This document shows positions 1 to 46,285 of a stretch of 46,285 bases of DNA, in pieces. The notes under the pieces were generated by a model, which was not told the origin of the DNA, made no database searches, and saw only the letters and a list, made by a program, of their open reading frames with translations. The position numbers and the translations under genes are program-made. The stretch comes from Pseudomonadota bacterium (lineage in GTDB: Bacteria; Pseudomonadota; Gammaproteobacteria; Steroidobacterales; Steroidobacteraceae), in NCBI GenBank assembly GCA_021787615.1, contig JAJYLP010000019.1:1-46285 (forward strand), in the 5' to 3' direction. Positions within the stretch are counted from its first letter, which is position 1, and every line of letters starts with the position of its first letter.

Positions 1-102
1 TGCGTGCGCGGCGCTCGTCCTGGCCGCGGAGCACCCGGTGAGGGCGACCGCGGCCAGGATCACACCGGTGAGCACGCAGCGAGGCGATCCGCTCCGTGAC
101 AT
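1..102 (-). CDS. Lipoprotein, N-terminal fragment (cut by window edge)
   Basis: Reading leftwards from an ATG at 100-102 gives 34 uninterrupted codons: MSRSGSPRC, then a hydrophobic stretch, then the lipobox LTGC and a small-residue/Ala-rich tail. This is a textbook type II signal peptide with the lipidated cysteine at about residue 24. The mature protein lies outside the window, so its function cannot be named. It starts 17 bases after the stop of the TonB receptor and on the same strand, so it is probably cotranscribed with it and may be a surface or periplasmic partner of the receptor. No strong ribosome binding site is visible. Too short to be certain, but the signal architecture is convincing. 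Confidence 0.55.
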   Translation of the reverse strand, partial: MSRSGSPRCVLTGVILAAVALTGCSAARTSAAHA

Positions 103-119
103 CAACCGCTCGTCCCGGC

Positions 120-2525
120 TCAGAAGAACCTAGCGGTCGCTGTAAGTCCGATGAACAGCGGCGTGTTGTAAATCGTCCATATGAAGTTAGGTGTCGAGCT
201 CTGATCCAGGCCCTCCGAGTAGAACGGCGACTGCTGGTTCAGCAGATTATCGATGTGCAGATCGAATTTCAGGGACTTCAGCGAGCCGCGGTTGAGGTCC
301 CAGAGGTAGGAAGCCTGCAGGTTGAGCGTCCCATAGCCCGGCAGTTTATAGTTGGATCGGCAGGATGGGTTAGTCGGCGTAGACACAGGCGCCGAAGAAT
401 AACAGGTAACCCCGTACTCGTAACTTGCGACGTACTCCGACCCGGTGTAGTGGTAGGCGAGACTGCCGTACCACGGACCATTGCTGTAATCGAGCGCGAG
501 GTTGGCCGTCTCTTCCGGAATGTTCGCCCGCGGCATGCCGTTGATGAACGAGACGCCGTTCACGTCAATGAAATTCTTGGTGTATTTCGCGCTGGTGTAG
601 CCAAAATTGCCGGTGAGCTCGAGGTCATACGGCAGCACTACCCCACCTTTGAGGGTGAAACCTCTGAAAAGCGCGGCCCCGGCATTCTTCGTCGTGGTGA
701 TGCCCGTGATGTCGCTGTAGTTCGAGCTGAAAATGTTCTGGAAATTGCGGTTGAAGAACGCCACCTCCCAGTTGTAGCGGGCGTTCGAGAACCGGACCCC
801 AGCGTCGATGTTGTCAACCTTCTCCGGTACCACGCTCGGCGGCACCGGAATCTGGCTCGAACCGATATTGCCGTACAATGCGCTGATATTGGGAGGTTTA
901 GTGGAAGTACCCCAATTCACGTAAGCGTTCAGTTCATGCGTGAAGGCATAGTTGACGCCCAGCGACTCCTGAGCCCACTTGTAGGTCTCGGATACCACAC
1001 CGGAGTAATTGTAGTAATAACCCTGATCGTCGTTTGCAAACATATTCAGCCGGTAGTACGTGACACCCGGATAGATATGCAGCTTGTTATTCAGCAGCGC
1101 GATGTTGTCCTCGAGATAGACCCGCACCCACGTCTGGCCGTCATGCTCGAGCCACGCCATGTTGTATCCGGAAGTGCCGATCGGCGCCGGCCAGGATCCG
1201 TACCACGACTCCTCCGACAGCATCGGCGAATTGATCCCCATCAGGCCCACTTGGACGGTGTTGTCTGGCAGGAGGATCGTCAGATTGCCCATTGCACCCC
1301 ACTCGGCGTAGTTCTGGATGTAGTGCTGGTAGGCCGTCCCCGCCTGAGCCGACCCGAACATCGACTCGGCCGTCGCGCAGTCGTATGTCTCCGCGAAGGG
1401 CTGCCCAGGCACCGGAGTGAACACATTATAGCCATTGAGCGCCCCACAGGACTTCAGCGTATCGGTCAGGTCATAGGAATAGCCGGCATATCGATTGTTG
1501 TAGATCGGGTTCGACCAGGCCGTGCGGTTATTGCTGGAGGCGACATAGAACGCCTTGGCTTCGCCAATCAGGTACGGGTTCAACAGCGACTTCATGGTCA
1601 GCGCCACGAAGGTATTGTTGGTTGCCTGGTTGGTATAGGCGACATTCTGCGGCCAGTTATAGTAGTGCCCCCTCTGCTCAAGGATCGGTCCTGGCACCTC
1701 GTTCGGCGGCTGACCATTTGCATTGTTCACAGCCACGACCAGCCTGACCTGCCCCGACGAAGTCGGCTGCACGGCCGCCAGATAGAACGAATTCAACCGC
1801 TCCACCACATTGTTCCAGGGGCCATGGAGCAGCGTGTGACCGAACTTCGCCAGCACATTCAACCCACCCAGGGAGCTGATGGCGCCCGAGTTGACCGATA
1901 GGATCCCTGCCCCCACGGAACCGCCGCCGGTGTACTCACCGCCAGTTCCAGTCACGTCCACGTGGAATGTCTGTGTCGGCAAGGCCGGTTCGAAGGAGAT
2001 GGTGCCGCCGAGGTTGTCGATGGAAGACTGCGACTGCGTGCTCGCACCGCTGTAGACGTTCGCCCCCGCGAGGTCCATCGCCACGATCGGCTGGCCGATC
2101 GGCTGGTCGCCCTGGCCATACAAGCCGCCGAGGAACGTGTTGAGATCCGGCACACCGTCGAAACTGCTGCCGAGCTCATCGCTCTTGAATCCGTCCAGCG
2201 TAAATGCCGTGTCGCTGACGACGAAGCCGCCGACACCCAACGACCTGGAGTTGAATCCCGCGACATTGTTCAGCACAGTCACAACGCTCACCGCCGGACT
2301 AACGTGCGCGAACTTGGTGGGGCTTACCGTTGCCACCGCTTGTTCCGTCGCCACGATCACCACCTTCTTAAGCTGGTTCGACGGCGCCTGGATATCGGAA
2401 TTGCTCGGGCTCGCATTCTGCGGGGCGGCGAATGCCGGCGCCGCGGCAAGCAACGCCATGCAAGGGACAACGACCGCCATCGGTGCGAGGATCTGTCGTA
2501 CCGCCTTACGGATCTCAATGGACAT
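120..2525 (-). CDS. TonB-dependent outer-membrane receptor
   Basis: The product is 801 residues long. The ATG at 2525 is chosen over an in-frame start 9 codons upstream because AGGAGAG lies just before it and the protein then opens with a clean signal peptide ending in PAFA. A TonB-box-like stretch (KKVVIVATEQ) follows near residue 55, then a plug of about 150 residues and a long tyrosine- and asparagine-rich beta-barrel ending in aromatic FF, as expected for insertion of a barrel. The plug lacks the usual RG-type motif, so the receptor is a divergent family member. Receptors of this class import scarce solutes across the outer membrane using TonB energy. Its neighbours are deoxyribose and nucleoside genes, and an operator-like site about 300 bases upstream resembles the one before the LacI gene. 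I infer a nucleoside-related substrate; this is not proven. Confidence 0.9.
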   Translation of the reverse strand: MSIEIRKAVRQILAPMAVVVPCMALLAAAPAFAAPQNASPSNSDIQAPSNQLKKVVIVATEQAVATVSPTKFAHVSPAVSVVTVLNNVAGFNSRSLGVGGFVVSDTAFTLDGFKSDELGSSFDGVPDLNTFLGGLYGQGDQPIGQPIVAMDLAGANVYSGASTQSQSSIDNLGGTISFEPALPTQTFHVDVTGTGGEYTGGGSVGAGILSVNSGAISSLGGLNVLAKFGHTLLHGPWNNVVERLNSFYLAAVQPTSSGQVRLVVAVNNANGQPPNEVPGPILEQRGHYYNWPQNVAYTNQATNNTFVALTMKSLLNPYLIGEAKAFYVASSNNRTAWSNPIYNNRYAGYSYDLTDTLKSCGALNGYNVFTPVPGQPFAETYDCATAESMFGSAQAGTAYQHYIQNYAEWGAMGNLTILLPDNTVQVGLMGINSPMLSEESWYGSWPAPIGTSGYNMAWLEHDGQTWVRVYLEDNIALLNNKLHIYPGVTYYRLNMFANDDQGYYYNYSGVVSETYKWAQESLGVNYAFTHELNAYVNWGTSTKPPNISALYGNIGSSQIPVPPSVVPEKVDNIDAGVRFSNARYNWEVAFFNRNFQNIFSSNYSDITGITTTKNAGAALFRGFTLKGGVVLPYDLELTGNFGYTSAKYTKNFIDVNGVSFINGMPRANIPEETANLALDYSNGPWYGSLAYHYTGSEYVASYEYGVTCYSSAPVSTPTNPSCRSNYKLPGYGTLNLQASYLWDLNRGSLKSLKFDLHIDNLLNQQSPFYSEGLDQSSTPNFIWTIYNTPLFIGLTATARFF

Positions 2526-3094
2526 TGCGGACTCTCCTAACGTGGTCACCACACGGCCGTGTAAAAAAACGTCTCTGCCGATCGGCTGGCCGCGCGAGCC
2601 GATCGTCGGTATTGCATGCTGGCGTCAGAACACCCGCGCCCGATGCCGCGCGGCACCGTGCAGCCGGGCTGCAACGTTCCCGTGAAGCGTCAGCCAGGGG
2701 CATTGCCTGCCTCGCCGGCGCGGTTCCTGACAATTGGCACTGTTGCGTACATCACTCAAGCCCCCGTGCGTTGGACTTTCTTCCGTTGCGTCAGTGTCTT
2801 GAAAGAAAGTGCTCAGATTCTTGGTCTAAAACGTTTAACGCACTTCTGTTAAACGATATATGGCTACTCCCACGCTGTCAATCTCAGCCGCTCAGTCAGC
2901 CGCGCATCCGGCATCCGACCTGACGTTGCGCTCAGGCAACATCCCGTCAAAGTGCGTTGCATGATGCCGCTGGCGCCGCCCGCGGGCAGCCCACCCAGGC
3001 TCGCCGCCCGCAGACGAGACACGCGCGCGCCGCCGCCCTCGACAACCCGGGTGCGCTGGCACCGTCCATGCGCCGATGCCGCAGCGCACGCGAG
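2526..3094. other. Intergenic region upstream of TonB receptor
   Basis: 569 bases lie between the receptor start and the end of the aldehyde dehydrogenase gene. The short frames here are low-complexity and give no recognisable protein. The stretch from about 2740 to 2880 is visibly AT-richer than the coding DNA around it and holds the operator-like inverted repeats listed separately. If the promoter is there, the receptor mRNA has a leader of nearly 300 bases. I saw no clear riboswitch or terminator. Confidence 0.5.
2828..2855. promoter_or_regulatory. LacI-type operator cluster upstream of TonB receptor
   Basis: The core AAACGTTT at 2829-2836 is palindromic. It overlaps an inverted repeat CGTTTAAC (2832-2839) and GTTAAACG (2848-2855) with an 8-base spacer. 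The same GTTAAACGTTT core occurs at 10477-10487, directly before the LacI-family gene. Palindromes with a central CG are typical of LacI-family operators. On the minus strand a weak TTAACA / TTTAGA promoter-like pair brackets the site, which would suit repression of the receptor gene. The sequence match is seen; the binding protein is inferred. Confidence 0.5.
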
Positions 3095-5557
3095 TCATGC
3101 GAAGTCGCCATAGGGCAACCAGATGTTCTTGATCTGAGTGGCCTGCCGCAGGAACGTGCGGCCCTCGCCGTGGCGTACCGAGAGCCAGTCGCGGCTGCGG
3201 CCGTGATTGACCCAGGTGCGCTTCACCGCCGCGGCGGCCCACTCTTCCACGCGCTTGCTGCCGTCTTTGGAGCCGAAGTACCAGAGGCAGTCGACCTGAT
3301 CGTGCATCGCCAGCGTCGCGCTCAGCTCCTCACGGTCTCCCGTCACGATATTGACGACCCCGGCCGGCACGTCCGAGGTCTCGAGCACCTGGCACAGATC
3401 CAGCGCCGGCAGCGGCATGCGCTCGGACGGGACCATCACGCACCGGTTGCCCATGGCGATGACGGGCGCGAGCAGCGAGACGAAGGCGAGCAGCGGCGCC
3501 TCGTCCGGACAGATCACGCCCACCACGCCGATGGGCTCCGGCACCGCCAGTGCGATATTTCTCACCGGCGGGGTGTGGATCAGGCCGTCGTACTTGTCGG
3601 CCCAGCCGCCGTAGGCGAACAGCCGCTCGATCGCCGCGTCGACTTCGGCGCGCGCTTGCGCGCCCTTGCTGCCGCTCAGGCGGCGCAGCTTGCCGATGAA
3701 CTCCTCGCGCCGCAGCGCGAGATTCTCCGCAATGTAGAACAGAATCTGGCTGCGCAGGTGCGCGGTCGCATCCGCCCACCGCTCGGCCCGGAATGCCGCC
3801 TCGACCGCATCGCGGATGTCCTTGCGATTGCCTTGCGCCACCCAGCCGGCGAGCTCTCCCCGGGCATCCTGCACGGGACGGGACAGGCCGCCGTCCGGAC
3901 GGCTCTGCTTGCCGCCGATGAAGTTCTTGAAGGTTCTGTCGATGCCACCGGCCGGCTCGGCCATCGGCGATTCCGCCGCCAGCGTCTCGGCGAGCATCCG
4001 GCCGGAGCGCGCCAGGGGCGTCGCACCCGAGGGTCGCTCGCCGTGCTTCTCGCGCCTGGCGGCATCGGCTTGCGGAGCCGGCAGCCACGCGTCACGCTCG
4101 CGCAGGTAATCGAGCATGCCTTCAAGCCCGCCCTCGCGACCGAAACCGCTTTCGCGGATGCCGCCGAAGCCGCAGGCCGCATCCAGCTGGTTGGTGGTGT
4201 TGATCCAGACCACCCCGGCCTTGAGTTTCACGGCGAGCTCGAGCGCGCGGTTGATGCTCTCGGTGTAGAGCGTCGCCGCCAGCCCATAGCGCGTGTTGTT
4301 GGCGAGCTCGACCGCTTCCTGCAGCGTGCGGAAGCTGGTCGCCGCGAGCACCGGACCGAACACCTCTTCGCGCCACACGATGTTTGCCGGCGAGACGTCC
4401 GTCAGCAGCGTCGGCGGGTAGAAGGCGCCCTCGCGCGGCAGGGCAATGTCCGGCTGCCACAGCGTCGCGCCCTCGGCCTGAGCCTGCTCGACGAAGCCCT
4501 GCACGCGTGTGCGGTGCGCCGGCGTGATCAGCGCGCCCATGTCGATCGCCTTGTCGAGCGGATCGCCGATACGGACGTGCGCGAGCCGGGTCTTGATCTT
4601 GTGCACCAGGCTCGCCAGCACGCTCTCCTCGACGATCAGGCGCGAGCCGGCGCAGCACACCTGACCCTGGTTGAACCAGATGGCATCGACGAGCCCCTCG
4701 ACGGCGGCATCGAGATCGGCGTCCTCGAACACGACAAACGGCGACTTGCCGCCGAGCTCGAGCGTCAGCGATTTACCCGTGCCGGCCGTGCTGCGGCGGA
4801 TGAGCTTGCCGACTTCGGTCGAGCCGGTGAAGGCGATTTTCGCGATCCCCGGATGTGCCACGATCAGCTCGCCGACCTTGCCGTCACCGGTGAGGATGTT
4901 GACCACCCCGGGAGGCACTGCGGCATCGGCGCACAGGCTCGCGAAGAACAGCGCCGTCAGGCTCGTGTCCTCGGCGGGCTTGAGCACCACGCAGTTGCCG
5001 GCCGCCAGCGCGGGGGCGACCTTCCAGGCGAGCATCAGCAGCGGGAAATTCCACGGAATGATCTGTCCGATGACCCCGAGCGGCTCGTGATCCGCGAGCT
5101 CGCGCCCGACGAGCTGCGCCCAACCGGCGTGATAGGTGAAGTGACGCGCGGCGAGCGGAATGTCGAGATCGCGCGTCTCGCGGATGGGCTTGCCGTTGTC
5201 GAGCGACTCCAGCACCGCGAAGAAGCGGCTGTGCTTCTGAATCAGACGCCCGAGCGCATACAGCACACGGGCGCGCTCGTAGCCGGATTTCGACCACGCC
5301 GGAAAGGCCGCCTGGGCGCTCTTCACCGCCGCATCGACGTCCTCCGCGGAGCTCTGCGTGAGGCTCGAGAGCACCTCACCGTTCGCCGGGTTCAGGCAGG
5401 GGATGCGCGCAGCTTGTTCGCGGGAGGCTCGCCACTGCCCGCCGATGTACAGCGAGAATCCCTCGGGGTGCGCGGCCAGCCATTGGCGCACGGCGCTCGC
5501 ATCTTCCGGAGCCGGGCCGTAGCTCAGCGTGTCGAAGATTTCCGGGACGCTGCTCAT
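3095..5557 (-). CDS. ALDH16-type two-domain aldehyde dehydrogenase
   Basis: The start at 5557 (MSSVPEIF) is chosen because the open frame upstream runs into deoC and reads as low-complexity; this leaves a 28-base gap to deoC. The 820-residue protein has a complete ALDH domain at about 30-495: IIPWNFP with Asn170, LELGGKSP with general base Glu267, and GQVC with nucleophile Cys301. A second ALDH-like domain at about 543-820 starts FKNFIGGKQSRP and has IGVVGVICPDEAP but no catalytic GQxC segment, and stops early. This domain plan matches the ALDH16 family, known from animals and some bacteria, whose second domain is non-catalytic. Next to deoC it most likely oxidises the acetaldehyde released by the aldolase to acetate, using NAD(P). 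Confidence 0.88.
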   Translation of the reverse strand: MSSVPEIFDTLSYGPAPEDASAVRQWLAAHPEGFSLYIGGQWRASREQAARIPCLNPANGEVLSSLTQSSAEDVDAAVKSAQAAFPAWSKSGYERARVLYALGRLIQKHSRFFAVLESLDNGKPIRETRDLDIPLAARHFTYHAGWAQLVGRELADHEPLGVIGQIIPWNFPLLMLAWKVAPALAAGNCVVLKPAEDTSLTALFFASLCADAAVPPGVVNILTGDGKVGELIVAHPGIAKIAFTGSTEVGKLIRRSTAGTGKSLTLELGGKSPFVVFEDADLDAAVEGLVDAIWFNQGQVCCAGSRLIVEESVLASLVHKIKTRLAHVRIGDPLDKAIDMGALITPAHRTRVQGFVEQAQAEGATLWQPDIALPREGAFYPPTLLTDVSPANIVWREEVFGPVLAATSFRTLQEAVELANNTRYGLAATLYTESINRALELAVKLKAGVVWINTTNQLDAACGFGGIRESGFGREGGLEGMLDYLRERDAWLPAPQADAARREKHGERPSGATPLARSGRMLAETLAAESPMAEPAGGIDRTFKNFIGGKQSRPDGGLSRPVQDARGELAGWVAQGNRKDIRDAVEAAFRAERWADATAHLRSQILFYIAENLALRREEFIGKLRRLSGSKGAQARAEVDAAIERLFAYGGWADKYDGLIHTPPVRNIALAVPEPIGVVGVICPDEAPLLAFVSLLAPVIAMGNRCVMVPSERMPLPALDLCQVLETSDVPAGVVNIVTGDREELSATLAMHDQVDCLWYFGSKDGSKRVEEWAAAAVKRTWVNHGRSRDWLSVRHGEGRTFLRQATQIKNIWLPYGDFA

Positions 5558-5585
5558 TGACTTTGCGGACCCCCCGATCCGATGC

Positions 5586-6623
5586 CTAGCCGAGCGGATG
5601 ACGGTGAGCCGCGGAATAGCGGCCCGTGACCTGGTGCTCGAGCTGGCGCTCGATGTCCCCGAGCAGCCGTGAGGCGCCGAAGCGGAATCGCTCGGGCCTG
5701 AGCCACTCATCGCCCAATTCCTCCTTCACGAGCAGCAGATAGGTGAGCGCCGTCTTGGCGCTCGAGATCCCGCCCGCCGGCTTGAAGCCCGCCTGCTGCC
5801 CGGTCCGCTCGGCGAATTCCCGGATCATGCGCATCATGACCAGGCTCACCGGCAGTGTCGCGTTCACCGGCTCCATGCCGGTGGAGGTCTTGATGAAATC
5901 CGACCCGGCCATGAGCGCAACGAGCGAGGCCTTGGCCACCTTGCCGATCGAGCCCAGCTGCCCCGTGCCGAGAATGGTCTTCATGGGCACCGGCCCGCAG
6001 GCCTCCCGGAAGGCGCGGATCTCCGCATAGAGCGCGCACCAGTCGGACAGCAGCACGTGGCGGCGGCTGATGACCACATCGATCTCGCTCGCCCCCGCCG
6101 CGACCGAGCGGCGGATCTCCTCCAGGCGCAGCTCAAAGGGCGACAGTCCCGCCGGGAATCCGGCCGAGACGGCCGCGACGGCAATGTCCGTACCCGCCAG
6201 CGCAGCCCGCGCGGCCGGAACCATATCGTGATAGACGCACACCGCCGCCGTGGTGAGCGCACGCTCGCCCCAGCCCAGGGCCGAGAGCAGATCGGAGCGA
6301 ACCGGCGCGCGCGCCTTGGCGCACAGGCGCAGCACCCGCCCCGGGGTGTCATCGGCCGAGAGCGTCGTCAGATCCATCAGGCTCACGGCCTTGAGCAGCC
6401 AGGCAGCCTGCCACGCTTTCTTCACGGTCCGGCGCTTCGGGAGCGTGCTCACCCGGCGCTCAACGGCCGACAGGTTCACGCGTACGCGATCGATCCAGCC
6501 GGCATCAAACTCGATGCCCCGCCCGCCCATCGCCTCGGCCGACGCTTCGGATTCGACCTGGGCCCGCTCCGGGACCAACCGGGGGAATGCGATCTTGGAA
6601 TCAGCGCCGGCCGGTGAACTCAT
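5586..6623 (-). CDS. deoC: Deoxyribose-phosphate aldolase, animal-like (DERA) class
   Basis: The 345-residue enzyme splits 2-deoxyribose-5-phosphate into glyceraldehyde-3-phosphate and acetaldehyde. Both catalytic lysine motifs are present: GSDFIKTSTG with Schiff-base Lys245 and GFKPAGGI with Lys281. It is about 100 residues longer than typical short bacterial DeoC. The N-terminal part (VNLSAVERRV, RRTVKKAWQAAWLLKAV, MDLTTLS) and the end (VTGRYSAAH) look like the long animal DERA form as I remember it. It is the first gene of a two-gene unit with the ALDH16 gene, a natural pairing since the second enzyme would consume the toxic acetaldehyde. An operator-like palindrome lies about 45-55 bases upstream. 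Confidence 0.95.
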   Translation of the reverse strand: MSSPAGADSKIAFPRLVPERAQVESEASAEAMGGRGIEFDAGWIDRVRVNLSAVERRVSTLPKRRTVKKAWQAAWLLKAVSLMDLTTLSADDTPGRVLRLCAKARAPVRSDLLSALGWGERALTTAAVCVYHDMVPAARAALAGTDIAVAAVSAGFPAGLSPFELRLEEIRRSVAAGASEIDVVISRRHVLLSDWCALYAEIRAFREACGPVPMKTILGTGQLGSIGKVAKASLVALMAGSDFIKTSTGMEPVNATLPVSLVMMRMIREFAERTGQQAGFKPAGGISSAKTALTYLLLVKEELGDEWLRPERFRFGASRLLGDIERQLEHQVTGRYSAAHRHPLG

Positions 6624-6664
6624 GGGTCACCGTCGCGGCGGGCGTGAGCGGACAAAGCGCATGT

Positions 6665-6680
6665 GGACCATTTGGTCAAG
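6665..6680. promoter_or_regulatory. Operator-like palindrome upstream of deoC
   Basis: GACCA-TT-TGGTC (6666-6677) is a perfect inverted repeat inside a longer minus-strand sequence ACTTGACCAA..GGTCCA. The sequence ACTTGACCAA recurs at 7030-7039 in front of deoB. The site is about 45 bases upstream of the deoC start, where a repressor would act. The palindrome type is common for TetR-like or GntR-like regulators, but no such regulator gene is present in this window. Confidence 0.45.
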
Positions 6681-7021
6681 TACGGTAACGAAGGCCGGTA
6701 TCGAAGTCAACGGACGGCGGCACCCGATCCGCACGCTGCGCATCGCGCGCAGGCGCGACAGCGATGGCAATCCCGACAGGCCGGTCATCGTCTCAAAATG
6801 AAACGGCTGGCCCCAGTATCCTTGCGGCAGATGAAAATTCCGTTACAGCAGGGCGATGCATTGCTGTCACTGGACTCTTTATGTCAGTGAACTTTCACCG
6901 CCTGCCCCGCCATTGTGCGGCGGGCGCGATCGGATGCCGTCAGCGCAGCGCCCCAGCATGGTGCAAATCCGTCGCGGCGCGCCCCGCGTCGGACAGGCCG
7001 CCCGATGCGCGGGACTGGATT

Positions 7022-7050
7022 TTGACTGCTTGGTCAAGTGTCTCTAGACT
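7022..7050 (+). promoter_or_regulatory. Promoter with overlapping operator, upstream of deoB
   Basis: TTGACT (7022-7027), a 17-base spacer and TAGACT (7045-7050) form a good sigma70-type promoter reading towards deoB. The spacer contains TTGGTCAAGT, and TTGAC (7022-7026) pairs with GTCAA (7033-7037) as an inverted repeat related to the palindrome before deoC. A bound repressor would block RNA polymerase here. Confidence 0.5.
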
Positions 7051-7212
7051 CCCGGCCGAAGACCTGCGCGCGGGGCCGCGTGATGGCGCTCGCGTGCCAG
7101 GGCTGCCCGGCCGCTGAGCAAGCGGTGCGAGGATTGTGCGCCGCGCGCCGCAGCGGCCATCCGGAACAGGTCACTGCACGGCCCGGCCGCTCTGGCGCGC
7201 AGGACCGGGCGC

Positions 7213-8439
7213 ATGGGGTGGACAATGCCGCGAGCGATAGTCGTCGTTCTGGACTCGATGGGGGTCGGCGCAGCCGCGGACGCGGCTGCCTATGGCAACG
7301 CCGGTGCCGACACGTTCGGGCACATCGCCGAGGCGTGCGCGCTCGGACGCGCCGATACCGCTCAGCGCTCCGGCCCGCTCGCCATTCCCCACCTCGCCTC
7401 GCTCGGCCTCGTCAATGCGGCCGAGGCGGCGCGCAACGCGCCGCTGCCGGTCGCGCGGCCGAAGCGGCGAACCGGGCGGTTCGGCCATGCAGCCGAGCGC
7501 AGCCGCGGCAAGGACACCCCGAGCGGCCACTGGGAGATGATGGGGCTGCCGGTCGAGTTCGAGTGGGGCTACTTCCCGGATACCGAGCCGTGCTTTCCCA
7601 CCGCACTGACCGAGGCGCTCATCGCTCGCGGCGGCATCAGCGGCATCCTCGGCAACCGCCACGCCTCGGGCACGCAGATCATCCGGGAGCTCGGCGAGGA
7701 GCACCTGCGCACGCTGCGACCGATCGTGTACACCTCGGCCGACTCGGTCCTGCAGATTGCCGCGCACGAGGAGCGGTTCGGCCTGGAGCGGCTGTACGCG
7801 CTCTGTGCGCTCGCGCGCGAGCTGGTCGACGCCTACCAGATCGGGCGCGTCATCGCCCGCCCCTTCCTCGGCGATAGCGCCGCAACGTTCACCCGAACCG
7901 GCAACCGCCGCGACCTCGCCACACCGCCGCATGGCCCGACACTGCTCGACGTCGCGAAAGCCGCCGGCAGAGAGGTCATCTGCGTCGGCAAGGTCGCCGA
8001 CATCTTCGCGCGTCGAGGGGTGACGCGCACCGTCAAAGCGCACGGCAACGCGGCCGTGATGGATCGGCTGCTCGAGGTGATGCGCGAGGCGCCGGGGGGG
8101 AGTCTGCTGTTCGCGAACTGCGTGGACTTCGACACGAATTTCGGGCACCGCCGCGACGTCAGCGGCTATGCCCGCGCGCTCGAGGAGTTCGACCGCTGCG
8201 TGCCGCGCCTGCGTGAGGCGATGCGGCCGGACGACGTCGCGGTCATCACCGCCGATCACGGCTGCGACCCGACCTTCCCGGGCAGCGATCACACCCGCGA
8301 GTACGTCCCCGTGCTCGCCTTCGGCGCAACGGTCAGCCCGGAGTCGATCGGCCGGCGCAGCAGCTTCGCCGACATCGGCCAGAGCCTCGCCGGCCACCTC
8401 GGGATGCCGCGCCTCGCCCACGGGACCTCATTCCTGTGA
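7213..8439 (+). CDS. deoB: Phosphopentomutase
   Basis: The 408-residue enzyme converts ribose-1-phosphate or deoxyribose-1-phosphate to the 5-phosphate, the step before DeoC or the pentose phosphate pathway. It belongs to the alkaline phosphatase superfamily: [11 protein letters not shown] near the start, [10 protein letters not shown] carrying the phosphorylated Thr, and [22 protein letters not shown] near the end with the metal-binding Asp and His. Length is normal for DeoB (about 390-410). The ATG at 7213 has AGGA eight bases before it; a second ATG four codons on (7225) is also possible. A good promoter lies about 160 bases upstream. Confidence 0.95.
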
Positions 8440-8707
8440 CGGCAGAGGCCGGCGCGCGGGCGTACCGAGCACCCTCGCGGCTTGAACGGAACGCTCGCGC
8501 GCCATGGACAAATGGCGGCCCGAGGATAACATCCGCGCAGCAGCCGACCTGACCCATCCCTGATCCATCCGATGAGTTCATCAAGATCACGGCGGCCCGG
8601 GGCACAATGAGCTGCAACGGTCCGGCCACGGCGGCAGGGTTCGAACACCCGACAGTACAATTTGACGCACAAGCGCCCGGCCACGCGGGCAGTGTCTGGA
8701 GCCATGC

Positions 8708-10090
8708 ATGAATGAGCCGGTCGAAGTCGAAACGCATCATTTTGAGACCTTGGGCATCGCTCCGGTGCCCGATGCGGCCAGAACGATGACGCCCGGCTCG
8801 CTCTTCATCATCTGGAGCCTCGCCTCCGCGTCTGCGACCACGCCGGTCATCGGCCTGGTGCTCCATGGCATCGGCGTGTGGAATTTCGTCTGGGTCAACC
8901 TGCTCGCGCTCCTTGTCGGGCTCGTGCCCTCGATGCTGCTCGCGCACATGGGCCGGCAGGTGCCGATCATCTCCATGGTGATGGCCCGTCGCACCTATGG
9001 GGTCGCCGGCGCGACGCTGCTCGCGGTGCTCTATACCGTCGTCGGGGCGGGATGGTTCGGCCTGAACACCGACGTCGGCGGGCAGATCCTGAATGCCCTG
9101 TTCCCGGGGCACCTCGTGCTCTGGTACTCGCTCCTCGGCGTGGTGCAGATTGCGCTCGTGTTCTTCGGCATGGAGGTGCTGGAGAAATTCTACAAGTACA
9201 CCGCGCTGGTGTTCCTGCTGTGCTACGCCATCCTTTCCTATTACCTCTTCACCCGCTACCCGCTCATCGTGCCCGAGGGCAAGGGCCCGGTCGCCTGGGG
9301 GACGGATATCGACCTGATCCTGAGCTTCAGTCTGCTCGCCTGGGCCTATATTTTCCCGACCGTGACGCGCTTCTGTCCGCCGGCGGCCGCCGATGAGAAA
9401 AAGCGCGTGAGCGCGCTCTACATGCTGGCCCCGAGCGTCGGGGTGATGGCGGCGGTGCTGCTCATGGGCATTCTCGGCCTCATTGCGCTGAAGATGACCG
9501 GCGAGTGGAACGTCGCCATGCTCGGCAAGAGTCTGCCGGTTTGGGGCGAGATCTCGGCCATCGGCGTGATCCTGGCCATCGCGCACACCAACGCCATGAA
9601 CCTCTATCCGGCCGTCACCACCTTCCTCGCCGTGATCAACGTCGCCGATCGCAAGCCGCACCGCATGCTGCAGCCCTCCACGGTGATCGTCCTCGGCGTG
9701 TTCTCGACGCTGCTCGCCATCGCCGGCATCCTCGGGTTCATCCAGGGCTTCCTCGGGCTCCTCGGCTCGCTGCTGTTCCCCTTTACGTTCATCCTGGTCG
9801 TCGACTGGTTTCACGGCCGCTACTACCGCGACGCCATCTCATCCTTTTACCGGCCGGCCCGCGGGCTCGCGCAGCTGCTCGCCTGGCCTGCGCCCTGGGC
9901 CATTGCGATGTTGATTCTCGGGGTGCTCCTCGGGGAATCGGAACACCTGCTGCCGGGGGTCGTGGGACATTATCTGCCCTGGCAGGTCTGCGCCGCCCTG
10001 ATCGTGACCCTCATTTACTATGCGGGGCTGCGCCTCGCGCAGCGTTTGCGGCAAGGCCGGGCAACCGCGGGACGAGCCCGATCACCGTAA
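8708..10090 (+). CDS. NCS1-family nucleobase permease (purine/cytosine permease type)
   Basis: A 460-residue integral membrane protein with about 12 hydrophobic segments. The N-terminal cytoplasmic part (VETHHFETLGIAPVPDAART) and the first segments (LFIIWSLASASATTPVIGLVLHGIG, then MVMARRTYGVAGA and GWFGLNTDVGGQIL) are typical of the nucleobase:cation symporter-1 family for cytosine, purines or related bases. In this locus it would import the bases released by the secreted nucleoside hydrolase. TGGAG lies six bases before the ATG. It sits 268 bases after deoB; that gap has no gene and no convincing terminator. The exact base transported cannot be read from sequence. Confidence 0.85.
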   Translation: MNEPVEVETHHFETLGIAPVPDAARTMTPGSLFIIWSLASASATTPVIGLVLHGIGVWNFVWVNLLALLVGLVPSMLLAHMGRQVPIISMVMARRTYGVAGATLLAVLYTVVGAGWFGLNTDVGGQILNALFPGHLVLWYSLLGVVQIALVFFGMEVLEKFYKYTALVFLLCYAILSYYLFTRYPLIVPEGKGPVAWGTDIDLILSFSLLAWAYIFPTVTRFCPPAAADEKKRVSALYMLAPSVGVMAAVLLMGILGLIALKMTGEWNVAMLGKSLPVWGEISAIGVILAIAHTNAMNLYPAVTTFLAVINVADRKPHRMLQPSTVIVLGVFSTLLAIAGILGFIQGFLGLLGSLLFPFTFILVVDWFHGRYYRDAISSFYRPARGLAQLLAWPAPWAIAMLILGVLLGESEHLLPGVVGHYLPWQVCAALIVTLIYYAGLRLAQRLRQGRATAGRARSP

Positions 10091-10567
10091 CGGTGCAGGG
10101 CGAGCGCTGCGGCCGCAGCGAGCGCCATCTGACCCTCGCAGCCGGCTGCACGGATAGAGAGACTCCGGGATCTCGCGCACCGCATCGGTACAAGCTGACG
10201 CTGAGCGCAGAGCGCAGCGCGCCATCGGTGGCGCCTCGCCGGACCGCTCGAGGACGGGCACGAGAGCGTCGCGGATCCCGCCAACGTCGCGCCCGTGCTG
10301 ACAGTGCGCAGCGGGCATTCGTGCGCGAATCTGCTGCGCCGGCCGGGCAACATGCCCTGCGCCGCTGGCCATTCGCCGCAACACACCCAGAGTCAACTGA
10401 TAGACACGCAACGCCGCTCAGCGGGCCTCACCTGCCGGCGGTCCGCGCCGCTCGCGCCCGCCGTCGAGCGGGGTCAGTTAAACGTTTTTCTTACGTGGCC
10501 GGCAGTGTATACTCCGCTTCGATCTGCTGTAAAGGGGGACCGGCGAGGAGCCGACAGCGATAGCTCG
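10091..10567. other. Intergenic region upstream of the LacI gene
   Basis: 477 bases between the permease and the regulator. The first ~380 bases are GC-rich and show no gene or clear signal. The last ~90 bases hold the operator and promoter listed separately. Confidence 0.5.
10477..10513 (+). promoter_or_regulatory. Operator and promoter of the LacI gene
   Basis: GTTAAACGTTT (10477-10487) repeats the core found upstream of the TonB receptor. A strong -10 element TATACT lies at 10508-10513; the -35 position 17 bases before it (10485-10490, TTTTTC) is poor and overlaps the operator. This arrangement is what one expects of an autoregulated LacI-family gene. The match between the two sites is seen; repression is inferred. 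Confidence 0.55.
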
Positions 10568-11542
10568 ATGGCGACCATCAAAGACATTGCCGCGAAGGTC
10601 GGTGTTTCCGTTGCCACGGTATCCAATGTCCTCAACGAGAAGCCGAATGTCGGCTCGACCGTGCGCCGCAAGGTGCTGCGCGCGGCCAAGGAGCTCGGCT
10701 ACCGCCCGCATCGCGCGGCGCAGGCGATGCGCAAAGGTCGCACACGCACCATCGGGCTCGTACTGCCGGATCTGACCAACCCGTTCTTCCCCCAGCTCGC
10801 GCAGGCGGTCGAGAACAACGCACGCCAGCTCGGCCTGCTGGTCTGTCTCATCGACAGCCAGGACAGCATCGCGGGGGAAACCGACGGCCTGATCCTGCTC
10901 GCGCAGCACGGCGTCGACGGCGTGATCTGGTGCCCGGTCGGCCCCGAAATTCCATCACCGATACGCACTCTCGAGCGGCCCGTCGTCCTCATCGACCGCC
11001 CGCGGCCCGGCTTTCCCGTCGTGCATTCGAACTATCTGCTTGGCGGCGAACTGCTCGCCAGGCATGCCCTCGAGCACGGCCACCGCCGGGTCGGGCTGCT
11101 GTCCGGCCCGCGCAATCTCGAGAGCGCGCAGCAGCGGCGCAACGGCTTCGTCAGCGCGTTTCCCGAGCGCATCGGCATCGCCTGGGAGGTGCGCGTCGGA
11201 TTCGACGGCAACCTGCCGCGCGATGCGCGCAACGCCCTGTTGCATCGCGAGGGCGCCACGCTGATCGTCGCCGGCAACGACCTCATCGCGATCAACGCGG
11301 TCCGCTTCCTCACGCAGCACGGCGTCCGTGTCCCGGACGACGTCTCGATCGTGGGATTCGACGACATCAGCTGGGCGCGCATCGTGACTCCGGGTCTGAC
11401 GACGATCGCACAGCCCTTGCCGGCAATCGGCGCCCGGGCCGTGGCGCTGCTGCAGGAGGGCATGTCCGGCGCTGCCCTTGCCAATGAGCCCACGGTGTTC
11501 GACGTTTCCCTCGTGGAGCGCGATTCCGTCAAGAGCATCTGA
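10568..11542 (+). CDS. LacI-family transcriptional regulator
   Basis: The ATG at 10568 starts MATIKDIAAKVGVSVATVSNVLN, the canonical LacI helix-turn-helix, followed by the hinge helix VRRKVLRAAKELGYRPHRAA. The remaining ~270 residues form the periplasmic-binding-protein-like sugar-binding domain (GLVLPDLTNPFFPQLAQAVE, later DVSIVGFDDISWARIVTPGLTTI). At 324 residues the length is normal. GAGGAG lies 17 bases before the ATG, farther than usual, but no nearer start is in frame. It is followed by ribokinase, 31 bases on. The effector is probably ribose, deoxyribose, a nucleoside or a phosphate of these. It probably controls itself and the TonB receptor through the shared site. Confidence 0.93.
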   Translation: MATIKDIAAKVGVSVATVSNVLNEKPNVGSTVRRKVLRAAKELGYRPHRAAQAMRKGRTRTIGLVLPDLTNPFFPQLAQAVENNARQLGLLVCLIDSQDSIAGETDGLILLAQHGVDGVIWCPVGPEIPSPIRTLERPVVLIDRPRPGFPVVHSNYLLGGELLARHALEHGHRRVGLLSGPRNLESAQQRRNGFVSAFPERIGIAWEVRVGFDGNLPRDARNALLHREGATLIVAGNDLIAINAVRFLTQHGVRVPDDVSIVGFDDISWARIVTPGLTTIAQPLPAIGARAVALLQEGMSGAALANEPTVFDVSLVERDSVKSI

Positions 11543-11573
11543 CCGCCGCAATTCGCCTGAAGGAGTGTACGGA

Positions 11574-12521
11574 GTGAACAAGAAACCTCACATCGTCGTC
11601 GTGGGCAGCGCCAACACCGATCTGCTGTTCATGAGTCAATCGGTGCCGCGAGGCGGGGAGACGATCTTCGGCACCGCTTTCGACATGGGCTTCGGCGGCA
11701 AGGGCGCCAATCAGGCCGTGGCGGCAAGCCTGTGCGGCGCACAGGTGGAGATGATCGGCGCGGTGGGCGGCGACATGTTCGGCACCGCGACCGTGGCCAA
11801 CTTCCAGTCAATGGGCGTCGGGACTGCGGGCGTGCGGGTGATTCCCGAGGCGTCGACCGGAGCGGCGCTGATCCTGGTCGAGCCGAACGGTGAGAACCGC
11901 ATCGTCGTGGTCAAGGGCGCGAACGATCTGGTGCGCCCCGCGGACGTCGATGCCGCGGCGGGGCAGATTGCCGCGGCCGACATGGTGCTGCTGCAGTTCG
12001 AGATCCCCCTCGAGACCGTCTATCGCACCATCGAGGTGGCCCAGGCGCACAAGGTGCGCTGCATGGTCAACCCGGCGCCGGCGCTGCCGGTCGATCTCGC
12101 CAGGCTCGCCGCCGCCGACTATCTGATCCTCAACGAGACGGAAGCCGAGGTCATCACCGGATGCCAGGTCCGCTCGCAGGCCGATCGCGAGGCCTGCCTC
12201 GAGAAGCTCCTCGAGAGCGGGTTTCAGCGCGTGGTGCTCACACTCGGCGCCAAGGGCTCGATGCTCGCCTCGCGCGCCGGGCGCGCGCACGCGCCGCCGT
12301 TTCCGGTCACGGCCGTGGACACCACAGGGGCGGGCGATGCGTTCATCGGCAGCCTCGCGACGTTCCTCACCGAGGGCCTGCCGGAGCAGGAGGCGGTGAG
12401 GCGCGCGAATCTCTACGCGGCGCTGTCCGCAACGCGCACCGGGACTCAGAAATCGTTCGCGCGGCGCGCTGAGTTCGAGGCCGAACTCGCCCGCCGGCGC
12501 GCCGCACCGCAGGCTCGATAA
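11574..12521 (+). CDS. rbsK: Ribokinase (PfkB family)
   Basis: The 315-residue enzyme phosphorylates ribose, and possibly deoxyribose, to the 5-phosphate with ATP. The start is a GTG at 11574 with AGGAG nine bases before it, giving VNKKPHIVVVGSANTDL, the usual opening of ribokinases. The PfkB signatures are present: GFGGKGANQAVAAS near residue 40 for sugar binding and DTTGAGDAF near residue 250 with the catalytic Asp. It follows the LacI gene closely and precedes the putative sugar carrier by 40 bases, so all three are likely one transcript. Other PfkB sugar or nucleoside kinases cannot be ruled out, but the N-terminus favours ribokinase. Confidence 0.88.
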   Translation: MNKKPHIVVVGSANTDLLFMSQSVPRGGETIFGTAFDMGFGGKGANQAVAASLCGAQVEMIGAVGGDMFGTATVANFQSMGVGTAGVRVIPEASTGAALILVEPNGENRIVVVKGANDLVRPADVDAAAGQIAAADMVLLQFEIPLETVYRTIEVAQAHKVRCMVNPAPALPVDLARLAAADYLILNETEAEVITGCQVRSQADREACLEKLLESGFQRVVLTLGAKGSMLASRAGRAHAPPFPVTAVDTTGAGDAFIGSLATFLTEGLPEQEAVRRANLYAALSATRTGTQKSFARRAEFEAELARRRAAPQAR

Positions 12522-12561
12522 GCGCAATTCAAGAACCAACAGACTCGGGGGGGTCAACCCA

Positions 12562-13563
12562 ATGTTCATCGTGCAGAACTATTCGCTCGCAGTCGTATTG
12601 TGCGTGCTCACCATGCTGTGCTGGGGATCATGGGCGAACACGCGCAAGCTCGCGCCCGCGCAGTGGCGTTTCGAGCTGTTCTACTGGGATTACGCCCTCG
12701 GGGTGCTGCTGATCTCGTTTGTCTTCGGCATCACCCTCGGCACGAGCGGTCACACCGGCCGGCCGTTCTTCGCCGACCTCGCGCAGGCGAGCGGCTCGAG
12801 CCTCGCTCATGCGCTCTTCGGCGGGGTGGTCTTCAATCTGGCGAACATCCTCCTGGTGGCGGCCATCGAAGTCGCCGGCATGGCGGTGGCATTCCCGGTC
12901 GGCATCGGACTCGCGCTCGTGCTCGGGGTCATCCTCAACTATGTCGCCGTCCCGATCGGCAATCCGGCGCTGCTCGGGGCAGGCGTCGCGCTCGTGGCGC
13001 TCGCCATCATCCTCGATGCCCTCGCCTACCGCCGCCAATCGAGCAGCGTCAAGCGCGTGAGCATGAAGGGGCTCTTGCTCTCGCTCGCCTGCGGCATCTT
13101 CATGGGCGTCTTCTACCGCTTCGTCGCCGCGGCGATGTACCCGAACCCGATGCACCCGCTCGCCGGCCTCATGGGCAGTTATGCCGCGGTGTTCGTCTTC
13201 GCCGTCGGAGTCTTCCTCAGCACCTTCCTGTGGAACACCCTCGCGATGCGCTTCCCGGTCATGGGCGAGCCGGTGCCGTTCTCGCACTACTGGCGCGGCG
13301 GCTTCAACACCCATCTTGCGGGCATCATCGGCGGGGTCATCTGGGGCATCGGGATGTCGCTCAACATCATCGCCTCGGGGCGCGCCGGCTTTGCGATCTC
13401 CTACGGCCTCGGCCAGGGGGCGACGATGATCGCCGCGCTCTGGGGCGTGCTCGTCTGGAGGGAATTCAAGAACCCGGCGCGCGGGGTCTCGGCGCTGCTC
13501 GGCGCCATGTTCATCTGCTTCATCGCCGGGCTCGGTCTGATCGTGCTCTCGAGGACCCTCTGA
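12562..13563 (+). CDS. GRP/ureide-permease-like sugar carrier (DMT superfamily)
   Basis: A 333-residue membrane protein with about ten hydrophobic helices in two halves. It starts MFIVQNYSLAVVLCVLTMLCWGSWANTRKLA; the tryptophan-rich CWGSWANT motif in the first helix is typical of the glucose/ribose-uptake (GRP) and ureide permease branch of the drug/metabolite transporter superfamily. GGGGGGG lies before the ATG as binding site. Placed between ribokinase and the secreted nucleoside hydrolase, it most likely imports the free ribose set loose by that hydrolase. It could instead carry a base or ureide; sequence alone does not separate these. Confidence 0.75.
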   Translation: MFIVQNYSLAVVLCVLTMLCWGSWANTRKLAPAQWRFELFYWDYALGVLLISFVFGITLGTSGHTGRPFFADLAQASGSSLAHALFGGVVFNLANILLVAAIEVAGMAVAFPVGIGLALVLGVILNYVAVPIGNPALLGAGVALVALAIILDALAYRRQSSSVKRVSMKGLLLSLACGIFMGVFYRFVAAAMYPNPMHPLAGLMGSYAAVFVFAVGVFLSTFLWNTLAMRFPVMGEPVPFSHYWRGGFNTHLAGIIGGVIWGIGMSLNIIASGRAGFAISYGLGQGATMIAALWGVLVWREFKNPARGVSALLGAMFICFIAGLGLIVLSRTL

Positions 13564-13625
13564 CGGCCGAGCGCCGCGGCATCGCCGAGCGACTCATTAT
13601 GCGGATGTTTTGTGGAGCCTCTGAC

Positions 13626-14813
13626 ATGAAGAGACGGATACTGCCTCTCCTGCGCATCCTTGCCCTCGCCGCCGTGCTCGCCGCGGCGCAGCTCGCGGGC
13701 GCCTTCGGGACCGCGGCGTACGCGGCCGGGGCGCACGCGCGCCCGAAAGTCATTTTCGATGAGGACGAGATGGGCCCCGGGGGAACGAACATTCAGGCGA
13801 CTTTGATGCTCGCCGAGGACAAGAGTATCAACCTGCTCGGCATCACCGTCCCGACCGGCGACGGCTGGCGCAACGAGGAGGTCGCGCACGTACTGCGTGC
13901 GCTGCAGATCGCCCACCGCGCCTCCATCCCGGTGTATCCGGGCGCGGAGTTCCCGCTGCTCAACAGTGTGGCGCGAACCCGTGCGTGGGAGCAGATGTAC
14001 GGTAAGCTCTTCTACGACGGGGCGTTCATGCGCCACTGGCCCGCGGAAGGCACGCAGGACTGGACGGCGCTGCACCCCTCGCGCCCGGACTGGGTGCCGC
14101 CTCTTCCCGAGGGCGAGCCGACCATCCACGCGGCCACGGAGAGCGCGGTCAGCTTCATGCTGCGCATGGTGCACCAGTACCCGCACCAGGTCACCCTCAT
14201 CGCCGCCGGGCCGCTCACCGACCTCGCACTCGCGGCGAAGATCGATCCGCGCTTCGCCTCCCTCGCCAAGCAGCTGATCTTCATGGGCGGCAGCTTCTAT
14301 CCCATGCCGGCCGACACCCCGTACGCGCACGCGGCGGATTATCTCAACTCGCCGCGCGTCGAGTTCAACGTGAGGTTCGATCCGGAAGCCGCCTCCATCG
14401 TGTTCCACCAGCCGTGGCGCCGGATCATCGAGGTGCCGGTGGACGCGACCAGCCCCACCCTGATGACCCAGCAGATGCTCCGGGAGGTCGCCCGCGGCCA
14501 CGCACCCTTCGATCACTACCTCGGCCGCTTCGGGCAGGTCTATCCGCTCTGGGACGAGACGGCCGTGGCGGTCTGGCTCGATCCTGCGCTCATCACCCGC
14601 GAGAAGACCCTGCTGGTCGACGTCGACACGAGCTTCACCGCCAACTACGGCGCGATGCTGAGCTGGCCCGTGGGCGCCGGCCCTGACACGGGCGCGCAGC
14701 CGGTCCACGTGGTGTTCGCCGTGAACGTCCCGAAGCTGAACCGGCTCGTGATGCGTCTGCTCACTGCGGCGAAGCCCATTTCCATTCCGGTCGGCGCAGA
14801 CCCGGCGCATTGA
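13626..14813 (+). CDS. Secreted nucleoside hydrolase (IUNH family), altered calcium motif
   Basis: The 395-residue protein begins at an ATG with GGAG eight bases upstream and has a signal peptide (MKRRILPLL, hydrophobic core, AAYAAGA), so it acts in the periplasm. It would hydrolyse nucleosides to ribose and free base. Family features are clear: GITVPTGDGWRN, VTLIAAGPLTDLALA, FMGGSF, VEFNVRFDPEAA and a late LWDETAVAVWLDP. The N-terminal calcium-binding loop, normally DxDxGxDD, reads FDEDEMGPGGTN here, so the closing Asp pair is replaced by Thr-Asn. The other ligand-region residues (Asn in EFN, Asp in WDE) remain. It is likely an active but divergent subgroup; substrate range is unknown. Confidence 0.85.
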   Translation: MKRRILPLLRILALAAVLAAAQLAGAFGTAAYAAGAHARPKVIFDEDEMGPGGTNIQATLMLAEDKSINLLGITVPTGDGWRNEEVAHVLRALQIAHRASIPVYPGAEFPLLNSVARTRAWEQMYGKLFYDGAFMRHWPAEGTQDWTALHPSRPDWVPPLPEGEPTIHAATESAVSFMLRMVHQYPHQVTLIAAGPLTDLALAAKIDPRFASLAKQLIFMGGSFYPMPADTPYAHAADYLNSPRVEFNVRFDPEAASIVFHQPWRRIIEVPVDATSPTLMTQQMLREVARGHAPFDHYLGRFGQVYPLWDETAVAVWLDPALITREKTLLVDVDTSFTANYGAMLSWPVGAGPDTGAQPVHVVFAVNVPKLNRLVMRLLTAAKPISIPVGADPAH

Positions 14814-14997
14814 GCGGGCCGCCCGCGCCGCGAGCACGCGGATGATTGCAGTCGCGTGACGGAATGATTGCGGCTTGATGACACGCACGCGAGCTTCTTG
14901 CGCCGTGGCCGCGGCGAGGCGCTAGACTGCTGCGCGTTGCGCGAGACAGCGACGCGCCGCGCGACGCGCCGGCCGGAGCATCGAACAGGAGTGACTG

Positions 14998-16551
14998 ATG
15001 AACGACTCGCACCTGACCCGCCGGGCGTTTCTGCGATCCCTGACGCTCGCCGGCGGCGCGGCGCTCACCGGCACCGCCATGCCGGCGCTCGGCGCGCCGG
15101 CGGCGCGCGCCCGCGCCGACATCGCCGGCCTGCGCTGGCACATCGAGCACGTGATCGTGTTGTTTCAGGAGAACCGCAGCTTCGATCACTACTTCGGCGC
15201 TTACCACCACCCCGCAGGCGCGATGGTCACGGGGCTGCTCGATCGCGACGGCAGGGTCGACCCGCGCTTCCACGGCCTGCAGAAGAACCCCGCCGGGATC
15301 CCCTACTCCTACCTGCCGCTGCCGGCGAACATCGCGACATTCGATACCGCACAGCTCGAGAATGCGCCCTTCCCCCTGGCGCCGTACCTGCCGCCGAACG
15401 CAAACATGCCGTGGGATCCCGAGCATCACTTCTTCCGCATGTTCGCGCAGGTGCACAACGGCGCCATGGACCGCTTCGTGGCACTGGCCCTGAAGCGCCA
15501 TCATGCGCCGTTCACGAGCGGCGAGCCGCGCGACATCATGCTGATCGCCGAGTCGCGCCCCTCGGGGCCGGTGCTCGGCTTCTACACCCGCGAGGATCTG
15601 CCCTACTACCATCGCCTCGCCGACGAGTACGTGCTGTTCGACCACTTCTTCCAGGCCTTCTCCGGCGGCTCGACCTGCAATGCGCTGTATCTGGTGGCGG
15701 CCCATTCGGCGCTGTGGCGCGAGGCGCCGGCAAGCCTGCGCGGCAGCTTCAGCCCGCCGCTGTTCGACCTGCCCTACGACCCGCACGGCGTGCTCATCAA
15801 CGATCTGCCGCCGCTGAACGGCCCGACCGCGGCCTGGGGCGGGTCGCTCAAATACAGCCCGCCGCCCGGGGAGCAGACCTACCCCAACATCGGCGAGCGG
15901 CTGAACGCGGCGGGCATCTCCTGGGCCTGGTACAACGAGGGCTGGAACGCAGTGAAGCCCTGGGCGATGAAGAGCGCCTTCGGCCGCGACAGCGGCTCGG
16001 CCGTGGTCGATACCGGCCGGCTGTACGTGCCGCACCACAATCCGTTTCAGTACTATCCCAGCTGGTTCAGCAACGTGCGCGCCGGGCACATCCGCGACAG
16101 CGAGGACTTCTTCGCCGATGCGCGCGCCGGAACGCTGCCGGCCGTCTCGTTCGTCAAGGCCACGGGCGAGCACGATGAGCACCCCGCCGACTCCGCGCCG
16201 CGCTGGGGCGAGAAATGGGTGACGGACCTGCTGCACGCCGTCGGCGAGAGCCCGCTCTGGGACAAGACCGCCGTCATCCTCACCTACGACGAGGGCGGCG
16301 GCTTCTGGGATCACGTGCCGCCGCCGCGGCCCGACGCCTACGGCTGCGGCACCCGCATCCCGGCGCTGCTGGTGAGTCCGTGGGCGCGCCGGGGCTACGT
16401 CGATCACCGCATCGCCGACACCACCTCGGTGCTGGCGCTCATCGAGACCCGCTTCGGTCTGCGCCCGCTGCAAAAGCGCGACGCCCAGGCCTACAACCTG
16501 CTCGACGGGCTCGCCTTCTCCGGTGCACCGCGCGAGCCGCGATTCGGCTGA
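14998..16551 (+). CDS. Tat-exported phosphoesterase (acid phosphatase AcpA / phospholipase C family)
   Basis: A 517-residue protein with a twin-arginine signal (TRRAFLRSLTLAGGAAL) and AGGAGTG before the ATG. The first mature block, VIVLFQENRSFDHYFGAY, carries the metal-binding Glu-Asn of the phosphoesterase family that includes AcpA acid phosphatases and bacterial phospholipases C. Later blocks are FSGGSTCNALYL, ILTYDEGGGFWDHVPPP and GTRIPALLVSPWARRG. At about 520 residues it matches AcpA better than the ~700-residue phospholipases C. Downstream of a nucleoside hydrolase, a role in removing phosphate from nucleotides in the periplasm is attractive, but phospholipid as substrate is possible. 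Confidence 0.82.
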   Translation: MNDSHLTRRAFLRSLTLAGGAALTGTAMPALGAPAARARADIAGLRWHIEHVIVLFQENRSFDHYFGAYHHPAGAMVTGLLDRDGRVDPRFHGLQKNPAGIPYSYLPLPANIATFDTAQLENAPFPLAPYLPPNANMPWDPEHHFFRMFAQVHNGAMDRFVALALKRHHAPFTSGEPRDIMLIAESRPSGPVLGFYTREDLPYYHRLADEYVLFDHFFQAFSGGSTCNALYLVAAHSALWREAPASLRGSFSPPLFDLPYDPHGVLINDLPPLNGPTAAWGGSLKYSPPPGEQTYPNIGERLNAAGISWAWYNEGWNAVKPWAMKSAFGRDSGSAVVDTGRLYVPHHNPFQYYPSWFSNVRAGHIRDSEDFFADARAGTLPAVSFVKATGEHDEHPADSAPRWGEKWVTDLLHAVGESPLWDKTAVILTYDEGGGFWDHVPPPRPDAYGCGTRIPALLVSPWARRGYVDHRIADTTSVLALIETRFGLRPLQKRDAQAYNLLDGLAFSGAPREPRFG

Positions 16552-16606
16552 GCGAGCATCGCCGGGGCATCGCTCGCCGCAGCCGCGCGCTCGCCGCGCA
16601 GCGCCG

Positions 16607-18214
16607 CTACGTCCACTCGATCACGGCGTAGGAGCGCGCCGGAAGCTCGAGCCGGGTGCGCCGGCCGCGCGCGACCGGCACCTCGAGGCGCTGCGGATGC
16701 ACGCGCCGCGGCGCGCGGAAGCTGTTGGTCGCATCCAGATCCTCGCCCGTGAGCACATAGGCCGCGCCGACCCGCGCGGGCGCGGCGCTCTCCCACACGA
16801 TCTCGACCTGGCGCGCGCGCTCGAGATCGCGATTGAGCGCGAACAGGGTGCGCCGCCCCGTGGTGGCATCGAAGGTCGCCGCGGCATCGATGTAGGGCAC
16901 CGGCCCGATGCCCGGCACCGGGTAAGTCGGCGCATCGACCAGCAGCTCGAGGCTCGCGCCGCGGGCGAACTCGAGCGCCCAGCGGTAGGGGTAGTAGATG
17001 GTTTGCAGGTACAGGCCATGCGCGTCGGTCATGATGGGCGCGAGCGCGTTCACCAGCTGCGCCAGGCACCCGATGCGGATCCGGTCGGCGTGCCGCATCA
17101 TCGTGTTGAGCATGCCGCCGACGACGAGCGCATCGGCGAGGGTGTAAACCTCCTCGAGCAGGTGCGGGGCGAGCTGACGGTCGCCGTTGCCCTGGGTCTT
17201 GCCGTAATCCCACACGTTCCACTCATCGAGCGCGAGCGCGAGGCGCTTGCGCGCGCCGAGACGGGTGCGCACGTACTCGCACACGGCGAGCTTGTCGCGG
17301 ATCTGCCGCTCGAGCACGCGGTTGAGCGCGACGTACTTCGCCGTGCTGCCGCCGGTCTGCGCGCGCGTGTCGCCCAGATAGCAGTGCACCGAGACCGCAT
17401 CCACCTCGTGGTAGCAATGCTTCAGCGCCTCGCGGTCCCACTCGAGGTAACTCGCGAGCGCCGGGTCGCTCGAGCCGCAGGCGACGAGGTAGATCGAGCG
17501 GTCCACCCGGCGCATCGCCTGGGCGGCATCAGCGGCCTTGCGCCCGTAGCGCTCGCCGCTCATGTGGCCGATCTCCCACGGCCCGAACAGCTCGTTGCCA
17601 AGTCCCCAGAAGCGCACCCCGTACGGGGCCGGATGGCCGTAGCGGCTGCGCAGATCGCTCCAGCGGGTGCCGGCGGGCAGGTTGCAGTACTCGACCAGCG
17701 CCGCGGCCTGCATGATCGTGCCGGTGCCGAGGTTCACGGTGAGGTACGGCAAGGTGCCTGCGGCCTTGCACCAGGCCAGGAACTCATCGGTCCCGAAGCG
17801 GTTGGTCTCGATGGTGTTCCAGGCCAGATCGAGCGTGCGCGGCCGCGCCTTCGGCGGGCCGATGCCCTCCTCCCAGTTGTATTGGGACACGAAGCTGCCG
17901 CCCGGATAGCGCACGATGGGCACGCCGAGCTTGCGCACCGCCTCGAGCACGTCGGTGCGAAAGCCCTGCGCGTCGGCGAGCGGCGAGCCCGGCTGGTAGA
18001 TGCCGTGGTACACCGCCCGGCCGAGATGCTCGAGGAACGAGCCGAAGAGCTTGCGATCGAGCGAGCCGATCGGGCGGCGCACATCGAAGTAGATGCGGCT
18101 GCCCCTCCCGGCAGAGGCGCCGCGCGCGTTGACGGCGCGCAGCAGCCCCGGCGCCGCAAGGGCGGCATAGGCGCTCTGGCGCACGAAGTGGCGGCGGGAG
18201 GACGAAAACATCAT
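16607..18214 (-). CDS. GH51-type alpha-L-arabinofuranosidase, Tat-exported
   Basis: The 535-residue protein begins with a twin-arginine-like signal (SSRRHFVRQSAYAAL). The catalytic part is GH51-like: LFGSFLEHLGRAVYHGIY and VPIVRYPGGSFVSQYNWEEGIGP near the start, WGLGNELFGPW with the acid/base Glu in the middle, and LALDEWNVWDYG with the nucleophile Glu later; a C-terminal beta-sandwich follows (ALNRDLERARQVEIVW). It releases arabinofuranose from plant polymers or oligosaccharides in the periplasm or outside. Two ATGs stand next to each other at the start and no good ribosome binding site is visible. A perfect palindrome 63 bases upstream suggests control by a LacI-type repressor. No other arabinan gene is nearby. 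Confidence 0.88.
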   Translation of the reverse strand: MMFSSSRRHFVRQSAYAALAAPGLLRAVNARGASAGRGSRIYFDVRRPIGSLDRKLFGSFLEHLGRAVYHGIYQPGSPLADAQGFRTDVLEAVRKLGVPIVRYPGGSFVSQYNWEEGIGPPKARPRTLDLAWNTIETNRFGTDEFLAWCKAAGTLPYLTVNLGTGTIMQAAALVEYCNLPAGTRWSDLRSRYGHPAPYGVRFWGLGNELFGPWEIGHMSGERYGRKAADAAQAMRRVDRSIYLVACGSSDPALASYLEWDREALKHCYHEVDAVSVHCYLGDTRAQTGGSTAKYVALNRVLERQIRDKLAVCEYVRTRLGARKRLALALDEWNVWDYGKTQGNGDRQLAPHLLEEVYTLADALVVGGMLNTMMRHADRIRIGCLAQLVNALAPIMTDAHGLYLQTIYYPYRWALEFARGASLELLVDAPTYPVPGIGPVPYIDAAATFDATTGRRTLFALNRDLERARQVEIVWESAAPARVGAAYVLTGEDLDATNSFRAPRRVHPQRLEVPVARGRRTRLELPARSYAVIEWT

Positions 18215-18276
18215 GGCGGGCGCCCTGTCGTTCCGGATCGGCCGGCTCGGGCGGCGCTACGGACGGCGGCCCAGTC

Positions 18277-18290
18277 TGATAGCGCTATCA
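18277..18290. promoter_or_regulatory. Perfect 14-bp palindrome TGATAGCGCTATCA
   Basis: TGATAGCGCTATCA is fully self-complementary, with the central GCGC core of LacI-family operators (compare the TGNNAGCGCTNNCA class). It lies in the 225-base gap between the divergent GH51 gene and the M28-like gene, 63 bases before the GH51 start. It differs from the AAACGTTT core seen at the LacI gene in this window, so its regulator is probably encoded elsewhere. Confidence 0.55.
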
Positions 18291-18439
18291 TGTGTCGGAG
18301 TATCCCCCGTGGCCGCCCGAGCGTCAAGGGTGCACCGGTTTTGAATCACCGCCCGGAGGGCGCGACGCCCATGAAGAATTCGTAACCGCGCCACCGCGGC
18401 GCCCCCCTTATCATGCGCGCCGTGCACACCGACGGTTCC

Positions 18440-20176
18440 ATGCGCCGCCTGCTCGCCGTTTTGCTGCTCGTCCTGGCGCTCGCCGGCTGCCACAGACGCA
18501 CCGAGCACTACAAGCCCGTGGGGCTGCTCGCCACCGCCGCCTCGAGCACCCCGCCGCCGATGGCGATCACGCTCGCGCCCGAGATCAACCAGGCCGACTT
18601 CCTGCGCTACGACCGGACGCTCGCCTCGAGCGCCTTGGGCGGCCGCAAGCCGGCCACGCGCGGGGAAGTGCTGACCACGCACTATCTGATCGCGCAGCTG
18701 AAGGCCATGGGCATCGCACCCGGGTACCGCGGCCGGTGGCTGCAGCCCGTGCCGGTGGTCTCCACGCGGTTGCTCAACACCGGCGCGCGGCTCATCGTGC
18801 GGCTGCCGGGCGGGACGCAGAGCTTCGCCTACGGCACGGACATGCTCGCCGCCACGCAGCAGGCGCGAGCGCGCGTGAGCATCGCGGCGGCGCCCGTGGT
18901 GTTCGTCGGCTACGGGATCGACGCACCCACGCGGCAGTGGAACGATTATCAGGGCCTCGACGTGCGCGGCAAGATCGTCATCGTGCTCGCCAACGACCCG
19001 GGCGAGGCGAGCAGTCCCGACTCCCCCCTCAGCCGCTACGGCCTCGCGCGCTACAAGTTCGAGCAGGCGGCACGGATGGGAGCAGCCGGTTGCTTCATCA
19101 TCCACGCCGGGCTCGCCTCGGACCACACCTGGAGCGCACTGCGCAATGCCAGCGCCAGCGCCGCGCAGAGCCTGCCGGCCAATGTGGCGCCGGGCCCCCG
19201 GCTCGCCGTGGCCGGTTGGCTGCGGCATGCCGCCGCCGAGCGGCTCTTCAGCGCCGCGGGCCTCGACCTCGATGAGCTGACCCGGCAGGCCTCGCAGCCG
19301 CAGTTCAAGGCGGTAACGCTCCCGGGCAGCGCCTCGATCCGCCTGGACAGTGCCGTGGAATACGGCTGGACCGACAACGTGCTCGGCTGGATCCGCGGCA
19401 CCACCCATCCGCGGCAAGTGGTGATCTACAGCGCCCACTGGGACGGGCTCGGTACGATCCGCGGCCCGCGCGGGCGGCCGCAGCGCCTGCCGGGGGCCAT
19501 CGACAACGCCAGCGGCGTCGCGGCGCTGCTCGAGATCGCCGACTCGTTCGCGCACCGCAAGAGCCGGCCGCTGCGCAGCGTCCTGTTCCTGCTGCCGACG
19601 CTCGGGCAGGCCGGGCAGCTCGGCTCGCGCTACTACGTGCAGCACCCGGTGTTTCCGCTCGATCAGACGGTCGCCGACATCAACATCGACCTGTGGCCCA
19701 TCCTCGGCCGCGCACGCGACATGTCGGTCTACGGCACGGCGCAGTCGGCGCTCCAGAGCGAGCTGGCGCAGCTGCTCTCGCTGCAGGGCCGCACCCTCAC
19801 CCGCGATCCGGCGCCCGCCACTGGACTCTTTTACCGCTCCGACCAGTACAGTTTTGCCCGCGCCGGCGTGCCCTCACTGCTCGCCACGCCCGGTTTTGAC
19901 CTGGTGAGCGGCGGGCGCGAAGCGGGCGAGACACAGTGGCGCCGCTACCTGATGGAGCGCCTCGATACGCCCCAGGACGCCTTCGATCCGCATTGGGATT
20001 TGAGCGGCACGCTCGAGGACATCCAGACGCTCTACCTGCTCGGGCGCGACCTCGCCGACGGCACGGCATGGCCGGACTGGGCGCCCGACAGCCCGTACCG
20101 CGCTCGGCGCGACGCGATGATGAAAAACGTGCCGGGCGCGCTGCCGCCGGCCGTCGAGAGCGCCTCAGCCCCCTAG
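18440..20176 (+). CDS. M28-like peptidase lipoprotein with altered active site
   Basis: From the ATG at 18440 the product is 578 residues and opens with a lipoprotein signal (LLAVLLLVLALAGC). An in-frame ATG nine codons upstream (18413) is equally possible; neither has a clear ribosome binding site. A PA-type insert (VVFVGYGIDAP, GKIVIVLANDPG, AAGCFIIHAG) is followed by the M28 zinc-peptidase fold: SAHWDGLG with His and Asp, and GAIDNASGVAALLEIA with the bridging Asp. The usual catalytic EE before the LGS loop is missing: the protein reads PTLGQAGQLGSRYY. The last metal His position reads SDQYSFARAGVP. It may be inactive or use a different chemistry. It ends 12 bases inside the convergent phosphopantetheinyl transferase gene. 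Confidence 0.8.
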   Translation: MRRLLAVLLLVLALAGCHRRTEHYKPVGLLATAASSTPPPMAITLAPEINQADFLRYDRTLASSALGGRKPATRGEVLTTHYLIAQLKAMGIAPGYRGRWLQPVPVVSTRLLNTGARLIVRLPGGTQSFAYGTDMLAATQQARARVSIAAAPVVFVGYGIDAPTRQWNDYQGLDVRGKIVIVLANDPGEASSPDSPLSRYGLARYKFEQAARMGAAGCFIIHAGLASDHTWSALRNASASAAQSLPANVAPGPRLAVAGWLRHAAAERLFSAAGLDLDELTRQASQPQFKAVTLPGSASIRLDSAVEYGWTDNVLGWIRGTTHPRQVVIYSAHWDGLGTIRGPRGRPQRLPGAIDNASGVAALLEIADSFAHRKSRPLRSVLFLLPTLGQAGQLGSRYYVQHPVFPLDQTVADINIDLWPILGRARDMSVYGTAQSALQSELAQLLSLQGRTLTRDPAPATGLFYRSDQYSFARAGVPSLLATPGFDLVSGGREAGETQWRRYLMERLDTPQDAFDPHWDLSGTLEDIQTLYLLGRDLADGTAWPDWAPDSPYRARRDAMMKNVPGALPPAVESASAP

Positions 20177-20980
20177 CGAGGTGTCCGCCACACCGCGCTC
20201 GGCTTCGATTCCGCTCGCGCACGCGAGGGCTGGACTCAACGGCCGCGCCCACGCGAGCGGCACCGTCTCTTGGACCGTCAGCCTCAGCGCCTGCGGCCCC
20301 TGCCGCGCGGCGCACACCGCGAGCGTGTAGTGCCCGCGCAGCGTGAACTGCGCGAGCGCCCAGCGCGCCGCTTCGTCGACGAAGATACCCGTGAAGGACA
20401 GCTGCACCGAAGCCGGCTCGCTGAACTCGAAGGCGACACCGCGCAGCGGCAATCGCAGACCCACGCCGCGCGCCTTGAGGTACGACTCCTTCAGCGTCCA
20501 CAGCTCGAAGAATCGCCACCGCCGGGCCTCGGCGGGCAGGGCGCTCAGCGCCTCGCGCTCCTGCGGCGCAAAGTACCGCTCGAGCGCCACGGTGTCGGTG
20601 CGGCGGCCGGCATCCTCCACATCAACGCCGAGCGAGCGCCCGGTGGCAACGGCAAGCACCACCAGATCGCCGCTGTGCGCGATGTTGAACTCGATCGGCG
20701 GCAGCGGCTGCGGCGCCACGATGCGCGGGCGGCCGTTGGCATCGGCGCCGAACGCCCACGCCTCGGGGGGAACGGGCGCATGACGTGACAGCACGGTGCG
20801 TACCAGCGCCCGCGCGGCCAGATCTCGCCTGCGGTCGGCGGGCACGCGCAGCCGCCCCTGGCGCTCGCGCTCGGGCGCATCGAGCAGCGCCCGATAGTCC
20901 TCCCACCGCCGCGCGGCGTCGATGTCCGCAAGCCAGGTGCACCACAATTCGATGCGCTGCGGATCGAGCGGCCGGCTCAT
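20165..20980 (-). CDS. 4'-phosphopantetheinyl transferase, Sfp type
   Basis: A 271-residue enzyme that moves the phosphopantetheine arm of coenzyme A to a carrier protein. The start MSRPLDPQRIELW at 20980 is chosen because the frame upstream is low-complexity. The family signatures are present: IEFNIAHSGDLVVLAVA, then SLGVDVEDAGR with magnesium ligands, then RFFELWTLKESYLKARG. Length fits the Sfp/Gsp class. It lies 43 bases after hpnB on the same strand and could be cotranscribed with it. No carrier protein, polyketide or peptide synthase gene is present in this window, so its partner is unknown. Confidence 0.9.
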   Translation of the reverse strand: MSRPLDPQRIELWCTWLADIDAARRWEDYRALLDAPERERQGRLRVPADRRRDLAARALVRTVLSRHAPVPPEAWAFGADANGRPRIVAPQPLPPIEFNIAHSGDLVVLAVATGRSLGVDVEDAGRRTDTVALERYFAPQEREALSALPAEARRWRFFELWTLKESYLKARGVGLRLPLRGVAFEFSEPASVQLSFTGIFVDEAARWALAQFTLRGHYTLAVCAARQGPQALRLTVQETVPLAWARPLSPALACASGIEAERGVADTSLGG

Positions 20981-21023
20981 GCCCGGCCCCCGCGGCGCGC
21001 GGCGCTTTGCGCCGACATCGCGC

Positions 21024-22175
21024 TCAGCCTCCCGCGGCGCGCGCATCCTGCGCGCGCCCCTTCCACTGGCCACCGCGGCCCGAGGCGTAGCGCAGGGCCG
21101 AGTGCAGCGTCGCGCCGGCGTAAAAAAGCGCCACGGCCGGCAGCAACAGCGCGTAGGCGGGCGCGAGCCGGTAGAAGCGCACCAGAGGCAGATAGGCGAG
21201 CGTCATGAGCCCCCAGGCGAGTCCCCCGAGCGCCATGCACAACGGCTCACCGCTCGCGAGCAGCAGCGGCGGGGCCACGTAGGTCACGGCGAGCCCGGCG
21301 AGCGACGCGGCAAGCAGAGCCCAGGAGTGGCGCAGCTGGTTGAACGCAGTGCGTGAGATCATCGCGCCGATCTCGGCGAACGAGCCATAGACGCGCAGGC
21401 TGCGGGTGCCGCTCGCGAGGCCGAGCCACAGCGATCCGCCGCTCGCCTTGACCCGTGCAGCGAGCGCGCAGTCATCGATGATCTCGCCGCGGATCGCCTC
21501 GAGTCCGCCGGCGCGTGCAAGCGCCGCCGGGCGGATCAGGATGCACCCGCCCGCTGCCCCCGCGGTGCGCGAGGCGCCGCTGGCGATCCAGCGCGGCGGG
21601 TAGAGCTTGAAGAAGAAGAACACGAATGCCGGAATCAGACAGCGCTCCGCCCAAGTCGCGCTCGAGAGCCGCACCATCACCGACACCAGATCACGCCGCT
21701 GCCGCTCGGCCTGAGAGGCCAGCGCCGCCACCGAATCGCGGGCGTGCTCGATGTCCGCGTCGGTGAACAGCAGGAAGTCGGGCCCGTGCCGCTCGGCGGC
21801 GGCCACGCCCTGCGCCATCGCCCAGAGCTTGCCGCTCCAGCCGGGCGCAAGCGGCGCGGCCGCGAGCACCGTGAGCCGGCCCTCTCCGCCTGCGGCCGCA
21901 GCCGCCCGCCGCGCCTCCCCGGCCGTGTCGTCCGTGCTGCCGTCGTCCACCACGATCACCTGCAGCTCGCCGTCCCAGCGCTGCTCGAGCAGCGAGCGTA
22001 CCGCGCGGCCGATGTGCTCGGCCTCATTGCGCGCCGGCACGATCGCCACGATCCGCCCGCCCGCCGGGCCGGCGGCCGCGGGCAAGATGCGTGGCAGCCA
22101 GAATCGGCCGCGCGCGAGCAGCAGATACACCCAGATGGCGAGCGGCACGGCGGCCGCGAGGCACGGATCGGTCAT
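21024..22175 (-). CDS. hpnB: Hopanoid-associated glycosyltransferase HpnB
   Basis: A 383-residue membrane-bound GT2-family glycosyltransferase. After one N-terminal membrane helix it has IVAIVPARNEAEHIGRAV, VIVVDDGSTDDTAG and LLFTDADIEH (the DxD-type metal site), then GGCILIRPAAL and DDCALAARVK, and four or so C-terminal helices. Sequence order and length match the HpnB family found in hopanoid clusters; its sugar acceptor is not established to my knowledge. The ATG is preceded by a strong hairpin (22181-22197) and no ribosome binding site. The tnpB element lies about 60-75 bases upstream and separates the gene from hpnA, so it may have lost its original operon promoter. Confidence 0.88.
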   Translation of the reverse strand: MTDPCLAAAVPLAIWVYLLLARGRFWLPRILPAAAGPAGGRIVAIVPARNEAEHIGRAVRSLLEQRWDGELQVIVVDDGSTDDTAGEARRAAAAAGGEGRLTVLAAAPLAPGWSGKLWAMAQGVAAAERHGPDFLLFTDADIEHARDSVAALASQAERQRRDLVSVMVRLSSATWAERCLIPAFVFFFFKLYPPRWIASGASRTAGAAGGCILIRPAALARAGGLEAIRGEIIDDCALAARVKASGGSLWLGLASGTRSLRVYGSFAEIGAMISRTAFNQLRHSWALLAASLAGLAVTYVAPPLLLASGEPLCMALGGLAWGLMTLAYLPLVRFYRLAPAYALLLPAVALFYAGATLHSALRYASGRGGQWKGRAQDARAAGG

Positions 22176-22180
22176 CCGCG

Positions 22181-22197
22181 CCGGCCCGCGGGGCCGG
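22181..22197. repeat. GC hairpin just upstream of hpnB
   Basis: CCGGCCC (22181-22187), loop GCG, GGGCCGG (22191-22197) form a perfect 7-bp stem six bases before the hpnB ATG. In the hpnB mRNA it would fold next to the ribosome site and could lower translation. There is no T-run, so it is not a classical terminator. Confidence 0.45.
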
Positions 22198-22246
22198 ACC
22201 CCTCGACTGTCCGGTACGCATCACAAATCATCATTTTGACGTCCTC

Positions 22247-22288
22247 CTCGCCCTCGGCTTGCTAAGCCGCTTTGGCGGGAAAGGCGAG
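22247..22288 (-). repeat. Right-end hairpin / possible omega-RNA scaffold of the tnpB element
   Basis: CTCGCC (22247-22252) pairs with GGCGAG (22283-22288), and inside it CGGCTT (22255-22260) pairs with AAGCCG (22264-22269). The tnpB stop codon lies within this structure. In active TnpB systems the RNA guide scaffold overlaps this 3' end, and the guide is the flanking sequence just beyond it, here running towards hpnB. Folding is seen; a guide RNA is inferred. Confidence 0.5.
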
Positions 22289-23404
22289 GATTCCTTCTGC
22301 AAGACCGCGAGGTCCCACCGCGCGGATGAGCCGTGCACAGTTCACGTCACGGTCGTGGACCGCTTCGCATCCTGAGCGCAGCCATTCTCTCACTCCGAGA
22401 CCTTCCAGGCCCTTCGGGCCCGTGCGGCTGTGACAGCCGCTACCGGTCGGGGTCGAACCGGCTTCATCGACCTCGCGGAACGCTGCTCTTGCCTGATGGC
22501 ACGTGTACCGGAGCGGTGTTCTGAGCGCGCCGCATCCGGCATCGAGCACGGACTTCGCCAGGGAAGTCTGGGCAAGGGCGGAGGCGCTCACGCTGCCGAC
22601 GAAGATCGCCCGAGGGCGCAAGACCAGGGCGCGGGACAGCTTGTGCAGATGATCGGATCTGCGATTTTTGATCTCGGCATGGATCGCCCGGGCTCGACCC
22701 GGCTTGCCGGCGCGCTGCGCCCGAGCCAAGTCCGCCTCGAGATCCCGATAGAACCGCGGCGCCTCGACCTTGATGGCCTGCGAGGTGCCCCGCAAGTCCT
22801 TCAGGCCGAGGTCGATCCCGATCGCATCAGACGGGGCATGGCGGGATGCTTTTTCCCGCTTCACTCTCACGAGCGCGTTCCGATACCACCGGCCGCGAGC
22901 GTCCTCGCAGCAAGAGCCGCAACGGATGCGGTACTTCGCGAGATCCCAGCTATCCCAGAGCCGAATGTGCCGGCCCCTGAACCGCACGACACCCTGGGAG
23001 CGGCATCGGATCGCGACCGCCTTGAAGGGGACCCATCCCAGGCGGTCGTTCGAGCGCGCTCGACCCGAGACCCGCCAGCGCAGCCTGCGCCGGCGGAACG
23101 GCAGCCGGCGCCGCACGTACTGCTCGCTCACCGCCGGTACGGTCTGGGAATGCCGCTCAAGACCGCTCTTCGTGGCGCCGGCGGTGAACTCGTGCAGCTC
23201 CTCTGCCGAGCGAAACCGCCCCTCGCGCTCGAGGAGCGCCAGAGCACTCTCCTGGTCGTCGTTGCAGACAAAGTTGACCTCGCGAGCACGGGCTCGAGGC
23301 CATGGCACGTGCTGATCCCGCACGCCCCCGCAGGGTGCGCTCGCACTCATCCTGCGGACACGCGGACCGTCTACGCGGCATGTTTTCAATGTAGCTGTAT
23401 GCAC
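22262..23404 (-). CDS. tnpB: TnpB-like protein, zinc ribbon damaged
   Basis: The open frame is 380 residues. It matches the IS1341-like TnpB group: AIGIDLGLKDL with RuvC Asp198, KVEAPRFYRDLEADLARAQRA, SLAKSVLDAGCGALRTPLRY, and GPKGLEGLGVREW then VHDRDVN with Asp351/Asp353. TnpB proteins are RNA-guided nucleases. Here the zinc ribbon, normally two CxxC pairs, reads TGSGCHS and RSGCEA, so only Cys324 and Cys346 remain. The RuvC-II Glu region reads IFVGSVSASAL. A good promoter at 23388-23417 would start the RNA inside the first codons, so translation more likely begins at 23350 (MSASAPCGG) or later. Probably a recently decayed or inactive copy, although the frame is still open. Confidence 0.75.
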   Translation of the reverse strand: MHTATLKTCRVDGPRVRRMSASAPCGGVRDQHVPWPRARAREVNFVCNDDQESALALLEREGRFRSAEELHEFTAGATKSGLERHSQTVPAVSEQYVRRRLPFRRRRLRWRVSGRARSNDRLGWVPFKAVAIRCRSQGVVRFRGRHIRLWDSWDLAKYRIRCGSCCEDARGRWYRNALVRVKREKASRHAPSDAIGIDLGLKDLRGTSQAIKVEAPRFYRDLEADLARAQRAGKPGRARAIHAEIKNRRSDHLHKLSRALVLRPRAIFVGSVSASALAQTSLAKSVLDAGCGALRTPLRYTCHQARAAFREVDEAGSTPTGSGCHSRTGPKGLEGLGVREWLRSGCEAVHDRDVNCARLIRAVGPRGLAEGILAFPAKAA

Positions 23405-23417
23405 ATCCAGCTGTCAA
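23388..23417 (-). promoter_or_regulatory. Promoter of tnpB
   Basis: On the minus strand TTGACA (23417-23412), an 18-base spacer and TACATT (23393-23388) form a near-consensus sigma70 promoter. Its expected start point, near 23380, lies downstream of the first in-frame ATG (23404), which argues for a later translation start. Confidence 0.5.
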
Positions 23418-23443
23418 GGCGTACCGCCACAGACGTCTTAATT

Positions 23444-23463
23444 CTCCGCCATGAATGGCGGAG
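23444..23463. repeat. Left-end hairpin of the tnpB element
   Basis: CTCCGCCAT-GA-ATGGCGGAG is a perfect 9-bp stem with a 2-base loop. Such short perfect hairpins mark the ends recognised by HUH transposases of IS200/IS605 elements. Confidence 0.6.
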
Positions 23464-23615
23464 TCTTACCGCGTGTCGGATAATCCGCGCTTCCATCGGT
23501 GGTCCGAGGCCGCCGCGCCGCTCGTGCTGCGCGGGGTGGGCGGCGGCGCACGGTGGCTCCATGCACGGCAGGATCGAGGCCGCGGCCCGATGGCGCGGGA
23601 GCAACGCTGATTGAC

Positions 23616-24968
23616 TTGAAAAAAAAGACGGGCATCGCAGGCAAGCATAGCCCACGGCGCCGACTCGTGGCAGCAGCGGTGCTCGGGGCCCTCCTCGGAT
23701 CGGGCGGTGCGGCGCTCGCCGGCAGCGCGCCCGCGCCGCGCCCGCAGAGCGCGGCGAAGCGGGCGCCGAACATGCACAAGCAGGCCGTGCCGCTGCACAA
23801 ACAGCGGATCAACTGGCTCAATCCCACCACCTGGCCGGTGCTGCCGGTGCCGGAGATCGCCGTCGGGCCCAACAGCGGCACCACGGTCGGGATCATCCCC
23901 ACCATCCTGCACACCAACGCCTCGAACCAGATCACGCGCATCATTGCCCCGGACATCACCCACAACCCCTACTTCGGCCTGGGCGTGGATGCGCGCATCT
24001 TCGAGTACCCCTCGCTCAATACCGAGTGGTCGGTGGTCGCCGGCATGCAGCAGCGGGTGCAGAGCTACTTCGATGCACTGTGGGAGACCGGCCTGCTGCG
24101 TCAGTCGCGCTGGTCGGTGAGCCTCGAGGCCGACTACGATCGCAGCGGCACGCCGCGCTTCTATGGCTTCGGCAACAATTCGCTGCGCATCAACCAGACC
24201 AACTACACCCGTCAGCAGATGTGGGTGCGCGCCAAGTTCGGCTGGAACATCAGCCACGCCTGGCAGCTCGAATACACCTTCGAGGCGCGCAAGGTGAAGG
24301 TCACCGCCGGGAGCCTGCCGCGCATCCCCTCCATCACCCAGCGGTTCGTCGATCTGCTCGGGATCGGCACCACCCACGAGCTGCTCGACCGCCTCTCGCT
24401 GATCTATGACACGCGCAACAACATCGTCATCCCGACGAGCGGCATGGACGTGGTGGCCTACGGCGGGATCGCAAGCCGCAACGTGTCGATCGACGATTCG
24501 CTGTTCACCGAGGCCGGCATCGACGGGCGCTTCTACTGGTCGCCGACCCACCGGCTTACGGTGGCCACGCACGTCGACCTGCGCTACGAGCCGACCACCC
24601 ACCACGTGCCGTTCTGGGGGCTGAGCAGCCTCGGCGGGGATGCCAGCACGATCGGCGGCTCGCAGCCGCTGCGCGGCTACGGCACGGCGCGCTTTTACGA
24701 CCGCAATGCGTTCGTGGTCAATCTCGAGCTGCGCCAGACAGTGCTCTCCCTGAACACCCTCTCGACCCACATCCTGATCCAGGTCACGCCCTTCTTCGAC
24801 ACCGGGCGGGTCTTTCACCACTACAGCACGCTGCCCTTCAACCATCTGCACAACGTGGTCGGCATCGGCTTTCGCGGCATCGCCCCACCGTCGGTGGTCG
24901 GCTACGTCGACGTCGGCGAGGGCAGCGAGGGCATCGCGGTGTTCACCGGCATCAACTACCCGTTCTGA
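23616..24968 (+). CDS. Omp85/BamA-like outer-membrane beta-barrel without POTRA domains
   Basis: From a TTG at 23616 the protein has 450 residues; the open frame extends to a GTG at 23499 but that part is Arg-rich and unlikely to be translated. The start is uncertain: GGGAG lies 14 bases before the TTG. A basic signal peptide (KHSPRRRLVAAAVLGALL) leads into a surface-antigen (D15-type) barrel: YDTRNNIVIPTSGMDV, WGLSSLGG, QPLRGYGTARFYDRNAF containing the family RGY loop motif, FFDTGRVF and a final Tyr-Pro-Phe. No POTRA repeats are present, so it is a bare barrel. It converges with hpnA and overlaps its end by 13 bases. A role in lipid export or surface assembly is conceivable but unsupported. 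Confidence 0.75.
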   Translation: MKKKTGIAGKHSPRRRLVAAAVLGALLGSGGAALAGSAPAPRPQSAAKRAPNMHKQAVPLHKQRINWLNPTTWPVLPVPEIAVGPNSGTTVGIIPTILHTNASNQITRIIAPDITHNPYFGLGVDARIFEYPSLNTEWSVVAGMQQRVQSYFDALWETGLLRQSRWSVSLEADYDRSGTPRFYGFGNNSLRINQTNYTRQQMWVRAKFGWNISHAWQLEYTFEARKVKVTAGSLPRIPSITQRFVDLLGIGTTHELLDRLSLIYDTRNNIVIPTSGMDVVAYGGIASRNVSIDDSLFTEAGIDGRFYWSPTHRLTVATHVDLRYEPTTHHVPFWGLSSLGGDASTIGGSQPLRGYGTARFYDRNAFVVNLELRQTVLSLNTLSTHILIQVTPFFDTGRVFHHYSTLPFNHLHNVVGIGFRGIAPPSVVGYVDVGEGSEGIAVFTGINYPF

Positions 24969-25960
24969 GGCGCATCGCCGAGATAGCCCTGCGCGCGGAA
25001 CCACTCGAGCGCGTCCGCAAACGCGAGCGAGGCCGGCCGGTGGCTGTAGCCGAGCTCGCGCTCGGCCTTGGCGCTCGAGAAATACATGCGCTTGCGCGCC
25101 ATGCGCACGCTGTCGACCGTCACCCGCGTCGGCTTGCCGGTGAGCCGCGCAAAGCCCTCGGCCACATAGGCAATCGGCAGCACCACGCCGTGCGGCAGCC
25201 TCAGGCGCGGCGGTGAGCGCCCGGCGAGGCGCGTGACCGCGATCAGAATGTCGCGCAGCGGCAGGTTCTCCCCGCCGAGGATGTAGCGCTCGCCGATGCG
25301 GCCGTGATGGAAGGCCAGCACGTGCCCGGCGGCAACGTCATCGACGTGCACGATGTTGAGCCCCGTGTCGACGTACGCTGGCGTGCGCCCCAGGGCGGCA
25401 TCGAGCAGGACCTGCCCGGTCGGTGTCGGCTTGATGTCGCGCGGCCCCACGGGAGCGGCCGGATTGACGATCACCACCGGTGCGCCGCCGCCGGCCGCCT
25501 CGAGCGCCGCCCGCTCGGCGAGAAACTTCGAGCGCTTGTAATGTCCCACCATCGACTCGAGCGAGACCGGCGTGTCCTCAGTGCCCGCAGTGCCGTCGGG
25601 CGGCAGGCCGATGCAGGCCACGCTGCTGGTATAGACGATGCGCCTGACGCCGGCGCGCCGCGCCGCCTCGAGCAGGTTGCGCGTGCCCTCGACGTTGGCG
25701 CGGTACATCGCCGGCGGATCCGGCACCCAGAGCCGATAGTCGGCCGCGGCATGAAACACCGCGTCGCATCCCTCGACGGCGCGCTCCAGTGAGGGCGCGT
25801 CGGTCAGATCGCCGACGGCGCTCTCCACACTGATCGCGCGCAGATTGCGCCGGTCGGATCCGGCACGCACCAGAGCGCGCACCTGCCAGCCGGCCGCGAG
25901 CAGCGTGCGCGCGAGCGCCGCGCCGACGAAGCCGGTTGCGCCGGTGACCAGCGCCCTCAA
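24956..25960 (-). CDS. hpnA: Hopanoid-associated sugar epimerase/dehydratase-like HpnA
   Basis: A 334-residue short-chain dehydrogenase/epimerase. It starts at a TTG (25960) whose last two bases and the next A form the TGA of hpnG, so the two genes overlap by four bases (TTGA). GGGGG lies just upstream. The Rossmann motif VTGATGFVGAALARTL is at the N-terminus; the active site has SSVA and YKRSK (Tyr-x-x-x-Lys). ILGGENLPLRDIL and RKRMYFSSAKAERELGY are typical of HpnA. The precise reaction is not established to my knowledge; a part in forming or altering the sugar-derived side chain is assumed. Last gene of the minus-strand operon before the interruption. Confidence 0.9.
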   Translation of the reverse strand: MRALVTGATGFVGAALARTLLAAGWQVRALVRAGSDRRNLRAISVESAVGDLTDAPSLERAVEGCDAVFHAAADYRLWVPDPPAMYRANVEGTRNLLEAARRAGVRRIVYTSSVACIGLPPDGTAGTEDTPVSLESMVGHYKRSKFLAERAALEAAGGGAPVVIVNPAAPVGPRDIKPTPTGQVLLDAALGRTPAYVDTGLNIVHVDDVAAGHVLAFHHGRIGERYILGGENLPLRDILIAVTRLAGRSPPRLRLPHGVVLPIAYVAEGFARLTGKPTRVTVDSVRMARKRMYFSSAKAERELGYSHRPASLAFADALEWFRAQGYLGDAPQNG

Positions 25961-26700
25961 TGCGCCCCCTGCCCATACTGCGCGGTGAGCGCGCGGCGCG
26001 CCGGCAGGCCCGGCTCGGCCAGACGCGTGAGCATGCCGCAGGCGGTACGAAAGCGCCGCGCGAGCGAGCGCACGGCCGGGATGCTCAACGGAGCGAACGC
26101 GAGCCCGAGCACGAGCCGGCCGATCGCGACTCCGCCTGCGCCGCTCGCCGCCAGCACCGCCGCGGGCAGATCGTCGGCGGCGGTATCGACGATCACCCGC
26201 AGCACGAGAAACGGCACGGCGGCCGCGGCGGCGAGCTGCGCCACGGCGGCGCTTTCCATGTCGACCGCGACACAACCGGTCTCCCGCCACGCGATCGCCT
26301 TGTCGAGCCGTGAGCCGAGCGGCACCCGGCTGGTGAGCAGCGCGCCGTCGCTGACCTGACAGTCGCGCGGCAGGGCCGCGAGCAGCGCCTCGCGCCAGCG
26401 CGCGTGGGTCGGCAGCGCCGGACCGTCGAGCACCCGCACCTCCCGGGGCACGAGCACCGCCCCGCACTCGAGCGCCGGGTCGAGCGCGCCGGCGGTGCCG
26501 AAGCTCGCGAGCGCACTCGCCCCGCCCCGCGCCAGGCGCTCCGCCCCGGCGTGCGCCGCATCCCAGCCCATGCCGCTCACGCTGAGCAGCGCATCATCCT
26601 CGAGCTCGAGCACCTCGCCGCCGATGACGAGGGCGCGATGCTCCGGGGCGAGCGCGCGAGCCTCGGATGCGAGCGCCGCGACAATGCCCACCCGGTTCAA
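25957..26700 (-). CDS. hpnG: Adenosylhopane nucleosidase/phosphorylase HpnG
   Basis: A 247-residue nucleoside-phosphorylase-like protein. It starts at a TTG (26700) that overlaps the TGA of shc by the four bases TTGA; the frame upstream is only the shadow of shc. The family is visible from VGIVAALASEARAL, LLSVSGMGWDAAHAGAERL, SFGTAGALDP, and CVAVDMESAAVAQLA, which carries the Glu that binds the ribose. HpnG is known to remove adenine from adenosylhopane, giving ribosylhopane, after HpnH has attached the adenosyl group. Tight overlap with shc and hpnA points to translational coupling. Confidence 0.92.
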   Translation of the reverse strand: MNRVGIVAALASEARALAPEHRALVIGGEVLELEDDALLSVSGMGWDAAHAGAERLARGGASALASFGTAGALDPALECGAVLVPREVRVLDGPALPTHARWREALLAALPRDCQVSDGALLTSRVPLGSRLDKAIAWRETGCVAVDMESAAVAQLAAAAAVPFLVLRVIVDTAADDLPAAVLAASGAGGVAIGRLVLGLAFAPLSIPAVRSLARRFRTACGMLTRLAEPGLPARRALTAQYGQGAH

Positions 26701-28658
26701 GGCGCTCGCGGCCTCCCGTGGCGGTAGGCCGCGAGCGCCCAGAGCGGGAAGAATGCGGTGTAGCCGTGATACTTCAGATAAAACACCCGCGGAAAGCCCG
26801 GGGCGGTGAAGCTCGGATGGCTCCACAGCCCGCGCTCCTGGGTGTCGAGGAGAAACTCGATGCCGCGCCGCACCGCCGCGTGGTCGCGCTGCCCCGCGGC
26901 GATCAGCGCCAGCACCGCCCAGGCGGTCTGATAGGGGGTGCTCGGGAACGGCTGTGTGCCGCGGCGCGCGCGATCGTAACTGTCGTTGCTCTCGCCCCAG
27001 CCGCCGTCGGAGTTCTGGCGGGCGAGGAACCACTCGACGGCGCGGCGCACCATCGGGTCGGCGGCGCCGACGCCCGCCGCCTCGAGCGCCACCAGCACCG
27101 ACCATGTGCCGTAGAGGAAGTTGGTGCCCCAGCGGCCGAACCACGAGCCGTCGGCCTCCTGCTCGCTCCTGAGGAACTCGATCGCGCGCGCGATCACGGT
27201 GCGGTCCGCGGGCCGCGCGGCGCGCGCCAGGATCGTGACCACACGCGCGGTCACGTCGCTGGTCGGCGGATCGAGCAGCGCGCCGTGATCGGCGAAGGGG
27301 ATGAGGTTGAGCCGGTAGTGCGTGTTGTCGGCGTCGAAGGCGGCGAAACCGCCGTTCTGGCTCTGCATGCCCACCAGCCACTCGAGCGAGCGCTCGATGG
27401 CATGGGCGTAGGGCGCGGCCGGCCCGGCCTGATGCATCGACCAGGCCACCACGGCGGTGTCGTCGAGGTCCGGATAGTGCGCGTTGCCGTACTGGAATGG
27501 CCAGCCGCCGGGGGGCACATCCGGCCGGCGCGCGCACCAGTCCCCGACGGTCTGGAGCACCTGGCGGGGGACCAGCCAGTCGAGGCCGCGCCGCGCGGCC
27601 GCGAGGCTCTCGGCATCACCGACCGTCTGCAGCGCCAGGCAGGCGAGCCCCGTGTCCCACACCGGCGAGACGCACGGCTGGCAGTAGGCCCGATCGCCCT
27701 GCTCAACCACGAGCTTCTCGATCGCGCGCTTGGCCGTGACGCGCCGCGGATCGTCGCTCGGGTAGCCGAGCAGCACCATCATCTCGAGCGCATTCACCAT
27801 GGCCGGGAAGATCGCCCCGAGCCCATCCTCCCCGTTCAGCCGCTCGAGCGTCCAGGCCTCGGCGCGCGCAATCGCCCGCCGGCGCATCGGCGCGGGTATC
27901 AGCGGGTCGATCACGCGGAACACCCGATCGAGCGTGAAGAACAGGCGCGCGAGCGCGCGCCCCTGGCTCGGCAGGTGGAAGTAGTGCCGTTCCTCCTCCG
28001 CCGGCGTCGTGAACAGCTCGTGGATGTTCACCCCGCGGGGATTGCGCGCCGCGGGCTTGAGCGTGCACAGCACGAACAGCGGCACCATCACCGTGCGCGA
28101 CCAGTAGGAGACGTTCTCGACGTGGAACGGGAACCAGCGCGGCAGCAGCATGATCTCCGCGGGGATGTAGGGCACGGCCCGCCAGGGCACCTCGCCGTAG
28201 AGCGCGAGCGCGATGCGCGTGAACACGTTGGTCCGCGCCGCCCCGCCGCGCGCGAGAATCGCCTCGCGCGCCCGCTGCATGTGTGGCGCCCCGGGATCGT
28301 CGCCGGCGAGCTTCAGCGCGAAATACACCTTCACGGTGCAGGAGAGGTCGAGCTCGCCACCCTCGTAGAGCGGCCAGCCGCCGCCGGGCTGCTGATGCGC
28401 GCGCAGATAGACCGCGAGCCGCCGCTCGAGCGCCGGGTCGATCTCATCCAGATAGTGCATCATCAGGATGTATTCGGCCGGGATGGTGCAGTCGGCCTCG
28501 AGCTCGAACACCCAGTGGCCGTCGGACTGCTGCAGGCCGACCAGTGCATCGCGCGCGGCGCGGATGGCGCGCTCGAGCCGTCCACCGCGCGCCCCGGAGG
28601 GCGCCGGCTCCATCACCTGCGGCTCGGCGAGCGCCGCATGCTGCGTTTCGTCGTTCAC
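26697..28658 (-). CDS. shc: Squalene-hopene cyclase
   Basis: A 653-residue terpene cyclase that folds squalene into hopene (and diplopterol) at the inner membrane. The GTG at 28658 is chosen because GGAGG stands nine bases before it and GTGA overlaps the TGA of the squalene synthase gene; another in-frame GTG six codons upstream lies within that binding site region. The acid motif DLDD (Asp397-Asp400) in YPDLDDTAVV is the DXDD proton donor. QW-type repeats are plentiful (QSDGHWVFELE, QPGGGWPLYEGG, QNGGFAAF, EADGSWFGRWG, NSDGGWGESN). Length is normal for the family. Also called hpnF. Confidence 0.97.
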   Translation of the reverse strand: MNDETQHAALAEPQVMEPAPSGARGGRLERAIRAARDALVGLQQSDGHWVFELEADCTIPAEYILMMHYLDEIDPALERRLAVYLRAHQQPGGGWPLYEGGELDLSCTVKVYFALKLAGDDPGAPHMQRAREAILARGGAARTNVFTRIALALYGEVPWRAVPYIPAEIMLLPRWFPFHVENVSYWSRTVMVPLFVLCTLKPAARNPRGVNIHELFTTPAEEERHYFHLPSQGRALARLFFTLDRVFRVIDPLIPAPMRRRAIARAEAWTLERLNGEDGLGAIFPAMVNALEMMVLLGYPSDDPRRVTAKRAIEKLVVEQGDRAYCQPCVSPVWDTGLACLALQTVGDAESLAAARRGLDWLVPRQVLQTVGDWCARRPDVPPGGWPFQYGNAHYPDLDDTAVVAWSMHQAGPAAPYAHAIERSLEWLVGMQSQNGGFAAFDADNTHYRLNLIPFADHGALLDPPTSDVTARVVTILARAARPADRTVIARAIEFLRSEQEADGSWFGRWGTNFLYGTWSVLVALEAAGVGAADPMVRRAVEWFLARQNSDGGWGESNDSYDRARRGTQPFPSTPYQTAWAVLALIAAGQRDHAAVRRGIEFLLDTQERGLWSHPSFTAPGFPRVFYLKYHGYTAFFPLWALAAYRHGRPRAP

Positions 28659-29782
28659 GGCGAGGTGCCTCCGCACTGCAGTTCCGCTGCCGAGGGCTCC
28701 TCGTCCGCCTCGGCGGACGCCCCGGACGGCACACCGGCCGGGCGCAGCGGCACCTCGCCTGCGGCGAGCGGCAGGCCGCGCGCGGCGCGCTCGAACAGCC
28801 GGCGCAGCATGGCGTCATTGCGCACCGACAGGTTGGTGAGCGTCTGGGTCATCGCCACCGCCGAGCGCGACACCTTCACCTGGCGGCCCTCGGTGAAAGC
28901 GGGGTTGTCCTGGATCTTGCGCAGCGTGAGGGCCGCCAGCCCGATGGCCCACAGGCAGAAGCGGCGGATTCCGGCCTCCTCCCCGGGGATGAGCAGCGTG
29001 AAGGTGAGCGCGTTGCGCAGATGGCGGTGCGCGATGCCGATCAGCTCGATCATGCCCGCCTGGAAGCGCGCATCGCTGCGCTCGGGTGCGAGGGTGGCCA
29101 GATCGACCCCGTGGCGGCTAAAGAGCTCCTGCGGCAGCCAGCAGGCCCCGCGCGCGCGGTCCTCCCACACGTCCTTCAAGATGTTGGTCATCTGCAGGCC
29201 CTGGCCGAAGGACGGGGCGAGCGCGTAGAGCTCGGCGTAATGGCGCTCGATCTGGCGCGAATAGCCGCAGAAGAGCTCCGTGAGCGTCTCCCCGACGATG
29301 CCCGCGACGTAGTAGCAGTAGGTATCAAGGTCGGTCGTGCGCGCGAGCCCCCGCAGACTCGCGGTCCGCTGGAACTGATGCATGCCGTGGCTCATCACCT
29401 CGATGCAGCGGCGGATGGCGGCGCGCTGGCGCGCCTCGAAGCGCTCGACCACACGCATCACCCGCGCTGTGTTGGCGACGAGATCGCGCTCGGCCGGCAG
29501 CGTGTGCTCGGTGAGGCGCGGCACCACCTCGCGCGCGAACCGCTCGGCATCCTCGCGGCCCTGCGCCACGCGGGTGAAGCGCCGCAGGAACCGGTAGGTG
29601 TCCTCGGCCTCGAGCGCCGGCTCGTCCTCGATGGTATCGGCGATGCGGCACAGCAGATACGCGCTCGTCACCGCGGTGCGCAGCGCCGGCGGCAGCTGCG
29701 GGATCGTCAGCGCAAAGGTGCGCGAGACGTGCGGCAGGATCTCGTCCTGGTAGGCCTCATCGGACACTGGCAATGCTGACAT
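28655..29782 (-). CDS. Squalene synthase (single-enzyme type)
   Basis: The 375-residue enzyme joins two farnesyl diphosphates. Asp-rich site one is LLCRIADTIEDEP and site two is MTNILKDVWEDRARG; between them is YCYYVAGIVGETLTELFC, which resembles the reducing squalene synthase branch. The opening VSRTFALTIPQLPPALR also fits this branch. A ~100-residue C-terminal part includes a membrane-like segment (RRFCLWAIGLAALTL). Most hopanoid bacteria use three proteins, HpnC, HpnD and HpnE; none of these is in the window. I therefore infer that this one protein makes squalene directly. A HpnD-like presqualene synthase is the alternative. It starts 16 bases after the farnesyl diphosphate synthase gene. 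Confidence 0.85.
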   Translation of the reverse strand: MSALPVSDEAYQDEILPHVSRTFALTIPQLPPALRTAVTSAYLLCRIADTIEDEPALEAEDTYRFLRRFTRVAQGREDAERFAREVVPRLTEHTLPAERDLVANTARVMRVVERFEARQRAAIRRCIEVMSHGMHQFQRTASLRGLARTTDLDTYCYYVAGIVGETLTELFCGYSRQIERHYAELYALAPSFGQGLQMTNILKDVWEDRARGACWLPQELFSRHGVDLATLAPERSDARFQAGMIELIGIAHRHLRNALTFTLLIPGEEAGIRRFCLWAIGLAALTLRKIQDNPAFTEGRQVKVSRSAVAMTQTLTNLSVRNDAMLRRLFERAARGLPLAAGEVPLRPAGVPSGASAEADEEPSAAELQCGGTSP

Positions 29783-29798
29783 GCACTCCCTCTGCGGG

Positions 29799-30704
29799 TC
29801 AGTTGCGGCGCGCGAGCAGCCACTCGGCCACCGCGCGCAGCGGATCGGCCTGCGCGCCGAGCGGCGCGAGCGACTCGAGCGCCGAGGCGCTCAGGCGCCG
29901 CACGCGCTCCTGCGAGGCGGGGATGCCGAGGATCGCCGGATGGGTCGACTTGCCGCGCTCGCGGTCCGAGTGCGCCGCCTTGCCGAGCGTGGCGGTGTCG
30001 CCGAGCTCATCGAGCAGGTCGTCCTGGATCTGAAAGGCGAGGCCGATGGGGGCTGCAAACCCCTCGAGCGCGCGCTCGCGGCGCGCATCGAGCCCGGGCA
30101 CGCAGGCCGCGCCCATCATGACGCTGGCGCGGATCAGCGCGCCGGTCTTGAGCGAGTGCAGCTGCTCGACCTGCTCGATGCCGAGCTTGCGCCCTTCGGA
30201 CTCCAGGTCGATCGCCTGGCCGCCGGCCATGCCGACACTGCCAATCGCCTCGGCGAGCAGTCCCACGAGCCGCACCCGCACCGCGGGCAAGTCGGGCAGG
30301 CACGGGTCGCGCGCGAGCAGCTCGAAGGCGAGCGACTGCAGCGCATCGCCGACCAGCAGCGCCGTCGCCTCATCGTAGGCCTTGTGGCAGGTGGGCCGTC
30401 CGCGGCGCAGGTCGTCATCGTCCATCGCCGGCAGATCGTCGTGCACCAGCGAGTACACGTGCACCAGCTCGAGCGCGCAGGCGGCCGCCTCGACCTGCTC
30501 CTCGGCGAGCCCCAGCGAGCGGGCCGTGGCGAGCAGCAGAATCGGCCGCACCCGCTTGCCACCGCCGAGCACGCTGTAGCGCATCGCCTCGTGCAGTCGC
30601 TGCGGCAGGCGCTCGCGCGGCGCCAGCCGACGCGCGAGCGCCTCCTCCATGCGCGCGCGCCACTGATCGAGCTGCGCGGGGATGAACTCAGGCGCCGCTG
30701 ACAC
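29799..30704 (-). CDS. ispA: Farnesyl diphosphate synthase (short-chain polyprenyl synthase)
   Basis: A 301-residue trans-prenyltransferase that builds farnesyl diphosphate from isopentenyl and dimethylallyl diphosphate. The first Asp-rich motif is LVHDDLPAMDDDDLRRG and the second is LAFQIQDDLLDELGD; GGGKRVRPIL and GMAGGQAIDLE are also typical of IspA. Residues before the first motif (LELVHVYSLVHDD) fit a C15-making enzyme. Its ATG lies 17 bases inside the end of hpnH, so it is translated from the same mRNA. It directly feeds the squalene synthase that follows. Confidence 0.92.
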   Translation of the reverse strand: MSAAPEFIPAQLDQWRARMEEALARRLAPRERLPQRLHEAMRYSVLGGGKRVRPILLLATARSLGLAEEQVEAAACALELVHVYSLVHDDLPAMDDDDLRRGRPTCHKAYDEATALLVGDALQSLAFELLARDPCLPDLPAVRVRLVGLLAEAIGSVGMAGGQAIDLESEGRKLGIEQVEQLHSLKTGALIRASVMMGAACVPGLDARRERALEGFAAPIGLAFQIQDDLLDELGDTATLGKAAHSDRERGKSTHPAILGIPASQERVRRLSASALESLAPLGAQADPLRAVAEWLLARRN

Positions 30705-31845
30705 GGCGGCCTTCCCGGTTCGCGCTCGCGCGCACCTCGCTGAGCGGAATCTTCACTTCCGTCGGGGCGGGCGCCTTCAGCGAGGGCTCCTCGTACACCA
30801 GGGGCAGATCCGGGGCCATCGGCCCCTCGAGCCGCGGCCCCTTGAGCGAGCGCCACAGCGCCTTCAGCGGGTGCGCGAAGGCGTCATCGACGGCCGTGCC
30901 CTCGTAGCCGCAGTGCGCCATGCAGTTGTTGCAGAGCGGATTGCGACCGACGCCGTAGCGCTCCCACGCGGTATCCTCCATCAGCGAGCGGAAGCTCTCG
31001 GCGTAGCCCTCTCCGGTGAGCAGGTAGCAGGGCCGCTGCCAGCCGAAGATGTTGTATGTCGGGGTGCTCCACGGCGTGCACTGGTACGCCTGATTGCCGG
31101 CGAGGAAATCGAGGAACAGCGAGGAGTGGTTGAATGACCAGCGCGCACCGCGCTGCCGGCCGCGCTTGAAGATCTCGCGGAACAGCGTCTTGCTGGCATT
31201 GCGGCCGAGGAACACGTCCTGGCGCGGCGCATGCTGGTAGCTGTAGCCGGGCGAGACGGTGATGCCCTCGACGCCGAGCGTCATGGCGAGGTCGAAGAAC
31301 CCGGCCACGTCGTCCGGATCCTCCTGCTGAAACAGCGTGCAGTTGACGGTCACGCGGAAGCCCTTTGAGCGGGCCAGGCGGATCGCCGCGACCGCCTTGT
31401 CGAACACGCCCTCCTGGCACACCGACTCGTCGTGCCGCTCGCGGTTGCCGTCGAGGTGAATCGAGAAAGTCAGGTACGGCGAGGGGCGGTACTCGTCGAT
31501 GTGCTTGGCGAGCAGGATCGCGTTGGTGCACAGGTACACGAAGCGCTTGCGCGCGACGATACCCTCGACGATGCGCGGCATGTCCTTGTGGATGAGCGGC
31601 TCGCCGCCCGGAATCGACACCATGGGCGCGCCGCACTCCTCCACGGCCGCGATCGCCGCCTCCACCGAGAGGCGCTGCTGCAGGATTTCCTTCGGGTAGT
31701 CGATCTTGCCGCAGCCGGCGCAGGCCAGGTTGCACTGAAACAGCGGCTCGAGCATGAGCACGAGCGGGTAGCGCTTCTGACCGCGCAGCTTGCGGCTGAC
31801 GATGTAGCGTGCGACCCGGTACTGTTGAATTAGAGGAATACCCAA
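30688..31845 (-). CDS. hpnH: Adenosylhopane synthase HpnH (radical SAM)
   Basis: A 385-residue radical SAM enzyme that attaches the 5'-deoxyadenosyl group to hopene, the first step towards extended hopanoids. The cluster motif CNLACAGC is followed by GKIDYPKE, VSIPGGEPLIH and FSIHLDGNRERHD. The protein should begin LGIPLIQQYRVARYIVSRKL; I take the TTG at 31845, with GGGAG seven bases before it, since no ATG is in place and the frame upstream is low-complexity. The C-terminal cysteines (NPLCNNCMAHCGYEG) are typical. It is the second gene of the operon, 74 bases after idi. Confidence 0.95.
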   Translation of the reverse strand: MGIPLIQQYRVARYIVSRKLRGQKRYPLVLMLEPLFQCNLACAGCGKIDYPKEILQQRLSVEAAIAAVEECGAPMVSIPGGEPLIHKDMPRIVEGIVARKRFVYLCTNAILLAKHIDEYRPSPYLTFSIHLDGNRERHDESVCQEGVFDKAVAAIRLARSKGFRVTVNCTLFQQEDPDDVAGFFDLAMTLGVEGITVSPGYSYQHAPRQDVFLGRNASKTLFREIFKRGRQRGARWSFNHSSLFLDFLAGNQAYQCTPWSTPTYNIFGWQRPCYLLTGEGYAESFRSLMEDTAWERYGVGRNPLCNNCMAHCGYEGTAVDDAFAHPLKALWRSLKGPRLEGPMAPDLPLVYEEPSLKAPAPTEVKIPLSEVRASANREGRRVSGA

Positions 31846-31919
31846 AATCCGTCTCCCAAGGTTGTCCCGGCGCGCCGGCCGCCGGCAGGGCCCATCACCG
31901 GCCCACACTGTATGTCCGC

Positions 31920-32519
31920 CTAACCGCGCCCGAGCGCACGCACGGCCGGCTGATGATCCCGCCTGATCCGCTCCCACTCCTGGGTGAACCAGGGTGTGAA
32001 GCCCACTGCGCCGGCGCTCATCTCGGCATCGAGCGCCTCGGGCGCGATCCAGCGCCAGGCGGCGACCTCGGCGCCGTCGGCGCGCACCACCGCCGCGCTG
32101 CAGCGGCCGATGAACACCGAGCACAGCTCGTGCTCGGCGCCGGCCCCGTCAAACTGTGCTTGATACTTGAATTTGAACAGAAAGTGCAAGGGGCACTTGA
32201 GCCCGAGCTCCTCGGCGAGCCGCCGGTGAATCGCCGCGTCCATGTTCTCGGCACGCCGCGGGTGGCTACAGCAGCTGTTCGACCAGTACAGCGGCCAGAG
32301 CCGCTTGGCCGCGGCGCGCTGCTGGATCAGCAGCTCGCCGTGGTCGTTGAAGATGAACAGCGAGAAGGCCCGATGCAGCAGCCCGCCCCCCTCATGGCAG
32401 CGCGCGCGGCTCGCATGGCCCACCTCGCGGTCGGCATCGTCCACCAGAATCAACGAGTCGGCACCGGCCAAGCTGTCGCCTTCAGGCAACAGATCGCGCG
32501 AGCCGTGGTACTGGTCCAT
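31920..32519 (-). CDS. idi: Isopentenyl-diphosphate isomerase, type I (Nudix)
   Basis: A 199-residue enzyme that interconverts isopentenyl and dimethylallyl diphosphate. The catalytic Cys lies in YWSNSCCSHPRRAE; the Nudix-like region RRLAEELGLKC and the Glu in HELCSVFIG complete the site, and the late AWRWIAPEAL is typical. I take the ATG at 32519 (MDQYHGSRDLL). It heads the minus-strand hopanoid operon, which thereby runs from isoprene units to hopane skeleton. Most bacteria that use the MEP route can live without this enzyme, so its place here suggests demand for high isoprene flux. Confidence 0.93.
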   Translation of the reverse strand: MDQYHGSRDLLPEGDSLAGADSLILVDDADREVGHASRARCHEGGGLLHRAFSLFIFNDHGELLIQQRAAAKRLWPLYWSNSCCSHPRRAENMDAAIHRRLAEELGLKCPLHFLFKFKYQAQFDGAGAEHELCSVFIGRCSAAVVRADGAEVAAWRWIAPEALDAEMSAGAVGFTPWFTQEWERIRRDHQPAVRALGRG

Positions 32520-32674
32520 CACGCGCCGCCCCCCGCCCCAGGCTCAACCGTGTACCCTATGGGACGTTCAGGGAATCGCATTCCTGTGGCTCTGTCGCTC
32601 ATGGCGGTCCGCGGCGTGAGGATTCCGTTGGACAGGACTACCCGCATCACGTTCAGTATAACTCCTTAAGGATC
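32520..32674. promoter_or_regulatory. Divergent promoter region of the hopanoid island
   Basis: The 155-base gap must hold the promoters for the idi-hpnH arm (left) and the hpnI-hpnJ arm (right). The clearest element is an AT-rich island at 32655-32662 giving TATACT on the minus strand and TATAAC on the plus strand, but neither has a good -35 partner at the right distance. GGAAT-CGC-ATTCC (32572-32584) is a small inverted repeat that could bind a regulator. Promoter positions are not settled. Confidence 0.4.
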
Positions 32675-33823
32675 ATGCTCGCTCTGGGCCTGCTGCTCGG
32701 CGCCGCCGCGCTCGGTTACGCGCTCACAGCCTATCTGGCGGTGCTGCGCTCGCGCAACATCGCCGTTCCCCTAGCGCCGGCGGCGCGCCAGCCGGTCACG
32801 GTGCTGAAGCCGCTGTGCGGGGCCGAGCCGGGGCTCGCCGAGGCGCTGCGCAGTCTGTGCGCCCAGGAGTATCCGGGCGTGCAGATCGTCTTCGGGGTGC
32901 AGGACCCGCACGATCCGGCGCTCGCGGTCGTGCGTGCGCTCAAGGCCGAGCACCCCGGGCTCGACATCGCGGTGGTCATCGATGCGGCCCGCCACGGATT
33001 CAGCGCCAAGGTCAGCAACCTCATCAATATGATGCGCGCGGCGCGCCACGACTGGCTGGTGCTCGCCGACAGCGACGTACGCGTCCCGCCGGGCTACCTC
33101 GCCGGGGTGTGCGCCCCCCTGGCCGACCCCTCGGTGGGCATCGTCACCTGCCCCTACCGGGGCCTGCCGGCGCACAGCAGCGGCGCGGCGGGCCTGTGCT
33201 CGCGGCTCGGGGCGCTGTTCGTCAACGAGTGGTTCATGCCCTCGGTGCGGGTCGCGGCGCTGTTCGGCTCGCGCGATTTCGCCTTCGGGGCGACCATCGC
33301 CCTGCGCCGCTCGGCGCTCGAGGCGATCGGCGGATTCCCCGCCATCGCCGATCAGCTGGCGGATGATTACCGCCTCGGGGAACTCACCCGGGCCCAGGGC
33401 CTGCGCACGGTGCTCTCGGAGGTGGTGGTGGACACCGGCATCGATGAGCGCAGCCTGCGCCAGCTGCTGCAGCACGAGACCCGCTGGCTGCGGACCATCC
33501 GGGCGGTCCGCCCGGGCGGCTACGCCGCCGCCGGCATTACCTTCAGCTTGCCCGTGGCAGTACTGGGCTGGGCGCTGGCGAGAGGCTCGCTGGCCGCCTT
33601 GGCGCTGCTGATCGCCACCGCCGCGGCCCGCGTGATGCTACATTTCGCAGCCGGCGATCCGGGGCCGGGCAAGTCCAGCCCCTGGAGAGGCCTGTGGCTG
33701 CTGCCGCTGAGCGATGGGCTCGGCTTTGCGCTGTGGTGCTGGGGTTTCGCGACCCGCGAAGTGCAGTGGCGCCAGGAGCGATACCGGGTGGAGCGCGACG
33801 GCTCGGCGCACCCGATAACCTGA
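32675..33823 (+). CDS. hpnI: Hopanoid glycosyltransferase HpnI
   Basis: A 382-residue GT2 glycosyltransferase with an N-terminal membrane helix and C-terminal helices. Motifs: VTVLKPLCGAEPGLAEALRS, IVFGVQDPHDPALAVV, WLVLADSDVRVPPGYL (metal site), GATIALRRSALEAIGGF and ADDYRLGELTRAQG, then QLLQHETRWLRTIR with the product-side motif. HpnI is known to add N-acetylglucosamine to bacteriohopanetetrol, the first step to the cyclitol ether. AAGGA lies only two bases before the ATG, an unusually short spacing. First gene of the plus-strand arm. Confidence 0.93.
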   Translation: MLALGLLLGAAALGYALTAYLAVLRSRNIAVPLAPAARQPVTVLKPLCGAEPGLAEALRSLCAQEYPGVQIVFGVQDPHDPALAVVRALKAEHPGLDIAVVIDAARHGFSAKVSNLINMMRAARHDWLVLADSDVRVPPGYLAGVCAPLADPSVGIVTCPYRGLPAHSSGAAGLCSRLGALFVNEWFMPSVRVAALFGSRDFAFGATIALRRSALEAIGGFPAIADQLADDYRLGELTRAQGLRTVLSEVVVDTGIDERSLRQLLQHETRWLRTIRAVRPGGYAAAGITFSLPVAVLGWALARGSLAALALLIATAAARVMLHFAAGDPGPGKSSPWRGLWLLPLSDGLGFALWCWGFATREVQWRQERYRVERDGSAHPIT

Positions 33824-33835
33824 GGACGTGAAGTC

Positions 33836-35260
33836 ATGATGAGAACCCTGTTCCTGCATCCCCCGTCGTTCGATGGCTTCGATGGCGGCGCCGGTGCGCG
33901 CTATCAGGCCAAGCGGGAGATCCGCTCCTTTTGGTACCCGACCTGGCTCGCGCAGCCGGCCGCGCTGGTGCCGGGGAGCCGGCTGCTCGATGCGCCGGCC
34001 GATGGGCTCTCGATGGCCGAGGTATTGCCGCTCGCGCGCGAGTACGACCTGGTCATCATGCACACCAGCACGCCGTCCTTTCCGACGGACGCCAAGGTGG
34101 CCGAACTGCTCAAGGCGCAGAACCCACGCCTGAAGATCGGCATGGTCGGCGCCAAGGTGGCGGTCGATCCGGCCGGCTCCCTCTCCGCCTCGGCGGCGAT
34201 CGATTTCGTGGCGCGCGAGGAGTTCGACTACACCTGCAAGGAGCTCGCCGAGGGCCGCCCGTTCGCCGACATCACCGGTCTGTCCTTCCGCCGCCCCGAC
34301 GGGGTGATCGAGCACAACGCCCCGCGCGCCATGATCGAGAACATGGACGATCTGCCGTGGGTGACGCCGGTCTACCAGCGCGACCTGACCATCCCGAACT
34401 ACTTCATCGGCTACCTGCAGCACCCCTATGTGTCCTTCTACACCGGGCGCGGCTGCCGCTCCAAGTGCACCTTCTGCCTGTGGCCGCAGACCGTCGGCGG
34501 GCACCGCTACCGCGTGCGCAGCGCGCAGAGCGTCATCGACGAGGTGCGCTGGATCAAGGAGAACATGCCCGAGGTGAAGGAGATCTTCTTCGACGACGAC
34601 ACCTTCACCGACTTCCGGCCGCGCGTCGAGGAGATCGCCCGCGGCCTCGGCAAGCTCGGGGTCACCTGGTCGTGCAACGCCAAGGCCAACGTGCCGTACG
34701 AGACGCTGAAGATCATGAAGGACAACGGCCTGCGGCTGCTGCTGGTCGGGTACGAGTCCGGCAACGATCAGATCCTGCACAACATCAGGAAGGGCCTGCG
34801 CACCGACATCGCGCGGCGCTTCACCAGCGACTGCCGCAAGCTCGGCGTGGTGATCCACGGCACCTTCATCCTCGGCCTGCCCGGGGAGACCGCCGAGACG
34901 ATCCGCGAGACCATCCAGTTCGCCGTCGACATCAACCCGCACACCATCCAGGTGTCCCTCGCCGCGCCCTACCCGGGCACGCAGCTGTACCAGGAGGCGG
35001 TGGAAAACGGCTGGCTCGCCGCCAACGAGAACCTCAACCTCGTCAACGACAGCGGCGTGCAGCTCTCCCCGATCAGCTATCCGCACCTGCCGGCCAAAGA
35101 GATCTATCACGCGGTCGAGACCTTCTATAAGCGCTTCTACTTCCGCCCGCGCAAGATCGCCGAGCTCACCGGCGAGATGCTGCGCAGCTGGGAGATGACC
35201 AAGCGGCGCCTGCGCGAGGGTGTGGAGTTCTTCCGTTTCCTGCACGCGCACGAGGCCTGA
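33836..35260 (+). CDS. hpnJ: Radical SAM enzyme HpnJ (cyclitol ether formation)
   Basis: A 474-residue protein with a B12-binding-like N-terminal domain (about 1-170) and a radical SAM core whose cluster motif is GCRSKCTFCLWP. EIFFDDDTFTDFRPR and LLLVGYESGNDQIL are typical of the family. HpnJ is known to be needed to turn the glucosamine head group of bacteriohopanetetrol into the five-membered cyclitol ring. GAGGA stands nine bases before the ATG; a second ATG is adjacent. Spacing to hpnI is 12 bases and to hpnK nine, so all are one operon. Confidence 0.95.
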   Translation: MMRTLFLHPPSFDGFDGGAGARYQAKREIRSFWYPTWLAQPAALVPGSRLLDAPADGLSMAEVLPLAREYDLVIMHTSTPSFPTDAKVAELLKAQNPRLKIGMVGAKVAVDPAGSLSASAAIDFVAREEFDYTCKELAEGRPFADITGLSFRRPDGVIEHNAPRAMIENMDDLPWVTPVYQRDLTIPNYFIGYLQHPYVSFYTGRGCRSKCTFCLWPQTVGGHRYRVRSAQSVIDEVRWIKENMPEVKEIFFDDDTFTDFRPRVEEIARGLGKLGVTWSCNAKANVPYETLKIMKDNGLRLLLVGYESGNDQILHNIRKGLRTDIARRFTSDCRKLGVVIHGTFILGLPGETAETIRETIQFAVDINPHTIQVSLAAPYPGTQLYQEAVENGWLAANENLNLVNDSGVQLSPISYPHLPAKEIYHAVETFYKRFYFRPRKIAELTGEMLRSWEMTKRRLREGVEFFRFLHAHEA

Positions 35261-35269
35261 GCGCTGGGC

Positions 35270-36136
35270 TTGAAGGCGCTGATCGTCACTGCCGATGATT
35301 TCGGCCTGCACGAGGCGGTCAACGAGGCGATTGAGCAGGCCCATCGCGAGGGCGTGCTCAGCTGCGCGAGCCTGATGGTCGGGGCGGCCGCGATCGACGA
35401 TGCCGTGCACCGCGCGCGCGCGCTGCCGCAGCTGGCGGTCGGGCTGCACGTGGTGCTGGCCGACGGCCAGGCGGTATTGCCGCCGCGGCGCATCCCGGCG
35501 CTGGTGGATGATTCGGGCCGCTTCGCCGACCGCATGGCGCGCGACGGAGTGCGATTCTTCGCCCTGCCGCGGGTGAGACGCCAGCTCGAGGCAGAGATCC
35601 GCGCGCAGTTTTCGGCCTTCGCCGCCACCGGCCTGCCGCTCGATCACGTGAACGCCCACAAACACTTCCACCTGCATCCGACGGTGCTGTCGATGCTGCT
35701 CGCGATCGGCGCCGAGCACGGACGCCCCCCCGTGCGCTGGCCGCGCGAGCCGCGCCGGGCATCCGGCCGCGGCGCATCGCTTGCAGGCGTGCTGCTCTCG
35801 CCCTGGCTCGCGCTGATGCGCGCCCGGCTGCGCGCCGCCGGCATCGCCTGCAACGATCAGATCTTCGGTCTCTCGGGAACCGGCGCGATGGACGAGACAC
35901 GCGTGCTCGAGATCCTGGCCCATCTGCCGGAAGGGGTGACGGAGATCTATCTGCACCCGGCGACCCGTAACGGACTGACGCCCACGATGAGCACCTACCG
36001 CCACCGCGATGAGCTTGAGGCGCTGCTCAGCGCGCGCGTGCGCGCGGCAGTGAGCGCCTCCGGCGCCGCAACCGGAGGGTTCCGCACGCTCACCGGCGCG
36101 CGCGGACCGCTCAGCGAACCCCGTCGCGCCGCATGA
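35270..36136 (+). CDS. hpnK: Hopanoid deacetylase HpnK (YdjC family)
   Basis: A 288-residue YdjC-type sugar deacetylase. It starts at a TTG (35270) giving the family opening LKALIVTADDFGLHEAVNEAI, where the Asp pair binds metal; later GLHVVLADG and DHVNAHKHFHLHPTV provide the His ligands. HpnK is known to deacetylate the N-acetylglucosaminyl hopanoid made by HpnI before HpnJ acts. The ribosome site is weak. The gene ends in ATGA, overlapping the start of hpnL. Confidence 0.92.
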   Translation: MKALIVTADDFGLHEAVNEAIEQAHREGVLSCASLMVGAAAIDDAVHRARALPQLAVGLHVVLADGQAVLPPRRIPALVDDSGRFADRMARDGVRFFALPRVRRQLEAEIRAQFSAFAATGLPLDHVNAHKHFHLHPTVLSMLLAIGAEHGRPPVRWPREPRRASGRGASLAGVLLSPWLALMRARLRAAGIACNDQIFGLSGTGAMDETRVLEILAHLPEGVTEIYLHPATRNGLTPTMSTYRHRDELEALLSARVRAAVSASGAATGGFRTLTGARGPLSEPRRAA

Positions 36137-37116
36137 GACTGACCGTCCGGATCGCTCTGCTTGCCGGGCTGACCCTGCTGGTCGTGCTGCTGGCGCGCGA
36201 GGGCACGGCCATCCTCACGCCGATTGCGCGCGCCGGCTGGGTGCTGCTGTGGCTGGTGCCTCTGCACGCACTGCCGATCCTGCTCGACTCGCGCGGCTGG
36301 CAGGCGCTGCTCAGCCGGCGCGTCAACGCCGTGCGGCTGTTCTGGATCGCCACGGTGCGCGAGGCGGTCAACCGGCTGCTGCCGGTGGCCAACATCGGCG
36401 GCGACCTCGTCGGCATCCGCCTGCTCGCATCCAGCGGAGTCGACGGGGTGTGGGCCGCGGCCAGTGTCACGGCCGAGCTCCTGGTGACCCTGTTCAGTCA
36501 GTACCTGTTCGTGCTGCTCGGCGTCACCTGCCTGCTCAGCCTGATCGGCATGGTGCACGATGCGAGCGATGTGCTCATCGGGCTCGCCGCGAGCCTGCCG
36601 GTGTTCCTGCTTGCCGCCGCCCTGCTGCACTACGGCTCGGTATTCGAGCGGCTTGAGAGGATCGCGGTCAAGATGCTCGGGCAAGAGACGCTGCGCTTCC
36701 TCAACGGCAAGTGGACCGCGCTCGATGCCGCAGTGCGCTCGCTGATCGCCGACTGGACGCGCTGCACGCGCACCATGCTGTGGCAGCTCGCCGGCCTGAT
36801 CGCCGGAACGCTCGAGACGTGGCTCGCGTTGCGCTGGCTCGGGCATCCGGTGAGTTTCGAGGCGGCGCTCGTTCTGGAGAGCCTGACTCAGGCGGCGCGC
36901 AATTTCATCTTCGTGGTGCCGGCGGGACTCGGCGTTCAGGAAGCCACCCTGGTCGGGGTCGGACGGCTGCTCGGCATCGACGCCGACCTCGCCTTGGCGC
37001 TGTCGCTGACCAAGCGCATGCGCGAGATTCTCTTCAGTGCGCCGGCGCTGCTATCCTGGTACTGGACTGAAGGAAAGAGGGAATTTCACCATGTCCGCGG
37101 TTCCGGCCGACTTTGA
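36133..37116 (+). CDS. hpnL: Hopanoid-associated membrane protein HpnL
   Basis: A 327-residue integral membrane protein with about eight hydrophobic helices, of the lysylphosphatidylglycerol-synthetase-like membrane family. Characteristic stretches are NRLLPVANIGGDLVGIRLL and FIFVVPAGLGVQEATLVGVG. Order and length match HpnL of other hopanoid clusters. A function in moving hopanoid or its head group across the membrane is assumed in the field but not shown by this sequence. It overlaps hpnK by four bases and the next gene by 26 bases. Confidence 0.9.
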   Translation: MRLTVRIALLAGLTLLVVLLAREGTAILTPIARAGWVLLWLVPLHALPILLDSRGWQALLSRRVNAVRLFWIATVREAVNRLLPVANIGGDLVGIRLLASSGVDGVWAAASVTAELLVTLFSQYLFVLLGVTCLLSLIGMVHDASDVLIGLAASLPVFLLAAALLHYGSVFERLERIAVKMLGQETLRFLNGKWTALDAAVRSLIADWTRCTRTMLWQLAGLIAGTLETWLALRWLGHPVSFEAALVLESLTQAARNFIFVVPAGLGVQEATLVGVGRLLGIDADLALALSLTKRMREILFSAPALLSWYWTEGKREFHHVRGSGRL

Positions 37117-37957
37117 ATCGCCCCGCCTGCGCGCAGGATCGCCCGAGCACAAGCGACTCCTCGCCGAGTTCTTCTTCGCGACCCACCTCGAGTACGATCC
37201 GGAGCGCATCGACTGGCCCCGCCTCTCGCACGAGGAGCTCAGGCGCCTGACCGGCCTGCCTTTCTGGCAGGAGGCGGTGTCCACCGAGAACGTCACGTCC
37301 AACACCGTCACCGCCGCCGCGGCGCTCGAGGCCGACCCGCTGTTGCGCCGCGCGATCGCGCTGCAGGGCCTCGAGGAGCAGCGCCACGCGCGCCTCCTCG
37401 CCGCGCTCACCGCGCACTACCGCATTCCGATCAAGTTCCCGGCGCCCTACGCGCCGCGCAACCTGGAGGATGATTTTCTCTTCGCCGGCTTCGGGGAATG
37501 CTTCGACTCGTTTTTTGCCTTCGGCCTGTTCGCGCTCGCGCGCGAGTCGGGTTACTTTCCGGCGGCGCTGGTGACGGTGTTCGATCCGGTGATGGAGGAG
37601 GAAGTGCGCCACATCCTCTTCTTCGTCAACTGGGTCAAGGCGCGCCGCATGCAGCTTGCCTGGTGGAAGCGGCCGGCCTTCCGCGCGCGCTGTGCGTGGA
37701 TCATCGTGAAGCAGGTCGCCTCGCGGGTGAAGACGGCCCGCGGTCTCGGCGGCGGCGGCACGCCGGCCTCTGGCGAGAACTTCACCCTGACCGCGCACCA
37801 GGACATCGGTGCGCCCGTGACGCTGCACGGACTGCTGGCGAGGTGCCTCGCCGAGAACGACCGGCGCATGGCCCGCTACGACGCCCGCCTGCTGCGCCCG
37901 AGGCTGGTCCCGGGCATCGCGCGGGCGCTGATTCGGATTCTGCCGAAGAGCCTCTGA
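37091..37957 (+). CDS. Ferritin-like diiron protein in the hopanoid operon
   Basis: A 288-residue protein starting at MSAVPADFESPRL, with AGAGGGA about nine bases before the ATG and its first 26 bases inside hpnL, so it is clearly part of this operon. Its sequence shows the ligand pattern of a four-helix diiron site: a Glu in helix 1 (Glu61 or Glu66), LEEQRHARLL with Glu96xxHis99, FGECFDSFF with Glu136, and MEEEVRHILFF with Glu171xxHis174. This is the E, ExxH, E, ExxH set of diiron oxygenases, desaturase-like proteins and rubrerythrin-type ferritins. There is no signal peptide; a weakly hydrophobic part follows the last motif. I do not know a named family. A redox step on the hopanoid head group or skeleton is a reasonable inference. 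Confidence 0.8.
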   Translation: MSAVPADFESPRLRAGSPEHKRLLAEFFFATHLEYDPERIDWPRLSHEELRRLTGLPFWQEAVSTENVTSNTVTAAAALEADPLLRRAIALQGLEEQRHARLLAALTAHYRIPIKFPAPYAPRNLEDDFLFAGFGECFDSFFAFGLFALARESGYFPAALVTVFDPVMEEEVRHILFFVNWVKARRMQLAWWKRPAFRARCAWIIVKQVASRVKTARGLGGGGTPASGENFTLTAHQDIGAPVTLHGLLARCLAENDRRMARYDARLLRPRLVPGIARALIRILPKSL

Positions 37958-38805
37958 GTCGCGCTGGAGCGCCGGGCCGCCGGACGCTCCACACCATACG
38001 GCAGCGCAATCACCTTCCGCTGCGAATCGAGCACCGCGCCATCACCGCCCAGCGCCACCGCGCCGGTGCCATCGCCGAAGACAAGGTGGCGCGGCAGATG
38101 GGCGAGGATCTCCTTCAGGCGGATCGCATTGAATACCCCCTGGGATCGTGCCGCCTGAGCATCGCGGCGCGCCTCACCGTCAGGGACCGCGGAGGATGGC
38201 CTATCCGGTAGAGGTCGACCCGCGAGGGATAGCGCATACATCCCGAGGCGCCCTTGACATCGCGAGCCCGCACGGCACGCCAGAATGCCAGCGTGGCGCG
38301 GTTGAACCCAGCGGGATCGGCTATGCCCCCCCGAGGCATCCGCATCGGCATCGGTTCCGTTCCAGACTCTGTTGAGCGTCAGATCGACCCATTGGCCCGC
38401 GTACCCGTCAGAGCCCGAGACGGTCCCCGTCAAGCCGAGCTATCTCCGCCCGAAAGACCTCGCGAGCGCCGCGAAGGGTTGACCCGCACCGCGGCGCAGC
38501 GGCGCCGGCAGCAGCGAGGTCAGACTGGAGCATTCCGACGACCGTGAAAGCCGTACACCCCGGCAGATCGAACCACGATCCTCTCGCCCTGCAACCATGC
38601 CACGCGAGCAGCACTCTGACGGTGTCCGCGCTGCCGAGCCGCCCGTGGCGCTCGTGCTTCCAGGCCGGTAGCGGCACGGTCCATGAGCCATCGGCCGCCA
38701 TCGCACCCGGCGGCACCGCGAACCGCCGCAGCGCAGTGAGGACCTGCACCCGGGGTCTTTGAATCGATCGCTCCTCAGGACCTCAGACAGCCGGCCCGGT
38801 CAGCC
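37958..38805. other. Gap between hopanoid island and PQQ module
   Basis: 848 bases without an intact gene. Most of it carries the broken minus-strand gene listed separately. I saw no RNA gene and no clear terminator after the diiron gene. Confidence 0.5.
37970..38749 (-). pseudogene. Broken gene of unknown function, frameshifted
   Basis: Three minus-strand frames hold protein-like pieces that follow one another. From about 38749 a piece begins VQVLTALRRFAVPPGAM; near 38400 another reads DGYAGQWVDLTLNRVWNG; then GFNRATLAFWRAVRARDVKG and MRYPSRVDLYR; then VFNAIRLKEILAHLPRHL, followed by VFGDGTGAVALGGDGAVL and VIALPYG. The latter three resemble a small nuclear-transport-factor-like protein in which a 'FW-ALR-D' helix, 'YPLRV' and 'LFV-GDGAVW' strands occur. 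The frame changes coincide with a run of seven C (near 38325-38332, plus strand) and a run of five C (near 38135-38140). This is either decay or two sequencing errors at homopolymers. Confidence 0.5.
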
Positions 38806-39612
38806 TCATTCGGTGCCCGCGCGGCGGGCAATGAGCCCGCGCCCAGGGTCGTAACCGAGGATGGCGAGCGTCATGAAGATGACGAGCGAGCCGCCGACGA
38901 CGGCGAATGCCTCGAGATTGAACTTCTCGTAGAGCGCGAAGCGGATCAGCTCCACGGCATGCGTGAACGGATTGGCCATGCAGATGTAGTAGAGCTTCAG
39001 GTTCGCCTGCTTCACGGTCCACAGCGGATAGAGCGCGGACGAGGCGAAGAACATCGGGAAGATCACGAAATTCATGACGCCGGCAAAATTCTCGAGCTGG
39101 CGGATCACCGAGGACAGGAACAGGCCCAGCCCGCTCAGCATCATGCCCGCCAGGATCAACGCCGGCAGCACGGTGAGGTAGCCGAGCCGCGGCGGATGGA
39201 CCCCCCAGAAATAGGCGATGAACAGAAAGACGTACGCCTGCAGCACCGAGACGATGACCGCTGCGATCAGCTTCGAGGTGAGCAGGTACCAGCGCGGCAG
39301 CGGACTCACCAACAGCGTGCGCATGCTGCCGGTCTCTCGGTCCCAGACCATCGACAGCGAGCTCTGCATGCCTTGAAACATCAGGATCATGCCGATCAGT
39401 CCGGGCGCGATATAGACCTGGTACGGAATGTAGGTCTGATACGGCGGGATGATGGACACGCCGAGCACGAAGCGAAATCCCGTCGCGAAGATCAGCAGCC
39501 ACACCAGCGGCCGCACCAGGGCCGCGAGGAACCGACCGCGCTGGTTGATGAAGCGCAGCGCCTCGCGCCAGATGATCCCGCGCAGGCAGCGCGCATAGTG
39601 GATGGGCCTCAT
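38806..39612 (-). CDS. ABC-2 type permease, PQQ-alcohol-dehydrogenase-associated (PedC-like)
   Basis: A 268-residue ABC-2 exporter membrane subunit with about six helices and the family motif near MVWDRETGSMRTLLVSPLPR. It starts with ATG overlapping the TGA of the ATPase gene (ATGA). Its opening (GIIWREALRFINQRGRFLAALVRPLVWLL) matches the permease that accompanies PQQ-dependent alcohol dehydrogenases, such as PedC in Pseudomonas putida. With the preceding ATPase it would export a substrate or toxic product of alcohol oxidation, or a cofactor. The substrate is not known. Confidence 0.85.
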   Translation of the reverse strand: MRPIHYARCLRGIIWREALRFINQRGRFLAALVRPLVWLLIFATGFRFVLGVSIIPPYQTYIPYQVYIAPGLIGMILMFQGMQSSLSMVWDRETGSMRTLLVSPLPRWYLLTSKLIAAVIVSVLQAYVFLFIAYFWGVHPPRLGYLTVLPALILAGMMLSGLGLFLSSVIRQLENFAGVMNFVIFPMFFASSALYPLWTVKQANLKLYYICMANPFTHAVELIRFALYEKFNLEAFAVVGGSLVIFMTLAILGYDPGRGLIARRAGTE

Positions 39613-40400
39613 TCGCTGCGCTCACCGGTGAGTTTATCGAAGGCCTCGCGCATCGATGAGGCGTTCGCGCGGCGGATCACCTCCGGCACCGGCCCCTCGG
39701 CGAGGATCTGCCCGTGGTGCAGAACGATCACGCGCGCGCCCGAATCGACCTCGTCAATCAGGTGGGTCGCCCACAGCGCGGCGATCCCGCCTTCGTTGCA
39801 CAGCATGCGGACATGATCGAGGAGGAACTGACGGCTCGCGACGTCCAGCCCCACGGTCGGCTCATCGAGGAGCAGCAGCTTCGGCTGATGCACCAGGGCG
39901 CGCGCGATCTCCACGCGGCGCCGCTGACCGCCGCTCAGCGTGCGCGCGTGTTCACGCAGCCGGTCGGTCAGGCCGACGCGCTCGATCTCACGCTTCAGGC
40001 GGACCGCGGCCTCGCGGCGCGGCAGGCCGTGCAGAGCGGCGTGATAGAGGAGGTTCTGCGCGACCGACAGTTCCAGATCCAGGGTTGCCAGCTGAAAGAC
40101 GACGCCGAGCCGGGCGAGCGCCTCCGAGGGCTTGTCCTTGATCTCAAAGCCGAAGATGCGGATCGAGCCGCTGCGATGGTTGTAAAGGCGGGTGATCAGG
40201 GAGAACAGGGTGGTCTTGCCCGCGCCATTGAGGCCGAGCAGCATGGTGCGATCGCCGCGGTTGAGTCTGAAGGAGACGTTGCGCAGGGCCTGCCGCTCGC
40301 CGAAGGCGTGGCCGAGTCCCTCAACGACGAGCGGCGGCGCCTCCTCGCCCGGCGCGCCCGCCCCACTGTGCTCCGCCGCTTCTGCTTTGACATCCAACAT
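39609..40400 (-). CDS. ABC transporter ATPase, PQQ-alcohol-dehydrogenase-associated (PedB-like)
   Basis: A 263-residue ATP-binding subunit: Walker A GLNGAGKTTL, Q-loop VFQLATLDLELSV, signature LSGGQRRRVEIARAL, Walker B LLLLDEPTVGLD and switch His in ALWATHLIDE. The text DLELSVAQNLLYHAALHG is typical of the ATPase found with PQQ-dependent alcohol dehydrogenase systems. It overlaps its permease partner by four bases, so the two are made together. A ~410-base gap separates it from the upstream importer genes. Confidence 0.87.
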   Translation of the reverse strand: MLDVKAEAAEHSGAGAPGEEAPPLVVEGLGHAFGERQALRNVSFRLNRGDRTMLLGLNGAGKTTLFSLITRLYNHRSGSIRIFGFEIKDKPSEALARLGVVFQLATLDLELSVAQNLLYHAALHGLPRREAAVRLKREIERVGLTDRLREHARTLSGGQRRRVEIARALVHQPKLLLLDEPTVGLDVASRQFLLDHVRMLCNEGGIAALWATHLIDEVDSGARVIVLHHGQILAEGPVPEVIRRANASSMREAFDKLTGERSE

Positions 40401-40809
40401 CGCGCTTCACCGCCTCATGGCCGACGCCGAGCACCGTCCGATCCGGCGCAGGGCCCGACAGGTTCCCGCGACTCGAACTCGCATGATCGTCATGCGCAGC
40501 GGCCGCTCTGTGCGGCCGCTCCCCTCAAGCGTTCACAGTCCATGTTCCTCGCCCGCCGATGTCCTCTCCGGGGCCGGAACGGTTCGTATCCGCAGGCAAT
40601 ATGCCACAAGACGCACGCCTGTACAGCCACTTTCGGCAATACCCGGCCTCTCGCGGCGCGCTCGAAACGCGCAGCGCGCGTCGTGTTCGCCGCAGACTCA
40701 TCGCGCGGCGCACGCGTGTCGCCCGCCGCGAGTGCGCTGTTGCCCGGAGCAGCATCGCGACCGGGATGATCGCTCCCCGGATGCAACAGCGCGTGTGCCC
40801 CGCACCCAC
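40401..40809. other. Gap between the two ABC systems
   Basis: 409 bases with no convincing gene; open frames here are Arg/Ala-rich and unlike any family. It contains two adjacent hairpins (40481-40495 and 40498-40520). It may end the importer transcript and start the exporter transcript. Confidence 0.45.
40481..40520. repeat. Two tandem hairpins
   Basis: GCATGA-TCG-TCATGC (40481-40495) is followed two bases later by AGCGGCCGC-TCTGT-GCGGCCGCT (40498-40520), a perfect 9-bp stem. They lie 80-120 bases before the exporter ATPase start. No T-run follows on the minus strand, so a Rho-independent terminator is doubtful; a processing site or regulator site is possible. Confidence 0.5.
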
Positions 40810-41628
40810 TCATCGCTGCCCTCGCGCAGTCGGAGACGCAATGGCCGGCGGCTCGAGCGGCGTCATCGGCGGTGCACCGCCGATCAGCTCGCGGTGCTGG
40901 CGCAGGACCTCATCGCGCAGCAGCTCGATCTCGCTGCCGCTCGGGCGATGGTTGCGCCCAAGACTCACCGGGACGTGCCCCACGACGTGGGCCGGCGATG
41001 CGGACAGCAGCACGAGGCGATCGGCGAGCGCCAGCGCCTCGCGCAGATCGTGTGTCACGAACAGCACCGTCGTGGGCCGTGCATGCCACAGCTTGAGCAA
41101 CAGCTCGCGCAGCTGCTCCACGGTGTCGTGATCCAGGGAAACGAACGGCTCATCCATCAACAGCAGATCGGGCTCAATCGCAAACGCGCGCGCGATGGCC
41201 ACGCGCCGGCTCATGCCCACCGACAACTGCGGCGGATACAGGTCCCGCGCGTCGGCCAGACCGACCGCCTTCAGCAGGTCGGCGATGAGCGGATCAGCGC
41301 GATGCGGCGGCAGCACCAGTGCGACGTTCTCGTAGACCGTTCGCCACGGAAGCAGACGGGGCTCCTGAAAGACGTAGCCGACGCGGGCGGGATCACCGTC
41401 GGCGCGCGGCGCCAGCCGCACCTGCCCGTCAAACTCGCTGTCGAGCCCGGCGACGATGTTCAGAAACGTCGTCTTGCCGCAGCCCGACGGCCCGACGAGC
41501 GCCACGATCTCCCCGGGCGCGATGTGCAGCGACAGGTTGGCGAGGGCCACATGGGGGCTCGCCCCGCGCGAGCGCTGATAGCGCTTCTCGCGGATCTCGG
41601 CGAGCAGGGCCGGGGTCACGGACGCCAT
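40810..41628 (-). CDS. NitT/TauT-type ABC importer ATPase
   Basis: A 272-residue ATPase of the nitrate/sulfonate/taurine import class. Start MASVTPALLAEIREK at 41628; the frame further upstream is the shadow of the permease gene. Walker A is LVGPSGCGKTTFLN, Q-loop VFQEPRLLPWRTVYENVAL (the LLPW part is typical of SsuB/TauB), signature QLSVGMSRRVAIARA (Val in place of the usual Gly) and Walker B LLLMDEPFVSLD. It overlaps the permease gene by 13 bases. Together with that permease and the binding protein it makes a complete importer. Confidence 0.9.
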   Translation of the reverse strand: MASVTPALLAEIREKRYQRSRGASPHVALANLSLHIAPGEIVALVGPSGCGKTTFLNIVAGLDSEFDGQVRLAPRADGDPARVGYVFQEPRLLPWRTVYENVALVLPPHRADPLIADLLKAVGLADARDLYPPQLSVGMSRRVAIARAFAIEPDLLLMDEPFVSLDHDTVEQLRELLLKLWHARPTTVLFVTHDLREALALADRLVLLSASPAHVVGHVPVSLGRNHRPSGSEIELLRDEVLRQHRELIGGAPPMTPLEPPAIASPTARGQR

Positions 41629-42401
41629 CGCGCGGCACGCCGCTCGAGCGGCTGAAAGATCGCCCACTCGATCAACTGGATGACCGCCACGAAGGCAATG
41701 GTATAGGCGAGGATGCGGGTCACGTCGAACTGCTGAAAGTAGAGCTGGATCTCGAAGCCGACGCCATTGCTCATCCCCAGCAGCTCCACGATGAGCACGA
41801 TCTTCCACACCAGCGCCAGGCCCGAGCGGGCCGCCGCGAACAGGTACGGATACAGCTGCGGCATGATCACGTGGCGCAGCGTCCGCCAGCGGCCGACGCG
41901 GAAGCTCTGCGCCATGTCCGCGTAGTTGCGGTCGAGCGCGCGGGCGCCCTCGCGCAGCGTCACGGCGACCGCAGGGATCTTGTTCACCGCCACGGCGCCG
42001 ATCGCCGCCGCCTCCGTGAGCCCGAACCAGACGTAGGCGAGCACGATGATCACGAGCGCCGGCAGGTTGAGCAGCAGCACGAGCCAGCTGTCGAACAGCA
42101 CGTCCAGGGTCCGGGAGCGGCCCATCACGATGCCGATCGCCGTGCCGACGACCATCGCCACGACGAAGGCGGCCACGACCCGCGCGAGCGTGATACCGAG
42201 ATTCAGCGGCAGCGAGCCGTCAGCGCACATGTGCACCATGGCGATGAGCACGGCCGTGGCCGAGGGCAGCAGCCGGCTGTGCAGCGCATCGGCCGTCACC
42301 TGCCAGATCACGATCAACAGGGCGACCGAGGCGATGCGCTGCGCCAGCGAGGCGCCCACCAGCCAGGACGAGGCTCGCGGGGCGTCGCTCGGCACGCTCA
42401 T
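41616..42401 (-). CDS. NitT/TauT-type ABC importer permease
   Basis: A 261-residue permease with about six helices. The cytoplasmic EAA loop is seen in KIPAVAVTLREGARALDRNY followed by MAQSFRVGRWRTLRHVIMPQLYPYLFAAAR, typical of the SsuC/TauC class. Its ATG follows the stop of the binding protein gene with no space (TGAATG). Substrate not readable from sequence; the location points to a compound linked with PQQ-dependent alcohol oxidation. Confidence 0.9.
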   Translation of the reverse strand: MSVPSDAPRASSWLVGASLAQRIASVALLIVIWQVTADALHSRLLPSATAVLIAMVHMCADGSLPLNLGITLARVVAAFVVAMVVGTAIGIVMGRSRTLDVLFDSWLVLLLNLPALVIIVLAYVWFGLTEAAAIGAVAVNKIPAVAVTLREGARALDRNYADMAQSFRVGRWRTLRHVIMPQLYPYLFAAARSGLALVWKIVLIVELLGMSNGVGFEIQLYFQQFDVTRILAYTIAFVAVIQLIEWAIFQPLERRAARWRP

Positions 42402-43430
42402 TCAGTAATGCACCGTAGCGAGGAACGTGCCGGGCTGCAGCGTCGGGCTCCCGCCGACCAGCTTGCGGCCGCCGACCTTGGCGAACAGGGCGTACAGCGC
42501 CTTCGCCTCGCGCCGCTCGCCGTTGCCCCAATGGGCGGGAATGCCGGCCCGGAAGCCGTCACGAAACGCCTTCAGTTCGGCGGCGTCGCGGGCCCCGGTC
42601 CGCCGTCCGAGCCAGTTCCACTCGGCGTTCGAGGTCGCCAGAATGGACTCCGCCTGGCGCGTGGCGCGCACGAACCGCGCCACTGCCTGCGGATGCGCCC
42701 GCGCCCAGCGGCTGGAGACGACATAACCGACGAGCGGGATAGGGGTCTTGAAGCCGAGCCTGCGCAGCGCCTCGCTCATCGACAGCACCACCGGCAGACC
42801 CCGGCTCGTCAGCCGCGCCGCGAAATTCCAGAACGTCAGCACGGCATCGAGCCGGCCCGCCAGCAGCTCCTGATTGAGCAGTGGTGGGGCGCCGAAGGAC
42901 AGGCTCGTCTCGCGTGCGAGGTCGATGTGCTGCTCCTTCGCGAGCGCCTGCAGGATCACCCAGCTCTTGTCGAGCGGACCGCCGGCCACGCCGAGCCGCC
43001 GATGGCGCAGATCGGAGAGCTGCTGAATCGGCACCCCCCGCGCCGCGACCAGCGCGCCGAGATCCGTCGAGAACGGGAAGAAAGTCCAGTGGGCCCCCGC
43101 GGCCCGCTGGCGCGAGACCCACAGCCAGTCCGATACCGCGCAATCGACGCGTCCGGCCTGCAGCGCCACCAGGGTGGCCTGATTGGTCGCCAGCGCCACC
43201 TCCTCGATGCGAATGCCGTTCGCCCTGGCGAGGTGGTGATGCCGGATGACATCCATCACCCAGTTCACGGTGCCGAATTTCAACACGGCGATGCGCAACG
43301 TCGGTTGCGCGCGCGCGAGCACCGGCCCTGCGGCCATCGCCATGGCCATCGCAAGCGTGACGACATACAGTCGGATGCTGCGCACCGACACGGCCCTCCC
43401 CATGGCCTTTGCTTTGTCCCGTTTTCTCAT
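42402..43430 (-). CDS. NitT/TauT-type ABC substrate-binding protein
   Basis: From the ATG at 43430 the product is 342 residues with a signal peptide (YVVTLAMAMAMAAGPVLARA); an ATG nine codons on is also possible and ribosome sites are weak for both. Mature part: LRIAVLKFGTVNWVMDVIRHH, QAGRVDCAVSDWLWVSRQR, RRLGVAGGPLDKSWVILQ and AGRLDAVLTFWNFAARL, the alternating-lobe pattern of periplasmic binding proteins for nitrate, sulfonates or thiamine-precursor-like solutes. It lies 59 bases after the beta-propeller gene and heads the importer genes. Its ligand is unknown. Confidence 0.85.
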   Translation of the reverse strand: MRKRDKAKAMGRAVSVRSIRLYVVTLAMAMAMAAGPVLARAQPTLRIAVLKFGTVNWVMDVIRHHHLARANGIRIEEVALATNQATLVALQAGRVDCAVSDWLWVSRQRAAGAHWTFFPFSTDLGALVAARGVPIQQLSDLRHRRLGVAGGPLDKSWVILQALAKEQHIDLARETSLSFGAPPLLNQELLAGRLDAVLTFWNFAARLTSRGLPVVLSMSEALRRLGFKTPIPLVGYVVSSRWARAHPQAVARFVRATRQAESILATSNAEWNWLGRRTGARDAAELKAFRDGFRAGIPAHWGNGERREAKALYALFAKVGGRKLVGGSPTLQPGTFLATVHY

Positions 43431-43489
43431 AGGGGACGGCGCCCCGCGAAGAGCATCGCGGGCACGAACGCCTCGCGCCCGCGTCCCGC

Positions 43490-44479
43490 TCACGGGACCA
43501 CGGCGATGCCCCACGGCAGACGGCCGACAGGCACCGACCTCACCGGCTGCAGCGACGGCACATCGATGATCGTCACGTCGTTCGTGAGGCCGTTGACCAC
43601 GAAAAGCCGGCGCCGGTGCGGGCTGAACATCATCTGCCAGGGCCGCTGGCCGACCAGGATGTACTTCTCGACCTTGTAGGTCTTGGCGTTGATGACCGCC
43701 ACTCGATTGGCTCGGCCCAGGGCCACGAACGCCAAGCGGCCATCGGTCGTGAAGCGTACGCCGACCGGCCCGATGTACTCCCGATCAACGCCTGGAATGT
43801 GGAAGTAGATGACGTGCGCGATCGTGTGGGTGCGCGGGTTGATGACCGAAACCGTCCCGCCCACCTCGGAGGAGACCCAGAGCCAATGCTGGTCCGGCGT
43901 GAATTCCGCGATTCTCGGCCGCGTGTCGACCAGCACATTGGCCACGACCTTCCAGCTCTTCGTGTCGATGAAATGCGCCATGCTGGTGGTCTCGGACACG
44001 ACCACCACGGTGTGCCCATGCCGGGTGACGGCAAGGCCCTCGGGCTCGATGCCGACCGGAACCTGCGTGATCCACTTGCCGGTGGCGAAATTGATGACCG
44101 TGACCAGGGCGTTGTTCTCATTCGAGACGTACACCTTATCGCCCGACGGGGACATCGCCAGGGTTTCAGGGTCCGGGCCGGTATCGATCCTGCGCACCAC
44201 CTTCAGCGTCTTGGTGTCGATGACATCGATATTGCTCGAGTCGCCGTCGCAGACCAGGACATACTTGTGATCCGGCGTCGCGACGATTCCCCTCGGCCGC
44301 TGGTCCGTCGGGATGGTGGCGATCACCTTGTAGGTCTGACCGTTGAGCACGGTCACCGTGTCGTCGATCTCGTTCGTGACGAACAGCTCGGTGGCACGGG
44401 CTTGGGCCGCGAAGACGCCGAGGCAGACGGCCGCAGCGAGCAGCAGCGCGGCGCCGCGCCGGGTCAGTGCAGATGACAT
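43490..44479 (-). CDS. PQQ-catabolism-associated YVTN beta-propeller protein
   Basis: A 329-residue periplasmic protein with signal peptide (LLLAAAVCLGVFAAQARA). It consists of seven or so repeats with YVTN-like text: ELFVTNEIDDTVTVLNG, YVLVCDGDSSNIDVIDT, KVYVSNENNALVTVINF, LWVSSEVGGTVSVINP, LAFVALGRANRVAVINA and LFVVNGLTNDVTIIDV. This composition and length fit the beta-propeller protein that travels with PQQ-dependent alcohol dehydrogenases. Its start lies inside the end of the preceding binding-protein gene by 16 bases. Its role is unknown; a part in periplasmic binding or assembly is assumed. Confidence 0.88.
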   Translation of the reverse strand: MSSALTRRGAALLLAAAVCLGVFAAQARATELFVTNEIDDTVTVLNGQTYKVIATIPTDQRPRGIVATPDHKYVLVCDGDSSNIDVIDTKTLKVVRRIDTGPDPETLAMSPSGDKVYVSNENNALVTVINFATGKWITQVPVGIEPEGLAVTRHGHTVVVVSETTSMAHFIDTKSWKVVANVLVDTRPRIAEFTPDQHWLWVSSEVGGTVSVINPRTHTIAHVIYFHIPGVDREYIGPVGVRFTTDGRLAFVALGRANRVAVINAKTYKVEKYILVGQRPWQMMFSPHRRRLFVVNGLTNDVTIIDVPSLQPVRSVPVGRLPWGIAVVP

Positions 44480-45696
44480 TTTGTCTCCGGCTTGTCAAAG
44501 CCCAGGGTGTCAGTCGTGTAACCCGGGTGCAGGAATCCATGCTGCGGCGATATCGAGACGGTCATCAGCGGCGTCGTGAGCAGCACCGGTTGACGCAGCT
44601 GCTGGTCCCAGCGGCGAAAGTTCAGACCCTGCCCTTTGTAGCCCTGGACGAGGAAATCCTTCGATCGCAAGTACTTGCGCATCGGGATCGGGGTTGTTAT
44701 TCCCGCGCGCATGACGGCGTTGCCGACGATTCTGACGGCGAGCCATCCGCCGTAGTCGAGCTCGGTCATGCGCCGATGGGCGAACAGATCGAATCTCTGC
44801 TGCATCTGCAGGGCCGCATATTCCTGGTAGGCCGGGCTCCAGGCGCTCGCCACGAGCCCTTGCGTCCCCACGACCGGCCGCGCCGCGAAGGTATTGTAGG
44901 GAAGATAATCGCCGAACAGGTCCGTCTCGTCCGCCACGAAGATCACGTCGTAATCGGCGTCGACCTCGGTCGCGAGCGGCATCTGCGTTTGAATCTGCTG
45001 GTAGCCCGTGTCGCTGCGGCGCGAGCCGGGATTGTAGTTGTAGACCTTCTCAGCGGCGATGTGGGCACCGTAACGCTTGGCCGAGCGGCGGATGTCCGCC
45101 GCATAGACCGCGTCCTGCGGCGTCGGCCCCTGAATGATGAACCAATGCGTCCAGCGCTTCAGCACCAGGTATTGAGCCAGCGCGTCGGTGCGCATGGCCT
45201 GGTTCGGCAGCAGATGAAAGGTGTTTGCGCGGCAGTCCTGCTGACGCAGGCTGTCATCGATCGTCCTCATGTCGAGGATCACGGCATGCTGCGCTGCCGG
45301 CAGATCCGACAGCGCCAGCAGATCGTTCGCCTTGAGGTCGGCGATGATGATCCTCGGTCCGTGGGCGAGCAGCTTCTGCGCCGCGGCGATGAGATTGCCG
45401 CCGTCCGGCACGGTGATGACATCCAACTTGAAATGCCAGCCGATGAACTTCCCGGCGGTATTGAGCTCGTATGTCGCCTCTTCGGCGCCGGCCACCCCGA
45501 GGTTGGCGGGGTGGCTCTCCAACAGCGACGGCAGCACTTCCGGGTTGAAATGATATTTCTTGCGGAAATATATGATCCGAAACGTCTTCAATCCCGTGCG
45601 GCCTGCCGCGGTGGGGGCCGCGTAGGAGGGCGAGGCGCTGACGCTGGCCAGCACAACCAGCGTCAGCAGTGCAAATGTCCGAGCGGCGCGCAGCAC
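44464..45696 (-). CDS. PQQ-system ABC substrate-binding protein (branched-chain amino-acid-binding-like)
   Basis: From a GTG at 45696, with GAGGGGA six bases before it, the protein has 410 residues and a signal peptide (FALLTLVVLASVSASPSYA). The sequence RIIYFRKKY, IIADLKANDLLALSDLP, LLPNQAMRTDALAQYLVLKRWTHW and VFVADETDLFGDYLPYNT are typical of the periplasmic binding-like protein linked with PQQ-dependent alcohol dehydrogenases. The fold is that of type I binding proteins with two lobes. It follows cytochrome c by ten bases. It may supply the ABC-2 exporter or sense the alcohol; the ligand is unknown. Confidence 0.87.
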   Translation of the reverse strand: MLRAARTFALLTLVVLASVSASPSYAAPTAAGRTGLKTFRIIYFRKKYHFNPEVLPSLLESHPANLGVAGAEEATYELNTAGKFIGWHFKLDVITVPDGGNLIAAAQKLLAHGPRIIIADLKANDLLALSDLPAAQHAVILDMRTIDDSLRQQDCRANTFHLLPNQAMRTDALAQYLVLKRWTHWFIIQGPTPQDAVYAADIRRSAKRYGAHIAAEKVYNYNPGSRRSDTGYQQIQTQMPLATEVDADYDVIFVADETDLFGDYLPYNTFAARPVVGTQGLVASAWSPAYQEYAALQMQQRFDLFAHRRMTELDYGGWLAVRIVGNAVMRAGITTPIPMRKYLRSKDFLVQGYKGQGLNFRRWDQQLRQPVLLTTPLMTVSISPQHGFLHPGYTTDTLGFDKPETKCHLH

Positions 45697-45706
45697 GATC
45701 GTCCCC

Positions 45707-46225
45707 TCAGTGGTACTTGTGCCCCGGCGGCCCCTGATAGGCCGAGCGGATCCAGGTGATGATCTTCCAGACATCGCTCGCGTGCTTGATCACGGCTCCC
45801 ATCTCCGGCATGGGGGCCACGACGTTCTCAATGGCCTGCCGGTGATAGCCGGCCTGATGAAGCCTGTTAGACCCGAGCGAGATGAGCCGGAACAGCGTGT
45901 CGTCGCTGCCGCCGTAAATCCACACGCCGTTGATGAGCGGTGGGCACATGCCGCCGCCGCCGCCGCCGCCGTGACAGCCGCTGCAACCGTAGCTCATGAA
46001 CAGACCATGGCCCTCTTTGGCCATCTTCGCATTGCCGTTGTAGGGATTGTGCAGCGAGCCCTTCGGAGCCATCGCGACGATCTTCAGCGGCGGCTCCTTC
46101 AGGAGCGGGGATCCCTTGGCGAAGGAAATCGTTGCGGTCGCCGCGAGAGACGGCCCGACGAGCCCGCATACCGCTCCAACCAGCGCCAAAGTCAAAGCGG
46201 CCAAACCCGCGAAGCGTGTCGTCAT
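45707..46225 (-). CDS. Secreted c-type cytochrome of the PQQ-dehydrogenase module
   Basis: A 172-residue periplasmic cytochrome. The ATG at 46225 with GGAGAAG just before it is chosen; the frame upstream lacks a signal. The signal peptide ends near PSLAA. One haem site, CSGCH, is followed by seven glycines and MCPPL; a late MPEMG gives a candidate Met ligand. PQQ-dependent alcohol dehydrogenases pass electrons to such cytochromes. The glycine run is encoded by a GGC triplet repeat (45949-45972 region). The gene for the dehydrogenase is not in the window and may be to the right. First gene of the minus-strand module seen here. Confidence 0.88.
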   Translation of the reverse strand: MTTRFAGLAALTLALVGAVCGLVGPSLAATATISFAKGSPLLKEPPLKIVAMAPKGSLHNPYNGNAKMAKEGHGLFMSYGCSGCHGGGGGGGMCPPLINGVWIYGGSDDTLFRLISLGSNRLHQAGYHRQAIENVVAPMPEMGAVIKHASDVWKIITWIRSAYQGPPGHKYH

Positions 46226-46285
46226 CGTCTTCTCCGGTTGTCTAACTGAATTGGACTGTGCCTGCCGCCGTTGGTTCACGGATGG

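Follow-up and report, generated by a model that had tools for sequence, protein, structure and literature searches.

The diiron carboxylate proteins R2lox and class I ribonucleotide reductase R2 have an overall helical fold in common with a 288-residue protein encoded in the window, the whole 46,285-nucleotide stretch of DNA analysed here. The ligands of R2 follow the order Glu, ExxH, Glu, ExxH, and the window protein carries its six ligands on four helices in that order, as in R2lox and R2, but identity to these proteins is about 10% and the link with hopanoid genes is a feature of the window family. In class I R2, a radical Tyr lies four residues beyond the His of the first ExxH and is absent in some subclasses. 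All 143 homologues of the window family have Leu or Ile, never Tyr, at the corresponding position (residue 103); identity as a ribonucleotide reductase R2 was dropped on account of this missing Tyr and of the hopanoid-bound distribution of the family.

When a profile of 42 sequences was compared with the PDB, the best solved structure was the MiaE-type diiron tRNA hydroxylase 5ux1, with both ExxH motifs aligned at an E value of 0.11, which is not significant, and the partners of MiaE-type hydroxylases differ from those of the window family. Of 42 diverse sequences scanned singly against Pfam with an E limit of 0.1, 14 matched AurF and six rubrerythrin; in NCBIfam, with a limit of 0.01, two matched the Mg-protoporphyrin monomethyl ester cyclase (NF010172). 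The ten homologues for which Pfam scores were examined all fell below the cut-offs, reaching up to 13.3 bits against 29.6 for AurF (PF11583) and 19.2 bits against 22.8 for rubrerythrin (PF02915), and the window protein itself matched none of these three models. The weak matches were mostly to diiron enzymes, the others being STAT_linker, Nterm_IS4 and DUF2202 in Pfam and, in the PDB, a hypothetical protein and one chain of a dynamin.

In bacteria, hopanoids correspond to sterols, and ancient environments are read from fossil hopanoids. A 2025 genotype-phenotype study, in the sections covered here, describes the genes for delta-6 and delta-11 ring desaturation (PMC12583986, section 4.1.2.7) and for pentol/hexol side-chain hydroxylation as unknown, the hpn-cluster neighbourhood having yielded no candidate for the latter (PMC12583986). 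In the covered parts of two papers, ‘sterol desaturase’ proteins are likewise candidates for an unassigned oxidative hopanoid step (PMC12583986, PMC6460317), but they are of a histidine-rich integral membrane type (PMC6460317), in contrast to the R2-like window protein, and in the alphaproteobacterial paper their genes lie outside the hpn cluster (PMC12583986). The gene of this kind that the same paper puts forward for double bonds is reported from roughly two thirds of Rhodospirillales and half of Sphingomonadales, but from no Hyphomicrobiales (section 4.1.2.7). This distribution resembles that of pentols/hexols more than that of double bonds (Table 3), and the gene may compete with the diiron-type family as a candidate for pentol formation. 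No report assigning the diiron-type family or a pentol hydroxylase was found in the covered parts of the open-licence PMC papers searched.

The window contains a hopanoid gene region in which the following features were recognised, with scores given against the cut-offs of the respective models:

21024..22175, minus strand, hpnB (TIGR03469, 481 bits, cut-off 379)
24956..25957 (approximate span), minus strand, hpnA (TIGR03466, 493 bits, cut-off 368, residues 171-496 of the ORF 24956-26467)
26697..28676, minus strand, squalene-hopene cyclase (TIGR01507, 806 bits, cut-off 431)
28655..29782, minus strand, squalene-synthase-like protein (best model TIGR01559, 119 bits, below the cut-off of 287)
30688..31842 (start approximate, ORF open further upstream), minus strand, hpnH (TIGR03470, 536 bits, cut-off 225, from residue 95 of a long ORF)
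31920-32522, minus strand, isopentenyl-diphosphate isomerase, between hpnH and hpnI (passes the NCBIfam cut-off)
32675..33823, plus strand, hpnI (TIGR03472, 443 bits, cut-off 310)
33836..35260, plus strand, hpnJ, radical SAM (TIGR03471, 825 bits, cut-off 578)
35270..36136, plus strand, hpnK (TIGR03473, 396 bits, cut-off 233)
36133..37116, plus strand, hpnL (TIGR03476, 293 bits, cut-off 196)
37091..37957, plus strand, diiron-type protein gene (intact ORF, ATG to stop, 288 residues)

The genes hpnI, hpnJ, hpnK and hpnL lie 5' of the diiron-type gene on the same strand, and hpnH, the isopentenyl-diphosphate isomerase, a farnesyl-diphosphate synthase, the squalene-synthase-like gene, the squalene-hopene cyclase, hpnA and hpnB lie on the opposite strand. 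NCBIfam cut-offs were passed by the hpn genes, the cyclase, the isomerase and the farnesyl-diphosphate synthase and failed by the squalene-synthase-like protein, which is seemingly the single source of squalene, the HpnD and HpnC models scoring weaker. A TnpB-family RNA-guided endonuclease gene (22262-23404, minus strand; NF040570, 106.8 bits, cut-off 100) separates hpnB from the arm containing hpnA and the cyclase, and a PedC-type alcohol ABC transporter permease (38806-39612, minus strand; TIGR03861, 400 bits, cut-off 241) is encoded 3' of the diiron-type gene.

The preliminary description placed the diiron-type gene last after hpnI-J-K-L and overlapping hpnL, and the exact reading frame bears this out: hpnL ends at 37116, so that the two genes share 26 bases and the start codon of the diiron-type gene sits within the 3' end of hpnL. 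A purine-rich AAGGAAAGAGGG stretch lies 9 bases 5' of its ATG, and the gene is present as a single copy in the window's genome. The encoded protein had been described as having no signal peptide, and its N-terminal hydropathy is low. It had also been said to bear no known standard hpn name, and it falls below every Pfam and NCBIfam cut-off: no match was obtained in NCBIfam, in PHROGs or, by phmmer, in the PDB, and the Pfam scan returned only an unrelated sub-threshold match.

The ligand residues were also correctly named, the one Glu left without a number being E66, to give the set E66, E96xxH99, E136 and E171xxH174. The motif by itself is weak evidence, as a loose version of it was met by 109 of 5,000 shuffles of the protein. 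It rises above chance because all six ligands are conserved in 78 of 78 sequences longer than 240 residues, the window protein included (81 rows minus three shorter ones), and likewise in all 143 homologues of a larger collection. An AlphaFold model (pLDDT 88) was assigned by structure searches to the R2/R2lox diiron type, with ligand-bearing helices at residues 59-79, 83-109, 125-153 and 158-187 and successive ligand groups 30 to 37 residues apart, a spacing that differs from R2lox and R2. The diiron site of the preliminary description agrees in part with the model, in helical fold type and in ligand order. Soluble acyl-ACP desaturases were absent among the 50 structure-search matches listed, which excludes nothing. 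By its ligands and modelled fold, the protein is a member of the R2-like diiron carboxylate kind with a predicted metal site, and it represents a new family inside this known kind of R2-like diiron oxidases, attached to a known pathway.

The conserved link with hopanoid genes, on which the preliminary description had made its reading depend, is strong, both genome-wide and positional. All 30 carrier genomes examined, drawn from the best 80 of 82 loci, have HpnH above cut-off, against none of 14 control genomes, all of which gave weaker radical-SAM matches to the HpnH model. Among 385 Alphaproteobacteria, HpnH was above cut-off in 105 and the diiron-type gene was found in 27, with HpnH present in all 27 carriers and the diiron-type gene in 0 of the 280 HpnH-negative genomes (Fisher p 4e-17, shared ancestry ignored); the other 78 HpnH-positive genomes gave no match to the diiron-type gene. 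In 75 Reyranellaceae, of which 21 have HpnH, the gene was carried by 20 of the 21 HpnH-positive and 0 of the 54 HpnH-negative genomes. Carriers also comprise 107 of 200 Acetobacteraceae genomes, four of 369 Gammaproteobacteria, the window's genome among them, and 41 of 99 genomes of close kin, own genome included and all in the window's family, a count made irrespective of HpnH over genomes many of which are incomplete. A 16S match was obtained for two carriers out of 14 and for 14 non-carriers out of 78, that of the carrier G661 being nearest Azospirillum (91.9%). For six non-carriers the best listed named records were Skermanella (89-92%, four genomes), Ensifer (90.4%) and Methylosinus/Bosea (92%), and a member of the Sphingomonadales was the nearest record of none of the six queried.

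Of 100 fetched loci of 4-19 kb each, 57 contain at least one gene of the hpn, shc, squalene synthase and ispH types (tblastn, E 1e-12), and none was found in the remaining 43, which include L211-L224 and 15 of 15 Burkholderia loci; HpnH occurs elsewhere in the genome in all 11 Burkholderia tested. One Burkholderia locus (L033) has an FMN-reductase-like gene upstream, with every score below cut-off. With A and B denoting two types of the diiron-type gene, the order is hpnI-J-K-L-A in the window and its kin and in Nevskia, hpnI-J-K-A-B-hpnL-hpnA-hpnB in L056, L227 and L228, A-hpnB-hpnA-ispH-hpnH-I-J-K in Cupriavidus and hpnN-B-A-hpnA-hpnB-shc in Reyranella (L074). Loci L070 and L075 come from Cupriavidus necator. 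The recognised recurring neighbours in 46 selected loci were hopanoid genes, an ABC-type ATPase (four loci) and antisense frames; no dedicated electron donor gene was recognised among them, most neighbour clusters being unannotated.

The two types are the parts, A with 126 rows and B with 17, into which a tree built from 143 homologues divides with an SH-aLRT support of 100, obtained by a quick search in which the program gave long-branch warnings. The window protein, not itself a row, is placed as A through its nearest kin L002 and L003 (95% and 92% identical). Mean identity between A and B is 33%, with all ligands kept in both, and nine positions divide them (L56V, A62V, L103I, A143G, F156L, V167L, L176V, L253Y and Y263F); these substitutions are mostly conservative, and positions 62, 103, 143, 167 and 176 lie on ligand-bearing helices. 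In Acetobacteraceae, 27 of the 107 carriers have A plus B (second copy 280-306 bits) and none has B alone, the B copies being assigned by score and only a few placed in the tree; in 23 of these 27 genomes the two genes lie within about 260 bases of each other. In the alphaproteobacterial class sample, A and B occur together in seven carriers, and no carrier clearly has just B. By score, the 20 Reyranellaceae carriers comprise 14 with A plus B, four with A only, one with a B-scoring match only (G733) and a fragmentary one (G727). In L154 (G182; 1408-3357 in reverse-strand coordinates, reverse strand), A and B are fused head to tail in a single continuous reading frame.

The cyclitol head group, which the preliminary description had offered as a possible substrate, was not supported as a required one and was set aside. 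HpnJ was not found in 14 of the 27 alphaproteobacterial carriers, a count that genome incompleteness may inflate, or in the six Reyranellaceae-family carriers tested (G116, G121-G124 and G391), and its slightly higher frequency in carriers (13 of 27) than in the non-carriers tested (8 of 31) is not significant (Fisher p 0.10). These absences make the cyclitol head unlikely as a required substrate, leaving the hopanoid core or side chain.

The products reported for related strains in the covered parts of the literature bear on this choice. Acetic acid bacteria and Skermanella make both unsaturated and pentol/hexol hopanoids in quantity (PMC12583986, Table 3, 54 strains), the BHPDs of six acetic acid bacteria genera being 49-82% unsaturated (PMC12583986). 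Enhydrobacter, placed nearest Reyranella by 16S and gyrB in that study, combines 77% pentol plus hexol with 1% unsaturated BHPDs (PMC12583986). Of the two modifications, only pentols occur in Rhodopila, Nitrospirillum and several Sphingomonadales, and only double bonds in Afipia (PMC12583986). Burkholderia cenocepacia K56-2 makes a pentol cyclitol ether, with no hexol in the passages covered, and B. cenocepacia also an unsaturated cyclitol ether assigned as delta-6 (PMC8560942); strain NCTC13227 of this species has an A-type locus (L033). Muricoccus (Roseomonas) pecuniae DSM 25622 makes only one BHPD, in an amount of 0.1 mg/g, and scores 0% for both pentol/hexol and unsaturation (PMC12583986), and its genome record (L068) carries the A type, making it the sole strain in which gene and phenotype were both seen.

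The diiron-type protein is likely to be a hopanoid-dedicated diiron oxidase. We infer that two irons held by E66, E96, H99, E136, E171 and H174 would activate O2, and that an extended (C35) hopanoid would lose hydrogen from one of its unactivated CH2 groups to the resulting high-valent diiron species, the likeliest site being the side-chain CH2 adjoining the tetrol. The A type, to which the window protein belongs, would thus convert bacteriohopanetetrol or a derivative to the pentol (C-31), and the B type, where present, would introduce the following hydroxyl, producing the hexol (C-30). Side-chain hydroxylation of this kind, with A leading from tetrol to pentol and B to hexol, is put forward tentatively; that A and B form a regiospecific diiron hydroxylase pair setting the number of side-chain hydroxyls, A from tetrol to pentol and B from pentol to hexol, is a somewhat doubtful proposal. 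Hydroxylation is favoured because the gene occurs in 20 of the 21 Reyranellaceae capable of making hopanoids, in most of them as A plus B, and their relative Enhydrobacter has BHPDs dominated by pentol and hexol with almost no unsaturation, a link drawn at the level of the family Reyranellaceae and not from Enhydrobacter's own genome. Against the side-chain reading are M. pecuniae, which has an A gene yet neither pentol/hexol nor unsaturation, the pentols of Sphingomonadales, an order with no carrier identified in the genomes covered, the Reyranellaceae genome with a B-scoring match only, and the 78 gene-negative HpnH-positive Alphaproteobacteria, some of which may be pentol makers.

Removal of two hydrogens from the pentacyclic core, with A acting at delta-6 and B at delta-11 in the manner of soluble acyl-ACP desaturases on fatty acids, is rather unlikely but a serious rival to side-chain hydroxylation. 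It would supply the genes for these two positions, called unknown in the 2025 study, two paralogues would match two double-bond positions, and it agrees with the high unsaturation of acetic acid bacteria in a family with 107 carriers in 200 genomes, 27 of them with A and B, and with the delta-6 cyclitol ether of B. cenocepacia. In acetic acid bacteria and B. cenocepacia, unsaturated and pentol hopanoids occur together, so that a hydroxylase and a desaturase are not separable there. The Reyranellaceae argue against desaturation, since nearly all of their hopanoid-capable genomes carry the gene whereas Enhydrobacter is 1% unsaturated and 77% pentol/hexol, as does the gene carrier M. pecuniae with 0% unsaturated, and the closest solved structure by sequence is a hydroxylase, at the non-significant E of 0.11.

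Another oxidation of extended hopanoids, namely of a side-chain alcohol to a 32-oxo compound, an oxidative C-C cleavage or a reaction on a nucleoside/ribosyl intermediate beside HpnH, appears quite improbable. In Cupriavidus, Roseomonas and some further genomes, ispH-hpnH is found close to the diiron-type gene, which is present with or without HpnJ; this makes an early side-chain intermediate possible, and the weak family hints span N-oxygenation, hydroxylation and ring cyclisation. Alcohol oxidation is, however, seldom diiron-dependent, and no known product tracks the gene in the parts of the literature covered. A two-step pentol route via a 32-oxo compound has been discussed in the sections covered (PMC12583986).

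It is very improbable that the protein is an iron- or O2-sensing or protective diiron protein co-expressed with hopanoid genes, a role of which R2lox-like and rubrerythrin-like proteins are capable and with which the seeming dispensability of the gene even in the genus of the window (matches in 41 of 99 closely related genomes, many incomplete) agrees, as no carrier without HpnH was found in the 385 and 75 genomes and two conserved paralogues, often in tandem within hpn rows, suit biosynthesis better.

To our knowledge, the R2-like fold would be put to a new use in a diiron enzyme whose substrate is a pentacyclic lipid. The diiron-type family has hpn genes beside it in several lineages and offers a concrete candidate for the step that adds an extra side-chain hydroxyl or a ring double bond. 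If A and B do form a hydroxylase pair, they would be a new diiron enzyme family acting on triterpenoid lipids and would provide the missing genes for the pentol and hexol geochemical biomarkers.
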